Of a DNA stretch of 64,000 nt, positions 1 through 64,000 are shown piece after piece. The DNA is from Fulvia fulva. Lineage: Eukaryota; Ascomycota; Dothideomycetes; Mycosphaerellales; Mycosphaerellaceae. The translations under genes and the position numbers were made by a program. The DNA lies in NCBI RefSeq assembly GCF_020509005.1, contig NC_063013.1:1984001-2048000 (forward strand). Reading direction: 5' to 3'. Numbering within the stretch: the stretch's first letter is position 1; the number at the start of each line of letters is the position of its first letter. The notes below the pieces were generated by a model that was given only the letters and a program-made list of their open reading frames with translations, was not told the DNA's origin and did no database searches.

Positions 1-150
1 AGGGAAAGCTAATCTAGACAAGGAGTAGTCGGGGGCGGGAAGGGTTTTCACCTATTCGGGTTTCCCTTTGTACATAACAATAGATATATACCTACATAGG
101 CCGGATAGGGTCCTAGAACAGGGGAATGACAAATCTATCTATCTATCTAT
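1..150 (+). mobile_element. LINE-B 3' terminus, cut by window edge
   Basis: This is the last ~150 bp of a Tad1-like non-LTR retrotransposon. It aligns base for base with the 3' end of the larger LINE-B copy starting at 37845, differing by transitions. It carries the GGGTTTTCACC / GGTTTCCC stem seen in other LINE families here (about 43-66) and ends in an ATCT tandem tail (133-150) instead of poly(A). The tail abuts decayed copia sequence that is continuous in the copy at 47266, so this LINE inserted into that copia. Confidence 0.85.
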
Positions 151-1833
151 ATATAGCTTGTAGATAGCTACCCCTAACCTTGATCTACTTCCTCTTTTAA
201 AGAGGCTTTAGTGTCCTGAATAGTAAATCTTAGTCAGTCATATATAATAATATATAAGAGTTAAGTAACTACTCGGACGAGGGGTACTTACCTTTAGCTT
301 CTATAGTAGAATAGGCAACCTTATCAACATTATTATCTTCTAATAGTATCCTAGAGTCTAATGCGTCTTCCTAGGTCGTATAGGCCCTTATAGGCTTCTT
401 ACTAGAGGAGGCCTTTAGCTTACGGCTCTCCTTTATCTACTTTATAAGGTCCGTTATTACCTTAAGAATATTACGAAGGTTTAGTAATAATGACCTCCTA
501 CGAGGTAGTGACGGTTGTCTCTTAGTAGGGTAGGTAACCCTAGCTAGTTTGTCCTTGTTCCTAATAGCCTACTGAGCTATAGAAAGGTGTAGGTACTTAC
601 TTATAAGATGGTCACTATTATAGAGATAGTACGTAAGCTTGCCCTAGAAACCCTTCTTAGCGAACATAGCTATCCCTTAATAAATTATTGATTCTTGCTT
701 CTCGCTAAGAATTATAAGAATGTCTTATAGTAAGAGATTTACCTAGGTATCAATTGTATCGCGAATTGAGCTAAATGAGTCTAGTAGAGCTACTAAGAGT
801 TGCTAGATCTTTCTGTCCTTAGTCTTGATGTCTTAGAACTAAGGCGAGATTAAAACAGCCCTCCTTATAATTGAGCTAAGCTCCTACTAGGCGTTATCTA
901 TTGACTAGTCCTCTATTATTACGAAATTAGTATATTACTAAAGCAAACTTCTTCTAGTAGCGAGAAGTCGTCTCTTATATTTAGCTTTAGCCTATTCCTA
1001 TAACTCCTTCGTATACCGGATCTTATATATTATCTCTTAGTTATCTATCGATAGACAGCTGTACATCTTATATAGGGCCGTTACAATATGCCGTCTATAC
1101 GATGCCTTCCTTATCGCTTGATCTAAAGGAAGGGATGACTCCGATGATATAGAGGGTGTCGCTATAGATAGGGTTATAGCGGGAATGTCCGTAATAATGT
1201 CGTCGAGGACCTAGTCAACCTGCTTTAATACTAGGTATATTCTTATTAGCTTGAACTATATTTCGTAGTTCTCTCTTATTAGAATAGATACTACTCTCTT
1301 TCTTATAAACCTAGTCTCGTTCTCTATTTTTTGTAAGTTAAGGGACAGGTTAGCTACCCTTAGGTAAAGGGATATATTTGGTCGTACGCGATCAGATCGA
1401 AATAGGATAAACCGAACGCGAGGTTAATAGCGGAGAGGATGGCTATCCGCTAGAAAGAGGAGGAAAGTCGGTCGGTAAGGATCGTATTAGTACTAAGACA
1501 CTATAGCGTAACTCTCTTAGTAGAGGGGGTTTCTAAGACACTACGGCTCTCTTAGAATAAACAGTTAGTTAATACGAACGCGATGTCCGGAGAGCGACTC
1601 TTCTTAGTAAGCTCGCCTACTTGTCTAAGGTATTAGTATAGGCTCCCTAACTCGGAGTCTAATAGTGCCTTACTAGGCTCTTTTACGTCTTATATATACC
1701 TATAGTACGGCTATAGCTTCCTATATAAGGCGGGTACGGCCTCTAGTCTACCTTCCTTTTGTTCTAAAGAGGAATAACTCTAATACGACTTTGTCGAGGG
1801 TGAAATACCGAGTTACTAACCCGGGCTTATAAC
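151..1833 (-). pseudogene. Copia-2 family 5' internal region (leader and gag), decayed
   Basis: This runs nearly collinear with 47266-48942, the 5' internal part of the better preserved Copia-2 element, and lies next to a matching LTR on its right. By position it should hold the leader and gag, with the mRNA reading right to left. No open frame survives; CA and TG are rare. Next to the LTR (about 1816-1832) is a sequence whose complement begins GTTATAAGCCC, a mutated form of the half-tRNA primer site seen intact in Copia-1. The 3' two thirds of the element are absent, replaced at the left by the LINE-B tail. Confidence 0.7.
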
Positions 1834-2071
1834 CTATTAAATAGGTACGAGTTACGTAGTAGTAGAAGACGGCGGATTATACGAAAGACGAAGAAGGACC
1901 TAATAGGATAGCGTGTATCTATATATAGTATCGCTAGTATTAGTAGTATAGGTAGATACTAGGTGTCCGGATGTTTACTAGCCTATAGGCTAGCAAACCC
2001 TAGTCACGTGATCTAGTTATATAACACACCTACACCTATATGCTTGTCCTACGGCCTATATATTCTTAATA
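1834..2071 (-). repeat. Copia-2 family LTR (5' LTR of decayed copy)
   Basis: A 238-bp repeat also present at 38424-38661 (same length) and, truncated, at 48943-49150. Read on the minus strand it begins with TATTAAGAA (TGTTAAGAA in the better preserved copy) and ends ATTTAATA. It contains an E-box CACGTG near 1996-2001. It is the 5' LTR because the primer-site-like sequence lies on its left. Confidence 0.8.
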
Positions 2072-2628
2072 TACTTCGTCGTCCTGGATATAGTCGGAGA
2101 GGTTAATCGTCTTAGGCGGTTTAGTAACTAGTTATATTAGTTGCTTAACTCGCTACTATACTTACTCGTTAGTTAGCTATTAGGGTTAGGTTTAGTAACC
2201 TTAAGTCTAGCTACTATTAAATATAAGCGACTCGCGGCGGATCTTAGGGCGACTAGTACGTAGGGAGTACCTACCGCCTATACTCTTAGCTAGTATCTTA
2301 TTAATAAAGGTACGATTATTCTTATTAACTTAGACCTATCGCGTTTATCGCGCGATTAGTATAGAAAACTCGCGATAAGCGTAGTTTCTATATCTTTAAC
2401 CTATTACTTTATAGGTCCTTCGTAGTACGTATTCTACGGTTAGTAAAGGAGGTCTAATAAAGTATAAGGGAGCCGTTCTTAATATAGGGCAAATAACGAA
2501 GTTTTTAGATAGGCTATCTAAGAGGAGTACGAGGTATAGAAAGTTAATATATAAGCCGAGGTATACGGGCCGGCCCGTACCGAGTTACGTAACCACTACT
2601 ATTTACTAGACGTCCGCCTAGGCCCGTA
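2072..2628 (-). mobile_element. LTR and leader fragment of a gypsy-like element
   Basis: Read on the minus strand from 2628 this begins TGTTACGGGCCTAGGC and shares the middle portion of the G1/G3/G4 LTR (GTTACGTAAC palindrome, then a CTCGG...TATATA stretch) but diverges after it, so it is a related LTR of another subfamily. It cuts the G1 polymerase gene just downstream of the integrase. The part from about 2400 down to 2072 may be leader and gag start; I could not confirm a frame. The left edge abuts the Copia-2 LTR. Confidence 0.5.
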
Positions 2629-5600
2629 ACATCGTACGGTAGGACTTCTATAATCGCGTATAGCCCTACGTAGCGGTAGTCGAGCTTCTTTAATAGTCGC
2701 TTCGTTCGCTAGTTACGCGTACTAAGGTAGATTAGATCGCCGACCTCGTATTGTAGTATAATCGTACGGTAATTACTAGTATAATCTACCTAGCTTAGTT
2801 ATAATATTTCTATTAAGTCCCGAAGTCTATATCTTAGGTTAGTTATACGGCGAGCGAATACGTTAGTAGATTATACGTCGAGCCGTTACTTATATAGTAG
2901 TAATACTTATAGTAGGTTAAGTTTAGTATTAGCGTATTGTAGGTTCTTACTAATATTTACTATAAACGGGCTTACTCCTATAGTCTTAGAGACGTAGTCG
3001 TTAGTAGTAAACTCTACGAGAGGTAACTAATCTATCTAATTGTCCTATATATAGCTAATAAATACGCGTAAATATTATTCTATTATCTTGTTCGTATTTT
3101 CGCTTTAACTATCGGTCTCCGGATAGTAGCCCGTTAAGATCTTACGTTTAATCTATAGTAGCTTATAGAGCCGCCCCTAAAAGGCGGAGATCTACTAAGG
3201 CCCGCGGTCTAATATAATCGTCTTTAGTAGGCCGTAGCGTAAAAAGATATGCTTAATATAGATATAGGCGATATATTCGGCTATTATCTCGAGGAGAGGA
3301 ATATAATATTGCTCCTTTCCTAAGCGGTCCGTAACTATAAGTACGTTCTCGTAGATCTAGCCGTATACTATATACCTCGCTAGGGGTAGATCGACTATAA
3401 AGTCTATTACGACATCGTCTTAAGTATTAAATAGAACTAGTAGCGGTATAAGTAGCCCGTATTAAGGTTTATTAATACTACGGTTATTACGGTATATCCG
3501 ATAGGCGCGTATAAAGGACCTAATAAAACGAGTTATTTGAGGCTATATATAGTACCGTAATACTAATCTACTCGTAGTAGTCTTTCCTAGGTGTCCTACT
3601 ACGAGCGTATTGTAGAAGGCTTTAATAATACGTATATAGATAGTGTTCTTTTTATCGTCTATAGGCGGGATAAAAAGGCTATATCCGCTATATATTACTA
3701 GGCTACAGTACGAGAGTATAGGGGTGTAGTATTAACAAAGTCGATAGCTAAAGAGAGAAGTAGGTTTTAAGGTCGAGGCCTATACTTAAGCGCCGAGGTG
3801 TTACGGGTCGGCTTCGGGCCGAGCGTCACGTGATCTGAGGTCACGTGCCCCTTTGCTAATCCTTTACTTAAGGAGCGGCCGTAATACTATATTGGTTCTT
3901 AATATAGATTATACTATCGATTAGTATTATATATTTATCGTCGATCTTGTTCTTATAAAGGAGCTTAACGGGCTTACGGGCTACTAGCTAAGTCGTAGCC
4001 TCTATTATATCTTCTTATTTATATAATTTGCTAATATCGGTAGCTAGTTATTTATCTACGACTACTCCTACTTCTAAGGAAGACAGTCGGAGAATTGTAC
4101 TTATCGAGACTAAAAGGAAGTACTCTAGTTTTAGTAAGATCCGGTCCTATTAAGTATACCTCGGGTCGGACTTGTCTTATAGAATTATATCCTAAGAGTG
4201 TCGTATAAGACTATCTAGCTTTACCCCTTATATACCTAGTCTATATACGATCTTAAAGAAGAATTGTAATAGGAACTCGGCCTATCTCGCTTGTCGACGA
4301 TTTAGCTATTTTGAACTTAGAAAGTACTCGAGGGTTTTATAGTCGCTATATACGAGTATAGGGCGGCCGCTCGGGTCTTATAGGTTTTCGAAGTCGTATT
4401 CTTTATCGATATTACATACTATAAGCTTAGGTCTCTATTCTTCGAAAGCTTTGATAATAGTAAGTAGCTCCTTATTATAGATATCGTAATTATATTCTTA
4501 CGGGCTTATTCTCTTAGATAAGTATACGATAGGTCTGAAGATATTGTCCTTATTATATTAAGATAGTACCGCCGTAATAACAAAGTCGCTAGTATCTCTT
4601 TTAAGGACGGTTCTACGCCCTAGAACGAATCTTATAAGGACAGTGTCTTCTATATCGGTAAACGCTTACTTTAGCCTATCGAAGGCCTTTTAATACCCTT
4701 TAGTCTACTACTAAGGTGTGTCTTTCTTAGTTAGCTTTACTATAGGTAGTACTATCTTGCTATAGTCCTTAATAAAGCGCCGATAAAAGCCGGAGAAGCT
4801 ATTAAACGTAAGGATATCTTCAATATTAGCCGGTATACTCTATTCTCGTATCGCTTACACCTTAGCCGGATCTATTAGGACTCCGTCCTTACTAATAATA
4901 AGACCTAAGTACTTAGTAGATTAGGTATAAGACTCCTACTTAGTAATATCGAGTTATAGGCCGGCCTCGCCGTATTTCTAGAGCACCTTCTTTATATATT
5001 CGATATGTTCTTCTAAGGAGTTACTAAATATTAAGATGTCGTCGAGGTATACCGAGGCGAAGTTATCTAAGAACTCCCGTAGGGTATCGTTAATATAAGA
5101 CTAAAATGTCCCTAGGTTGTTATATAGACTAAACGGTATTATAAGGCATTTAAACTACCTATATCTCGTAGTAAAAGCTATTAGCTATTCTAAGCCTTTA
5201 GTAATCCGTACACGATTAAAGGCTACGATAACATCGAGTTTAGTAAAGTACTTCTTTCCTACGATACGTTTAAGGGTATCCTCTATAAGGGGAATTGGAT
5301 ATCTTAACTTAATAGTACGTTCGTTTATACTACGATAGTCGATATATACTCGTAGGCCTCTACCGGATTTCTTAATAATAAGGACTAGTAAAGAGGCATC
5401 TACTCTACCTTAGTATTAGCGTATACCCTTCTAGGCAAGCTGTTTATTAACCTAATAGGCGATGATCTTATCTTCTTAGTTTAATATACGGTATAGTCTA
5501 CTAAATAGAGAAGTTACGCTAGGTTTAAGCTTAATCTCGTAATCTATACCTAGCCGGTAAGGTAGAAGCTCCTTTACGTCTTACTTTAAGAAGCAATACG

Positions 5601-6650
5601 CGAAGTCATAATAGATAGGTAGGAGGTAATCCTTTAGATTGATATCTTCCTCCTTCTTCTTTATAAACCTATCTATATCGGACTACGTATATATCTTATA
5701 GACGGAAAGTGTCGGACTAATACGTTACGCTACTAGTATAAACGCCGCTATACGTATATCTAACCGTTCGATAGTCTTATTATTAGATAGCATCCTATAG
5801 CCGGTATTAGGTATATAGGGTACGACATTACGTATATTTCGAGTACTTATTATATAAGCTATTAGAGGGTCTATTATACGTAGATCCCCTAGTTACTAAG
5901 GTTTGTTCTTATCGAAGATAAACATTATATAGGCTTCGGCTCCCTTTCGCTTAGCTATCTTCTCGATCGCTTCCGCGCTAACTTCCTAGATATTAATATC
6001 CGGTAGTATCGGTATAGTTACTTTATCGGCGGGTAGCGTATTCGACGGTAATATCGAGTAAGTACGTAGGCGCGGACGCGGCTTTATAATTGTGCCGGAG
6101 GTTATTATCTATACTAGATCTCCTTCATTATCTTCCTCTATAGTAGCTTAGAAGGGTAGTCGTGTTAGTAATATAGTCTCGAACTTCTACGTAGTAACTA
6201 TAGGCTCTTATCCTTTATTATTAATACTCTAGGCCTAAACTAGCTTACTATCCTATAGGTAATATTCCTTATAGTACTCCGAGTTAAGTATTATTATACT
6301 AGAGGCAGAGTAGATATCTAGTTAGTATTCGTCGTACTAGAGTCTACCGAGTACGATATTGTATTTAAGATAAGTCACCTAGAAAGTTCTTATCTCTATA
6401 TAACCGTTACTAAGTATAAGTTCTAGCTTTATACGGTATTATACTATTTCTTTAGCTATTAATCTATTTGCTAACCTAAGAGCTAGTAGGTTATTAAGCT
6501 TAATTAGAGATAGGTTATGTTTCTACGTATAGGAGAAGTCGATATATTTAGAGTTAGTACTATTATTAAGGAAAGTAAGTGCATATTACCTATTAGCTAT
6601 CCCTAGTATTATAAGGTATAAGCCGATAATAGGGTTGTGTTCTATTTCTA
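2629..6650 (-). pseudogene. G1 pol: protease, RT, RNase H, integrase (decayed)
   Basis: Conceptual minus-strand translation shows a protease-like region (about 6290-6600, with SYT.KHN and YNIVLGRL), an RT with FLDDILIFS at about 5010-5050 followed by KYLGLIISKDGVLIDPAKV, an RNase H segment with ILVYSDYKTLEYF (about 4310-4350), and an integrase core with VVIDFIVDLPLA and LIVTDRLGKEQYY (about 3290-3410). Near 2640-2730 a basic post-integrase segment RTKRLLKKLDYRYVG is cut off by the neighbouring LTR. Stops are TAG and TAA throughout. A solo-LTR-like insertion splits RNase H from integrase. Confidence 0.8.
3725..3886 (-). repeat. Solo-LTR-like insertion inside G1 pol
   Basis: This ~160-bp stretch interrupts G1 coding sequence between RNase H and integrase. 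On the minus strand it begins TATTACGGCCGC, like other gypsy LTRs here, and ends AATACTACA. It holds two CACGTG motifs in an inverted arrangement (about 3828-3847). Nothing internal to an element lies beside it, so it is most likely a solo LTR left by LTR-LTR recombination. I could not find a clean target duplication, so the boundaries are approximate. Confidence 0.45.
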
Positions 6651-9138
6651 CTATCCTAAGAATATATAATAATAGCTTAAGCTCTTCTAGCGGCTCTACT
6701 AGTAGTAATTCCTCGTATCGTATCTTCTCCTCTTTGTGTCTACTACTTATTACGCTTAAATAGCGGACTAGGCATTTTCCGCCGGTAGTATAACGGTAGT
6801 ACCGCTAGCGTTAGTACTAGGACGTACTAGTATCTCGTATTTAAAGAGTTCGTAAGTACGCTACTATAGACGGTAACCGGGCTTACGACACTTCTTATAG
6901 AGATTCTTACGTATATAACGAGTATTCTTAGCTTCGTCTATAGTCTCGCCGAGATTACTCTTAATAGGTTTAGGACGGGTAGACTAGGCCTTACGAGTTA
7001 GCTTATTAGAGCCTAAGCCCGAGCCTAGGCCTACTAGCTTATCGTCCTTATCCTTACCGTCCTTATTCTTACTATCCTTCTTATCGTTCTTTAGCTTCTC
7101 GGAGCGCGGGTATAGGGCGTCGAGGATCTTAAAGTCTTCGTCTACTTAATAGAGGTTGTCGATTATCTTAGTTATCGTTAAGGGTCGGAAGTTAAGATAC
7201 TTATTAAGGTAGTAGATAGTAAGCTTACGTTATAGATTATCTATTATATCTTTACTCTTAAGGCCTAGATATTAGTATTCTAGCGCTACTTAGGGAAGAA
7301 GGTCTAGAAGCTATCCTTCTTATCTATCTAAAGATTATTTAGGCGGTTACGAGCCCTACCGACTAGATTACGGTCTCTATATTGCTTAGCTAGTTCCTTA
7401 ATTAGGTCGTTAATGCCCTTATACGTCTTCTTACTACTAGTTAGGCTTCCTAAGATAGTAGGGATCTTAGGTCTAACTAACTCCTAGGCGTTACCTAGCG
7501 AGGCTAGTAAGTCGTATACGAACTTAAGTACTACCTTCTTATCGTAGAAGACTATATAGTCGATAATAGTCTCTAACTCGGAGAAGAACTTCTTAAGGGA
7601 GGGTCTAGATAGCTTACTATTAATAGTACCGACAAACTTCTTAGGCTTGTCTATACTACGCTAAGTCTTAAAGGGCTAGCTAAGGTCCGGATTATACTTA
7701 ACTAGAGACTCGAAGTCGTAGACTAGTTTCTTCTTAGAAGAGCGGCGATAAGTACGAGTATCGCTATCTAACTCCGAGGCCTCCTCTAACTTATTAGATA
7801 ATAGATCGGAGTCGTTACTATTATCTAGCTTATATATAGACTTTTTAGCTTTCTTTCTAGTAGTATAGCGAGCTATCTTATCCTCGTACTTATTACCGCG
7901 GTCCTTATTACTAGCTCTACTAGCTCTACTATTATTATTCTTGTCCTTAGATAGGGTTCGGCCGTTTTGTAGGGCACGGCGCTATAATATAGCGCGAGAT
8001 AGTAAGGATTGTACTCGAGAGCGGCCTCGGCGGTCGTCGAGTTACTTCTTAAGGTTATCTACCTAAGTTTACTACGACTTATTAAGCTACTCGATATCGC
8101 TCTAATAGGTCTAGGCTTCTATCTTATATATATTAAGGTCAAATTCGAGGGCCTTAATCTTCGAGTCGTTATTAGATAACTACTAAAGTGCCTCCTTTAC
8201 TTACTTCTTTAGGGTGTCGTTCTTTATAGTAAGCGAGCTAATCTCGACGGTCATTACTATACTTAAGGATACTCTAGGTTAGGCCTTTAGGTTATCGAGT
8301 TCTTACTAGACCTAAGTAAGCTATTACTTAGCCTAATCTATTTCTCCTCGTACTATACCTAGGTCCTTCTAGAAAGCGTCGCGGTACTTAATAGTATCCT
8401 CCTTCTATATCTTCTATATATTACGATTCTTAAGTAGTATATCGTACTCGTTACGTATCTACTAATCGTGACTCTTCTATCTCCTAAGCTCTTACCCGGC
8501 TTTACCTAATTACTCGTAGAGTATAGTCGCTATTTATATTATATTCCTATACTCTTACTCCGTACGTCGTAGGATAAAGTAGATAGCCGCGGCCGTCTCG
8601 GGCTCCTATACGAGCTTAACGAGTTGATCGGTATCTAGTTATAGGAGGTCGTTAATAGGGACTCGGAGGGTCTTCGCGACTTATTATTATATCTTACCTT
8701 CCTCTCCTTCGCCTTCTTTAGTAGCGCCGTCGTCGTCGTAGTTAACTACTGCCGTAGCTATACTATCGATATTCTAGATCTCGTTATTGGAAAGAAGGTT
8801 ATATAGGTTGAACTTAGGCGGTAGGTCGGTAACTAGTCGCTATAAGCTCTCGAGTTTATACTATAAGGCGTCCTCGGTAGTCTACTACTACTACTATATC
8901 TATCCTTAAGTCTATATATTATATATAGACTCGCGCTATACTACTAGGCGTATAGCTAGTAGCGAGCCTCGCTATCCTTAGGGTCGTACTATATTAGGTG
9001 CTACTTAGCCTAAGGTAGTCTCTTATACTACGTCGTACTCTTCTATCGTACGCCGCGATTTCTTATCGCGGTTATTAATAATCTACGCTCTTATAGATCG
9101 CGTCGTAGTTCTTCTACGGATATAGAGACCTAGTTAAG
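6651..9138 (-). pseudogene. G1 gag and leader (decayed)
   Basis: Minus-strand gag region of G1. It matches the gag regions of G3 (17182-19280) and G4 (20960-22850), including an acidic DDDGAT.EGEGE segment near 8690-8760 and an SLYKK.RKPG segment that may be a ruined zinc knuckle near 6880-6910. RIP has replaced most Gln and Trp codons by stops. The last ~120 bp before the LTR should hold the primer-binding site; all three family members keep a CTTA(A/G)CTAGGTCTCTATATCC segment directly inside the 5' LTR, read in element direction. Confidence 0.65.
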
Positions 9139-9299
9139 TATAACGGTTTATAGTCGTGTTAATATATAGTAGCTAGGTACGTAGGAAAAAGGAGCGCGAG
9201 GTACGCCGAGGCTATATATAAGCCGAGGTATTACGCTAGTACGCGCGGTTACGTAACCTACGTACTAGCTATCTATTTACTAGGCCTAGGGCCGTAATA
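9139..9299 (-). repeat. G1 5' LTR (161 bp)
   Basis: It matches, in reverse orientation, the 161-bp LTRs at 20468-20628 and 25081-25241 and the 158-bp one at 10060-10217. It contains GGTTACGTAACC at 9247-9258, which corresponds to GGTCACGTGACC in the less mutated G4 LTRs. Confidence 0.85.
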
Positions 9300-10059
9300 A
9301 CTACCTATCGTATAGCGCGGAATGCCTATAGCGGAAACTAGCGAAAATAAAGGCAATTATAAATAGGACCGTCGCCCTAAGATTCTACGGCGACCGTAAG
9401 GCTAGTCTATACCGGAACTAGCTAGCGGCGGTCGGGTATAAGTGCCCTAGGACCGAGAATAATATAAAGGATACGTAATCTAGGGCGTACGGGAGGCTAC
9501 GTGCTCTACTAGTTATAGCGAGGAAATCTAACTAGGCCCGGCTCTCCTTTAGTATATAACCGATAGGCGTAGACTAGGACGCGCTAGGTAGTAGGATGTA
9601 GCACATTATAGAGGAAATAATTGTCGATAATAATAACTAGCCTCGATACGCTTAGTATTATCTAGTATAACGTTGACTATAGTATAGATATAGTATAAAA
9701 CTATTTCCTATACGAGGCGGACCCGTACGTCTACTACGTCCTAGTAATCTAGGAGCTATAGATTAATCCGTACTATAAGAGACTAACGACCTATAAGCTA
9801 CTAGCCTATACGATATACCTACGAAGCGACGGTAGACCCCGTACGTACTTCTATATTAGTAAGGATATACTAGAATCCGACTAGGAGGTAGTATACTACG
9901 TAGACGAAGAAGGCGGGGGAAATGTTACCTCCCTCTACGTAGGTAGTACTTAGATATATAACTTATATATATAACCGCTAGCCTCGAGGTCTAGCCGCAA
10001 CCTTAGGATCTATAGACACCTAGATAGTACGCTTAAGAGATAAGGGTACAATATCGTAG
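9300..10059 (+). mobile_element. LINE-B fragment between two gypsy LTRs
   Basis: These 760 bp match 34172-34931 of the larger LINE-B copy at identical length, differing by transitions. It spans the ORF1 C-terminus and the start of the ORF2 endonuclease. Its left edge is the outer end of the G1 5' LTR (minus strand) and its right edge the outer end of the G3 5' LTR (plus strand), so two gypsy elements inserted in opposite directions and kept only this piece between them. No frame is open. Confidence 0.85.
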
Positions 10060-10217
10060 TATTACGGCCCTAGGCCTAGTAAATAGTCAGCTAGTATATA
10101 GGTTACGTAACCGCGCGTTACTAGCGCGCCTCGGCTATATATAACCTCGGCGTACCTCGCGCTCCTCTCTTCTACGTACCTAGCTACTTTGTATTAATAC
10201 AATTATAAACCGTTATA
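10060..10217 (+). repeat. G3 5' LTR (158 bp)
   Basis: It begins TATTACGGCCCTAGGCCTAG and ends CCGTTATA, like the G4 LTRs. It carries GGTTACGTAACC at 10101-10112, the doubly mutated form of the E-box palindrome. The leader segment CTTAGCTAGGTCTCTATATC follows directly. Confidence 0.85.
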
Positions 10218-10396
10218 CTTAGCTAGGTCTCTATATCCGTAGAAGAGCTACGACGGGATCTATAAGAGCGTAGATTATTAATAATAGCGACAAGAAATCG
10301 TAGTGTACGATAGAAGAGTACGACGTAGTATAAGAGACTACCTTAGGCTAAGTAGTACCTAATATAGTACGACCCTAAGGATAGCGAGGCTCGCTA

Positions 10397-10401
10397 CTAG
10401 C
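10397..10401. repeat. Copia-1 target-site duplication, left copy
   Basis: CTAGC directly outside the left LTR, repeated at 17177-17181 outside the right LTR. The empty site in the related G4 gag region reads CTAGCTATACG once, confirming a 5-bp duplication typical of copia integrases. Confidence 0.9.
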
Positions 10402-10608
10402 TATCACGTTAGAAGTGTGGGAAGTTATTGTACGGGCTCATATAGGGTGTTTCAAAAGCAGGTTGTGTATTGCATGTGTCTATCTAGAATGGACAAGTGT
10501 TGCTCTTGAAGAGGCTGCAGGTGACTAATCAGTCACCTGATTCTTAGCGTACGTGGCCTCAAGTTTTGATGATGGGATGTTGCCCATGTGCACGCTCGGA
10601 TCGCGACA
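10402..10608 (-). repeat. Copia-1 3' LTR
   Basis: 207 bp, by eye identical to 16970-17176. Read on the minus strand it begins TGTCGCGATCC and ends ACGTGATA. It includes a 22-nt palindrome at 10518-10539 (9-bp arms around AATC) whose centre TGACTAATCAGTCA resembles bZIP (AP-1/Gcn4-type) sites. Confidence 0.97.
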
Positions 10609-10617
10609 CACCCCCTC
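10609..10617 (-). promoter_or_regulatory. Copia-1 polypurine tract
   Basis: On the minus strand GAGGGGGTG lies directly inside the 3' LTR, the expected place for the plus-strand DNA primer. Confidence 0.75.
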
Positions 10618-10850
10618 AGCTCGTGCGCTGGAGTGAATGAGCTGATTCCCATGTGATCGCGTGCACCCTGTCATAACTACCCCCCCTATCTATGGCAGTG
10701 ACGTCAGGCCCTCGGTGTTGCTGCTGCTGCAGTGAGGGTAAGTCAGCTGTTTCAAGTGAAGTGAGGTGAGCTTTGTACCCCTTCCCTCATTCCTCACTTT
10801 CACTGCTGCCATTGTTACCTATATAATAAAGCATAGAATGTGTGACTGTT

Positions 10851-10952
10851 GCCGGTGAGATGGCTCAGGTGATGGTCCCGTTGCACGGACTTTCACTTGA
10901 GTGTGCAATCATCTCACCCACCGGCAAACATCAGAGGTCCTGAGTTCAATCC
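10851..10952 (+). other. tRNA-like or SINE-like module in the Copia-1 3' region
   Basis: On the strand opposite to Copia-1 there is TGGCTCAGGTG at 10861-10871, a full match to the Pol III A-box consensus TRGYNNANNNG, and GTTCAATCC at 10944-10952, a full match to the B-box GTTCRANNC. The distance between them is within the range for tRNA genes with an intron. The stretch 10851-10925 can fold on itself: GCCGGT with ACCGGC, GAGATG with CATCTC, CTCAGGTGA with TCACTTGAG, GTCC with GGAC. The acceptor-like GCCGGTG pairs before the B-box, not after it, so this is not a normal tRNA gene. TATATAATAAA lies about 25 bp upstream. A captured tRNA-derived SINE or a structured RNA of the element are the main options. 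Confidence 0.4.
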
Positions 10953-11206
10953 AGGGGTAGCCTTAGTCCTATCGTATGCTTAAACATATATTGTCGTCCG
11001 CTCAACTTATTGAATTGTCCGATAATTGCTCTGTGCCAAGTTATTTCGCTCCGGCGAATGGTGAGAGAGCTCGCTCTGCCCCTGGGGAGTATGAGATACT
11101 AGTCAGTGGCGCAATGCACTGGGCTGTCTACGACAGAGCTTGCACCATGTGAGGTGTAATGGGGCTCCAATGGGTAACACCGGAGCAACGGTATCGGAAA
11201 GTTGAA

Positions 11207-11227
11207 AAGGCACCTTCGGGGTGCCTT
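11207..11227. other. Perfect stem-loop in the Copia-1 3' region
   Basis: AAGGCACC, loop TTCGG, GGTGCCTT: an 8-bp perfect stem 425 bp downstream of the gag-pol stop. It could stabilise the RNA or take part in 3' end formation; no evidence decides. Confidence 0.4.
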
Positions 11228-11652
11228 GCTTTCTGCACTTTTAAAGGTCCATCACCTCAGGGTGGTGACACCTTTTTGTTTTGGGCAAGTGTGTGCTATG
11301 TGTGAGGTGCGAAAGCAGCGGATGATGTGGTGACAAGGTGGTAGTGTTGTAGCTAGCAGCAAGTTGGAGGCGTTTCTCGCTTTCTGATTGGACGCGCTGC
11401 TGCTGGTGACAGGGGTGTTTCTCGCCCTTGCGCTGTTAGCCAATGGGAGTCCGAGAAACACCTGTTGATGATGGTGCCAGGGCCGCACCGGTGAATGGTG
11501 GATGCTTTGCCCTGGCTTCGTTGTCGTCTACAGCATTGGTGGCTGCTGGTGGCCGTGTTTTGCGCCTGCTGGCGCTTCCAGAGAGGTGTCCGTAAAGATG
11601 AAGCCGTTCGGTGTTCGTTTCGAGATGAGGTGAGGCCGCTGCTGCGGGCTTC

Positions 11653-14600
11653 TCAGGCGTCTGTTGGCCCGTTACCTCCTGATGCGGCTGCAGAGGGCAC
11701 TGAGGTGCGTGGGTCCACGCCTTCCTCAGCCATATTGAGCAGCTTGACGAAGTGCTTGTGCTTCTGTGGTGGAAGCAGCTTGGTCAGCCCGTCTGCAGGC
11801 ATGTCGTTGGTGCTGAGATACTTGATCTCAATGTCTCCGCGCTGGTCTCGCTGTCGGAGCCAGTGGTGGTGGATGTCAACGTGGCGTAGCTTCGTGTCAA
11901 GCTTTTGCCCTTGTTGGTTGACAAGGCGGATGGTCTGCGTGTTGTCGCAGTACAAGTGGGTGCGCTGATTGAACTGAAGGTGTATCTCAGCGAAGACTCG
12001 TTCCCACTGTATGAGCTCTGAGGCGGCTTGCGAAAGCCCGAGTAGCTCAGCCTCTGTTGAGGACTTGGTGACAGTGATTTGTTTAGATGCCTTATAATCC
12101 ACTGGTCCACCGAACAGCATGAAGACCCAGCCATTTGAGCTGGTCCTGTCATTATTCATGCCGTAGGACGCGTCCGATGCTCCAAAGAACTCGTGGTTGC
12201 TACCGAGGTGCTCTGGTTGGCTGTGAAGGCCAGTGATGTGTTTGCTGGCGCCATATACAAGGCAGAGGTTCTTGGTCTCCAGGAGATAGCGCAAGCACTG
12301 ATCTGCAAGCTTGAGGTGTGTCTCAGTTGGCTTGGTCAGATACTGCGATAGCATGGACAAGGAAAAGGCGATGTCAGGCCGCGTGTGTGTGGCGGCGAAG
12401 TTGAGGGATCCTATACGTTGTTGGTACGCAAGGATGGCGATAGAGGTGGGTTGATGACCCTCTGGAACGGTCCAATCAAGGTGTTGATCTACTGGCACTG
12501 TCGTTTTGCGTGCATTCGTGGATATGCTGAATTTGGCGGCTAGCTTCTCAATGTAGTCTTCTTGAGAGAGCCACAGCAAGCGCTTGTTTCTGTCGCGCGT
12601 AACCTTGATTCCTAGGAACCAGGAGAGATCACCGAGCTCGTGCATCTCGTACTTGGCAAGCAGCCGCTGCTTGATGTTGGCAGCATGGGCCTTGTGCTTG
12701 CGGTGGTAGAGCATAACCAGGTCGTCAACGTAAAAGAAGAACATAACCTTGTTGTCATGGTAGATGCATTCGGAGTCCGACAGGGGTACTAGTCCAAGGG
12801 AGGCCAGCGTCTCGGTTAGGGAGTTGTACCACAATAAAGGGGACTCCTTCAGACCGTAGAGGGCCTTGACCAGCTTGAGGGCGTGTCCATGGGATGGCCT
12901 GTCGATTCCAGGAGGTGGTTGCAGATACATGGTGTATGGCAGGTCCGAGTTCAGGAAGGCGTTGACAACATCGAATTGTTCGGCTTCTAGGTCGAAGCTC
13001 GCGGCCATAGCACAGCAGAGGCGGAACATGCTTGCTGGCAGTGTGGCGGCGTATGTGTCTAAGTGTGTTCCTTGCAAATCGCCTCTTGCGCATAGCCTAG
13101 CCTTGAAGCTCTTCAGCATGCCGTGCTCGTCCAGTTTGTATTTGTACACCCACTTGAGCGGCAGTAGTGGCTGAAGTCCCTCCTCTTGCTGAGCATCCTG
13201 ATCCTTCTCTTCCTTTGTTGCCCATCTGAATGTGCCTGTTGCCAGGGCTTTGGCAAACTCCTTGGCCATAGCTTCGATCCACTGTTGGGAGAAGCGGTGT
13301 TTCATAGCGGCTCGGTAGTTAGAAGGTTCGGGCGGAAGGTCATCGCGGTGCATAGAGGTAGTGGTGTTGACACGCCTTAGAGGGCTGTTGCCTCTTCGTG
13401 TAGGGCTTCGATCGCTCTTGTCGCGATAGGCGCGTGTTCTGGGTCGTATGCCGGACATCTGGCCGATGATTACATTAGCGACCATGATCTGGTGCAGTGC
13501 ATAGTGGAAGTAGGCCGTTCGTAGGCGCTTTCCATTCTCTGTGACTGCATAGTTGGACTCCTCTGGTGTGTAGAGCTCTGGCTCCAGGGGGAAGAGTGGT
13601 GTGTTGGACGCGTTGTGTGTTAACGCGTCTTCTGGTGGTGTGAATGTGAATGGATATGGCTCGCGATCAGGGTCCGTGTTGCCCATGATCTCCTCACGGT
13701 CTTCTGCGGTGAGGGCATCCATTATCTGCTGCTGCAGGGTGTCGTAGTAGTCAGTGGTGTTGGGTGCTGACTGCTGTGTGTTGTCTTGAGTCACGTGATC
13801 TGTTACGTGCTCGATTTGCCGGTCTTTTTGGTTATATGTTGCTGACTCGCGGTGTTGCGGCCAGTGTGGTTCTTGCCCAAGGAGCTTTTGGTGGGCGTCT
13901 CGAGGTTGTTGGGTGTGCGGCTGCTGAGCCTGTTCTTCCACCCCCTCGGCCTGTGCTGTGTCTTGCTCGTGATGAGCGACATACAGGTCGTAGTATTGTT
14001 CAGGCTCTTCAGCCGGTTCCGCTGTTGCGATGTTCTCGACAGGGGTCGTGTACCCTGCTGTCAGGCGTGATGGGTCATAGAACGTGGTCTCATCGAAGAG
14101 GACGTCCTTGACTCGCATAACCCTATCTTTTGATGGGTCCCATACGCGGTAGATGTTAGTGGAGTCGTATCCCACAAGGTAGCCTATGAGCGCTCTCTCT
14201 TGGAGTTTCTCGCTCTTGCCAGGCTGATCTGGTCCATGGATGAACACGTATGCAAGGGAGCCATACACCACCATGTGACCCACGTTCGGAATTCGTCCTG
14301 TTGCCAATTCGAATGGGGTCTTCCAGCCCTTTGACTGGATAGGGGATCGCCAGAGGATGTACACCGCTGCTGCAGTGCATTCTGGCCAAAGCTTTTCCGG
14401 CAATCGTGCGTGGATGCGAATGGTTCTGCTCATGGTGATGATCAGAGCTCCAGCTCTTTCTGCTGGGTCCTGCGCAGGCGCGTATTCCGCGGTTGCGTGC
14501 CATTCAATCTTGTTGTTGTTAATGACTAAGCGAAACACCTTCCTAATGGCGGGCTCGTTGTCGCTGTAGAAGCATACGAACCTGCGACCAATGAAGTTGA

Positions 14601-16806
14601 TGAAGCTCAGCAGGCTGTTGAAGCAAGCCAACACCGATTGCTGATCCCTGTTCTTGATGGTGAACTGGAAGTGTCCATAGGTATCCAGATCGTAGAAGTG
14701 GACGAGGTACCTGTCACCGTTGTAGGCGACAGTGAATTCTGCCAAGTCCATGGCCATGTGGCCGTATGGGGTCATCACCCTGATGGGCTGAGACCGATTG
14801 TGCACCTTGTGAGCTTTGCTAAGCCCACATGCTCTGCAATGTGCAGTGAGGGGTGCGCTTGGACCATCGTTAATGATCACCCCCTCAACTCTGAGCGGCA
14901 ACTGCTTGATGCGTTCAGCGCCAATGTGACCAAAGATTTGATGCCACTGGCGGCCAGAGAGCTTTCGGTGTTTGATGGGGGTCCTGCTGGACGTAGCTGC
15001 ACCTTGAGTGCCCCCAGTGCTGTTCATGACTGCGAGAACGGTGCGATCACCATCCTCTTGAGTAGTTGGAGATGCTGCGCTGTTGGCAGGTTCATCGCCG
15101 ATGTTTGCACCCCTGCCAATAGTGCTGATGAAGTGCGCGTTGCGCATCTTTTCAGTGACCTTCGGCAGTACTAGGCCCTCTTTTGTAGGCCATTGGTAAA
15201 TGATGGGTGACTTAGGTGGTGTGACCACCTTGAAGAAAGGGATTGTACCAGTAGGGCGGTGTAGGTCCATCAATTTAGTGTCGTTGTGCCACATTGAATT
15301 GCTGCGTCCGTGCCACCAGAGTCCGGCTCTTTCCATGCGTGTGTGAGAGATGACGTTCACATGAAAGCCTGGGCAGTAAGCCACATCCAGCAAGGTGAAT
15401 GAATGGCCCCCAATTGACATATGAACGCGCCCTAACGCTGCAATTGGAAAGGTGGTTGTTCCAGCCTGGATTTCTGAGGTGGTGAGGCGCTCTGCAATGA
15501 ACTCTACACCCTCCTGGTCATGATGATTGATCACATGAGTGTCTGAACAGTTATCATACACCCAGCAATCCCTGAAGTTGACGCTCAACTTGCTAATTGA
15601 GCTAGAAAGAACAGTAAGGCCAACAAAGCCCTTATCGCTTGGTGATGCCTTCTTCGCATCAGCAATAGCCTTGTCACGTTCCTGGTCCTTGCGATTGTTG
15701 CGATTCAACACGCCAAGCAGACGCTCGCCGTCGTCGCTCAAGCAGTAGTTGATGAAGTTTTTCCAGTACTTCTTCCACTGCTCTGAGCGCTGATCCTTTG
15801 CTGGGCGCTTGTCGGGGTTGATCACATCGCATGAGAACAGGCCCTTGTGACAGGTGTCCTTGGGCTCGCCGGTGATGTTCCAGCAGCCGCTTGGCCTGTT
15901 GTTGTCCTTGTCTTTGTTCTTGTCGCCGCGGCTGCTGCCACGACCCTTGTCACCGCGGCTGTTGCCACGGTTGTCACCACGGCTGCTGCCACGGTCACCC
16001 TCCTTTTGACCAGCACCTGTGGGTGCTGTTTCATCCTCTGCTTCTGCTGAGGTTTCTCCGGAGAAGGTTGCGAAGACTGATCGACCGTTGGTTGTTGCTG
16101 GTGCGGTGTCGCGTATCCATTCGAGGTAACGCTCAGTAAGCTTTTGTAGTGACATTTTGTCACGCTTCCACTCGTTGTATAGAGAAGCACCGTAGGCTGG
16201 AGCCTGCTTCTGCTGAATAGCAAGTAGGAAGTGTCTACTAAGGTCGTCGTACTCGGCGTGGTTGCACTTAAGCATCTTGGTCTGCAAAACTAACCAGTCT
16301 GAGCACCAGTCATCGATTCTGCGTGCGCTAGCCTTCTGAAGCCTAGACAGCTCAAGCGTGAGCTGCCGCTTACGCAGCATATCGTCTGGACCATACTGAT
16401 CCTTGAGAGCCTGGTATTTCGCTCTGAGGGTGTTCTGGCCGTGCATTAGCTCTTGCCCTAGCTCTGTCGTCGTACGGATGAGGTAGGTAATGAGCTTTGA
16501 TCGCGCAGCAGCAAAGATGTCGTACATCCGTTGCCTTCGGTCTGCGTCTGTTTGTCGTAGCTTGATGAGATCTCTTGATGTAGCGTCTCCTGCCGTGTAC
16601 GCTTGTTGGATTTCCTCAAACGTCAAGTGAGTAGGCTCTGTTGGCTCGTTACTCAGTTGGTGAGGATCCACATACTTCCAGACATTCAAAGACTCTGCGT
16701 AGAGCTCTAGCTGACGGTCAAACTTGTCCCATTGGTCATGGCTCTTCAGAACCACGGTACCCTGAGGTAGGGCACCGGTAGTCACCGGCGTCTCGGTAGT
16801 GGCCAT
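11653..16806 (-). CDS. Copia-1 Gag-Pol polyprotein (intact)
   Basis: A single 1,717-residue frame encodes all proteins needed for copia retrotransposition. I chose the ATG at 16804-16806 (MATTETPV) because the upstream open codons contain no ATG, only TTG at 16908. Order: Gag with LRAKYQALKDQY, then an Arg/Gly/Asp/Ser-rich repeat (about 268-300); protease region with YDNCSDTHV (Asp 418); integrase with an HHCC finger (CRACGLSKAHK) and catalytic triad Asp 687 (AMDLAEF), Asp 749 (YSDNEP), Glu 783 (DPAERAG); RT with FDVVNAFLNSDLP and YVDD (1359-1362); RNase H with SSTEAELLGLS and DMPADGLTK near the end. I find no CX2CX4HX4C knuckle in Gag, and the protease lacks a plain DSG or DTG. Gag and Pol are fused without frameshift, as usual for copia. 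Confidence 0.97.
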   Translation of the reverse strand: MATTETPVTTGALPQGTVVLKSHDQWDKFDRQLELYAESLNVWKYVDPHQLSNEPTEPTHLTFEEIQQAYTAGDATSRDLIKLRQTDADRRQRMYDIFAAARSKLITYLIRTTTELGQELMHGQNTLRAKYQALKDQYGPDDMLRKRQLTLELSRLQKASARRIDDWCSDWLVLQTKMLKCNHAEYDDLSRHFLLAIQQKQAPAYGASLYNEWKRDKMSLQKLTERYLEWIRDTAPATTNGRSVFATFSGETSAEAEDETAPTGAGQKEGDRGSSRGDNRGNSRGDKGRGSSRGDKNKDKDNNRPSGCWNITGEPKDTCHKGLFSCDVINPDKRPAKDQRSEQWKKYWKNFINYCLSDDGERLLGVLNRNNRKDQERDKAIADAKKASPSDKGFVGLTVLSSSISKLSVNFRDCWVYDNCSDTHVINHHDQEGVEFIAERLTTSEIQAGTTTFPIAALGRVHMSIGGHSFTLLDVAYCPGFHVNVISHTRMERAGLWWHGRSNSMWHNDTKLMDLHRPTGTIPFFKVVTPPKSPIIYQWPTKEGLVLPKVTEKMRNAHFISTIGRGANIGDEPANSAASPTTQEDGDRTVLAVMNSTGGTQGAATSSRTPIKHRKLSGRQWHQIFGHIGAERIKQLPLRVEGVIINDGPSAPLTAHCRACGLSKAHKVHNRSQPIRVMTPYGHMAMDLAEFTVAYNGDRYLVHFYDLDTYGHFQFTIKNRDQQSVLACFNSLLSFINFIGRRFVCFYSDNEPAIRKVFRLVINNNKIEWHATAEYAPAQDPAERAGALIITMSRTIRIHARLPEKLWPECTAAAVYILWRSPIQSKGWKTPFELATGRIPNVGHMVVYGSLAYVFIHGPDQPGKSEKLQERALIGYLVGYDSTNIYRVWDPSKDRVMRVKDVLFDETTFYDPSRLTAGYTTPVENIATAEPAEEPEQYYDLYVAHHEQDTAQAEGVEEQAQQPHTQQPRDAHQKLLGQEPHWPQHRESATYNQKDRQIEHVTDHVTQDNTQQSAPNTTDYYDTLQQQIMDALTAEDREEIMGNTDPDREPYPFTFTPPEDALTHNASNTPLFPLEPELYTPEESNYAVTENGKRLRTAYFHYALHQIMVANVIIGQMSGIRPRTRAYRDKSDRSPTRRGNSPLRRVNTTTSMHRDDLPPEPSNYRAAMKHRFSQQWIEAMAKEFAKALATGTFRWATKEEKDQDAQQEEGLQPLLPLKWVYKYKLDEHGMLKSFKARLCARGDLQGTHLDTYAATLPASMFRLCCAMAASFDLEAEQFDVVNAFLNSDLPYTMYLQPPPGIDRPSHGHALKLVKALYGLKESPLLWYNSLTETLASLGLVPLSDSECIYHDNKVMFFFYVDDLVMLYHRKHKAHAANIKQRLLAKYEMHELGDLSWFLGIKVTRDRNKRLLWLSQEDYIEKLAAKFSISTNARKTTVPVDQHLDWTVPEGHQPTSIAILAYQQRIGSLNFAATHTRPDIAFSLSMLSQYLTKPTETHLKLADQCLRYLLETKNLCLVYGASKHITGLHSQPEHLGSNHEFFGASDASYGMNNDRTSSNGWVFMLFGGPVDYKASKQITVTKSSTEAELLGLSQAASELIQWERVFAEIHLQFNQRTHLYCDNTQTIRLVNQQGQKLDTKLRHVDIHHHWLRQRDQRGDIEIKYLSTNDMPADGLTKLLPPQKHKHFVKLLNMAEEGVDPRTSVPSAAASGGNGPTDA

Positions 16807-16958
16807 AACTGCAAAATGGGTTGTAGGCTGGTGAAAGTTCCACGCGGGTTCACTAGGCCTAGGGGATACTACTGCACTGGTTGTAGCAGTAGTGCTGTGA
16901 CGATGCAAACTCTGCTTTGGGGCTTCCTTGTCGCAGCGAATGTTAGTGAGCGCTAACC

Positions 16959-16969
16959 GGGCTCATAAC
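16959..16969 (-). promoter_or_regulatory. Copia-1 half-tRNA primer-binding site
   Basis: The plus strand reads GGGCTCATAAC directly next to the 5' LTR; this equals the anticodon stem-loop of initiator tRNA-Met (CAU anticodon). The element RNA therefore carries GTTATGAGCCC, complementary to the anticodon region and not to the tRNA 3' end. Drosophila copia and yeast Ty5 prime in this way with a cleaved half-tRNA. The similarity may extend into the D-arm (GAGCGCTAACC, 16948-16958). The leader 16807-16958 holds nothing else I recognise. Confidence 0.85.
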
Positions 16970-17176
16970 TATCACGTTAGAAGTGTGGGAAGTTATTGTA
17001 CGGGCTCATATAGGGTGTTTCAAAAGCAGGTTGTGTATTGCATGTGTCTATCTAGAATGGACAAGTGTTGCTCTTGAAGAGGCTGCAGGTGACTAATCAG
17101 TCACCTGATTCTTAGCGTACGTGGCCTCAAGTTTTGATGATGGGATGTTGCCCATGTGCACGCTCGGATCGCGACA
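16970..17176 (-). repeat. Copia-1 5' LTR
   Basis: 207 bp, by eye identical to 10402-10608. It lies next to the primer-binding site, so it is the promoter-bearing 5' LTR. The bZIP-like palindrome is at 17086-17107. No clear TATA box was fixed. Confidence 0.97.
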
Positions 17177-17181
17177 CTAGC
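17177..17181. repeat. Copia-1 target-site duplication, right copy
   Basis: CTAGC, the partner of 10397-10401. Confidence 0.9.
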
Positions 17182-20100
17182 TATACGCCTAGTAGTACGG
17201 CGCGAGTCTATATTTAATATATAGACTTAAGGATAAACTTAAGAATAGTAGTAGGCTACGGACGACGCTATCTAGTAGAGACTCGAGAACTTATAGCGCC
17301 TAGTTACCTACCTACCTACTAAGTTCAACTTATACGACCTCCTTACTGACGACGAGATTTAAGAAGTTAACGGTATAGCTATAGCGGTAGTCGACTACGA
17401 TAACGACGGCGCGACCGAGGAAGGCGAAGGAGAAGAAATATAATAAGTCGCGAAAACCCTCCGTATCCTAGTTAATAACTTCCTCTAACTCGACGCTAAC
17501 TAGCTCGTTAGGCTAATATAAGATCCCGAGATAGTAGCGGCTATTTACTTTATCCTACGCCGCGCCGAGTAAGAGTATAGGAATATAATATAGATAGCTA
17601 CTATCCTTTACGAACAACTAGGTAAGGTAGGGTAGGAACTCGGGAAATAGAAGCGCTACGAATAGTAGATACGTAACGAGTATAACGTATTAGTTAAGGA
17701 CCGCGACATATAGAAGACTAAGAAGGAGGAAGCTACTAAGTACCGTAATATATATTAGAAGGACTTAGGTATAGTACGAGTAGAGATAAATTAGGCTAAG
17801 TAGTAGCTTATTACGGTCTAGTAGAAACTCGACAACCTAAAGGATTAACCTAAACCCTCCTCTAGCGCCGTACTCGTAGTATAAAACAAGTCTCTAAAGA
17901 AGTAAGCTAAGGAAGCCCTATAATAGCTTAACGATAACGACTCTAAGATTAGGGCACTTGAATTAGACCTCGACATATATAAGATAGAGGCTTAAACCTA
18001 CTAGAACGATATCTAGGAGCTAAAGTAATCCTAGTAAAACTAGGTCGACGAGCTTAAGAAGTAACTCGAGGATCGTAGTAGGTCTAGGGTACGCTCGTCG
18101 CTATCTCGCGGAATGTTATAACGCCGCGTACTATAGAACGGTCGTGACTCTTTAAGAGGTAAGGATAATAAGGCGGAAGGTAGACGAGTAACTAAGAAGG
18201 GTAAGAAACACTCTCGTAAGACAGATAATAACGACTCGGACCCGTTATCCGAAGGTTTAGAGTTAGAGGAAGCCTCGGAGTCGGATAGTAATACCCGTGC
18301 TTATCGCCGCTTCTTCTAATAAGAAGAAGTAGGTATACGACTTCGAGTCTCTAGTTAAGTATAATACCGAACTTAGCTAGCCCTTTAAGACTTAGCGCGG
18401 TATTAATAAGCCCGAGAAGTTTATTAGTACTGTCGATAGTAAGCTATTAGGACCCTCCCTTAAGAAGTTCCTCTTAGAGTTAGAGACTATCGTCGACTAT
18501 ACGATCTTCCGTAATAAGAAGGTAGTATTAAAGTTTGTCTATAACCTTCTTACTTCTCCTAGCGACGCGTAGGAGTTAGTCGGACCTAAGATTCCTACTA
18601 TCTCTAGCGTCCTTACGAGTAATAAGAAGTTATATAAGGGTATTAACGACCTAATTTAAGAGCTCGCTAATCGCTATAGTAACCGTAACCCTATCGGCCG
18701 AGCCCGCGAGCGTATATACTCTCTAAAGATAGACGGTAAGGACACCTTCTAGTCCTTCTACCCAAAGTAGCGCTAGAACGTAAACATCCTAGGCCTAAAG
18801 GGTAAAGACGCGATAGACTACCTATAACGTAAGCTAATAGTCCGCTACCTTAATAAGTATCTAACGTATCGGCTAACCTCTCTTAGCGATATAATCGATA
18901 ACCTTTATTAAGCCGATAAAGACTTTAAGATCTTAGACAGCCTCTACCCCCGTAATAAGAAGCCTAAGAATAATAAGAAGGACGGTAAGGATAAGGACGA
19001 TAAGCTAGTAGGCGTAGCTCCCGGTAAGCTACCTCGTAAGGCCTAGTCGACCCGTCCTAAGCCCTTTAAGAGTAGTCTCGGTAAGACCTTAGACGAAGCT
19101 AAGAACACTCGCTATATACGCGAGAGCCTCTATAAGAAGTACCGTAAGCCCGGTTACCGCTTATAGTAGCGTACCTACGAGCTCTTCGAGTACGAAATGC
19201 CGGTACGTCTAGGTACTAACGCTAGCGGTACTAACGTCGTCGAATTACCGGCGGGAAATACGTAGTCTACTACTTAAGCGTAGAAGTAAGTAGATATAAA
19301 TAAGAACAGTCATATAAAGAATTAAGAGAAGTACTACTAGTAGAGCCTCTACTAGAAGGACTTAAGCTATTATTATATATTCTTAGGATAGTAGAAATAA
19401 AATATAACCTAGTTATTAGCTTATACCTAGTAATGCCGGGCGTAGCTAATAGGTAATATATATTGACTTTCCTTAATAACGGTACTAACTTAGATTATAT
19501 TAACTCTTCTTATACGCGTAAATATAACCTGCCCTTAACTAAGCTTAATAACCTATTAGTACTCGGATTACCTAATAGGTCTATAGCTACGGAAATGATC
19601 GAACACTATATAACTATAGAATTCACGCTTAGTAATAGCTATAGAGAAACGAGAACGTTCTAGGTGACTTATCTAGAATACGATATAGTACTAGGTAGAC
19701 CTTAGTACGATAAACATTAGCTAGGTATCTACTTTACCTCTAGTATAATAACCCTTAACTCGGAGTACTATAAGGAACATTGCCTATAGAGCGGTAAGCT
19801 AGTCTAGGTATAGAGTATTAACGATAAGTAGGAGCCTATAATTACTAAGTAAAGCCTCAAAGTAGCTCTAAAGACCCGGTTACTATATTAAGCTACCGTT
19901 AAAGAAGACGATAAAGGAGATCTAGTCTAGACTATAACTTCCGACGTAATTATAAAGTAACGACCTAAGCCCGAGATATCGACCGAGACGCCGCCCGTAC
20001 CGACACTACCGGATATCGATATCTAGGAAGTTAGCGAAGCGGCTATCGATAGAATAGCTAGGTAAAAGGGAGCTAAAGTATATATAATGTTCATTTTCGA

Positions 20101-20467
20101 TAAGAACGAACAATAGTAACTAGGGGATCTCCGTATAACGGACCCTTTAATAGTTTATACTATAAGTACTCGGAATATACGTAAGGTAGTAGTATATAGG
20201 CCTAATACTAGCTATAGGATACTATCCGATAATAAGACTATCGAACGACTAGATACTCGAGTAGCGGCGTTAGTACTAGTAGCGTAGCGTACTAGCCCGA
20301 CACTATCCGCTTATAAGATATACGTATAGTCTAATATTAATAAGTTTATAAAGAAAAAGGAGGAGATAATCGATCCGAAGGATTACCTCCTACCTATCTA
20401 TTACGAGTTTATATACGTCTTTTCTAAGTAAGATACGAAGGAGCTCCTACCGTATAGGCTAGGTATC
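17182..20467 (+). pseudogene. G3 gag and protease, up to RT start (decayed)
   Basis: Plus-strand continuation of gypsy G3. Gag (about 17200-19280) contains an acidic segment with YDNDGATEEGEGE (17390-17440) and a C-terminal SLYKKYRKPGYRL segment where a zinc knuckle may have been. A protease-like domain (about 19460-19760) reads FLNNGTNLDYINSSY with EYDIVLGRP downstream; its active-site Asp appears changed to Asn. The frame ends near the RT start (KELLPYRLG) where the G4 LTR begins. Stops are nearly all TAG or TAA. Confidence 0.75.
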
Positions 20468-20628
20468 TGTCACGGCCCTAGGCCTAGCGAATGTCTAGCT
20501 AGTACGTAGGTCACGTGACCGCACGTACTAGCGTAGTACCTCGGCTTATATATAGCCTCTATATACCTCGCGCTCCTCTTTCCTACGTACCTAGCTACTT
20601 TATATCAAGACGACTATAAACAGTTATA
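20468..20628 (+). repeat. G4 5' LTR (161 bp)
   Basis: It begins TGTCACGGCCCTAGGCC, the least mutated start in the family, and ends GTTATA. It contains the perfect palindrome GGTCACGTGACC (20509-20520) around an E-box. Confidence 0.9.
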
Positions 20629-22850
20629 CTTAGCTAGGTCTCTATATCCGTAGAAGAGCTACGACGGGATCTATTAGAGCGTAGATTATTAATAATAACC
20701 GTAATAAGAGATTACGGCGTATAATAAAAAACGCGCGACTCGGTATAAGAGACTACTATAGGCTAAGTAGTACCTAATATAGTACGACCCTAAGGATAGT
20801 AAGGCTCGCTACTAGCTATACGACTAGTAGTATAGCGCGAGTCTATATTTAATATATAGACTTAAGGATAAACGTAAGAGTAGTAGTAGACTACCGACGA
20901 CGCTATATAGTAGAAACTTAAGAACTTATAGCGCCTAGTTACTAACCTACCTAGTAAGTTTAACTTATACGACCTTCTAAACGACGACGAGATCTAAGAC
21001 GAGAACGGCGTTACTATAGCGGTAGTCGACTACGACGACGACGGCGCGACCGAGGAAGGTAAGGGCGAGGATATATAATAAGTCGCGAAAACCCTCCGAA
21101 TTCCTACGAACGACCTCCTTTAACTCGATATCGACTAGCTCGTTAAGCTCCTAGTAGAGCCCGAGACTGCCGCGGCTATCTACTTTATCCTACGACGCGC
21201 CGAGTAAGAGTATAGGAACGTAATATAGATAGCGACTATCCTCTACGAGTAGTTAGGCAAAGTAGGGTAAGAGCTTAGGAGATAGAAGAGTTATAACTAA
21301 TAGATACGTAATAAATACGACACCCTAGTTAAGGAACTCGATAACCTAAAGGCCCGACCTAAGGTATTATCGAATGTAGTAATGTCCGTAGAGATTAGTA
21401 CACTTCCCGCGAAGAACGACACCCTAAAGAAGTAAGCTAAGGAGGTACTTTAGTAGTTATCGAATAATAACTCGAAGATTAAGACCCTTAAATTCGATCT
21501 CGATACGTATAAGATAGAAGCTTAAACCTACTAGAACGACATTAAGTATCTTAATAAGTTGTAGTAGACTTAGGTAGATGATCTTAAGAAGTAACTCGAA
21601 GACCGCCGAGGCCGCTCTCGAGTACGATCCTTACTATCTCGCGCTATATTATAGCGTCGTGCCCTATAGAACGGCCGAACCCTATCTAAGGACAATAACA
21701 AGGATAATAACAGAGCTAGTAATAAGGACGAGGAGGATAAGGCAGCTCGCCGTACTACTAGAAAGAAGGCTAAGAAGTCTATACGTAAGGATAATAGTAA
21801 CGACTCCGATCTATTATCTAAGGAGTTAGAGAAGGACTCGGAGTCGGATAGCGATACTCGTGCTTATTACCGCTCTTCTAAGAAGAAGAAGCTAGTCTAC
21901 GACTTCGAGTCTCTAGTTAAGTACGATCTAGACCTTAGCTAGCCCTTTAAGACTTAGCGTAGTATAGATAAGCTAGAGAAGTTCGTCGGTACTATCGATA
22001 GTAAGCTATCTAGACCCTCCCTCGAGAAGTTCTTCTCCGAGTTAGAGACTATTATCGACTATACGGTCTTTCGCGATAAGAAGGTAGTACTTAAGTTCGT
22101 ATACGACTTACTAGCCTTACTAGGTAATACTTAGGAACTGGTTAGACTAAAGATCTCTACTATCTCGGGTAGCCTAACTAGTAGTAAGAAGACGTATAAG
22201 GGCATTAACGACCTTATCTAGGAACTCGCTAAGCGATACGGAGACCGTAACCTAATTAGTAGGGCTCGTAATCGCCTAACTAACCTTAAGATAGATAATA
22301 AGGACAGCTTCTAGACCTTCTTCCCTAAGTAGCGCTAGAATACTAACATCCTAGGCCTTAAGGGTAAAGATACGATAGATAACCTATAACGTAAGCTAAC
22401 TGTCTACTATCTTAATAAGTATCTTAACTTCCGTCCCGAATTGTTATAAGAGATAATCGATAATCTCTATTAGGTAGATAAGGACTTTAGGATCCTCGAC
22501 GCTCTCTACCTACGCTCCGAGAAGCTAAAGAACGATAAGAAGGACGGTAATAAGGATAATAAGGACGACAAGCTAGTAGGTTTAGGCTCTAACAAGCCGA
22601 CCCGTAAGGCTTAGTCTACCCGACCTAAACTATTTAAGAGTAGCCTTAGTAAGACTATAGACGAAGCTAAGAACACTCGCTATATACGTAAGAGCCTCTA
22701 TAAGAAGTGTCGTAAGCCCGGTTACCGCCTATAGTAGCGTACTTACGAGCTATTCGAGTACGAGATACTAGTACGTCTAGGTACTAACGCTAGCGGCACT
22801 ACCGTTATACTACCGGCGGAAAATGCCTAGTCTACTACTTAAGCGTAATA
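20629..22850 (+). pseudogene. G4 gag (decayed)
   Basis: Collinear with G3 gag: leader with GGTCTCTATATCC, the DDDGATEEGKGEDI acidic segment (about 21035-21080), a long middle region rich in Lys, Asp and Leu, and the C-terminal SLYKKCRKPGYRL segment (about 22690-22730) that keeps one Cys of a possible zinc knuckle. Frames are broken by TAG and TAA only. This should be the structural protein of a virus-like particle; it is not functional as written. Confidence 0.7.
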
Positions 22851-24185
22851 ACTAGTAGACATAAAAAGGAGAATATAAGATATAACAAAGAGGCACTACT
22901 AGCAAAGCTACCCGAAGGGCTTTAGCTATTATTATATATTCTTAGAATAGTAGAAATAGAATATAACCCTATTATCGGCTTATACCTCGTAATACTAGGG
23001 ATAGCTAATAGGCAAAATGCATTTACTTTCCTTAATAACGGTAGTAATTCTAAGTATATCGACTTCTCCTATACGTAAAAACATAATCTGCTCTTAATTA
23101 AGCTTAACAACCTACTAGCCCTTAGGTTAGTAAACGGCTCGATAGCCGCGGAAATGATAGAATACCGTATAAGTCTAGAACTTATACTCGGCAATAGTTA
23201 TAAGGAGACTAGAACCTTCTAGGTTATATATCTAGAGTATAATATCGTACTAGGTAGGCCCTAGTATAATAAACACTAGCTAGGTATCTACTTTACGTTA
23301 GGTACTATAACCCTCGACTCGGAGTACTATAAGGAGTATTACCTATAGGATAGCGAGCTAGTCTAGGTATAGAGTGTTAACGATAAGTAGGAACCGGTAA
23401 TTACTAAGCAGACCTTCGAGCCTACCCTAAAGACCCGACTAGCGTATTAAGCTACTATCGAAGAAGATAACGATAGAGATTTTGTCTAGACTATAACCTC
23501 TAACATAATTATAAAGGAACGCCCGCGAACCGCTAAACTATTATTCGAGAAGAAACTAGCTACGCCGATACTACTAGATATCGATATCTAGGAAGTTAGC
23601 GCGGAGGCAATTAAGAAGATAGTAAGGCGGAAAGGAGTAGAGGTATATATAAGGTTTATCTTTAATAGGAACGAGCTATAGTAACCTAGTAATATATATG
23701 CTATATACCTACTTACTACCTACGCTATCAGCGCCCGTAATATACGTAATATAGCGACATACTCGCCTAATACCAGCTATAGGATGCTTTCTAATAACAA
23801 GACTATCGAGCGACTTGATATACGTATAGCGGCGTTCGTACTAGTAGCGTAACGCGTTAGTCCGACTCTCTCTACCTATAAGATGTATATACAAGCCGAT
23901 ATAGACAAATTTATACGTAAGAAGGAGAAGACTATCGATCTAAAGGACCATCTTCTCCCTACATATTACGAATTTGTATATTACTTCTCTAAATAAGATG
24001 CGAAGGAGCTTCTACTATATAGGCCTAGTATTAACTACGAGATTAAGCTGAAGCTAGGAACTACACCGCCTTTTAGTAGGCCCTACCGGATATTAAACTA
24101 GGAGGACGAAGTCATCGCGTACTAGGTCTAAGAGTAGTTAGCCTAGAAGGGTATTCGTAGATACGAAGGTAGAGCAGATACTTCA
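22851..24185 (+). pseudogene. G4 protease and RT N-terminus (decayed, truncated)
   Basis: A protease-like region (about 23020-23280) shows FLNNGSNSKYIDFSYT and EYNIVLGRP. Downstream, KELLLYRPSINYEIKLKLG (about 24000-24060) matches the segment just ahead of RT motif 1 in gypsy elements, followed by TPPFSRPYRI. Sequence then loses similarity near 24150, short of any RT catalytic motif. The abrupt end suggests an internal deletion joined to the element's 3' part. Confidence 0.65.
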
Positions 24186-24715
24186 TTACCCGTGCTGTTA
24201 TAGTCTCCCTATAGAGTGTACAGAAGGTAGGGACAGAAGAGCCTTAGAGTGCTCAGAAGTCGTTAAGAAGTGACAGTCTAGCTTAGTATATAAGCGCTAA
24301 GAATCATATGCCCCGCAATATTCACTACGGGACCTAGCCCTCCAAATTCACCCCTCTACTAAACCTTGACAGATTCACTTCGGCTCGTAACTATATGACT
24401 CACGGTACTCCCGCGAGTACCCGCGACTACGCTAGACCCTAGAAGAAGTACGTAGAAGACTCGGAACGTAGGGCAGGTTGGAATAGGGTTTTGAGCAAAG
24501 CTACTAAGCGCGGCTTCGTACGGGTTAGCCCTATTAATACGGGGACACGTACTCGCGAGGGTCGCGTATAAATATCTAGCCTTCCCTAGGCCTCTCTTAC
24601 TTTCTTCGTCTTTCGTTTTGTATAGTAATTATACTATACCCTTTTATATCTACACTTCGTACCTATATTCTCGCTTTTACTCTTATATCTTATAGGCTAG
24701 GCTCTCGTCCTAACA
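24186..24715. repeat. Solo LTR (530 bp) inside G4
   Basis: Bounded by CTTCA at 24181-24185 and again at 24716-24720, a 5-bp target duplication. The insert ends CCTAACA. It is less depleted in CA and TG than its surroundings, so it is younger than G4's mutation. It has no coding frame and includes the palindrome GTATAGTAATTATACTATAC (about 24639-24658). This is best explained as a solo LTR of an element not otherwise present here. Confidence 0.6.
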
Positions 24716-24720
24716 CTTCA

Positions 24721-25080
24721 CGCCGCTACTAGGGTAGATTCCTAATAAGGATATACCCGAAGACGTTATAATCGGCGAAGTAATAAACGCTTTAGCCGTA
24801 AACGCTTCGTTAATAGTCACGTCTAACCCGGTAACTATAGGTAGGCTACGTAAGTTATTCGCGTAGATGCCTATAGCTCTTCCGGTAGTTACGTATTACG
24901 AACCTAATACTAGTACTTATAATAGCCTATAGGCGGCTACTTTAAGAAAGATTACCGTTAGTAGGTAAGTACCGGATATACGTTAATACGGTATAGAGGA
25001 TAATATAGAGGATAACGCCGCGTTTATAGCGGCTATACTACGAGCTTAAGGGACTAAGCCCGATTTTGAAGGGGGGGTAG
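24721..25080 (+). pseudogene. G4 3' remnant upstream of the 3' LTR
   Basis: Near-open translation ends with TKPDFEGG just before the 3' LTR, where gypsy polyproteins often end, and GAAGGGGGGGTAG (25068-25080) is a polypurine tract. The ~110 codons before it do not resemble RT, RNase H or integrase, so the 3' end of the polyprotein appears joined to the RT start after a deletion. Confidence 0.55.
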
Positions 25081-25241
25081 TATTACGGCCCTAGGCCTAG
25101 CGAATGTCTAGCTAGTACGTGGGTCACGTGACCGCGCGTACTAGCGTAGTACCTCGGCTTATATATAGCCTCGGCGTACCTCGCGCTCCTCTTTCCTACG
25201 TACCTAGCTACTTTATATTAATACGACTATACACCGTTATA
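25081..25241 (+). repeat. G4 3' LTR (161 bp)
   Basis: Same length as 20468-20628 and differing by few bases, mostly transitions. GGTCACGTGACC is preserved at 25122-25133. LINE-C sequence follows directly. Confidence 0.9.
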
Positions 25242-27740
25242 CTATCGACCTATACTTTCTATTAAGAGACGTAGTAATAAGGCTAGTAGAGTATAGACCT
25301 AACCTTACTCTAGAGGTAGGGTTAGGCTATATCTCTATCTAGATAACGATAGCGACGGGGATAGAAGAGGAGCTTCGGGGCAAAAAGCGCCTTAACTAGA
25401 AAAAAGCTCCCTAGAAGGAGATCCGGAATCTACTTAAATAGTACCTAAATAACACTAGTATCGGGGAGACGGAAGCCGAGCTTAATAGTACGGTAGAATA
25501 GATAATAACGACGATATAGTAGGCGACCGAGAAATATATACTAGAACTAAGACCCTCGAAGTACTAGAAGCCCTTCTAGACCCTAGAGTACTTAGCTAAA
25601 GTTAAGGACGTAAGGAGGGTAAGGCGAAAATAGACAAAGGAGCAAAGCTAAGAAGCATAGGACGAGTACTAGGAAGTAAGTTAGATAAAGAAGGCCTAAA
25701 TACGACGAGATAAGCGACAAGACTAGAGGGTAAATATAGGTCTCGTAATAGAGAACCCGGAGTAGATATAGCGGCTTATAAAGTAGGTAAGGGCCGGAGA
25801 CGGGGACGGGACACCGTACTTCCCCCTAATCTAGGATACGATAGGTATAATATAGATAATACCGGAAGGGAAGGCGAAGGCGTTCGCCGACTACTTCTTT
25901 ATAATATAGTTAACGGCCGACATAACGGATATAGAGGGAACGATCTACCCGGAGCTACTCGATATATACTAGATAGTAGGCGAGGAGGAGATAAAGGAGA
26001 TTATAGAAAAGCTAAAGGGCCGTAAGGCCCCGGGACCCGACGGTATCCTAAACCTCCTCCTTAAAGAATATAAAGAAGAAGTCGCCCTACACCTTGCCGA
26101 ACTATTTACGGCTTACCTATATAAGAGGTACTACCTACGGCCATTTAGGCGGTCCCTTATAGTCGTCCTAAAAAAGCTATAGAAGGAAGACTATATAAAG
26201 CTAAAGTCCTATAGGCCGATCGTACTCCTAAATATAATCGGAAAGATACTAGAGAAGGTCGTAGTAAGAAGAATTATATAGCTTGTCGAGGATAATAACC
26301 TACTCCTAGAGATATAGATAGGTAGTAGGAGTAAACGATCTATCCTAACGGCTATAGAGCTTATTACCGAACAGATTTATACTCTCTAGTACTATAGACG
26401 GAATAGGGTTATATTACTATTATCTCTCGATATCTTAGGGGCATTTAATAACGTCTCCTACGAGCGACTCCTCTATATCCTACGGTAAGAAGAAATCCCG
26501 CGGTAGGTAATAAGTTTCGTAAACTCCTTCCTTAAGGAGCGAATAACGTAGATTATCCTTAGGAAGCGTAAGGAGGGTAACCTTATATATATAGAACACG
26601 GGATCCCCTAGGGCTTAATACTATCCCCAATCTTTTTCTTAATCTTTATAGCGGACCTAATCCTACTACTTACCTTACTATAGACGTCGGCCGTAGGGTT
26701 CGTCGACGATACGAATATCCTAGCCTAGTTAACGACGACCGAAGAAAACTACTAGCTACTTATAGAAAGACACGAGGTATACAAGGAATAGGTACGTCGA
26801 TACGGCGCCCGTTTTGCCCCGGAAAAGTACTAGCTTATCTACTTTAGTAAGGCAAGAACCTACTATAATATATAAGTAACGGTAACTATCTACGGTTATA
26901 TAACGAAGCCCTCTCCCGAATTACGAGTCCTAGGAATCTAGCTAGACCCTAAGCTTAGCTAGAACCCCTAGATTAGGAAAGCCTAGAATAGAGCCTAGGC
27001 TAATAAGGCTATAATAACTAGACTTATAACGTTAATATAGGGAGCTACGTTTAATAAGGCAAGGATTATATATAAGACGATTATAAAACTAGTAATACTC
27101 TATAGGGTCTAGATATAGAGGATAAGAGGAGTAGGTAAACCGATCCCGAAGCGGATAGAGGGACTCCTAAACCGGACGTAGGCCGTAAACCTTAGACGGA
27201 TACTAGGAGCCTATAAGATAACGCTAACGAGAGTAGCGGAGGTAGAGATAGGGTCCCCCTAATTAAACATTATATTAAGGGAATAAGGATCTAATACGCT
27301 AGGAAGAGGGCGGATTATCTAGTATAATAAGCTATTCGGGACTCTACGGAGAAGATCGCTAGGAGGTACGACCGACTGCCTAGCCTTAGGGTACATTAAA
27401 GCTAAAAATAAGACGACCTACGTACGTTTAAAGTCGTTAAGCGAACCTAGGAGTGGCTAGAGAGGAAGGAGGAGGAGGAAAAGGCACGGAGGAAAAAGGG
27501 TAATAAGGCAAAGACGTAAAGCCTTATAGAGTAGGTAGCGGGCTACCTTTAGGAATAGGAATAGAAAGAGAATCCCCTACTAAATCGAGGACCCCTAGCC
27601 TTACGCCCCTTCTAGACACATAACTACCTACTCTACCGTGACTTAATAAGGGCCGAAGCAAGTATCGCGATATAGATTAGGTCCGAATATATCGGGTTAA
27701 GGGCCTACCTATATAGAAGGAAAGTCCCGGACGTATATAG
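25242..27740 (+). pseudogene. LINE-C ORF2 fragment (RT domain), decayed
   Basis: Plus-strand remains of a Tad1-like LINE ORF2, closely related to LINE-D at 50240. Visible: KAPGPDGI (about 26020-26045), YRPIVLLNIIGKILEKVV, LSLDILGAFNNVSYERLL, the RT centre GFVDDTNILA (about 26695-26730), LRVLGI.LDPKLS, and a C-terminal region up to RAYLYRRKVPDVY. It starts in the endonuclease-RT linker after the G4 LTR and ends where LINE-A is inserted on the opposite strand. Stops are TAG/TAA at former Trp or Gln codons. It lacks endonuclease and the 3' terminus. Confidence 0.85.
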
Positions 27741-27934
27741 ATAGATAGATGATTCATTTACCCGTTATGGTGCCCTCCGGCCCATGCGGGTTTATGTCTA
27801 TATATGTTACTGCATAAGGTAGGAAACCTATTCCTAGGTAAAAACCTCCTCTCCTTCTCTAATAGCTTCCTTGCCATGAGTTCTCAGTTTTCCTTCTATT
27901 AGGGTGCACTAGTGTCATGGTGGTTAGCCTCTGA

Positions 27935-30900
27935 CTACCTTGTCTGCAACCCTGGAGTTGTCCCCCTCTTCCTGCTCTCCTCCTCCTTCTTTCTCTCCTC
28001 AATCCATCTCTCTGTTTCCCTAGTAAGAGAGAACTGCTCCAAAAATCCTTGGTGGATGATCCACCTTGTAATTCTCTGGAGGTCTCCCTTATTGCTAATC
28101 ATGGCTTGGAAGTTTCTGTTCCTTGCCCTTGCCCTCCATTCACCTCTCCCTGTACTCCATTCTTTGCAAACCAGAAGTCTATGTTCGACATTCTGGGACA
28201 GGTAGCCGCATGGGCAACTCTTGTCTTCGATACCTGGGACTTTTCTCTGATGCAGGTATGCCCTGACTCCGATGTGTTCAGAGCGGATTTGTATTGCTAT
28301 GCTTGCTTCTGACCTGGTTAGGTCTGAGTACAGTAGGTAGTTGTGGCTACCAAACTGTTGGAGTGCCTTTGGGGTTCCTGGCCTCTGTGGGGTTCTTGTC
28401 CATTCAGTCTTCCAGAGGAGTCCTGCCATCCTTTCAGCTAGAGACTGTTGCCTCTTCCCTTGGCTGGCTGCTGATCCTCTCCCTTGAGCCCTTCTGTCCT
28501 GTTCCTGCTGGGCTAGGTGCAGCTGTTCTGTTAGCTCTTTGAACTTCTGCAGGTCCTGCTGCTTCTGTGGGGCTGGATTGGGTCTTGCTTGTCTGTGCCT
28601 TCTTGTGCACTGGCTCCTGATTTTGTTGACTGCCTTCTGGATTACTAGCTGGGCTGGGTATGCAGACGTCTTTCCTGCATACTGGTATCTCAACCCTTGA
28701 AGGTAGAGCTTAGCTGGTGGGGAACAGCCAGACTCCATTTCGACCACCCTTGTTGGAGTTGACTTGTATGCTCCAAGCACCTTTTTCAGACAGGAGGCTT
28801 GGGCTCTGCTGATGGGATCTACAATTCTCTTTAGGATCTTGTCTTGGGCTGACCAGAGCTGGGCTCCATATAGCATGGCTGGCTTCACAATGGCCTTGTA
28901 TATAACCTTTGCTTTCGCAAATGTGGCTCCCTATGTGGAGGCTGTAAGCCTGTCGATTGATTGCCTGTTGTTGTCTGCTCTTGCCTGTGCTTTCTTGACC
29001 TGTAGTCCCCAGCTGAGCTTTGGATCCAGCCATATTCCTAGCACCCTTAATTCACTTAAGGGTTCTGTTGTGTGTCCCTGAATGGTGATTGGGGCTTGCA
29101 TATTGTGTCTGTTTCTGGCTCTACTGAAGTGGATGAGTTGATACTTCTCTAGGGCAAATCTGGCTCTATGTTTCCTGGCCCATTCCTCACATTCCTTGTG
29201 TTTCTTCTACAAGATTCTGCAGTTCTCTTCTGTGCTGTCTGACCAGGCTAGGATGTTTGTGTCATCCACAAACCCTGAGGCTGATGTGTTTCTGGAGTTT
29301 AGCTTTGCTAGCAGGTCTGCTATAAAGAGGAGAAACAGGATTGGAGACATTGTTGATCCCTGTGGGATTCCTGTCTCTGTAGGCATGCTATCAGATTTGT
29401 ATCTGCCCAGTCTTAGTCTTGTGGTTCTGCCTCTAAGGAAGGACTGAATGAACTGGACTGTCCAGTTAGGGATAGCCTTCTGTTTCAGGATGTGGATCAG
29501 CCTCTGGTATGAGACATTGTCAAAGGCTCCTGATATGTCCAGTGAGAGGAGTGTGGCTGCTTTATTGTTCCTAAAGTGCCACAGGGTCTTGATCTGCTCT
29601 GTGATAAGTTCCACAGCTGTTAGTGTTGATCTTTGTTTCCTGCCTCCTATCTGTTCTTCAGGAAGGATTCTATATTCTTCAGCTAGGTTTGTCAGCCTTT
29701 CTGCTATGATCTTTTCTAGGAGTTTGCCTAGTGTGTTGAGCAAGGCAATAGGTCTGTATGCCTTTAGCTTTGTGTAGTCCTCTTTCTGTGGTTTTCTCAA
29801 GACCACAGTCAGTGACTCCTTGAAGTGTTTAGGGCAGTGTCCTTAGGCCATACACTATGAAAAGATGTTTGACAGTGCAGGGGAGATCTGGTCCTTGCAT
29901 GTCTTGATGAACAAGTTTGGAATCCCATCTGGTCCTGGGGCCTTGTTTCCTAAGAGTCTCTTAATGATGCTCTTGATCTCTCCCTCTCCCACTGTGCAGG
30001 ATTGCTCTAGTGGTGTTGGATACACACTGCCCTCCAGATCCTGCAGGTCAGCTTCTACCTGTGTGCCAAAGAAATGTTTCCCCAATGCCTGTGCCTTTCC
30101 TGGGAGAGTGTGTTGGATTACTTCTTCCTGGTCTTCAATGTTTGGAAACTGGGGCAGCATGTTTCTGTCCTGTGTGGGTTGTCTTGCCCACTTTGCTAGT
30201 TTCCACATCTTCTCAGGATTCTGGGTAATGGATCCAACTGTTGACCTCCACTCCAGCATCTTGTCCCTCTTGATCTGGGCCTTCTTGTCTCTGGTTGCCT
30301 GGTTGTATCTGTCCTATGCTTCCTGGGAGTGACTCTGGGTAAGGGCTCTCCTGGCCTGCCTGGCTGCCTTGACCTTCTCTGAGCATTCCTTTGTCCAGAA
30401 TGGCTTCTGGTACAGTGACTGTTTCTTTTCTCTGGTGTAGGCTGCTGCAGTTTCCTGCATTGTTCTAACCAGTTCTGCCACTGCTTGGTCTATGTCTGAG
30501 GCTGTTTCCAGTCTCCTGGTCTCTAGTCTAGCTAGCTTCTGTTCCAGGTCTTGTCTAATCTGTTCCCAGTTGGCTGCCTTCCAGGCCAGCTGAGGTTCTA
30601 GGTCTCCTTCCTGCTGTGTCTGTGTTTCAAACTCCACCTGAATTGGGAGGTGATCTGATGAGGACTCCAAGTCCTGGTTAACCCAGCATCTGGTGACCTT
30701 CTGCTGCAGGTCATGTGATGCAAAGCACAGGTCAATGGTGCTTGAGCTTGCTCTCTATGACCAGGTAGTTAGGCCCTTTGGGGTAACTAGGTGCATGTTG
30801 TTGCTTTGGGTAGTGGAGAGGAGTCTGTTAGCTAGGAAGTGATGGGCAGGTGCAAAGTCTGATCCCTATGTAGGATGGTGCAAGTTGAAGTCTCCTAGCA

Positions 30901-31324
30901 CGATGTGTTGGGAGTCACTCTGCAAGATGTCTGGCAGCTGTTGTAGTGTGCCCAGCTAGGTGCTGCTTCTGGAGCTGGGGGGTGGGTTGTATACACTGTG
31001 GATGTGGATGCTGCCTTGGTTGATGTTGAGTCTAACTGAGGTGATGTCTCCCCCTTCCTATTAGATTTGTTCCCAGCTGTCTGTTGCTATCTCTTTGCTG
31101 ATGTACATGCATGTTCTAGGAGTGCCTTGTTTGGCTAGGAGTATGTGATACCTTAGGTCGTTAGCAGTAGATAGTCTGTTAGATTTACTGTTGATCCAAG
31201 GTTCCTAGACTGCAATGACTAGGTGTTTCTTTGGGTCCAGTGCTTAGAGAAAGCTTCTCTGGACCTTGTGCTGGCTTTTGTTGACATTGTACTGGATAGT
31301 GGTAAGATTAGGTGTCTCAATCAT
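27935..31324 (-). pseudogene. LINE-A ORF2 (endonuclease-RT), minus-strand copy
   Basis: The same protein as the intact 1,128-residue ORF2 at 41537-44923, with scattered nonsense codons. The longest surviving open parts are 27935-28888 (C-terminal region with CPCGYLSQNVEHRLLVC zinc-finger-like motif), 29207-29806 (RT core with GIPQGSTMSPILF and FVDDTNILAWS), 29855-30259 and 30314-30670 (linker). The endonuclease part (30700-31324) has the most stops. There is a 3-bp insertion relative to the intact copy (MESGCSPP against MESGSPP), shared with the plus-strand LINE-A. Not functional as written. Confidence 0.9.
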
Positions 31325-32579
31325 GACTCATCCATGCTGGTCTCCTGCTGGTCTTCTCGTGCTTCCTGCTGCTAGCTGCTATTTGGGATTGTGGTAAGGT
31401 TAAGCCTGCTTTGTGACGGGTCTCTTCCTGCAACCACAATTGATTTTGGTCTACCTATGGCAGGGTGGCCTTGGGCCTGTGTGGTCTCTTCTGTTCTGCC
31501 TCTTTTCAGAGGGTTGTAGACAGTCCTTAGGGGTTCTTGGGTGATTGTCCCTGTCTGGAATCTGATAGGGGTGTTGATCCTGGCTTCTCTTGCCCTCCTC
31601 TTTGCCTCAATCCTAGCTGTACAGTCTTGGGACCAGGAAGGGTGTTTCTTTCCACAGCATGCACATCTGGCTTCGCTCTTTGGGGCTGTGCAATTCTGTA
31701 CTTTGTGGCTACTAGCACAGTGGGAACAAGTGTCCTTTTGGCTTGGGCATCTAGTAGAGATATGACCATACTGTTGGCACTTGAAACATTGCAGTAGTCT
31801 ATAGGTGCTTCTATAGATTTCTGTGTCCATTCTTTCACATTCCTAGTAGATGCCCTTATCAAGCACGGTGTTTGCCTGTTCTACAGTGCCTATCCAGAGC
31901 ACTAGAGAAGACTCTCTCTTTGTGTCCTTTGTCTTTCTGTTGACCTATGCTGCTTTTGTGATCTGTAGCCCTGGGCGTACAGCCTAGTTCTAGTCCTGCA
32001 GCCTCTTAAGGTCTCCTTCAATGTCACACTTTGTGGTCATCCTATAGGCAATAACTATATTTTGTTGGTGTGAGACCTTAGCCGTCTTGCCTAGTTTGAC
32101 TGTCCACTCCTTCTGTGTCTCTAGCCTCTTCCTATCTTGCTCCTGTGCTGTGAACAGCTTAAGGACACCTCCCTTCTCTTTCCTAGCTCTAATGATGCCT
32201 TGTATCCCAATCTTCTGTATAATCTCCTTGCCTGACAGGCCCTCAATCTCTTTCTACTCTTGCTAGTCGGAAATGTAGACCTTGATAGCTGTTTTCTAGG
32301 GGGGAGGGTTTTGGGATGTAACTGCTGCCTAGGTTGGTTGGCTTAGTTTCTGGCCTTCCTGTGTCCTCTTCTTTACTACTGCTGCTACTGTCCTATTAAT
32401 GATCTGTCCTGTTTGGCTCCTTAGTGCCTTTAGCCCTCTAGGAGCTCTAAAATCATCCCCTTAAGTGCTCTTTCTAGGTGCTCGCCATCTCCTGCCATTG
32501 CTATTGTTTCTGCCTTCCTGTAGACCTCCTTCCACTCGTTACTCTCCTGCTCCTAGTCGTTTCCTGCGATCGCTATCAT
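31321..32579 (-). pseudogene. LINE-A ORF1 (Gag-like), minus-strand copy
   Basis: It starts at ATG 32577-32579 and ends at the TGA overlapping the ORF2 start. The C-terminal third is open (31372-31830) and holds three CCHC-type knuckles beginning with CFKCQQYGHISTRC, the RNA-binding part of LINE ORF1 proteins. Several in-frame TAG codons occur upstream, one in the ninth codon (ND.EQES), shared with the copy at 57171. Confidence 0.85.
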
Positions 32580-32584
32580 CGTGT

Positions 32585-33190
32585 CACGCCGTTTTTAGTA
32601 GATATATATAGGTAACCTATCTATATTGATTGACAAAGCCTATATAGGAGTTAGTACCGCCGGCGCTTCCCCTAAGTAGCGGGAGCTCTACCTACTATAT
32701 AAAGGCTTCAAAGAAGATCACTAGGTACCTAAGATTAACCCTAATCTAGGACTTTAGTTCTTAAAGTCTAGAAAAGGACAACTTATTCGATACTATAATT
32801 CTAATTATGAAATAGACAAAGTAGATAGAGTATTACGAGACAGCTCTTTTTACGAATTGCCTCGTAATATAGTATTGTCGGCTGTACGCCCGCGCGCTAG
32901 CGGCCGCTAGTACCCGCTAGCTCGATTCGCGCGACTTTATCTTCTCGCGCTTCTTACGCTCTCTTAGATAGTTTACGTAACTATATATATCTTTGCCCTA
33001 GAGATATACTCTAGTAATCCTTATAGATCCGGACTATCGATCTCTACGCTAAAACACGACATATTCGAAAGCTCTTATTAAGGCCATTCTAACGATATAT
33101 AAAGCAGGCCACTGCCCCTAGGACTAAGGGAGTTCTACCTTATTTAATCTGGACAGCTTAAAGCTCTCTTCACCCTATTTCTTTAGCTCT
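32585..33190. other. Unassigned, heavily mutated stretch
   Basis: About 600 bp between the LINE-A 5' end and recognisable LINE-B ORF1. It is depleted in CA and TG like its neighbours. I recognise no LTR, terminal repeat or frame. It may be the LINE-B 5' UTR, or debris of the element in which LINE-A inserted; LINE-C does not continue here. Confidence 0.4.
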
Positions 33191-34510
33191 AAACGCCGCG
33201 GAGGTGCCTAGCTATATTAGGCAACTCCTAGGCAATATTAGCCTAGGCTACGGTACTAACGGCGCCTACGGCCCTATAGGCGAAGCCCCCTTAAGACAAC
33301 TAGTAGCAACTTATAGAGGACGCAAAAAGTATAGAAACTAACGATCAGCTCCCTTACCGGTCTCTATAGGTAATGATCACTTAGCTACGTACGGCGCTTA
33401 TACTGTCGTATTACCGAGGGCAATAAGAAATAAGGACGACGTCCTAGGCGATTAGTAAGGCTACCCGGAATCAACACCCCTATAGCTAGGTATCGGTCGC
33501 GGCATCGATACTAGGCCCCCGCCTAACGCACGATATAGTTACGATCCGTATTATAGCAAAGGAAGACTAGGCCGAAGTTACGAAGCTATCGAATAAGGAG
33601 CTCGCCTAACGAATTAACTAACTAGGGGTAGTCGTAGTGAACTAACAGTCTAACGGCACTCTATAGATCTATACTAGCTCTACTACTACTAGGAGGCACC
33701 TAGAGGCACAGCTATAGTAGGCATCTAAGGTTACGGTATTAGCGAAGGTCTTAACGAAGTAATTTACGATCCTAGTCTACGATATACCTAAGGAGTTTGA
33801 CCTAACTAACTAGGGTTACCTACGCGCTCTCTAAGAGGACAACCCGGTCACTCTTAACTCTCTAATCTAGAAGGCGACTTGGCTCTATAGGAAATGGCTA
33901 GAAGGCAAGAAGGCCTCGGCGCTAATAGTATAGCTATAAGACGCGAAAGCGGCGGATCTAGCGATAGAACAAGGCCTAGTCTAGTAATATAGCCTTAAGA
34001 TAGTAGAAAAGCACTTCTTATCCTTTCGTGTCCTCTAATGCTTTAAATGCTAATAGTATAGACACTAAACCTATACGTGTACAAATAAGTAGGCCTACTC
34101 GAACTATATAGGAGACTATATATTAAGGGGCTATATATCGACTACGAGACGGTACGCGAACTGTCCGGGGTACTACCTATCGTATAGTACGGAATGCCTA
34201 TAGCGGAAACTAGCGAAAAACAAGGCATTTACAAATAGAACCGTCGCCCTAAGATTCTACGGCGACCGTAAGGCTAGCCTATACCGGAACTAACTAGCGG
34301 CGGTCGGGTATAAGCGCCCTAGGGCCGAGAACGATATAAAGGATACGTAACCTAGGGCGTACGGGAGGCTACGTGCTCTACTAGCTACGGCGAGGGAATC
34401 TAACTAGGCCCGGCTCCCCTTTAGTATATAGCCGATAGGCGTAGACTAGGACGTATAGGGTAGTAGGACATAGGACGATATAGAGGAAATAATTGTCGAT
34501 GCCGATAACT
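33191..34510 (+). pseudogene. LINE-B ORF1 (Gag-like), decayed
   Basis: Conceptual translation gives a basic Gag-like protein with FTILVYDIPKEFD (about 33765-33800), an ATWLYRKWLEGKKASALIV segment and, near 34040-34070, a CFKC followed by Tyr and His residues where a zinc knuckle should be; many expected Cys are now Tyr, as RIP makes from TGY to TAY. No complete frame. Confidence 0.7.
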
Positions 34511-37500
34511 AGCCTCGATACGCTTAGTATTATCTAGTATAACGTTAACTATAGTAAGGATATAGTCTAGAACCATTTCCTATACGAGGCGGACCCGCGC
34601 GTCTACTACGTCCTTATAATCTAGGAGCTATAGATTAACCCGTACTATAAGAGCCTAACGACCTACAAGTTACTAGGCTATACGACAAGCCTACGAGGCG
34701 ACGGCAGACCCCGTACGTACTTCTATATTAGTAAGGACATACTAGAATCCGACTGGGAGGTAGTGTACTACGTAGACGAAGAAGGCGGGGGCTATATTAC
34801 CTCCCTCTACGTAGGTAGTACCTAGATATATAACCTATATATATAACCGCTAGCCTCGAGGTCTAGCCGCGACCTAGGGGTCTATAGACACCTAGATAGT
34901 ACGCTTAAGAGACAAGGGTGCCACATCGTAGTAGGAGACTTTAATATATACTACCCTTCCTAGGAAAGCCTTATATAGCCGCACCCTATAGCCGACGAAG
35001 TACTCGACTTAATAGCGAGCAACGTAATTGCCCTTAATACCCCGAAGGACCTAGGCACCTAGAAGAGAGGGGGACTCTAAGGCACGATCGACCTCTCCTA
35101 GATCTTAGATAGCTACTACTATACGGTAACCTACTATAGGATCAAATATAAACTCGAGGCGTCGTTAGACTATATACTAGTCAGGACCTCTATTACGATA
35201 TAGATATAACGTATACTAGCGAGAACCCCTAAGCTAAACTAGGGAAAGGCCTACTAGGCCAACATCTAGGCGTACCTCGATGACTCTAAGAGGCTAGTCT
35301 AGATCGCGTAGTAGCAATATAATAGTAAAGACGAGATAGACGAAGCAGTCTAGGGGTTAATAGACGAAATAAGAAAAGCGACCTTACTTTACGTTCCGCT
35401 TACCTAACTAACGATATAGTCTAAACTATACTAGACGCCGGAGTATACTACGGTAGTAAGAGAAGCAAGGAGAGCCCGCCGGGTATAGACGAGTAGCTAT
35501 AGCGAGGAGGCCTAGAACGTATATAGGGAGGCATACTAATAGAAGAAAGCTATAATACGGAGGGAGAAAGCAGTCGGCTAGAGGGCTATAGTAGAAGAAA
35601 TCGCCGGTAAGCTAGAGAGGATGTAGAAGCTAGCGAAATAGGCCCGACAGGACCCTATATAGGGCCCCTCCTTCTCTATCCTAGCGCTATAATCGCCTAG
35701 TGGCCCGGTTAGCGACCCCGAGGCTAAGGCGCGTCTACTAGCTAGTAAGTTCTTCCCGCCCCTAGTCGAGGCTAATCTAAGCAACATAAACAGCTCTACT
35801 CCCCTAGCCCCTAGTATCGCGGTCTAATAGGAGGTGCCCGAGGGAGAAGTTGCCGCTATACTAAGGAAGTTACCGGCGAAGAAAGCCCCGGGGCCGATAG
35901 GATCCTAAACGAGCTACTAAAGAAGTATAGAGATCAACTAGTCCTAGTAGTTATAGCGATCTTTAACGCCTACCTATAGACCGGATACTACCCGATAGCT
36001 TTTAAACAATCGACGATAGTGGTCCTACGTAAGCCGTAGAAGGAAGACTATACGTAGGTAAAGTCGTACCGCCTAATTACGCTCCTTAATACTCTTAGGA
36101 AGGCGCTTAAGAAGCTAGTTATAACGAGACTCTCCGAGGCGGTAGAGGAACACTCCCTACTCCCGGACACCTAGATAGGTACGCGCCTATAGCGATCGAT
36201 ACTATCCGCGATAGAACTTATCACCTCTTAGGTAAAGGCTATCTAGTATAAGAATAGGGACAAGGTGGCTTCCTTACTTAGCCTAGACATATCGGGAGCC
36301 TTCGACTACGTATTATACCCGCGGCTACTCTATATCCTAAGGTCGAAAGGACTCCCTAAGTGGCTTGTCAACTTCGTACGGTCCTACCTCTAAAACCGTA
36401 GTACGTCGATCCTAGTCGGCTAGTATAGAAGCCTATTTTAAGTAGTCTATACTAGAATCCCGTAAGGCTTAACGCTAGTACCTATTCTGTTCCTCTTCTT
36501 TATAGCGACGCTACTCCTAGCCCTAGAATCCTAGAACACCGCTACGAGCGGCTTCGTAGACGACATAAACATCCTAGCGTAGTCTTCCTCGACTAAGGAG
36601 AACTATAGGCTACTAGAAGAGAAGTATAAGATCTACGAGGACTAGGCTAGGAGGCACGGGGCTCGGTTTGCCCTAGAAAAGTACAATCTAATCCACTTTA
36701 CGCGCCGGCCACGGTTCTACAATATATAAGCTTCTATCTAGATATAGGGGCATACGACTAACCCGGCAAATCAGCTTAGGATCCTCGGACTATAGGTAGA
36801 CCCGGCGCTACGGTAGAGGAAGTACGTATAGGCAATATTACGGAAAGCTAAACAGAATATAGTATTATACTAGAGGCTTACTACGTCTATATAGGGGGCG
36901 GACTTCCGGTAGTCACGACTTCTATATACGGCTATTATACGGCCAGTCCTTACCTATAGTAGCTAAGTGTAGTCCTTAGGCAAGAGGGCCTACCTATCGA
37001 AGGGACTCGTCGCGCCGCTAGCGAAGATCTAAAACTAATGCCTAAGGAAGGTCACTAGGGTATAAGTCGATACTAACGAGAATGCTTAAGTACGAGACCG
37101 CTATACCGCCGATCGACCTATACATCTAGGGACTACGGACCTCCTACTTAGGCAAGTCGGCACAGTATCTAGTATAGAAGGTCATCGCTAGTGTAGTCGT
37201 AAGGGCCCGCGAATTAGTACTAGCGTATAAGGGCATTCGACCCGGAAACGAGCCGAACTACCGGGTAAGGGACGAACAGCTAGTAATATAATAGAAAGGT
37301 AAGAAATCGTTCATAGAGTAACTATAGAAAGAGAGGTAGAACAACTAGGTTATAGGGTATAGTAGACGCCCTTAGCTAGCGGGATAACCTAAGGGATAGT
37401 TAGCTACAAAATCCGCGGTCAAGCACCCCCCGAAGCTTATCTACTACCGCCTTACGAGGGTATAGAGTAGTATAGCAACCTAACTACGAAGCGAACACAT

Positions 37501-37821
37501 CGGCCTCTATAGGTACCTATTATAGAGGAAGGTTCTAGGATATACGAATACTAGCTACCCCTACGGCTATCGCTCCTAGAACGTACGGTACGTACTCCTC
37601 GTCTGTCCGAGGTGGTCGCTAGGAAGGGGGGAGTAGATAGTAAAGGCGAGGAACCGGACGATTAGGGCACTTCTTAACAACGCTAAGGACCTACGGCGTA
37701 TTACGAACTAGATACTAGAGAAGGGCTAGCTAGAATAGTACCGCCTAGTAGGAGTAGTATAGAAAGAGAGGACACGACGTAGCGCGACGAGACCGGCTAG
37801 GAGCGGGGGCTAACGGGGTAG
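34511..37821 (+). pseudogene. LINE-B ORF2 (endonuclease-RT), decayed
   Basis: Endonuclease start with YNVNYSKDIV (about 34545-34575) and GDFNIYYPS (about 34945-34970); RT with VVLRKP.KEDYT, SLDISGAFDYVLYPRLLYI, GLTLVPILFLFFIA, SGFVDDINILA (about 36545-36580), then LRILGL.VDPALR. The C-terminal region continues to a TAG at 37819-37821, aligned with the stop of LINE-A and LINE-D. One catalytic-box position reads FVDD, so the RT centre is still recognisable. At least one apparent frameshift lies near 35880-35900 before the KAPGP motif. Confidence 0.8.
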
Positions 37822-38003
37822 TGATATAGACTACGTACGTTTAGAGGGAAAGCTAAACTAGATAAGGAGTAGTCGGGGGCGGGAAGGGTTTTCACCTATT
37901 CGGGTTTCCCTTTGTATATAACAATAGATATATACCTATATAGGCCGGATAGGGTCCTAGAACAGGGGAATAACAAATCTATCTATCTATCTATATCTTT
38001 GCC

Positions 38004-38423
38004 CGACCCTATTATAGTACCCTCGCCCGTAATAGTTAGTTACGCCTACCTACGAGTAGAGAGCTAACCTCTACGTATAATACCGAGACCGCCCGAGATA
38101 GTACGATAGTACTAGACCGTACGATTAATTCGCGATAATAGAGAACGCCGACGAGGCCTCTCGACGCTATCCCCTACGACCTTTAAGTATACGACCTACC
38201 GCCGCTACTTAGTAATAGTAGCACCTATATTATACGCCCTCTATCTTAGACGAGTTACTTATCGGAGACCCTTAGAACCTAGAACTTTAGAACTAGCTTA
38301 ACTCGATCCTTAGCGATAGTATATACCCGGACCGCGTAAGTAGGATATAGTATAAGTAAGGGAACAGAATAGATAGGTCTACTCTCTCTTATCTTTATAT
38401 ACCCGATTTATAAATTCTTATAA
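38004..38423. other. Unassigned stretch with a near-open frame
   Basis: Between the LINE-B tail and the Copia-2 3' LTR. Read on the plus strand from 38004, about 125 codons are broken only by TAG and TAA, the RIP-type stops, with segments such as STYIIRPLS and NFRTSLTRSLAIVYTR. I do not recognise it. It may be the decayed coding remnant of the sequence into which Copia-2 inserted. Confidence 0.35.
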
Positions 38424-38661
38424 CTATTAAATAGGTACGAGTTACGTAGTAGTAGAAGACGGCGGATTATATAAAAGACGAAGAAGGACCTAATAGGATA
38501 GCGTATATCTATATATAGTATCGCTAGTATTAGTAGTATAGGTAGATGCTAGGTGTCCGGATGTTTACTAGCCTATAGGCTAGTAAACCCTAGTCACGTG
38601 ATCTAGTTATATAACACACCTATACCTATATACTTGTCCTACGGCCTATATGTTCTTAACA
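38424..38661 (-). repeat. Copia-2 3' LTR (238 bp)
   Basis: Matches 1834-2071 and 48943-49150. On the minus strand it starts TGTTAAGAACATATAGGCC. An E-box CACGTG lies near 38596. Confidence 0.85.
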
Positions 38662-39902
38662 CTCCTACTTAGGCCATATAGTCTCCTATAATCCCTTTAC
38701 GTAAGCTAGAGCTACCTTATAAAGTTTTAGAACTACTAGCTATTAAGGGGCTTTATTAACCTATTAGTAGCTATGTCCGTTATATAGTAGTAGTCTACTA
38801 CAATCTTCTTCTACCACTAGAGATGTCTAATATAGTTATATATAACATCAATATACTTTGACCTTTTATATATATAGGCATCTTTAATAAGTGTTAAAGC
38901 GGCTTAGTTATTACCTATAAGCTTGACTAGCCTTAGCTCGTTAATAGTGCCCTTACTTACCCTTATACTCGGCTAGAAAGAGCCCTTTCCTACTAGTTCT
39001 AGGCACCCTATTTCCCTAAGAACAGTAGTAAGAAATTGTGACTAGTTTACGGCTACGTTTATAGCTATAAACTTAGCTTCTATTATTGATGTTATAATAG
39101 ACTTCTACTTCCTACTTATCTAGGACATAGGTAATATATAAAAGAACTATACGTATCCTAGAATTAAGACTCTATCCACTTTGTCTATAGCGTAGTTAGA
39201 GTCCGAGTATCCCTAGAGATTGCCCCCTCCCTTTCTATATATAAGACCTAGGTCTAGGTACGACCGTAGGTATCGGGAGAGCTTCTTTAAAGCCTTTATA
39301 TACTACTACGAGGGATCAGCAATATATAAGCTAATTCTTCTAAGGGGGAATGCTAAGTCTGGCCTTGTTATTGTTATTAGCCACATCTAGGTACTATTAT
39401 AGCTCTAGTAATTCTATTTGTTACACCTCTTATCTATAGGAGCCGTAGGTACTAAATGCTCGTAGCTCTCTATAGGTAAGTAGGTTAGCGTAGCCTTCTC
39501 TCTAGCTATGTTTATCTTAGCTAAGTTAGCGTAGCTATAGTGTCCTTAATTAAGCTTTAAAGTGCCTTAGGACCTGTCTCTTATAATCCTTATTCTAAGG
39601 ATCTTCGTAGGTTTACTAAGATCTTTAATCTTAAACACTTTTCTAAGCTTAGCCTTAAACTACTGAACATATAATAGCTTCGAAGCTGCAATAGGTATGT
39701 TATCTATATAGGTAAGGACTATAAGGTCTCTATCTATATAGATAAGTAGGTATAGATCTACCTAGGACTAGGTAAATCTAATCTTCTCTAGCTTTGTAAC
39801 ACAGAGCTTATTCTAGTCTCTAGCTGCTTACTTAAGCCTATAAAGGCTTCGTAGGACCTTGAACACTATATTTAGAGGTGCTTCAACTCCTAGGCGTAGG
39901 AT
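38662..39902 (-). pseudogene. Copia-2 pol, C-terminal part (RT end and RNase H)
   Basis: Minus-strand translation shows the copia RNase H: YSDSNYAID.KVDRVLILGY (about 39180-39240), an IEAKFIA segment near 39075-39095, and KRSKYIDVIYYYIRHL (about 38805-38860), all typical of copia C-termini. Toward 39720-39900 lies the end of RT. The frame is broken by RIP-type stops. The chimeric LINE separates it from the N-terminal part of RT at 45131. Confidence 0.85.
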
Positions 39903-39914
39903 TATATAGATGTC
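39903..39914. repeat. Target-site duplication of chimeric LINE 1, left copy
   Basis: TATATAGATGTC, repeated at 45119-45130. The original single copy lies in Copia-2 RT. Part of the right copy overlaps the ATCT tail, so its exact left edge is ambiguous by a few bases. Confidence 0.85.
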
Positions 39915-39915
39915 A

Positions 39916-40994
39916 GGTCGACGACGAGAATCACCTATACGTGGTGTCGGCTACGAACCTCTCGTCTAGCTACGAGAGAGCCAAGTATTCTCACGCTGGA
40001 GCGTCGTGGGCGCGACGGGCGCGTAGCGTAGGCGAAGCCGCGGCGAACAGAGGACTACTAGCAAAACGGGTATGAAAACTATCCGACGAGCGTGTACTCG
40101 TGTCGGGAGCGAGTCCCTCTTCTTTCTACGTGTAAGAAGGGCGCGGAACCGTGGCCTATACGCTCGACAGGACACCTCTGGTATAAGTGCAGAATTTTCA
40201 CCTCCGGAGACCGCAAACCGAGCGGGCTAAGCGACGAACATTAGACGAGCGGACTACAGAACAACAACTGAGCGGACTATGCAACGGCGTCGAGCGGACT
40301 ACGAAACAATCTGGTGTTTGCCAGCGGGCAATACGGTGGGTAGGTGGACACGCGACGAAGCCTGTAAGGGCCTGTTGAACACCCGGTATAGGAACGAGGG
40401 TTTTGCCTGAGGCACTGCCTGTCCCGCTACACAACGCACCTAGTCTGACATGGTAGATTGCGACGAGGAAAAGACGATAGCCTAAGCAAGGAAAAGACGG
40501 CTGTTAGGACGGGGAAAAGACGTACAATGCAAGTGGATTAGTTCTGTGATCGGGGAGGATCGAGGGCAGGGTGATAAGGAACTTCATATTGGTTAGTAGG
40601 TGGAAACGCAAGGAGTACGCTGCCCGGCGTGGTGTGTGCCCCGAGCAAACCTGCGAGGCATGGACGGCCGCTTTCTAGAGATAGGCTGCGGTAACGCGAA
40701 GGGCGTCAAAACCTGGGGCGTGGTGTACACTGGCAGCGACGGCTGACACTGTCTGTACAGCCCGAGAGGACGGATGCGCATGTCGGTCAATAGAGAGCAC
40801 TAAAGGGCTTAGGCCTATAGAGGTGGATATTGGCTTAAGGAGCAAACAGGGAGGGAGGGCGTAGAGGGAAGCTTTTGCTCCGGGCTAACCTCTCGAAACG
40901 AGGCTACACGGTGGTGCTAGATGAGTGGGAAAGCGCGGTTAAGACTTGTCACCTTATCTCGTAGCTAGCTTGCTAAATACGATTCCTTCCTTGC
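39916..40994 (+). other. Mobile leader module, copy 1 (WEIRD-like)
   Basis: 1,079 bp, GC-rich, beginning GGTCGACGACGAGAATCACC and ending CCTTCCTTGC. It matches 49161-50239 at identical length; I count roughly fifteen differences by eye, all transitions. Short internal repeats occur: GAGCGGACTA three times (about 40247-40305) and GGAAAAGACG three times (about 40468-40530). Open frames in it lack ATG starts or are short, so I regard it as non-coding. It is fused to LINE-A here and to LINE-D in the other copy. It could derive from a cellular or element RNA captured by template switching; the fused structure resembles Magnaporthe MINE (WEIRD plus MGL). I cannot identify its source. Confidence 0.8.
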
Positions 40995-41030
40995 GTGCTT
41001 GACAAGGGCATCTTCTGGGAATGCGAAAGA

Positions 41031-41540
41031 ATGGACACAGAAATCCATAGAAGCGCCCACAGACTACTGCAATGCTTCAAGTGCCAACAGTATGGTCATA
41101 TCTCTACTAGATGCCCAAGCCAAAAGGACACTTGTTCCCACTGTGCTGGTAGCCACAAAGTACAGAATTGCACAGCCCCAAAGAGTGAAGCCAGATGTGC
41201 ATGCTGTGGAAAGAAACACCCTTCCTGGTCCCAAGACTGCACAGCTAGGATTGAGGCAAAGAGGAGGGCAAGAGAAGCCAGGATCAACACCCCTATCAGA
41301 TTTCAGACAGGGACAATCACCCAAGAACCCCTAAGGACTGTCTACAACCCTCTGAAAAGAGGCAGAACAGAAGAGACCACACAGGCCCAAGGCCACCCTG
41401 CTATGGGTAGACCAAAATCAATTGTGGTTGCAGGAAGAGACCCGTCACAAAGCAGGCTCAACCTTACCACAATCCCAAATAGCAGCCAGCAGCAGGAAGC
41501 ACGAGAAGACCAGCAGGAGACCAGCATGGATGAGTCATGA
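41031..41540 (+). CDS. LINE-A ORF1 C-terminal fragment (zinc knuckles)
   Basis: The first ATG in frame is at 41031; open codons begin at the leader junction. About 169 residues remain of the ~419-codon ORF1. It has three CCHC-type knuckles: CFKCQQYGHISTRC, CSHCAGSHKVQNC and CACCGKKHPSWSQDC, expected to bind element RNA in the ribonucleoprotein. The N-terminal two thirds are replaced by the leader, so particle assembly may depend on other copies. Its TGA (41538-41540) overlaps the ORF2 ATG. Confidence 0.75.
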   Translation: MDTEIHRSAHRLLQCFKCQQYGHISTRCPSQKDTCSHCAGSHKVQNCTAPKSEARCACCGKKHPSWSQDCTARIEAKRRAREARINTPIRFQTGTITQEPLRTVYNPLKRGRTEETTQAQGHPAMGRPKSIVVAGRDPSQSRLNLTTIPNSSQQQEAREDQQETSMDES

Positions 41541-44500
41541 TTGAGACACCTAATCTTACCACTATCCAGTACAATGTCAACAAAAGCCAGCACAAGGTCC
41601 AGAGAAGCTTTCTCCAAGCACTGGACCCAAAGAAACACCTAGTCATTGCAGTCCAGGAACCTTGGATCAACAGCAAATCTAACAGACCATCTACTGCTAA
41701 CGACCCAAGGTATCACACACTCCTAGCCAAACAAGGCACCCCTAGAACATGCATGTACATCAGCAAAGAGATGGCAACAGACAGCTGGGAACAAATCCAA
41801 CAGGAAGGGGGAGACTTCACCTCAGTCAGACTCAACACCAACCAAGGCAGCATCCACATCCACAGTGTATACAACCCACCCCCCAGCTCCAGAAGCAGCA
41901 CCCAGCTGGGCACACTACAACAGCTGCCAGACATCCTGCAGAGTGACTCCCAACACATCGTGCTGGGAGACTTCAACTTGCACCATCCTACATGGGGATC
42001 AGACTTTGCACCTGCCCATCACTTCCTAGCTAACAGACTCCTCTCCACTACCCAAAGCAACAACATGCACCTAGTTACCCCAAAGGGCCTAACTACCTGG
42101 TCACAGAGAGCAAGCTCAAGCACCATTGACCTGTGCTTTGCATCACATGACCTGCAGCAGAAGGTCACCAGATGCTGGGTTAACCAGGACTTGGAGTCCT
42201 CATCAGATCACCTCCCAATTCAGGTGGAGTTTGAAACACAGACACAGCAGGAAGGAGACCTAGAACCTCAGCTGGCCTGGAAGGCAGCCAACTGGGAACA
42301 GATCAGACAAGACCTGGAACAGAAGCTAGCTGGACTAGAGACCAGGAGACTGGAAACAGCCTTAGACATAGACCAAGCAGTGGCAGAACTGGTTAGAACA
42401 ATGCAGGAAACTGCGGCAGCCCACACCAGAGAAAAGAAACAGTCACTGTACCAGAAGCCATTCTGGACAAAGGAATGCTCAGAGAAGGTCAAGGCAGCCC
42501 GGCAGGCCAGGAGAGCCCTTACCCAGAGTCACTCCCAGGAAGCATGGGACAGATACAACCAGGCAACCAGAGACAAGAAGGCCCAGATCAAGAGGGACAA
42601 GATGCTGGAGTGGAGGTCAACAGTTGGATCCATTACCCAGAATCCTGAGAAGATGTGGAAACTAGCAAAGTGGGCAAGACAACCCACACAGGACAGAAAC
42701 ATGCTGCCCCAGTTTCCAAACATTGAAGACCAGGAAGGAGTAATCCAACACACTCTCCCAGGAAAGGCACAGGCATTGGGGAAACATTTCTTTGGCACAC
42801 AGGTAGAAGCTGACCTGCAGGATCTGGAAGGCAGTGTGTATCCAACACCACTAGAGCAATCCTGCACAGTGGGAGAGGGAGAGATCAAGAGCATCATTAA
42901 GACACTCTCAGGAAACAAGGCCCCAGGACCAGATGGGATTCCAAACTTGTTCATCAAGACATGCAAGGACCAGATCTCCCCTGCACTGTCAAACATCTTT
43001 TCACAGTGCATGGCCCAAGGACACTGCCCTAAACACTTCAAGGAGTCACTGACTGTGGTCTTGAGAAAACCACAGAAAGAGGACTACACAAAGCTAAAGG
43101 CATACAGACCTATTGCCTTGCTCAACACACTAGGCAAACTCCTGGAAAAGATCATAGCAGAAAGGCTGACAAACCTAGCTGAAGAACATGGAATCCTTCC
43201 TGAAGAACAGATGGGAGGCAGGAAACAAAGATCAACACTAACAGCTGTGGAACTTATCACAGAGCAGATCAAGACCCTGTGGCACTTTGGGAACAACAAA
43301 GCAGCCACACTCCTCTCACTGGACATATCAGGAGCCTTTGACAATGTCTCACACCAGAGGCTGATCCACATCCTAAAACAGAAGGCTATCCCTAACTGGA
43401 CAGTCCAGTTCATCCAGTCGTTCCTCAAAGGCAGAACCACAAGACTAAGACTGGGCAGATACAAATCTGACAGCATGCCTACAGAGACAGGAATCCCACA
43501 GGGATCAACAATGTCTCCAATCCTGTTTCTCCTCTTTATGGCAGACCTGCCAGCAAAGCTAAACTCCAGAAACACATCAGCCTCAGGGTTTGTGGATGAC
43601 ACAAACATCCTAGCCTGGTCAGACAGCACAGAAGAGAACTGCAGAATCTTGCAGAAGAAACACAAGGAATGTGAGGAATGGGCCAGGAAACATGGAGCCA
43701 GATTTGCCCCAGAGAAGTATCAACTCATCCACTTCAGTAGAGCCAGAAACAGACACAATATGCAAGCCCCAATCACTATTCAGGGACACACAACAGAACC
43801 CTCTAGTGAATTAAGGGTGCTAGGAATATGGATGGATCCAAAGCTTAGCTGGGGACCACAGGTCAAGAAAGCACAGGCAAGAGCAGACAACAACAGGCAA
43901 TCAATTGACAGGCTTACAGCCTCCACATGGGGAGCCACATTTGCGAAAGCAAAGGTTATGTACAAGGCCATTGTGAAGCCAGCCATGCTATATGGAGCCC
44001 AGATCTGGTCAGCCCAAGACAAGATCCCAAAGAGAATTGCAGATCCCATCAGCAGAGCCCAAGCCTCCTGTCTGAAAAAGGTGCTTGGAGCATACAAGTC
44101 AACTCCAACAAGGGTGGTCGAAATGGAGTCTGGCTCCCCACCAGCCAAGCTCTACCTTCAAGGGTTGAGATACCAGTATGCAGGAAAGACGTCTGCATAC
44201 CCAGCCCAGCTAGTAATCCAGAAGGCAGTCAACAAAATCAGGAGCCAGTGCACAAGAAGGCACAGACAAGCAAGACCCAATCCAGCCCCACAGAAGCAGC
44301 AGGACCTGCAGAAGTTCAAAGAGCTAACAGAACAGCTGCACCTAGCCCAGCAGGAACAGGACAGAAGGGCTCAAGGGAGAGGATCAGCAGCCAGCCAAGG
44401 GAAGAGGCAACAGTCTCTAGCTGAAAGGATGGCAGGACTCCTCTGGAAGACTGAATGGACAAGAACCCCACAGAGGCCAGGAACCCCAAAGGCACTCCAA

Positions 44501-44923
44501 CAGTTTGGTAGCCACAACTACCTACTGTACTCAGACCTAACCAGGTCAGAAGCAAGCATAGCAATACAAATCCGCTCTGAACACATCGGAGTCAGGGCAT
44601 ACCTGCATCAGAGAAAAGTCCCAGGTATCGAAGACAAGAGTTGCCCATGCGGCTACCTGTCCCAGAATGTCGAACATAGACTTCTGGTTTGCAAAGAATG
44701 GAGTACAGGGAGAGGTGAATGGAGGGCAAGGGCAAGGAACAGAAACTTCCAAGCCATGATTAGCAATAAGGGAGACCTCCAGAGAATTACAAGGTGGATC
44801 ATCCACCAAGGATTTTTGGAGCAGTTCTCTCTTACTAGGGAAACAGAGAGATGGATTGAGGAGAGAAAGAAGGAGGAGGAGAGCAGGAAGAGGGGGACAA
44901 CTCCAGGGTTGCAGACAAGGTAG
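41537..44923 (+). CDS. LINE-A ORF2: AP endonuclease and reverse transcriptase (intact)
   Basis: A 1,128-residue protein that nicks the target and reverse-transcribes LINE RNA at the nick. Endonuclease/exonuclease/phosphatase domain, 1-230: YNVNKS near the start, Glu 41 (QEPW), Asp 145 and Asn 147 (GDFNLHHP), Asp 224 and His 225 (SSDH). RT, about 450-760: KAPGPDGIP, YRPIALLN, LSLDISGAFDNVSHQRL, GIPQGSTMSP, FVDD at 685-688, LRVLGIWMD. The C-terminus has a CX1C...H...C motif (CPCGYLSQNVEHRLLVC) at about 1036. I see no RNase H domain. It starts at the ATG of an ATGA overlap with ORF1, which suggests termination-reinitiation. It is the only intact LINE polymerase with endonuclease in the window. 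Clade assignment to Tad1-like is inference. Confidence 0.95.
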   Translation: MIETPNLTTIQYNVNKSQHKVQRSFLQALDPKKHLVIAVQEPWINSKSNRPSTANDPRYHTLLAKQGTPRTCMYISKEMATDSWEQIQQEGGDFTSVRLNTNQGSIHIHSVYNPPPSSRSSTQLGTLQQLPDILQSDSQHIVLGDFNLHHPTWGSDFAPAHHFLANRLLSTTQSNNMHLVTPKGLTTWSQRASSSTIDLCFASHDLQQKVTRCWVNQDLESSSDHLPIQVEFETQTQQEGDLEPQLAWKAANWEQIRQDLEQKLAGLETRRLETALDIDQAVAELVRTMQETAAAHTREKKQSLYQKPFWTKECSEKVKAARQARRALTQSHSQEAWDRYNQATRDKKAQIKRDKMLEWRSTVGSITQNPEKMWKLAKWARQPTQDRNMLPQFPNIEDQEGVIQHTLPGKAQALGKHFFGTQVEADLQDLEGSVYPTPLEQSCTVGEGEIKSIIKTLSGNKAPGPDGIPNLFIKTCKDQISPALSNIFSQCMAQGHCPKHFKESLTVVLRKPQKEDYTKLKAYRPIALLNTLGKLLEKIIAERLTNLAEEHGILPEEQMGGRKQRSTLTAVELITEQIKTLWHFGNNKAATLLSLDISGAFDNVSHQRLIHILKQKAIPNWTVQFIQSFLKGRTTRLRLGRYKSDSMPTETGIPQGSTMSPILFLLFMADLPAKLNSRNTSASGFVDDTNILAWSDSTEENCRILQKKHKECEEWARKHGARFAPEKYQLIHFSRARNRHNMQAPITIQGHTTEPSSELRVLGIWMDPKLSWGPQVKKAQARADNNRQSIDRLTASTWGATFAKAKVMYKAIVKPAMLYGAQIWSAQDKIPKRIADPISRAQASCLKKVLGAYKSTPTRVVEMESGSPPAKLYLQGLRYQYAGKTSAYPAQLVIQKAVNKIRSQCTRRHRQARPNPAPQKQQDLQKFKELTEQLHLAQQEQDRRAQGRGSAASQGKRQQSLAERMAGLLWKTEWTRTPQRPGTPKALQQFGSHNYLLYSDLTRSEASIAIQIRSEHIGVRAYLHQRKVPGIEDKSCPCGYLSQNVEHRLLVCKEWSTGRGEWRARARNRNFQAMISNKGDLQRITRWIIHQGFLEQFSLTRETERWIEERKKEEESRKRGTTPGLQTR

Positions 44924-45118
44924 TCAGAGGCTAACCACCATGACACTAGTGCACCCTAATGGAAGGAAAACTGAGAACTCATGGCAAGGAAGCTATTAGA
45001 GAAGGAGAGGAGGTTTTTACCTAGGAATAGGTTTCCTACCTTATGCAGTAACATATATAGACATAAACCCGCATGGGCCGGAGGGCACCACAACGGGTAA
45101 ATGAATCATCTATCTATC
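44924..45118 (+). other. Chimeric LINE 1 3' UTR and ATCT tail
   Basis: It holds CCATGACACTAGTGCACCC shortly after the stop (shared with LINE-D apart from a few bases), a stem region AGG TTTTTACC...GGTTTCCT (about 45008-45036), a GGCCGGAGGGCACCACAAC segment, and the ATCT tail (about 45107-45118). These are likely signals for 3' end recognition by the RT. No poly(A). Confidence 0.75.
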
Positions 45119-45130
45119 TATATAGATGTC
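45119..45130. repeat. Target-site duplication of chimeric LINE 1, right copy
   Basis: TATATAGATGTC, partner of 39903-39914. Copia-2 pol resumes directly after it. Confidence 0.85.
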
Positions 45131-47265
45131 TTTAAGAAGGCTACTTTAGGTAAAAGCATTATTCACATCTACTAGGTACATCTCGAGATCTCTCTTACAC
45201 ACTACTACCATAAATACTCGGAGAGTATTACGTCTAATAGTAGGTGTAAAGGTCTCTTCGAAGTCAACCCTATATTTCTATAAAAACCCTCTTATAACTA
45301 GTCTTGCCTTAAACTTCTTAATAGCTCTACTAATTATTCTTTTTATATTAAAGACCTACCTAGAAGTAATTAGACTCGTACCCTTTAGCGGTACAACTAC
45401 TTCCTAGGTGTTATTACTTACTAAGGCAATAAGTTTGTTCTCGATTACCTCTCTCTATATATGTCCCTATTCGGGGTCTCCTACGGCTACCTTATAGGAC
45501 TTTGGGATTAGCACTTCCTACTAATAGGCTATAGCCTACCTAATAGTAGCAAATGTATATTCTTCTACGTCGTTTAGAATCTCCTCTACCTAGCTTATTA
45601 TAGGGTCTAGATAGAACATCTAGGCGATAAGAGCCTTATAGTGTTTAGCCTTATACTCTTTAAAGTTATTATCTCCGTCCCTCCTTAACCTCTTATTACC
45701 TATAACCTAAGGTGGCGCTAGGTGTTCGGATAGGTCGAACTAAACGACATCTTCTTTTTCTTTTATTAGAGTACCCTAATCTCTAAACTTCTAGTATTCC
45801 CTAATATCCTTTAGGGGAGGGGGAAGTTATATAAATAGCGGTTACTATAGTATTAATGACTTAGGTAGGTTCTGTATAGATCTACCGTTATCGGCCTTCG
45901 ATAGTATTAAAACCGCCTTAATATTTTCTCCTAGCCTTCGTAACGGTGTCTCTAATAATCCCCTATCGGAAAATTTCGCCCTAAAGGGCTTCCTCCTAAT
46001 AGGATTACGCTATAGCGCTCGACTCGGCTAGTTAGTAAAGGTGATACTAAGATCTATATCCCCCCCCTTCTTATTCTTAAACTAGTCGACGTAACTATAC
46101 GCTTTTATAGCTTTTATGTCGGGATCCTAGAATAGCTATTGTTTTGTAGTGTTTTCTAAGTAGCCTATAAACACGGCTTCTTTTCCTCGGTTTATTAACT
46201 TGTCTCTCCTTAAGCCTTGAGGTTAGGCTCTTAGGTCTATATAGACTATAGCTTTATATCCCTAGACGCGGAAATGGTCGACTGACGGTACTTAGCTAGT
46301 AAAGGCTTCTTCTAGTAAAAGAGTAATACTATTAATAATCGGACTATTAGGTAGTCTATTTCTAATTACAGTCTATACTTATAAAGCTTCTAGCTAGAAC
46401 TTAACTAGTATACTAGAGTCTTTAAGTATAGCCCGGACTGTATTCTTAGAGGCTTGAATTGACCTTTCTATAGGTCTATTTTGAAGGGAGTTGTAGGCAT
46501 CAGTTGTGTCTATCTAAGTGCTAAACTCCTTCTCCTACTCTTTTAGTAAGGCGAGAATTTCCTTTATACTATTACTACGGATCGTAGACAGAAAGCACCT
46601 TAACTACCGTTCTACCTAGACCTTCTAATCCCGTAGGGCTATAGGAGCGTCGCTCCTAGCCTTTAAAGGGATTACCTACTTCTTCCTAGAGAAGTTGTCT
46701 ATAATCTTAAGCTAATATTTATATCCTAGCCTAGAGACTACGCCCTGAAAAGGCCTATAGATGTTAATAGAGACAAGGGCTAGCCTTTCTCCTTTTCTCT
46801 CTATAGTAGGTCCCTTAAACTTCCTTATATTAGCAAGGGAGCATACCTTATAACTTAGGTATTTAGAAGGAATAGAGATAGGATCTTTCTTATTAGTAAC
46901 TCTATAAAGGTTTCTTAGCAGTCCCTTACTAAGGTATACACATCTTCTATACTATAGCTCCTACTAATCTTCGGACTTAGTATTAGCTATAGCGGTGCCG
47001 TTACGTTCTTAAGAGAGTATACTAGTATACTATAGCTTAAGAATTTCCGAGATCGAGTAGATAAACGGTACTCCTCCTCAAAGTTTGGTCTAGACAACGG
47101 GTTTACTAGACAAGGATTTTAGGATAAAACTAGGTAGTTAGATAGTAAACTATTAGCTAAACTGATTCTACGAAACAAGACTAACTCTAAGGCTAGGAAC
47201 AAACAAGACATTTTCTAAGACAATTTACTTTCTAGAAGGACTACCTATTACTACACTTCCTATAT
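45131..47265 (-). pseudogene. Copia-2 pol, N-terminal part (integrase and RT start)
   Basis: Minus-strand translation: integrase with LVSINIYRPFQGVVSRLGYKY and IIDNFSRKK (about 46690-46800), a catalytic-core region with STIRSNSIKEIL (about 46540-46600) and SLQNRPIERSI.ASKNTVRA (about 46430-46500); then RT with RVDFEETFTP and EMYLVDVNNAF (about 45130-45240). Active-site residues are partly altered by transitions, and stops are frequent. It continues into 39902 across the LINE insertion. Confidence 0.85.
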
Positions 47266-48942
47266 ATATAGCTTATAGATAGCCACCCCTAACCTTGATC
47301 CACTTCCTCTTTCAAAGAGGCCTTAGTGTCCTTAGTGAATCTTAGTCAGTTATATATAATAAAGCACAAGAGTTAAGTAACTACTCGGATAAGGGGTACT
47401 TGCCCTTAGCTTCTATAGTAGAATAGGCAACCTTATTAACATTATTATCTTCTAATAGTATCTCAGAGTCTAATACGTCGTACTAGGTCGTATAGGCCCT
47501 TATAGGCTTACTAGGGGAGGCCTTTGGCTTGCGGCTCTCCTTTATCTACTTTATAAGGTCCGTTATTACCTTAAGGACATTACGAAGGTTTAGTAGTAAT
47601 GACCTCCTACGAGGTAGTAACGGTTGTCTCTTAGTAGGGTAGGTAACCCTAGCTAGTTTGTCCTTGTTCCTAATAGCCTACTAAGCTGTAGAAAGGTATG
47701 GGCACTTGCTTATAAAATAGTTACTACCGTAGAGATAGTACGTAAGCTTGCCCTAGAAACCCTTCCTAGCAAATATAGCTATCCCTTAATAAGTCATTAA
47801 TTCTTGCTTCTCCCTAAGAATTGCAAGAATGTCTTATAGTAAGAGATTCACGTAGGCATTAATTGTATCGCGAATTGAGCTAAATGAGTCTAGTAGAGCT
47901 ACTAAGAGTTACTAGATCTTCCTGTCCTTAGTCTTAATGTCTTGGAACTAAGGCGAGATTGAAACAGCCCTCCTTATAATTGAGCTAAGCTCCTACTAGG
48001 CGTTATCTATTAACTAGTCCTCTGTCATTACGAAATTGGTGTATTGCTAAAACAAACTTCTTCTAGTAGCGAGAAGTCTTCTCTTATATTTAGCTTTAGC
48101 CTATTCCTATAACTCCTTCGTATACCGGATCTTAGATATTATCTCTTAATTATCTATCGACAGATAGATATATATCTTATATAGGGCTATTACATTATAC
48201 CGTCTATACGATGCCTTCCTTATCGCTTAATCTAAAGGAAGGGATGACTCCGATAATATAGAGGGTGTCGCTATAGATAGGGTTATAGCGGGAATGTCCG
48301 TAATAATGTCTTCGAGGACCTAGTTAACCTGCTTTAATACTAGGTGTATTCTTATTAGCTTGAACTATATTTCGTAGTTCTCTCTTATTAGAATAGGTAC
48401 TACTCTCTTTCTTATAAACCTAGTCTCGTTCTCTATTTTTTGTAAGTTAAGGGACAGGTTGGCTACCGTTAAGTAAAAGGATATATTTGGTCGTACGCGA
48501 ACGGATCGAAATAGGATAAACCGAACGCGAGCTTGATAGCGGAGAGGATAGCTATCCGCCGGGAAGAGGAGGAAAGTCGGTCGGTAAGGATCGTATTAGT
48601 ACTAAGACACTATAGCGTAACTCATTTAGTAGAGGGGGTTTCTAAGACACTACGGCTCTCTTAGAATAAACAGTTAGTCGATACGAACGCGATGTCCGGA
48701 GAGCGACTCTTCTTAGTAAGCTTACCTACTTGTCTAAGGTATTAGTATAGGCTCCCTAACTCGGAGTCTAATAGTACCTTACTAGGCTCTTTTACGTCTT
48801 ATATACACCTATAGCACGGCTATAGCTTCCTATATAAGGCGGGTACGGCCTCTAGTCTACCTTCCTTTTGTTCTAAAGAGGAATAACTCTAATACGACTT
48901 TATCGAGGGTAAAACACCGAGTTACTAACTTAGGCTTATAAC
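47266..48942 (-). pseudogene. Copia-2 gag and leader (decayed)
   Basis: Collinear with 151-1833. By position it encodes Gag and holds the 5' leader. No frame is recognisable. Reading left from 48941, GTTATAAGCCT marks the primer-binding site, a mutated match to the initiator tRNA-Met anticodon region. Confidence 0.65.
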
Positions 48943-49150
48943 CTATTAAATAGGTACGAGTTACGTAGTAGTAGAAGACGGCGGATTATATAAAAGACGA
49001 AGAAGGACCTAATAGGATAGCGTATATCTATATATAGTATCGCTAGTATTAGTAGTATAGGTAGATACTAGGTGTCCGGATGTTTACTAGCCTATAGGCT
49101 AGCAAACCCTAGTTAAGTGATCTAGTCATATAACACACCCACACCTATAT
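48943..49150 (-). repeat. Copia-2 5' LTR, truncated
   Basis: It matches 1834-2071 and 38424-38661 until about 49150, where about 30 bp of its outer end are missing and replaced by ten unrelated bases and the second chimeric LINE. Confidence 0.8.
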
Positions 49151-49160
49151 ATATAACGTT

Positions 49161-50239
49161 GGTCGACGACGAGAATCACCTGTACGTGGTGTCGGCTACG
49201 AACCTCTCGTCTAGCTACGAGAGAGCCAAGTATTCTCACGCTGGAGCGTCGTGGGCGCGGCGGGCGCGCAACGTAGGCGAAGCCGCGGCGAACAGAGGAC
49301 TACCAGCAAAACGGGTATGAAAACCATCCGACGAGCGTGTACTCGTGTCGGGAGCGAGTCCCTCTTCTTTCTACGTGTAAGAAGGGCGCGGAACCGTGGC
49401 CTATACGCTCGACAGGACACCTCTGGTATGAGTGCAGAATTTTCACCTCCGGAGACCGCAAACCGAGCGGGCTGAGCGACGAACATTGGACGAGCAGACT
49501 ACAGAACAACAACTGAGCGGACTATGCAACGGCGTCGAGCGGACTACGAAACAATCTGGTGTTTGCCAGCGGGCAATGCGGTGGGTAGGTGGACACGCGA
49601 CGAAGCCTATAAGGGCCTGTTGAACACCCGGTATGGGAACGAGGGTTTTGCCTAAGGCACTGCCTGTCCCGCTACACAACGCACCTAGTCTGACATGGTA
49701 GATTGCGACGAGGAAAAGACGATAGCCTGAGCAAGGAAAAGACGGCTGTTAGGACGGGGAAAAGACGTACAATGCAAGTGGATTAGTTCTGTGATCGGGG
49801 AGGATCGAGGGCAGGGTGATAAGGAACTTCATATTGGTTAGTAGGTGGAAACGCAAGGAGTACGCTGCCCGGCGTGGTGTGTGCCCCGAGCAAACCTGCG
49901 AGGCATGGACGGCCGCTTTCTAGAGATAGGCTGCGGTAACGCGAAGGGCGTCAAAACCTGGGGCGTGGTGTACACTGGCAGCGACGGCTGACACTGTCTG
50001 TACAGCCCGAGAGGACGGATGCGCATGTCGGTCAATAGAGAGCACTAAAGGGCTTAGGCCTATGGAGGTGGATATTGGCTTAAGGAGCAAACAGGGAGGG
50101 AGGGCGTAGAGGGAAGCTTTTGCTCCGGGCTAACCTCTCGAAACGAGGCTACACGGTGGTGCTAGATGAGTGGGAAAGCGCGGTTAAGACTTGTCACCTT
50201 ATCTCGTAGCTAGCTTGCTAAATACGATTCCTTCCTTGC
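49161..50239 (+). other. Mobile leader module, copy 2 (WEIRD-like)
   Basis: Second copy of the leader, same first base, same last base and same length as 39916-40994, with no indels seen. Here it is joined to LINE-D instead of LINE-A. The short repeats GAGCGGACTA and GGAAAAGACG are kept. Confidence 0.8.
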
Positions 50240-50280
50240 TTACGGACATCGACCCGAGCACATACCCGGAACCCCTGGAC

Positions 50281-52311
50281 ATGGATTGGGCGGTTAGCCC
50301 TAACACAGTAACAGGAGTCATAAGTAAGCTAAAGGGACGAAAAGCCCCAGGCCCAGACAGGATACCAAACGTACTGCTAAAAGAGTGTAGAGAAGAGATC
50401 GCGCCGAGCCTTGCAAACCTATTTACCGCGTGCCTACGGCTAGGGTATCACCCGAAGCCGTACAGAGAGTCTATGACAGTAGTGCTACGCAAGCCACAGA
50501 AGGAAGACTATACTCAGCCCAAGTCGTACAGACCAATAGCACTTCTAAATACGATAGGGAAGGTCCTAGAAAAGATAGTAGCCCAGAGACTTACGCAGCT
50601 TGCCGAGGACAACCACGTACTCCCAGCAACACAGATGGGGGGAAGAAGCCAGCGATCGACACTAACAGCAATGGAGCTAATTACGGAGCAAATCCAGACC
50701 CTCTGGCACTACGGCAGGAACCGAGCGGCGTCCTTACTATCCCTCGACATCGCAGGGGCCTTCGACAACGTCTCACACCAAAGGCTAATACATATCCTAC
50801 AGCAGAAAGGCATCCCCCAGTGGGCAACGTCGTTCGTCTTCTCCTTTCTCCAGGAACGGACGACATACCTAGTCCTAGGAAGGTACACGTCCGACCCGGT
50901 GAAGGCAGAGACTGGAATACCTCAGGGATCTACTCTCTCCCCTATCCTGTTTCTAATATTTATGTCGGATCTAATCCCCCTACTCACCTCTCCGCAAACC
51001 TCAGCATCGGGGTTCGTAGACGATACAAACATCCTAGCCTGGTCAGACTCGACAGAAGAGAACTGTCGCCTCCTTGAAGATAGGCACAAGAAATGCGAGG
51101 AGTGGGCAAAGAAGCATGGTGCCCGGTTCGCCCCTGAAAAGTACCAACTTATACACTTCAGTAAAGCGAGAACACACCATAATATGAAGGCGGCGGTAAG
51201 AATCCAAGGCTACGAGACCAAGCCATCAGCGGAGCTACGAGTACTAGGGATCTGGCTCGACCCGAAGCTAAGCTGGAATGTACAGATTAAGAAAGCCCAG
51301 AGTCGAGCGCAAGTCAATGAAGCCTCGATAAAGAGGCTTACGGCATCTACATGGGGAGCAACATTCGACAAGGCAAGAGTAATGTATAAGGCGATCGTCA
51401 GACCAGCTATGTTGTACGGGGCACAGATTTGGGGAACAGGAGGCGCAGGCAAGCCGATCCCGAAACGGATAGAGCAACCCCTAAACAGGACACAGGCAGG
51501 CAACCTACGTAGGGTACTAGGCGCATACAAGACAACGTCAACAAGCACGGTAGAAATGGAGACAGGAATACCACCAATCGGCCAGTACATCCGGGGAATG
51601 AGAATTCAATACGCGGCAAAGACGACAGGTTACCTAGCACAAACCACGATCCAGGAGGCAAAGAATAAGATAGAAAGCCGCTACCGGAGAGGGGCAGGAT
51701 ATAGGACAAGCCAAAAAGAGGATGACCTTACGACCTTTACGGCCGTACAGACAAGCACCGAATGGCTAGCACGAAAGGAGGAGGAGCGTAGGACTCGCCA
51801 GGCCGGCGGGAGCAAGGCTAAGACCCAAAACCTAGCGGAACAGATAGCGAGCTGCCTATGGGAGCAGGACTGGAAAAGGAAGCCCCCTAAGACAACAGGC
51901 CCGATAGCGCTCCGAGCCTTCCAGAGACACAATTACCAGCTATATAGGGACCTGACAAGGGCCGAAGCAAGCATAGCGATCCAAATCAGGTCCGAACACA
52001 TTGGATTAAGGGCCTACCTGTTCAGAAGACGCGCACTAGACATCTATAGCCCAGCCTGCCAGTGTGGCTACCCATCGCAAAACCCAGAACATATGCTACT
52101 ACGATGCCCGCAGTGGGCGAGAGGCAGGGGAAATTGGAGGCACCAAGCGGGAAGGAGAGACTACAAGTCAATTATTAGGGACAAAGGCAACATTCGCCGA
52201 ATCTCTCGGTGGATACTACAGCAGGGATACCTCCAGCAGTTTAGCCTCGCGAGCGAGACGGAGGAGTGGATAGACAAGAGGCGGAAGCGAGGGGGGTTGC
52301 AGATAGGGTAG
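50281..52311 (+). CDS. LINE-D ORF2 fragment: reverse transcriptase without endonuclease
   Basis: An open frame of 676 residues from the first ATG (LDMDWAV); LINE-D coding sequence itself begins at 50240, and the open frame runs back into the leader without an ATG. RT motifs: KAPGPDRIPNVLLK, YRPIALLNTIGK, GGRSQRSTLTAMEL, SLDIAGAFDNVSHQRLI, GIPQGSTLSPILF, GFVDDTNILAWSDS, LRVLGIWLDPKLS; the C-terminal zinc-finger-like motif is CQCGYPSQNPEHMLLRC. The endonuclease domain is missing, so any product could polymerise but not nick its target. It is related to LINE-C (25242) and, more distantly, LINE-A. Whether it is translated is unknown. Confidence 0.85.
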   Translation: MDWAVSPNTVTGVISKLKGRKAPGPDRIPNVLLKECREEIAPSLANLFTACLRLGYHPKPYRESMTVVLRKPQKEDYTQPKSYRPIALLNTIGKVLEKIVAQRLTQLAEDNHVLPATQMGGRSQRSTLTAMELITEQIQTLWHYGRNRAASLLSLDIAGAFDNVSHQRLIHILQQKGIPQWATSFVFSFLQERTTYLVLGRYTSDPVKAETGIPQGSTLSPILFLIFMSDLIPLLTSPQTSASGFVDDTNILAWSDSTEENCRLLEDRHKKCEEWAKKHGARFAPEKYQLIHFSKARTHHNMKAAVRIQGYETKPSAELRVLGIWLDPKLSWNVQIKKAQSRAQVNEASIKRLTASTWGATFDKARVMYKAIVRPAMLYGAQIWGTGGAGKPIPKRIEQPLNRTQAGNLRRVLGAYKTTSTSTVEMETGIPPIGQYIRGMRIQYAAKTTGYLAQTTIQEAKNKIESRYRRGAGYRTSQKEDDLTTFTAVQTSTEWLARKEEERRTRQAGGSKAKTQNLAEQIASCLWEQDWKRKPPKTTGPIALRAFQRHNYQLYRDLTRAEASIAIQIRSEHIGLRAYLFRRRALDIYSPACQCGYPSQNPEHMLLRCPQWARGRGNWRHQAGRRDYKSIIRDKGNIRRISRWILQQGYLQQFSLASETEEWIDKRRKRGGLQIG

Positions 52312-52507
52312 TCATCAGGGCAGGCCCATGACACTAGCGTACCCCTAACAAGGGAAATTTAAGACGACAACGAGGAGGAAAAGACAGGCGGGAAGGAGGA
52401 GGGGTTTTCACCAACACGGTTTCCCCTCTATATATACAAAAACAAGATAGCATAGCTGCATAGGCCAAAGGGCACTACAACAGCTTAATGAAATATCTAT
52501 CTATCTA
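52312..52507 (+). other. LINE-D 3' UTR and ATCT tail
   Basis: CCATGACACTAGCGTACCCC follows the stop; a stem GAGGGG...CCCCTC with TTCACC lies at about 52398-52428; AGGGCACTACAAC precedes the tail. Shared layout with LINE-A and LINE-B. The tail is ATCT repeats (about 52495-52507). Confidence 0.75.
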
Positions 52508-52562
52508 ATTAGTTACCTATAGCCTCTTTAAGAGTAATACTTATCTATTCTAGATAGATATA

Positions 52563-53694
52563 ACGTGCTTTACTACCGAGCGGGCTATACTACTAAGAGG
52601 GCTACTTTTACTAAGAACTATACTACTTCTACTTTAATTACGACGGTATCTTAATACGACGACATCCTATAGAATCGTTACTATAAGGATAATTCCTCTT
52701 TAGATTCTTCGCTATCTAGCGAGTCTACTTAATAGGTACGTACGTTATACCCCGACTTGCTATATTACTTATAGCGTTATAGCCTTAGTACTAGCTAAAC
52801 ACTATCTAGCGACTCTCTACTCACTTCTTACCGCCTAGTATCCTCTAGAGGTATCAATTACGACGCCTTATCGAAGGTTAGAGACCCTCTAGACTAAATG
52901 TACTTACGCTTTCGTGCTTTCCGCTATATAAGACCTCGTTAGACTTACGTAGCTTACTAATCTAGCTTCGTATAAGAGCTATCTAATACGCTATCTCTCT
53001 ACTCCCTCTCTATTGCCCTATTAAACGACCTTCCTCTTTCTACTACGCCTTTCTAAACCCGTAACGACGCTCTAAGATATAATAACGCCTATTATAAACC
53101 CTGTCTTGTCAAAGTTATAGGTGTCCTAGTTAAGGATGCTATACTTCTCCTTTATATTACGTATAAGTAAGAACTACTTCTCGATAACGTCTAGATCTTC
53201 TATTAGGGCTCGCTAACGATCGTATCTACGTGTTATACAAATCTTTAGCTTACGATACCGCCTAATAAACCTGTCTATCTAATTTAGACTAGTAGGCTTA
53301 AGACCCTTTTCTTATAGTAATAAATCGGCTATTGCTCTTATACTAGCCTTTAATAGCGGGAAACCTCTAAGATCTAGCTCGAGTATATACTTTAGTATTA
53401 CCCTCTCTTCTAGCTCTATAAGCTTCTTCGAATTAGGCTCGTAGTCACCCCGAGGAGGTCGTCTATTGAATCGATACCGTAGTATAGTTCGAGACGCGTC
53501 GTATACCTTTATAGTAAGTCGATCCGTAATTATCGCGTCGCGTTTCGTGGCCTAGACAGCTAAGGTCAGTTTGGCCTCGTTTTAAGACAATATACGCTAT
53601 AATAGTAGTTATATAGCTATATCTATAGAAGTAGTATAGTCCTTAGTAAAAGTAGCCCGCTCGGTAGTATAGCCCGCTTAGTAGTAAAGTACGT
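52563..53694 (-). mobile_element. Fot1/pogo-like DNA transposon, copy 1 (1,132 bp)
   Basis: Bounded by TA (52561-52562 and 53695-53696) and by inverted repeats of about 68 bp starting ACGTGCTTTACTAC or ACGTACTTTACTAC, with an internally repeated AGCGGGCTATACTAC unit. It is the reverse complement of 62424-63555 at the same length. Transposase remnants lie on the minus strand (about 52988-53618), lacking the C-terminal catalytic part, so it is a non-autonomous deletion derivative. It sits in a Copia-1-family LTR. Confidence 0.88.
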
Positions 53695-53769
53695 TATATA
53701 ATATATAGTCTGCTTTTAAAATACCCTTTATAAGCCTATATAATAACTTTCTATACTTCTAACGTAATA

Positions 53770-53780
53770 GTTATAAGCCC
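53770..53780 (+). promoter_or_regulatory. Primer-binding site of decayed Copia-1 relative
   Basis: GTTATAAGCCC directly after the LTR, equal to the Copia-1 half-tRNA site except for one G to A transition in a TG context. Confidence 0.75.
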
Positions 53781-53925
53781 GGCTAGCGTATTCTAATATT
53801 TACTATATTTAGGAAGCCCTAAAGTAGATTTTATATCGTTAAGAATACTATTATAACCGGTATAGTAGTACCCCTAGGCCTAGTAAACCCGCGTAGAACT
53901 TTTACTAGCCTCCCTATCCGTAGTT

Positions 53926-54560
53926 ATAGCTACTACCGAAAATAGAGTAACTAGTACCCTACCGTAGGGTACCGTAGTTCTATAGAGCTATAATTAATAG
54001 GATAAGTTTAACCGTTAGCTAGAGCTCTACGTAGAGCCTTTAAATGTCTAGACGTATATAGATCCTTACTAACTAAGTAACGAGCTAATAGAGTCTACTT
54101 ACTTAATGTTTAAGAAAATCTAATAAGCGTATATAATAGGAGACGCTATAGCGAGACACCTTATTAAGCTACGGTAAATAGACGTAGACCGAAGGTAACG
54201 GATATACGATATCTTTACTACTACGCGATTAAAGCTTATTACCTACCTTATCCGAATAGTAACCGAGCTAGGGTAATAGCTAATATACGGCTAGAATACC
54301 CTAAGAGCGAAATACTAGGGTCTTAAGGATTAGTATAGTCTAGACGATATACTATATAAGTAGTAGCTTATACTTAAGCTATCTAGGCTATAAAAAGCTA
54401 GCGTACGTAGAATTAATAACTAGTACTTAGACTAGTTAGTTTTATAGACTAAGATACTTAAATACTTCTACGCCGAGTATAACGACCTTAGTAGGTACTT
54501 CCTTCTTACTATTTAGAAGTAGGGAACCGCCGCCTACTACGAGTAATCGAAAGAGTACTA
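53926..54560 (+). pseudogene. Copia-1 family gag fragment (decayed)
   Basis: Collinear with residues 1-210 of the intact Copia-1 Gag: LPQGTVVL near the start, FNRQLELYVEPLNV, DVDRRQRIYDIFTTTRLKLITYLIR (in two parts around 54190-54260), LILKLSRLQKASVRRI, LVLQTKILKY and YNDLSRYFLL. The start codon is now ATA. Stops TAG/TAA replace Gln and Trp. It ends in the middle of Gag, where LINE-E related sequence begins. Confidence 0.88.
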
Positions 54561-54790
54561 TCAAAATTACCGGATCTAAAAATAATAAATGACGGGGCGA
54601 TAGCGTCGTAAAAGTAAAGAGCGCCCTTTACTCGATAGGATAGGGCTCTATTATATATACCGACAATACTATCGTATAGTAGAGGACGAAGAACGACGCG
54701 TAGAGCGACGACGCGCCCGGGAGAAGCGGAGGATAGCGACTAACTATTATAACGACTATAGTAACTATAAGCCGCTAACTAAAAGGACTA
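54561..54790. other. Unassigned junction, probably LINE-E 5' region
   Basis: About 230 bp between copia gag and recognisable LINE ORF1. It contains an Arg/Glu-rich near-open stretch (EDEERRVERRRAREKRRI). I do not recognise it; it may be the LINE-E 5' UTR or ORF1 start. Confidence 0.3.
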
Positions 54791-56130
54791 GTATACGAAA
54801 TATAGTATAGAAACGGTAGAATATACCGCTATCGTATATAAAATTATAGCTACCCTCGCGAACGCTAATATACTCTACGAACGCGCGATCCGTAGCCTCC
54901 TCGAGAGCTTAGCTAAAGTAATCTAGGAGCTCCTACGGGCTACGAAGACGCTAGCGCTAGTAAAAGACGTAACGAACGCCGACCTCCTACGGGAGATCTA
55001 AGCGCTTAGAAGAGCTAGGCCGGCAATATATACCTAAGCGGCTATAGCGGCTATAGAGTAAGCGACGTACCGCGCTAGGCTAGTCTAGCGCGAGGTTACG
55101 ATATATATCGATAACCCCGAAGAAAGAGAGCGGGTAGCGGTACTCTCGTACTAGCGCCTCGTAGAGTAGGTACGCTAGGCTAGTAAATAGGACATTATTA
55201 TAGCCTAGAAGCTAAGGAGCGGAGACGTACGGTATAGGCTCGTAACTATAGTAGGGAGACCGACGCTCCTATAGAACGTAGTCTAGGCGGTCGAGGTACT
55301 AAATACGAAGAGCGTAATAACGGTCGCGCTAGTATACTAGGCCCTTATATACGGTATCCGAGTCGATACCTTCCTAGCGGATACTAGCCCGGTAGCGATA
55401 GGAGCGGTGATTACGAAGGATAACTAGGCTACTATCCTAGGCTTTGTTATTACCTAGGCTTACTAGATAAACAAGCTAGAACGAATAGAGCGGAAATACT
55501 CGTCGCTTATAATCGCGTTTAAGTATAATAGCTAGAGGGCCTAAGCCGTAGAGAAGGAACTAGTCCTCGCCTACTCGTACTACTACGTAGAGAAGTATAA
55601 CTATACCTATATAGTAACCTAGTACTTCCGGTACTAGGGATTTAGGTATACTATAAAATACTACCGACGGGAGACCTAGTATAGCTACTACGCGATAGCG
55701 TATAATATCCGCGACTACCTCTAACCCGAGATAAGTAAGTACGCTAACTACGGTAGAGGCTATAAGGCGTAGATAGGTAGGTATAGAGTAAGGAGGTAGG
55801 CGGCGGAGTAGGCGGTAGGAGCGCGCCTAGACGTACGATAGGTAGGAGGAGAAATAGCGACCGTAATATACCGACCGAGGGTCGATACCAACGGTTTCTA
55901 GCTAGTTATAGGAGTAGGTAAGAAGAGGCGACCGAACGGTAATAGACGCCTAGTATACGGAGTAGGTCGACTAGCGCTTACCGACCTCCGGGCTTAGGCC
56001 TCTAGATAGACGCGCCTCGATACGATGATATTCCGCCCTTATAGAGGTAACGTACTCCTACTAGTAGCCCTAGTAGCGGTAGCGGCCCCGCGATAGGATA
56101 GTAAGGGCGGGGACGACGATACCTAACCGC
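54791..56130 (+). pseudogene. LINE-E ORF1 (Gag-like with zinc knuckles), decayed
   Basis: A continuous frame broken only by TAG/TAA: IVYKIIATLANANILYERAI near the start, then a long basic region, and near 55590-55790 a row of residues with the spacing of three CCHC knuckles in which most Cys are now Tyr (YFRY.GFRYTIKYYRRET, YSYYAIAYNIRDYL, YANYGRGYKA). The layout equals LINE-A ORF1. Its role would be RNA binding in the LINE particle. Confidence 0.75.
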
Positions 56131-56164
56131 GGAGGTAGAATAGAGAACTATAGCTAATATAATA

Positions 56165-56300
56165 GTCTAACTATAAATAATATGCTTACCTAGCTAACTA
56201 TTGTATAGTATAACGCTAATAAGAGTAAGGATAAGGCCTAGAAGCCGCTACTTAGCCTCCTATACCCTAGCCGACACTACGTAGTTACTATCTAGGAATA
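56165..56300 (+). pseudogene. LINE-E ORF2 start (endonuclease N-terminus)
   Basis: LTIV.YNANKSKDKA.KPLLSLL.PSRHYVVTI.E matches the first ~40 residues of LINE endonucleases (compare YNVNKSQHKVQ in LINE-A). Similarity stops near 56300, so ORF2 is truncated. Confidence 0.7.
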
Positions 56301-56655
56301 GTAGTATTAACGAGTCGAGGGCCCCTTTGGACCCTAAAGTTTACGCGTCGAATCTTGTTAACCTTTAACGGTTAATTACGTAGTAGGGGTATATAGGGGT
56401 ACTACTAAGACATATATAGTTAGGAGGCGACCTTAGTAGAAAGGTAGGATTTATAAAGAATCTCTCTATAAGGGTAAAAAAACGGGAATCTAAGAATTTA
56501 GATTTATTATCTTTAAGGATCACTATATATATTTTACGGCCCGCGGACCGGTAAGTATATATACCTACGCGTAAGCTATTCTAAGGTTACTAGGCGCGCC
56601 CTTATATACTAGGGTAGTTAGTCGTCTATATTTTAGTAGTTAATAAGGGGGGATT
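56301..56655. other. Unassigned stretch with a long near-open frame
   Basis: After LINE-E and before the LINE-C/D fragment. On the plus strand, segments such as IYKESLYKGKKTGI, EFRFIIFKDHYIYFTARGPV and LRLLGAPLYTRVVSRLYFSS read with only TAG/TAA stops. TTAATAAGGGGGGATTTAAG (56639-56658) resembles a polypurine tract. I recognise no family. Confidence 0.35.
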
Positions 56656-57142
56656 TAAGTATATATCTATATATATATATATTGTTTATTATACTATTAT
56701 AGAGCCTATTAGCCTATATAGCTATACTACCTACTTCTAGTTATAAAGGGGAAACTCGTATTATAAAGTAAAAACCCCCTCTCCTCTCCTATATATTCTT
56801 AACCTTACCTTCTTTCGTATTTTCCTTATTAAGGGTATACTAGTGTTATAAGCCTACCCTAATAACTACCTTATCTATACCCCCTTGACCTCCCGCCTCT
56901 TCTCTATCTACTCCTCCGTCTCGCTAGCTAGCGCGAACTGTTTAAGAAAGCCCTACTATAGTATCTACTATACTATCCGTCTTACGTCTCGCTTATCCGT
57001 TACGATTAACTAGTAGTCGCGTCTTACTACCTTAGCTCTCTACTAGCCTCGTCCTTCTACCTATTACGGGCACCGTAGTATTATATACTCCGGGTTTTAT
57101 AACGGGTAGTTATACTAGTATACTAGGCTATATACGTCCGGG
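56656..57142 (-). pseudogene. LINE-C/D 3' end fragment (ORF2 C-terminus and 3' UTR)
   Basis: Read on the minus strand from 57142 to 56656: the C-terminal ORF2 region around the zinc-finger-like motif, FLKQFALASETEE (compare QQFSLASETEEW in LINE-D), the stop, the 3' UTR stem (GAGAGGGGGTTTTTACTTT...) and an AT-rich tail. It includes CTATATACGTCCGGG (57128-57142), the reverse complement of the sequence at which LINE-C ends at 27726-27740. It is heavily mutated. Confidence 0.75.
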
Positions 57143-57170
57143 GATAGGGCGGAGAAGAAAAGAGGACACG

Positions 57171-58430
57171 ATGATAGCGATCGCAGGAAACGACTAGGAG
57201 CAGGAGAGTAACGAGTGGAAGGAGGTCTGTAGGAAGGCAGAAACAATAGCAATGGCAGGAGATGGCGAGCACCCAGAAAGAGCACTTAAGGGGATGATTT
57301 TGGAGCTCCTTGGAGGGCTAAAAGCACTAAGGAGCCAAACAGGACAGGTCATTAACAGGACAGTAGCAGTAGCAGCAAAGAAGAGGACATAGGAAGGCCA
57401 GAAACTAAGCTAACTAACCTGGGCAGCAGTTGCATCCCAAAACCCTCCCCCCTAGAAAACAGCTATCAAGGTCTACATTTCCGACTAGCAAGAGTAGAAA
57501 GAGATTGAGGGCCTGTCAGGCAAGGAGATTATACAGAAGATTGGGATACAAGGCATCATTAGAGCTAGGAAAGAGAAGGGAGGTGTCCTTAAGCTGTTCA
57601 CAGCACAGGAGCAAGATAGGAAGAGGCTAGAGACACAGAAGGAGTGGACAGTCAAACTAGGCAAGACGGCTAAGGTCTCACACCAACAAAATATGGTTAT
57701 TGCCAATAGGATGACCACAAAGTGTGACATTGAAGGAGACCTTAAGAGGCTGCAGGACTAGAACTAGGCTGTACGCCCAGGGCTACAGATCACAAAAGCA
57801 GCATAGGTCAACAGAAAGACAAAGGACACAAAGAGAGAGTCTTCTCTAGTGCTCTGGATAGGCACTGTAGAACAGGCAAACACCGTGCTTGATAAGGGCA
57901 TCTACTAGGAATGTGAAAGAATGGACACAGAAATCTATAGAAGCACCTATAGACTACTGCAATGTTTCAAGTGCCAACAGTATGGTCATATCTCTACTAG
58001 ATGCCCAAGCCAAAAGGACACTTGTTCCCACTGTGCTAGTAGCCACAAAGTACAGAATTGCACAGCCCCAAAGAGCGAAGCCAGATGTGCATGCTGTGGA
58101 AAGAAACACCCTTCCTGGTCCCAAGACTGTACAGCTAGGATTGAGGCAAAGAGGAGGGCAAGAGAAGCCAGGATCAACACCCCTATCAGATTCCAGACAG
58201 GGACAATCACCCAAGAACCCCTAAGGACTGTCTACAACCCTCTGAAAAGAGGCAGAACAGAAGAGACCACACAGGCCCAAGGCCACCCTGCCATAGGTAG
58301 ACCAAAATCAATTGTGGTTGCAGGAAGAGACCCGTCACAAAGCAGGCTTAACCTTACCACAATCCCAAATAGCAGCTAGCAGCAGGAAGCACGAGAAGAC
58401 CAGCAGGAGACCAGCATAGATGAGTTATGA
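57171..58430 (+). pseudogene. LINE-A ORF1 (Gag-like), plus-strand copy
   Basis: ATG at 57171, full length of 420 codons with about ten in-frame TAG/TAA. N-terminal part MIAIAGND then acidic and basic helices (QKIGIQGIIRARKEKGG, TAQEQDRKRLETQKEWTVKL). The C-terminal part with three CCHC knuckles is open (57921-58379). It shows what the chimeric LINE 1 lost at its ORF1 N-terminus. The stop overlaps the ORF2 start as ATGA (58427-58430). Confidence 0.88.
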
Positions 58431-61400
58431 TTGAGACGCCCAATCTTACCACTATCCAGTACAATGTCAACAAAAGCCAGCACAAGGTCCAGAGAAGCTT
58501 TCTCTAAGCACTAGACCCAAAGAAACACCTAGTCATTGCAGTCTAGGAACCTTAGATCAACAGTAAATCTAACAGACTATCTACTACTAACGACCTAAGG
58601 TATCACACACTCCTAGCCAAACAAGGCACTCCTAGAACATGCATGTACATCAGCAAAGAGATAGCAACAGACAGCTGGGAACAAATCTAATAGGAAGGGG
58701 GAGACATCACCTCAGTTAGACTCAACATCAACCAAGGCAGCATCCACATCCACAGTGTATACAACCCACCCCCCAGCTCCAGAAGCAGCACCTAGCTGGG
58801 CACACTACAACAGCTGCCAGACATCTTGCAGAGTGACTCCCAACACATCGTGCTGGGAGACTTCAACTTGCACCATCCTACATAGGGATCAGACTTTGCA
58901 CCTGCCCATCACTTCCTAGCTAACAGACTCCTCTCTACTACCCAAAGCAACAACATGCACCTAGTTACCCCAAAGGGCCTAACTACCTGGTCACAGAGAG
59001 CAAGCTCAAGCACCATTGACCTGTGCTTTGCATCACATGACCTGCAGCAGAAGGTCACCAGATGCTGGGTTAACCAGGACTTGGAGTCCTCATCAGATCA
59101 CCTCCCAATTCAGGTGGAGTTTGAAACACAGACACAGCAGGAAGGAGACCTAGAACCTCAGCTGGCCTGGAAGGCAGCCAACTGGGAACAGATCAGACAA
59201 GACCTGGAACAGAAGCTAGCTGGACTAGAGACCAGGAGACTGGAAACAGCCTTAGACATAGACCAAGCAGTGGCAGAACTGGTTAGAACAATGCAGGAAA
59301 CTGCGGCAGCCCACACCAGAGAAAAGAAACAGTCACTGTACCAGAAGCCATTCTGGACAAAGGAATGCTCAGAGAAGGTCAAGGCAGCCAGGCAGGCCAG
59401 GAGAGCCCTTACCCAGAGTCACTCCCAGGAAGCATGGGACAGATACAACCAGGCAACCAGAGACAAGAAGGCCCAGATCAAGAGGGACAAGATGCTGGAG
59501 TGGAGGTCAACAGTTGGATCCATTACCCAGAATCCTGAGAAGATGTGGAAACTAGCAAAGTGGGCAAGACAACCCACACAGGACAGAAACATGCTGCCCC
59601 AGTTTCCAAACATTGAAGACCAGGAAGGAGTAATCCAACACACTCTCCCAGGAAAGGCACAGGCATTGGGGAAACATTTCTTTGGCACACAGGTAGAAGC
59701 TGACCTGCAGGATCTGGAAGGCAGTGTGTATCCAACACCACTAGAGCAATCCTGCACAGTGGGAGAGGGAGAGATCAAGAGCATCATTAAGACACTCTCA
59801 GGAAACAAGGCCCCAGGACCAGATGGGATTCCAAACTTGTTCATCAAGACATGCAAGGACCAGATCTCCCCTGCACTGTCAAACATCTTTTCACAGTGCA
59901 TGGCCTAAGGACACTGCCCTAAACACTTCAAGGAGTCACTGACTGTGGTCTTGAGAAAACCACAGAAAGAGGACTACACAAAGCTAAAGGCATACAGACC
60001 TATTGCCTTGCTCAACACACTAGGCAAACTCCTGGAAAAGATCATAGCAGAAAGGCTGACAAACCTAGCTGAAGAACATGGAATCCTTCCTGAAGAACAG
60101 ATGGGAGGCAGGAAACAAAGATCAACACTAACAGCTGTGGAACTTATCACAGAGCAGATCAAGACCCTGTGGCACTTTAGGAACAATAAAACAGCCACAC
60201 TCCTCTCACTGGACATATCAGGAGCCTTTGACAATGTCTCACACCAGAGGCTGATCCACATCCTGAAACAGAAGGCTATCCCTAACTGGACAGTCCAGTT
60301 CATTCAGTCCTTCCTTAGAGGCAGAACCACAAGACTAAGACTGGGCAGATACAAATCTGATAGCATGCCTACAGAGACAGGAATCCCACAGGGATCAACA
60401 ATGTCTCCAATCCTGTTTCTCCTCTTTATAGCAGACCTGCTAGCAAAGCTAAACTCCAGAAACACATCAGCCTCAGGGTTTGTGGATGACACAAACATCC
60501 TAGCCTGGTCAGACAGCACAGAAGAGAACTGCAGAATCTTGTAGAAGAAACACAAGGAATGTGAGGAATGGGCCAGGAAACATAGAGCCAGATTTGCCCT
60601 AGAGAAGTATCAACTCATCCACTTCAGTAGAGCCAGAAACAGACACAATATGCAAGCCCCAATCACCATTCAGGGACACACAACAGAACCCTTAAGTGAA
60701 TTAAGGGTGCTAGGAATATGGCTGGATCCAAAGCTCAGCTGGGGACTACAGGTCAAGAAAGCACAGGCAAGAGCAGACAACAACAGGCAATCAATCGACA
60801 GGCTTACAGCCTCCACATAGGGAGCCACATTTGCGAAAGCAAAGGTTATATACAAGGCCATTGTGAAGCCAGCCATGCTATATGGAGCCCAGCTCTGGTC
60901 AGCCCAAGACAAGATCCTAAAGAGAATTGCAGATCCCATCAGCAGAGCCCAAGCCTCCTGTCTGAAAAAGGTGCTTGGAGCATACAAGTCAACTCCAACA
61001 AGGGTGGTCGAAATGGAGTCTGGCTGTTCCCCACCAGCTAAGCTCTACCTTCAAGGGTTGAGATACCAGTATGCAGGAAAGACGTCTGCATACCCAGCCC
61101 AGCTAGTAATCCAGAAGGCAGTCAACAAAATCAGGAGCCAGTGCACAAGAAGGCACAGACAAGCAAGACCTAATCCAGCCCCACAGAAGCAGCAGGACCT
61201 GCAGAAGTTCAAAGAACTAACAGAACAGCTGCACCTAGCCCAGCAGGAACAGGACAGAAGGGCTCAAGGGAGAGGATCAGCAGCCAGCCAAGGGAAGAAG
61301 CAACAGTCTCTAGCTGAAAGGATGGCAGGACTCCTCTGGAAGACTGAATGGACAAGAACCCTACAGAGGCCAGGAACCCCAAAGGCACTCTAACAGTTTG

Positions 61401-61816
61401 GTAGCCACAACTACCTACTGTACTCAGACCTGACTAGGTCAGAAGCAAGCATAGCAATACAAATCCGCTCTGAACACATCGGAGTCAGGGCATACCTACA
61501 TCAGAGAAAAGTCCCAGGTATCGAAGACAAGAGTTGCCTATGCGGCTACCTGTCCCAGAATGTCGAACATAGACTTCTGGTTTGCAAAGAATGGAGTACA
61601 GGGAGAGGTGAATGGAGGGCAAGGGCAAGGAACAGAAACTTCCAAGCCATGATTAGCAATAAGGGAGACCTCCAGAGAATTACAAGGTGGATCATCCACT
61701 AAGGATTTTTGGAGCAGTTCTCTCTTACTAGGGAAACAGAGAGATGGATTGAGGAGAGAAAGAAGGAGGAGGAGAGCAGGAAGAGGGGGACAACTCCAGG
61801 GTTGTAGACAAGGTAG
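58427..61816 (+). pseudogene. LINE-A ORF2 (endonuclease-RT), plus-strand copy
   Basis: Aligned end to end with the intact ORF2 at 41537. The endonuclease region has several TAG/TAA; long open parts remain at 58955-59908 (SSDH of the endonuclease, linker and KAPGPDGIP), 59945-60544 (RT palm with FVDDTNILAWS) and 60863-61393. A TAA at 59906-59908 is shared with the minus-strand copy. One glutamine-to-stop change follows the FVDD block near 60542. Not functional as written. Confidence 0.92.
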
Positions 61817-62029
61817 TCAGAGGCTAACCACCATGACACTAGTGCACCCTAATAGAAGGAAAACTGAGAACTCATGGCAAGGAAGCTATTAGAGAAGGAG
61901 AGGAGGTTTTTACCTAGGAATAGGTTTCCTACCTTATGCAGTAACATATATAGACATAAACCCGTATAGGCCGGAGGGCACTACAACGGGTAAATGAATC
62001 ATCTATCTATCTATATAGTAGGTAGATAG

Positions 62030-62421
62030 GTTACTTATAAATAAGCTCATCCTTCCTAGCCTAAAAGTAATATCTAGCCTTATAATTGTTACTAGCTATA
62101 TCTAAGTACTATTAATACTCTAGTACTCTACCTTATTACACCTCTTATCTATATAGCTTAAAGGTTCAGGGGCCTTATAGCTATCTATAGGTGAGTATAT
62201 AGGTGCTATCTTCTTATAGTTTATTCCTATCTTAGCTAGGCTGTCCCTAATAAAGTGTCCTTAGTCAAGTTTTAGGATTCCTCTCTTCCTATCCCTTATA
62301 ACTCTTATACTAAGGATCTTTTTAGGTTTACCTAGATCTTTGATCTTAAGGATCTTACTAAGTTCTCTTTTAAACTAGAGAACATCTATTAACTCTAGTA
62401 TAGCAATTAGAATGTTATCTA
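62030..62421 (-). pseudogene. Copia fragment, RT C-terminal half (Copia-3)
   Basis: Minus-strand translation begins IDNILIAILELIDVL, the position of the YVDD box with the second Asp changed to Asn, then FKRELSKILKIKDLGKPKKIL and RGILKLD.GHFIRDSLAKIGI, typical of copia RT. It is homologous to 39300-39720 of Copia-2 but divergent, so a separate family. Left boundary approximate. Confidence 0.75.
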
Positions 62422-62423
62422 TA

Positions 62424-63555
62424 ACGTACTTTACTACTAAGCGGGCTATACTACCGAGCGGGCTACTTTTACTAAGGACTATACTACTTCTATAGATATA
62501 GCTATATAACTACTATTATAGCGTATATTGTCTTAAAACGAGGCCAAACTGACCTTAGCTGTCTAGGCCACGAAACGCGACGCGATAATTACGGATCGAC
62601 TTGCTATAAAGGTATACGACGCGTCTCGAACTATACTACGGTATCGATTCAATAGACGACCTCCTCGGGGTGACTACGAGCCTAATTCGAAGAAGCTTAT
62701 AGAGCTAGAAGAGAGGGTAATACTAAAGTATATACTCGAGCTAGATCTTAGAGGTTTCCCGCTATTAAAGGCTAGTATAAGAGCAATAGCCGATTTATTA
62801 CTATAAGAAAAGGGTCTTAAGCCTACTAGTCTAAATTAGATAGACAGGTTTATTAGGCGGTATCGTAAGCTAAAGATTTGTATAACACGTAGATACGATC
62901 GTTAGCGAGCCCTAATAGAAGATCTAGACGTTATCGAGAAGTAGTTCTTACTTATACGTAATATAAAGGAGAAGTATAGCATCCTTAACTAGGACACCTA
63001 TAACTTCGACAAGACAGGGTTTATAATAGGTGTTATTATATCTTAGAGCGTCGTTACGGGTTTAGAAAGGCGTAGTAGAAAGAGGAAGGTCGTTTAATAG
63101 GGCAATAGAGAGGGAGTAGAGAGATAGCGTATTAGATAGCTCTTATACGAAGCTAGATTAGTAAGCTACGTAAGTCTAACGAGGTCTTATATAGCGGAAA
63201 GCACGAAAGCGTAAGTACATTTAGTCTAGAGGGTCTCTAACCTTCGATAAGGCGTCGTAATTGATACCTCTAGAGGATACTAGGCGGTAAGAAGTGAGTA
63301 GAGAGTCGCTAGATAGTGTTTAGCTAGTACTAAGGCTATAACGCTATAAGTAATATAGCAAGTCGGGGTATAACGTACGTACCTATTAAGTAGACTCGCT
63401 AGATAGCGAAGAATCTAAAGAGGAATTATCCTTATAGTAACGATTCTATAGGATGTCGTCGTATTAAGATACCGTCGTAATTAAAGTAGAAGTAGTATAG
63501 TTCTTAGTAAAAGTAGCCCGCTCGGTAGTATAGCCCGCTTAGTAGTAAAGCACGT
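62424..63555 (+). mobile_element. Fot1/pogo-like DNA transposon, copy 2 (1,132 bp)
   Basis: Flanked by TA at 62422-62423 and 63556-63557, with ~68-bp inverted repeats. It is the inverted twin of 52563-53694. The plus strand carries transposase remnants. Its two flanks are copia RT on the left and copia integrase on the right, which are normally more than 1 kb apart. Confidence 0.9.
62525..63130 (+). pseudogene. Fot1/pogo-like transposase, N-terminal part
   Basis: A helix-turn-helix region typical of CENP-B/Tc5-type DNA binding (AIKVYDASRTILRYRFNRRP, KKLIELEERVILKYILELD, RGFPLL), then FIRRYRKLKI, RRYDR.RALIEDLDVI, and the first catalytic block YNFDKTGFIIGV (Asp codon 63008-63010; a Glu usual after it reads Lys). 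The remaining two catalytic acidic residues are absent: sequence after about 63130 is not transposase-like. Stops are TAG/TAA. It should have cut and joined DNA at TA; this copy cannot. Confidence 0.8.
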
Positions 63556-63557
63556 TA

Positions 63558-64000
63558 TAAGTTTAGGCCTCTAGTACTTTAGACCAAAATTCAACCGGCA
63601 TTTTAGCCTCTTTAAGCATTGCCCTTATAGAGTCCTCTAAGGTTTATATTGACCTCTTAACTAGTCTCTTCTATAGAGAGTTATATACCTTAGTAGGCTC
63701 GAGCCTAATCCCTAAATCCTTCTCCTACTACTTTACTAATATAATAAGTTCTTTTATATTGTTAAGCCTTACTACTTTTAGCTACGCTAATAATTTCCTC
63801 TCTACTTTAATCTTCTAGTTCTAGAGAGCAACTAGAGTATCTTCTCTTTTCCTAAGAGGAAAGGTCCACTTCTTCCTAGAGAAGTTATTAATAATCTTAA
63901 GCTAGTATTTGAATCCTAGTCTTAAGATTAGTAGTAGGCTATATATATTAATAGATATAAGGGCAAGTCTTTTAGGTCTTCTCTCTATAACTTTGCCTTT
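63558..64000 (-). pseudogene. Copia fragment, integrase (Copia-3), runs off window
   Basis: Minus-strand translation: LGFKY.LKIINNFSRKK, TFPLRKREDTLVAL, VERKLLA, LEPTKVYNSL.KRLVKRSI.TLEDSIRAMLKEAKMPVEFWSKVLEA, the copia integrase core to its C-terminal side. The final catalytic Glu position reads Lys. It is the same element as 62030-62421, with the integrase-RT connecting region and the RT N-terminus (~1.4 kb in Copia-2) missing at the transposon. Confidence 0.8.

Follow-up and report, generated by a model that had tools for sequence, protein, structure and literature searches.

Two copies of one leader in the window

The window, a 64-kb stretch of Fulvia fulva (C. fulvum) DNA of 64,000 nucleotides, contains two copies of one leader, both on the plus strand. 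As had been noticed from the sequence alone, the copies at 39916-40994 and 49161-50239 have the same ends and the same length (1,079 bp), and the 'about fifteen transitions' said to separate them proved to be 16 differences, all of them transitions. Their 5′ flanks and 3′ continuations are unrelated to each other. Leader copy 1 (39916..40994, possibly ending at 40993), which carries RIP-type changes, continues into a 5′-truncated LINE-A (40995..45125, plus strand) inside ORF1. This LINE retains the end of ORF1 with a zinc knuckle, an intact ORF2 of 1,128 aa with endonuclease and reverse transcriptase (RT) domains (41537-44923, plus strand) and an (ATCT)n tail, and the whole unit of leader and LINE-A is enclosed by a 13-bp target-site duplication (39903..39915 and 45119..45131, plus strand) with one mismatch between its two copies. 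Leader copy 2 (49161..50239) continues into a 5′-truncated LINE-D (50240..52507, plus strand) inside ORF2, upstream of the RT domain; this LINE also ends in an (ATCT)n tail. We looked for a matching target-site duplication around the leader and LINE-D insertion and found none. Measured distances to the LINE 3′ ends confirmed that neither junction is a natural LINE 5′ end: they are 4,134 bp for the LINE-A junction (reference copy 4,854 bp long) and 2,269 bp for the LINE-D junction (element of ∼5,113 bp).

Two LINE-A copies of 4.85 kb lack the leader, one on the plus strand (57165..62018, the family reference) and one on the minus strand (27734..32585). CTATATACGTCCGGG occurs both in the 3′ flank of the minus-strand copy and in the 5′ flank of the plus-strand one, which looks as if the stretch between the two inverted copies had itself been inverted; their reciprocal flank pair shows no visible match. 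A further inverted pair (52559-53698 and 62420-63559; 1,140 bp, 99.3% identical, with ∼73-bp terminal inverted repeats) is probably a DNA transposon. For the protein encoded by the LINE-A ORF2 at 41537-44923, identity is 91% with a reverse transcriptase in a Stemphylium lycopersici record (on a 5.1-kb contig) and 61% with the best record labelled Passalora fulva; horizontal transfer or contamination may be read from the 91% match.

Leader copies and their partners across the genome

We searched the assembly (67,169,167 bp in 14 contigs) for the two ends of the leader. With up to three mismatches, the 3′ 38-mer occurred 584 times and the 5′ 40-mer 420 times in the 67.17-Mb genome, and this recurrence is not due to chance, since the reversed-pattern controls gave 0 in both cases. 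The gap between 584 and 420 will be owed at least partly to mutation, given that an old leader copy can have as many as 103 C>T/G>A changes. Among the exact 5′ ends listed on contigs C1-C5, 73 of 84 had a listed exact 3′ end within 1,200 bp, 72 of these 73 at the offset of a full-length leader. To avoid circularity, we also picked copies via one end and then inspected the opposite one. All 20 copies picked by the 3′ end start at leader base 1, and 10 of the 11 picked by the 5′ end finish at base 1077-1079, the eleventh (L102/L113) being interrupted at base 609 by another sequence. Junctions are thus not scattered at random along the leader; its ends are fixed while the LINE entry points vary (53 distinct sites, see below), as the sequence-only reading had supposed. 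The final C is missing at junctions with T as the first LINE base (L098, L103, L105, L107), which suggests that the leader itself may stop at G1078 and that base 1079 may in many cases be the first LINE base. The leader always lies at the 5′ end of the LINE and in the same orientation. Its longest stop-free frame is 101 codons, and its 3′ terminus reads ...CCTTG(C), without (ATCT)n.

To identify the partners, we read 106 leader 3′ ends, most of them picked for an intact 3′ end, so that they test the partner and not the end. Directly joined to an identified LINE or to another leader were 103; two are joined to a probable LINE (L129 and L042) and one is interrupted by other DNA. Ninety junction sequences were mapped, leaving 88 insertions after removal of second views (L001 is window copy 1, and L008 is L023). 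Their partners are LINE-D (38), B (24), A (12), C (11), E (1), another leader (1) and one uncertain element (L042, a 43-bp match to LINE-C at 88% only), a tally that includes four junctions placed only through longer stretches. The eleven copies picked by the 5′ end add B (6), D, A, C and another leader (1 each) and the interrupted one, and the total of 106 also takes in L088, L119, L120, L125, L127, L129 and L131. Three of the LINE-C cases (L030-L032) represent a single tandem array of one chimera; their leaders, at C1:8826062, 8830729 and 8835400, are spaced by 4,667 and 4,671 bp and have the same LINE-C junction. LINE E is one degenerate element, in L019, which is ∼70% like D and was used as its own reference. 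L129, placed solely via a FIDDTNIL-like RT motif read by eye, has its leader joined (C3:2253390 onward) to RT-like sequence, unmatched by any of the five LINE references, that may represent an additional LINE family. The base after G1078 is unusual in L125, L127, L129 and L131, all of which are LINE joins. Leaders are also found on nearly full-length LINEs (L055, L127, L131), and three more old copies lie outside the downstream tally (L016:1-528, L022:6195-7248 and one beside L112).

We then examined 68 further junctions, 66 of them as 13-mers; the remaining two, on C5, were exact LINE matches. Exact matches to LINE or leader were obtained for 42 of the 66 and loose ones for 62 (D 27, A 20, B 10, C 4, leader 1), with four unplaced. 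Only the exact placements are strong, because shuffled control 13-mers (n=84), which gave 0 exact matches, also placed loosely in 16 cases. The suggestion that one leader is used by two LINE families was therefore borne out and exceeded: the leader is common to at least four families (A-D), whose compared ORF2 pieces are 46-66% identical.

The commonest state among 33 aligned leaders is represented by six byte-identical copies, found on families B and D. The six oldest leaders carry 57-103 C>T/G>A changes versus only 0-4 transversions. In 22 low-divergence copies (13 informative columns), one donor variant was common to D, C and B insertions, and at each of the recurrent entry sites D1508, D2235 and D2852 different donor variants were present. 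Judging from these sequences, the leader is acquired anew and not inherited with the LINE, because variants cross LINE families and recurrent entry sites carry different variants.

What the leader is copied from was sought in several ways. No solitary leader was present among the 106 3′ ends read, and no donor gene or locus was found, most of the 584 leader ends having been seen as pattern counts only; the donor locus may be among these. The leader had no Rfam match at E up to 10 and no unusual fold in 13 windows of ∼200 nt (z from −1.01 to +1.53), the whole leader giving z=+1.87 (25 shuffles). A small-motif search for Pol III boxes, an Sm site and a telomere template gave nothing convincing. 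We considered a ribosomal spacer for its high expression, fixed ends and collapse in assemblies. PMC9453070 reports five rDNA units on Chr4, together spanning 44.5 kb; the 15 exact leader 3′ ends on C4 (exact ends only, copies with mismatches being left out) show no five-unit series, and this candidate was rejected. The leader was also rejected as a SINE, as it has no LINE-like (ATCT)n tail and no solitary copy among the 106 ends. As to the abundance of such LINEs, LINE/Tad1 elements are given as 29.2-31.0% of repeats in four other C. fulvum isolates (PMC10823647).

Junctions, truncation and duplications

Junction context was analysed where the LINE sequence upstream is known, which holds for 78 of 86 sequences (8 lack it) and gives 53 distinct sites. 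LINE entry points vary but usually follow RY|CY, mostly RYC|C with A at −3. A purine is found at −3 in 49 sites (A in 35, G in 14), a pyrimidine at −2 in 52 and a pyrimidine at +1 in 47 (C in 37); C at −1 was counted in 51, a number that is biased because most copies were picked by a leader end including C1079, while the −3 and −2 bases are not in the product. YC at −2/−1 occurred in 50 of the 53 sites versus 5.8 expected (maximum 14 in 1,000 draws). Junctions at which the LINE starts with T also have C before the cut, though not always the preceding purine. Leader-to-leader joins read AT|C (at 168), AC|C (298) and AC|G (371). The join to another leader at 168 was seen twice on C9 (L088; C9:1264257), which may reflect a hot spot or one duplicated event.

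The purine-pyrimidine preference just upstream of the LINE start, outside the product, would suit a nuclease. It is conceivable, then, that LINE RNA is cut at RY|CY and that ligation or trans-splicing then attaches its 3′ fragment to leader RNA, the chimera being reverse transcribed afterwards; the joins, which look clean and show no obvious extra bases, would agree with this. We, however, consider such joining at the RNA level unlikely. The AG expected of a spliceosomal acceptor was not seen on the LINE side of the 53 sites. Furthermore, the truncation point of L118, a leaderless LINE-D copy, coincides with that of the leader joins L004 and L082, indicating that the stop does not need the leader, and a truncation of this kind needs no joining step. 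The published model for the comparable MINE chimeras of Magnaporthe (PMC2104539) is likewise template jumping.

To compare LINE copies with and without leader, we listed the exact LINE-D 3′ ends on C1-C5. Of these 96, 37 have a listed leader upstream, 26 have a LINE-D 5′ end upstream (25 at ∼5.06 kb and one at 4.6 kb), none has both and 33 have neither; among exact LINE-A 3′ ends a listed leader was found on 7 of 55, and both shares (37/96 and 7/55) are lower bounds, because the lists omit mutated leaders. Twelve of the 33 LINE-D copies without a listed leader were read: two have a mutated leader, five are truncated without leader (duplications are visible in four of these five), one is nearly full length and four run past the stretch. 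The leader is thus common on truncated LINE-D copies yet not required, and the five leaderless truncations show that a switch to it is not obligatory.

The same counts bear on the possibility that the leader is simply the ordinary 5′ UTR of a LINE, which had been named as fatal to the sequence-only reading: none of the 26 full-length LINE-D copies has a listed leader. Its constant position at the 5′ end and constant orientation could still point to the 5′ UTR of an ancestral LINE, with the chimeras as internal-deletion derivatives, but these 26 copies, the identical leaders on families whose ORF2 is 46-66% identical, and the existence of leader-to-leader joins make this highly improbable.

In 19 of 20 targeted insertions, for each of which 6 kb of sequence was taken, the unit of leader and LINE is bounded by exact duplications of 11-16 bp. 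An independent mobile element inserting at LINE 5′ ends, which the high copy number and fixed ends of the leader might suggest, is hardly credible given that these duplications do not enclose the leader alone and that no leader was solitary among the 106 3′ ends, one being interrupted by other DNA. LINE copies of types A-D have (ATCT)n 3′ tails. Their upstream flanks (30 compared) are rich in T/A and show CTATAT-like starts around −15. Leaderless full-length LINEs have a short copy-specific stretch between the duplication and the LINE start, which measures 22, 31 and 37 nt in the LINE-D copies L094, L095 and L096 (copies with duplications); such a stretch is also present at the LINE-A 5′ ends at 57165 and 32585 of the window.

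Proposed template switching to a discrete RNA

The reading that we favour, with a probability of roughly 0.8, is that a single discrete non-coding RNA offers its 3′ end to LINE reverse transcriptases, which move onto it from a stalled LINE RNA. The donor would be an RNA of ∼1,078 nt supplied in trans, and the leader its DNA copy. A Tad1-type LINE reverse transcriptase would start on its own RNA at the (ATCT)n tail, primed at CTATAT-like targets, halt inside the LINE RNA, usually in an RY|CY context, switch onto the 3′ end of the donor RNA and copy it to its 5′ end, the insertion then being completed with a duplication of ∼11-16 bp. At least four LINE families sharing a nucleus would draw on the same donor. 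Template switching had already been proposed for the two window copies, and at the level of DNA it is supported by the fixed ends, variable entry points, whole-unit duplications, cross-family variants, recurrent sites and leader-to-leader joins. Against it we count that no donor locus turned up, that clean joins would equally result from ligation of RNA, that the LINE-D unit of the window is without a matching duplication, and that 5 of 12 copies are truncated leaderless. Both the timing of the join, during reverse transcription, and the nature of the donor as a free RNA are inferred from DNA; a template switch combined with a target-primed start appears to be the most economical account.

The MINE elements of Magnaporthe, named in the sequence-only reading as the closest known case, are indeed alike in architecture, although the strict published junction motif is not shared. 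As described in PMC2104539, WEIRD, a non-coding sequence of 1,113 nt, is copied full length at the 5′ end of the Magnaporthe grisea chimeras, which comprise 31 WEIRD-MGL copies, one WEIRD-MgSINE and one tripartite element; the conclusion of that paper also names a LINE called Enigma. Both systems have a full-length, fixed-end, non-coding 5′ part from an RNA of ∼1.1 kb, a LINE whose truncation point varies but has hot spots, and duplications round the whole unit; in both, no solitary donor locus was found and a pyrimidine precedes the join, and the tripartite MINE, a double switch (PMC2104539), may be counted as a further likeness. The MINE junction consensus given there is GCC*A/U, whereas C. 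fulvum sites are mostly RYC|C with A at −3, and the strict consensus does not hold at our 53 sites. In our own count of 18 rows of the Magnaporthe Table 3, some of which share a site, a purine is at −3 in 18, a pyrimidine at −2 in 17 and a pyrimidine at −1 in 18. Compared by architecture, and with WEIRD known by its description, the leader system appears to work like MINE. In contrast to MINE, 584 3′ ends of the leader were counted here, LINEs of at least four families carry it, and leaders are also joined to one another; this scale, the sharing among families, these joins and the looser common junction context go beyond MINE.

SINEs are non-coding RNAs multiplied by LINE machinery, for which they serve as first templates via a LINE-like 3′ end. 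The leader would resemble them in being a non-coding RNA spread by LINE machinery but differ in that its RNA is the second template and is without a LINE-like tail; Mg-SINE is described in PMC2104539. In mammals, chimeras of L1 with U6 or further small RNAs also combine a LINE 3′ part with a full-length cellular RNA (PMC13174262, PMC4476161); there, however, many donor RNAs take part in occasional events, in contrast to the one 1.1-kb RNA in every leader-bearing copy examined here, which is found on several LINE families. RNA-to-RNA template jumping in vitro goes to the 3′ end of another RNA, as here, and is a possible biochemical basis, but it is end to end, while the C. fulvum joins are mostly from internal sites with a sequence preference. 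Chimeric retrogenes formed via template switching are reportedly known already. We found no report of chimeras of this kind in C. fulvum, the words 'chimeric' and 'chimer' being absent from the main texts of PMC9453070 and PMC10823647, and, among the titles listed by our literature searches outside subscription journals, none concerned fungal leader-LINE chimeras other than those of Magnaporthe.

C. fulvum thus provides a second such system, in another fungal class, with roughly 18 times as many leader copies as the 31 MINEs. The WEIRD puzzle becomes testable by comparison: the identity of the donor, the reason for its choice over other RNAs, and whether it assists truncated LINEs in completing their insertion. 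More than 50 natural stop sites with a clear sequence rule are now available for Tad1-type reverse transcription. We tentatively suggest, as a possibility that we rate as rather doubtful, that the leader RNA, instead of being a chance bystander, is specialised as a trans-acting partner or parasite of LINEs. It would be a non-autonomous retroelement, spreading solely as a second template via a 3′ acceptor and a 5′ finishing signal and without mimicry of the LINE tail. If this is true, stalled insertions could be completed by such a 5′-end SINE for any LINE in the nucleus, and elements of this kind might occur widely among filamentous ascomycetes, with WEIRD as a further example.
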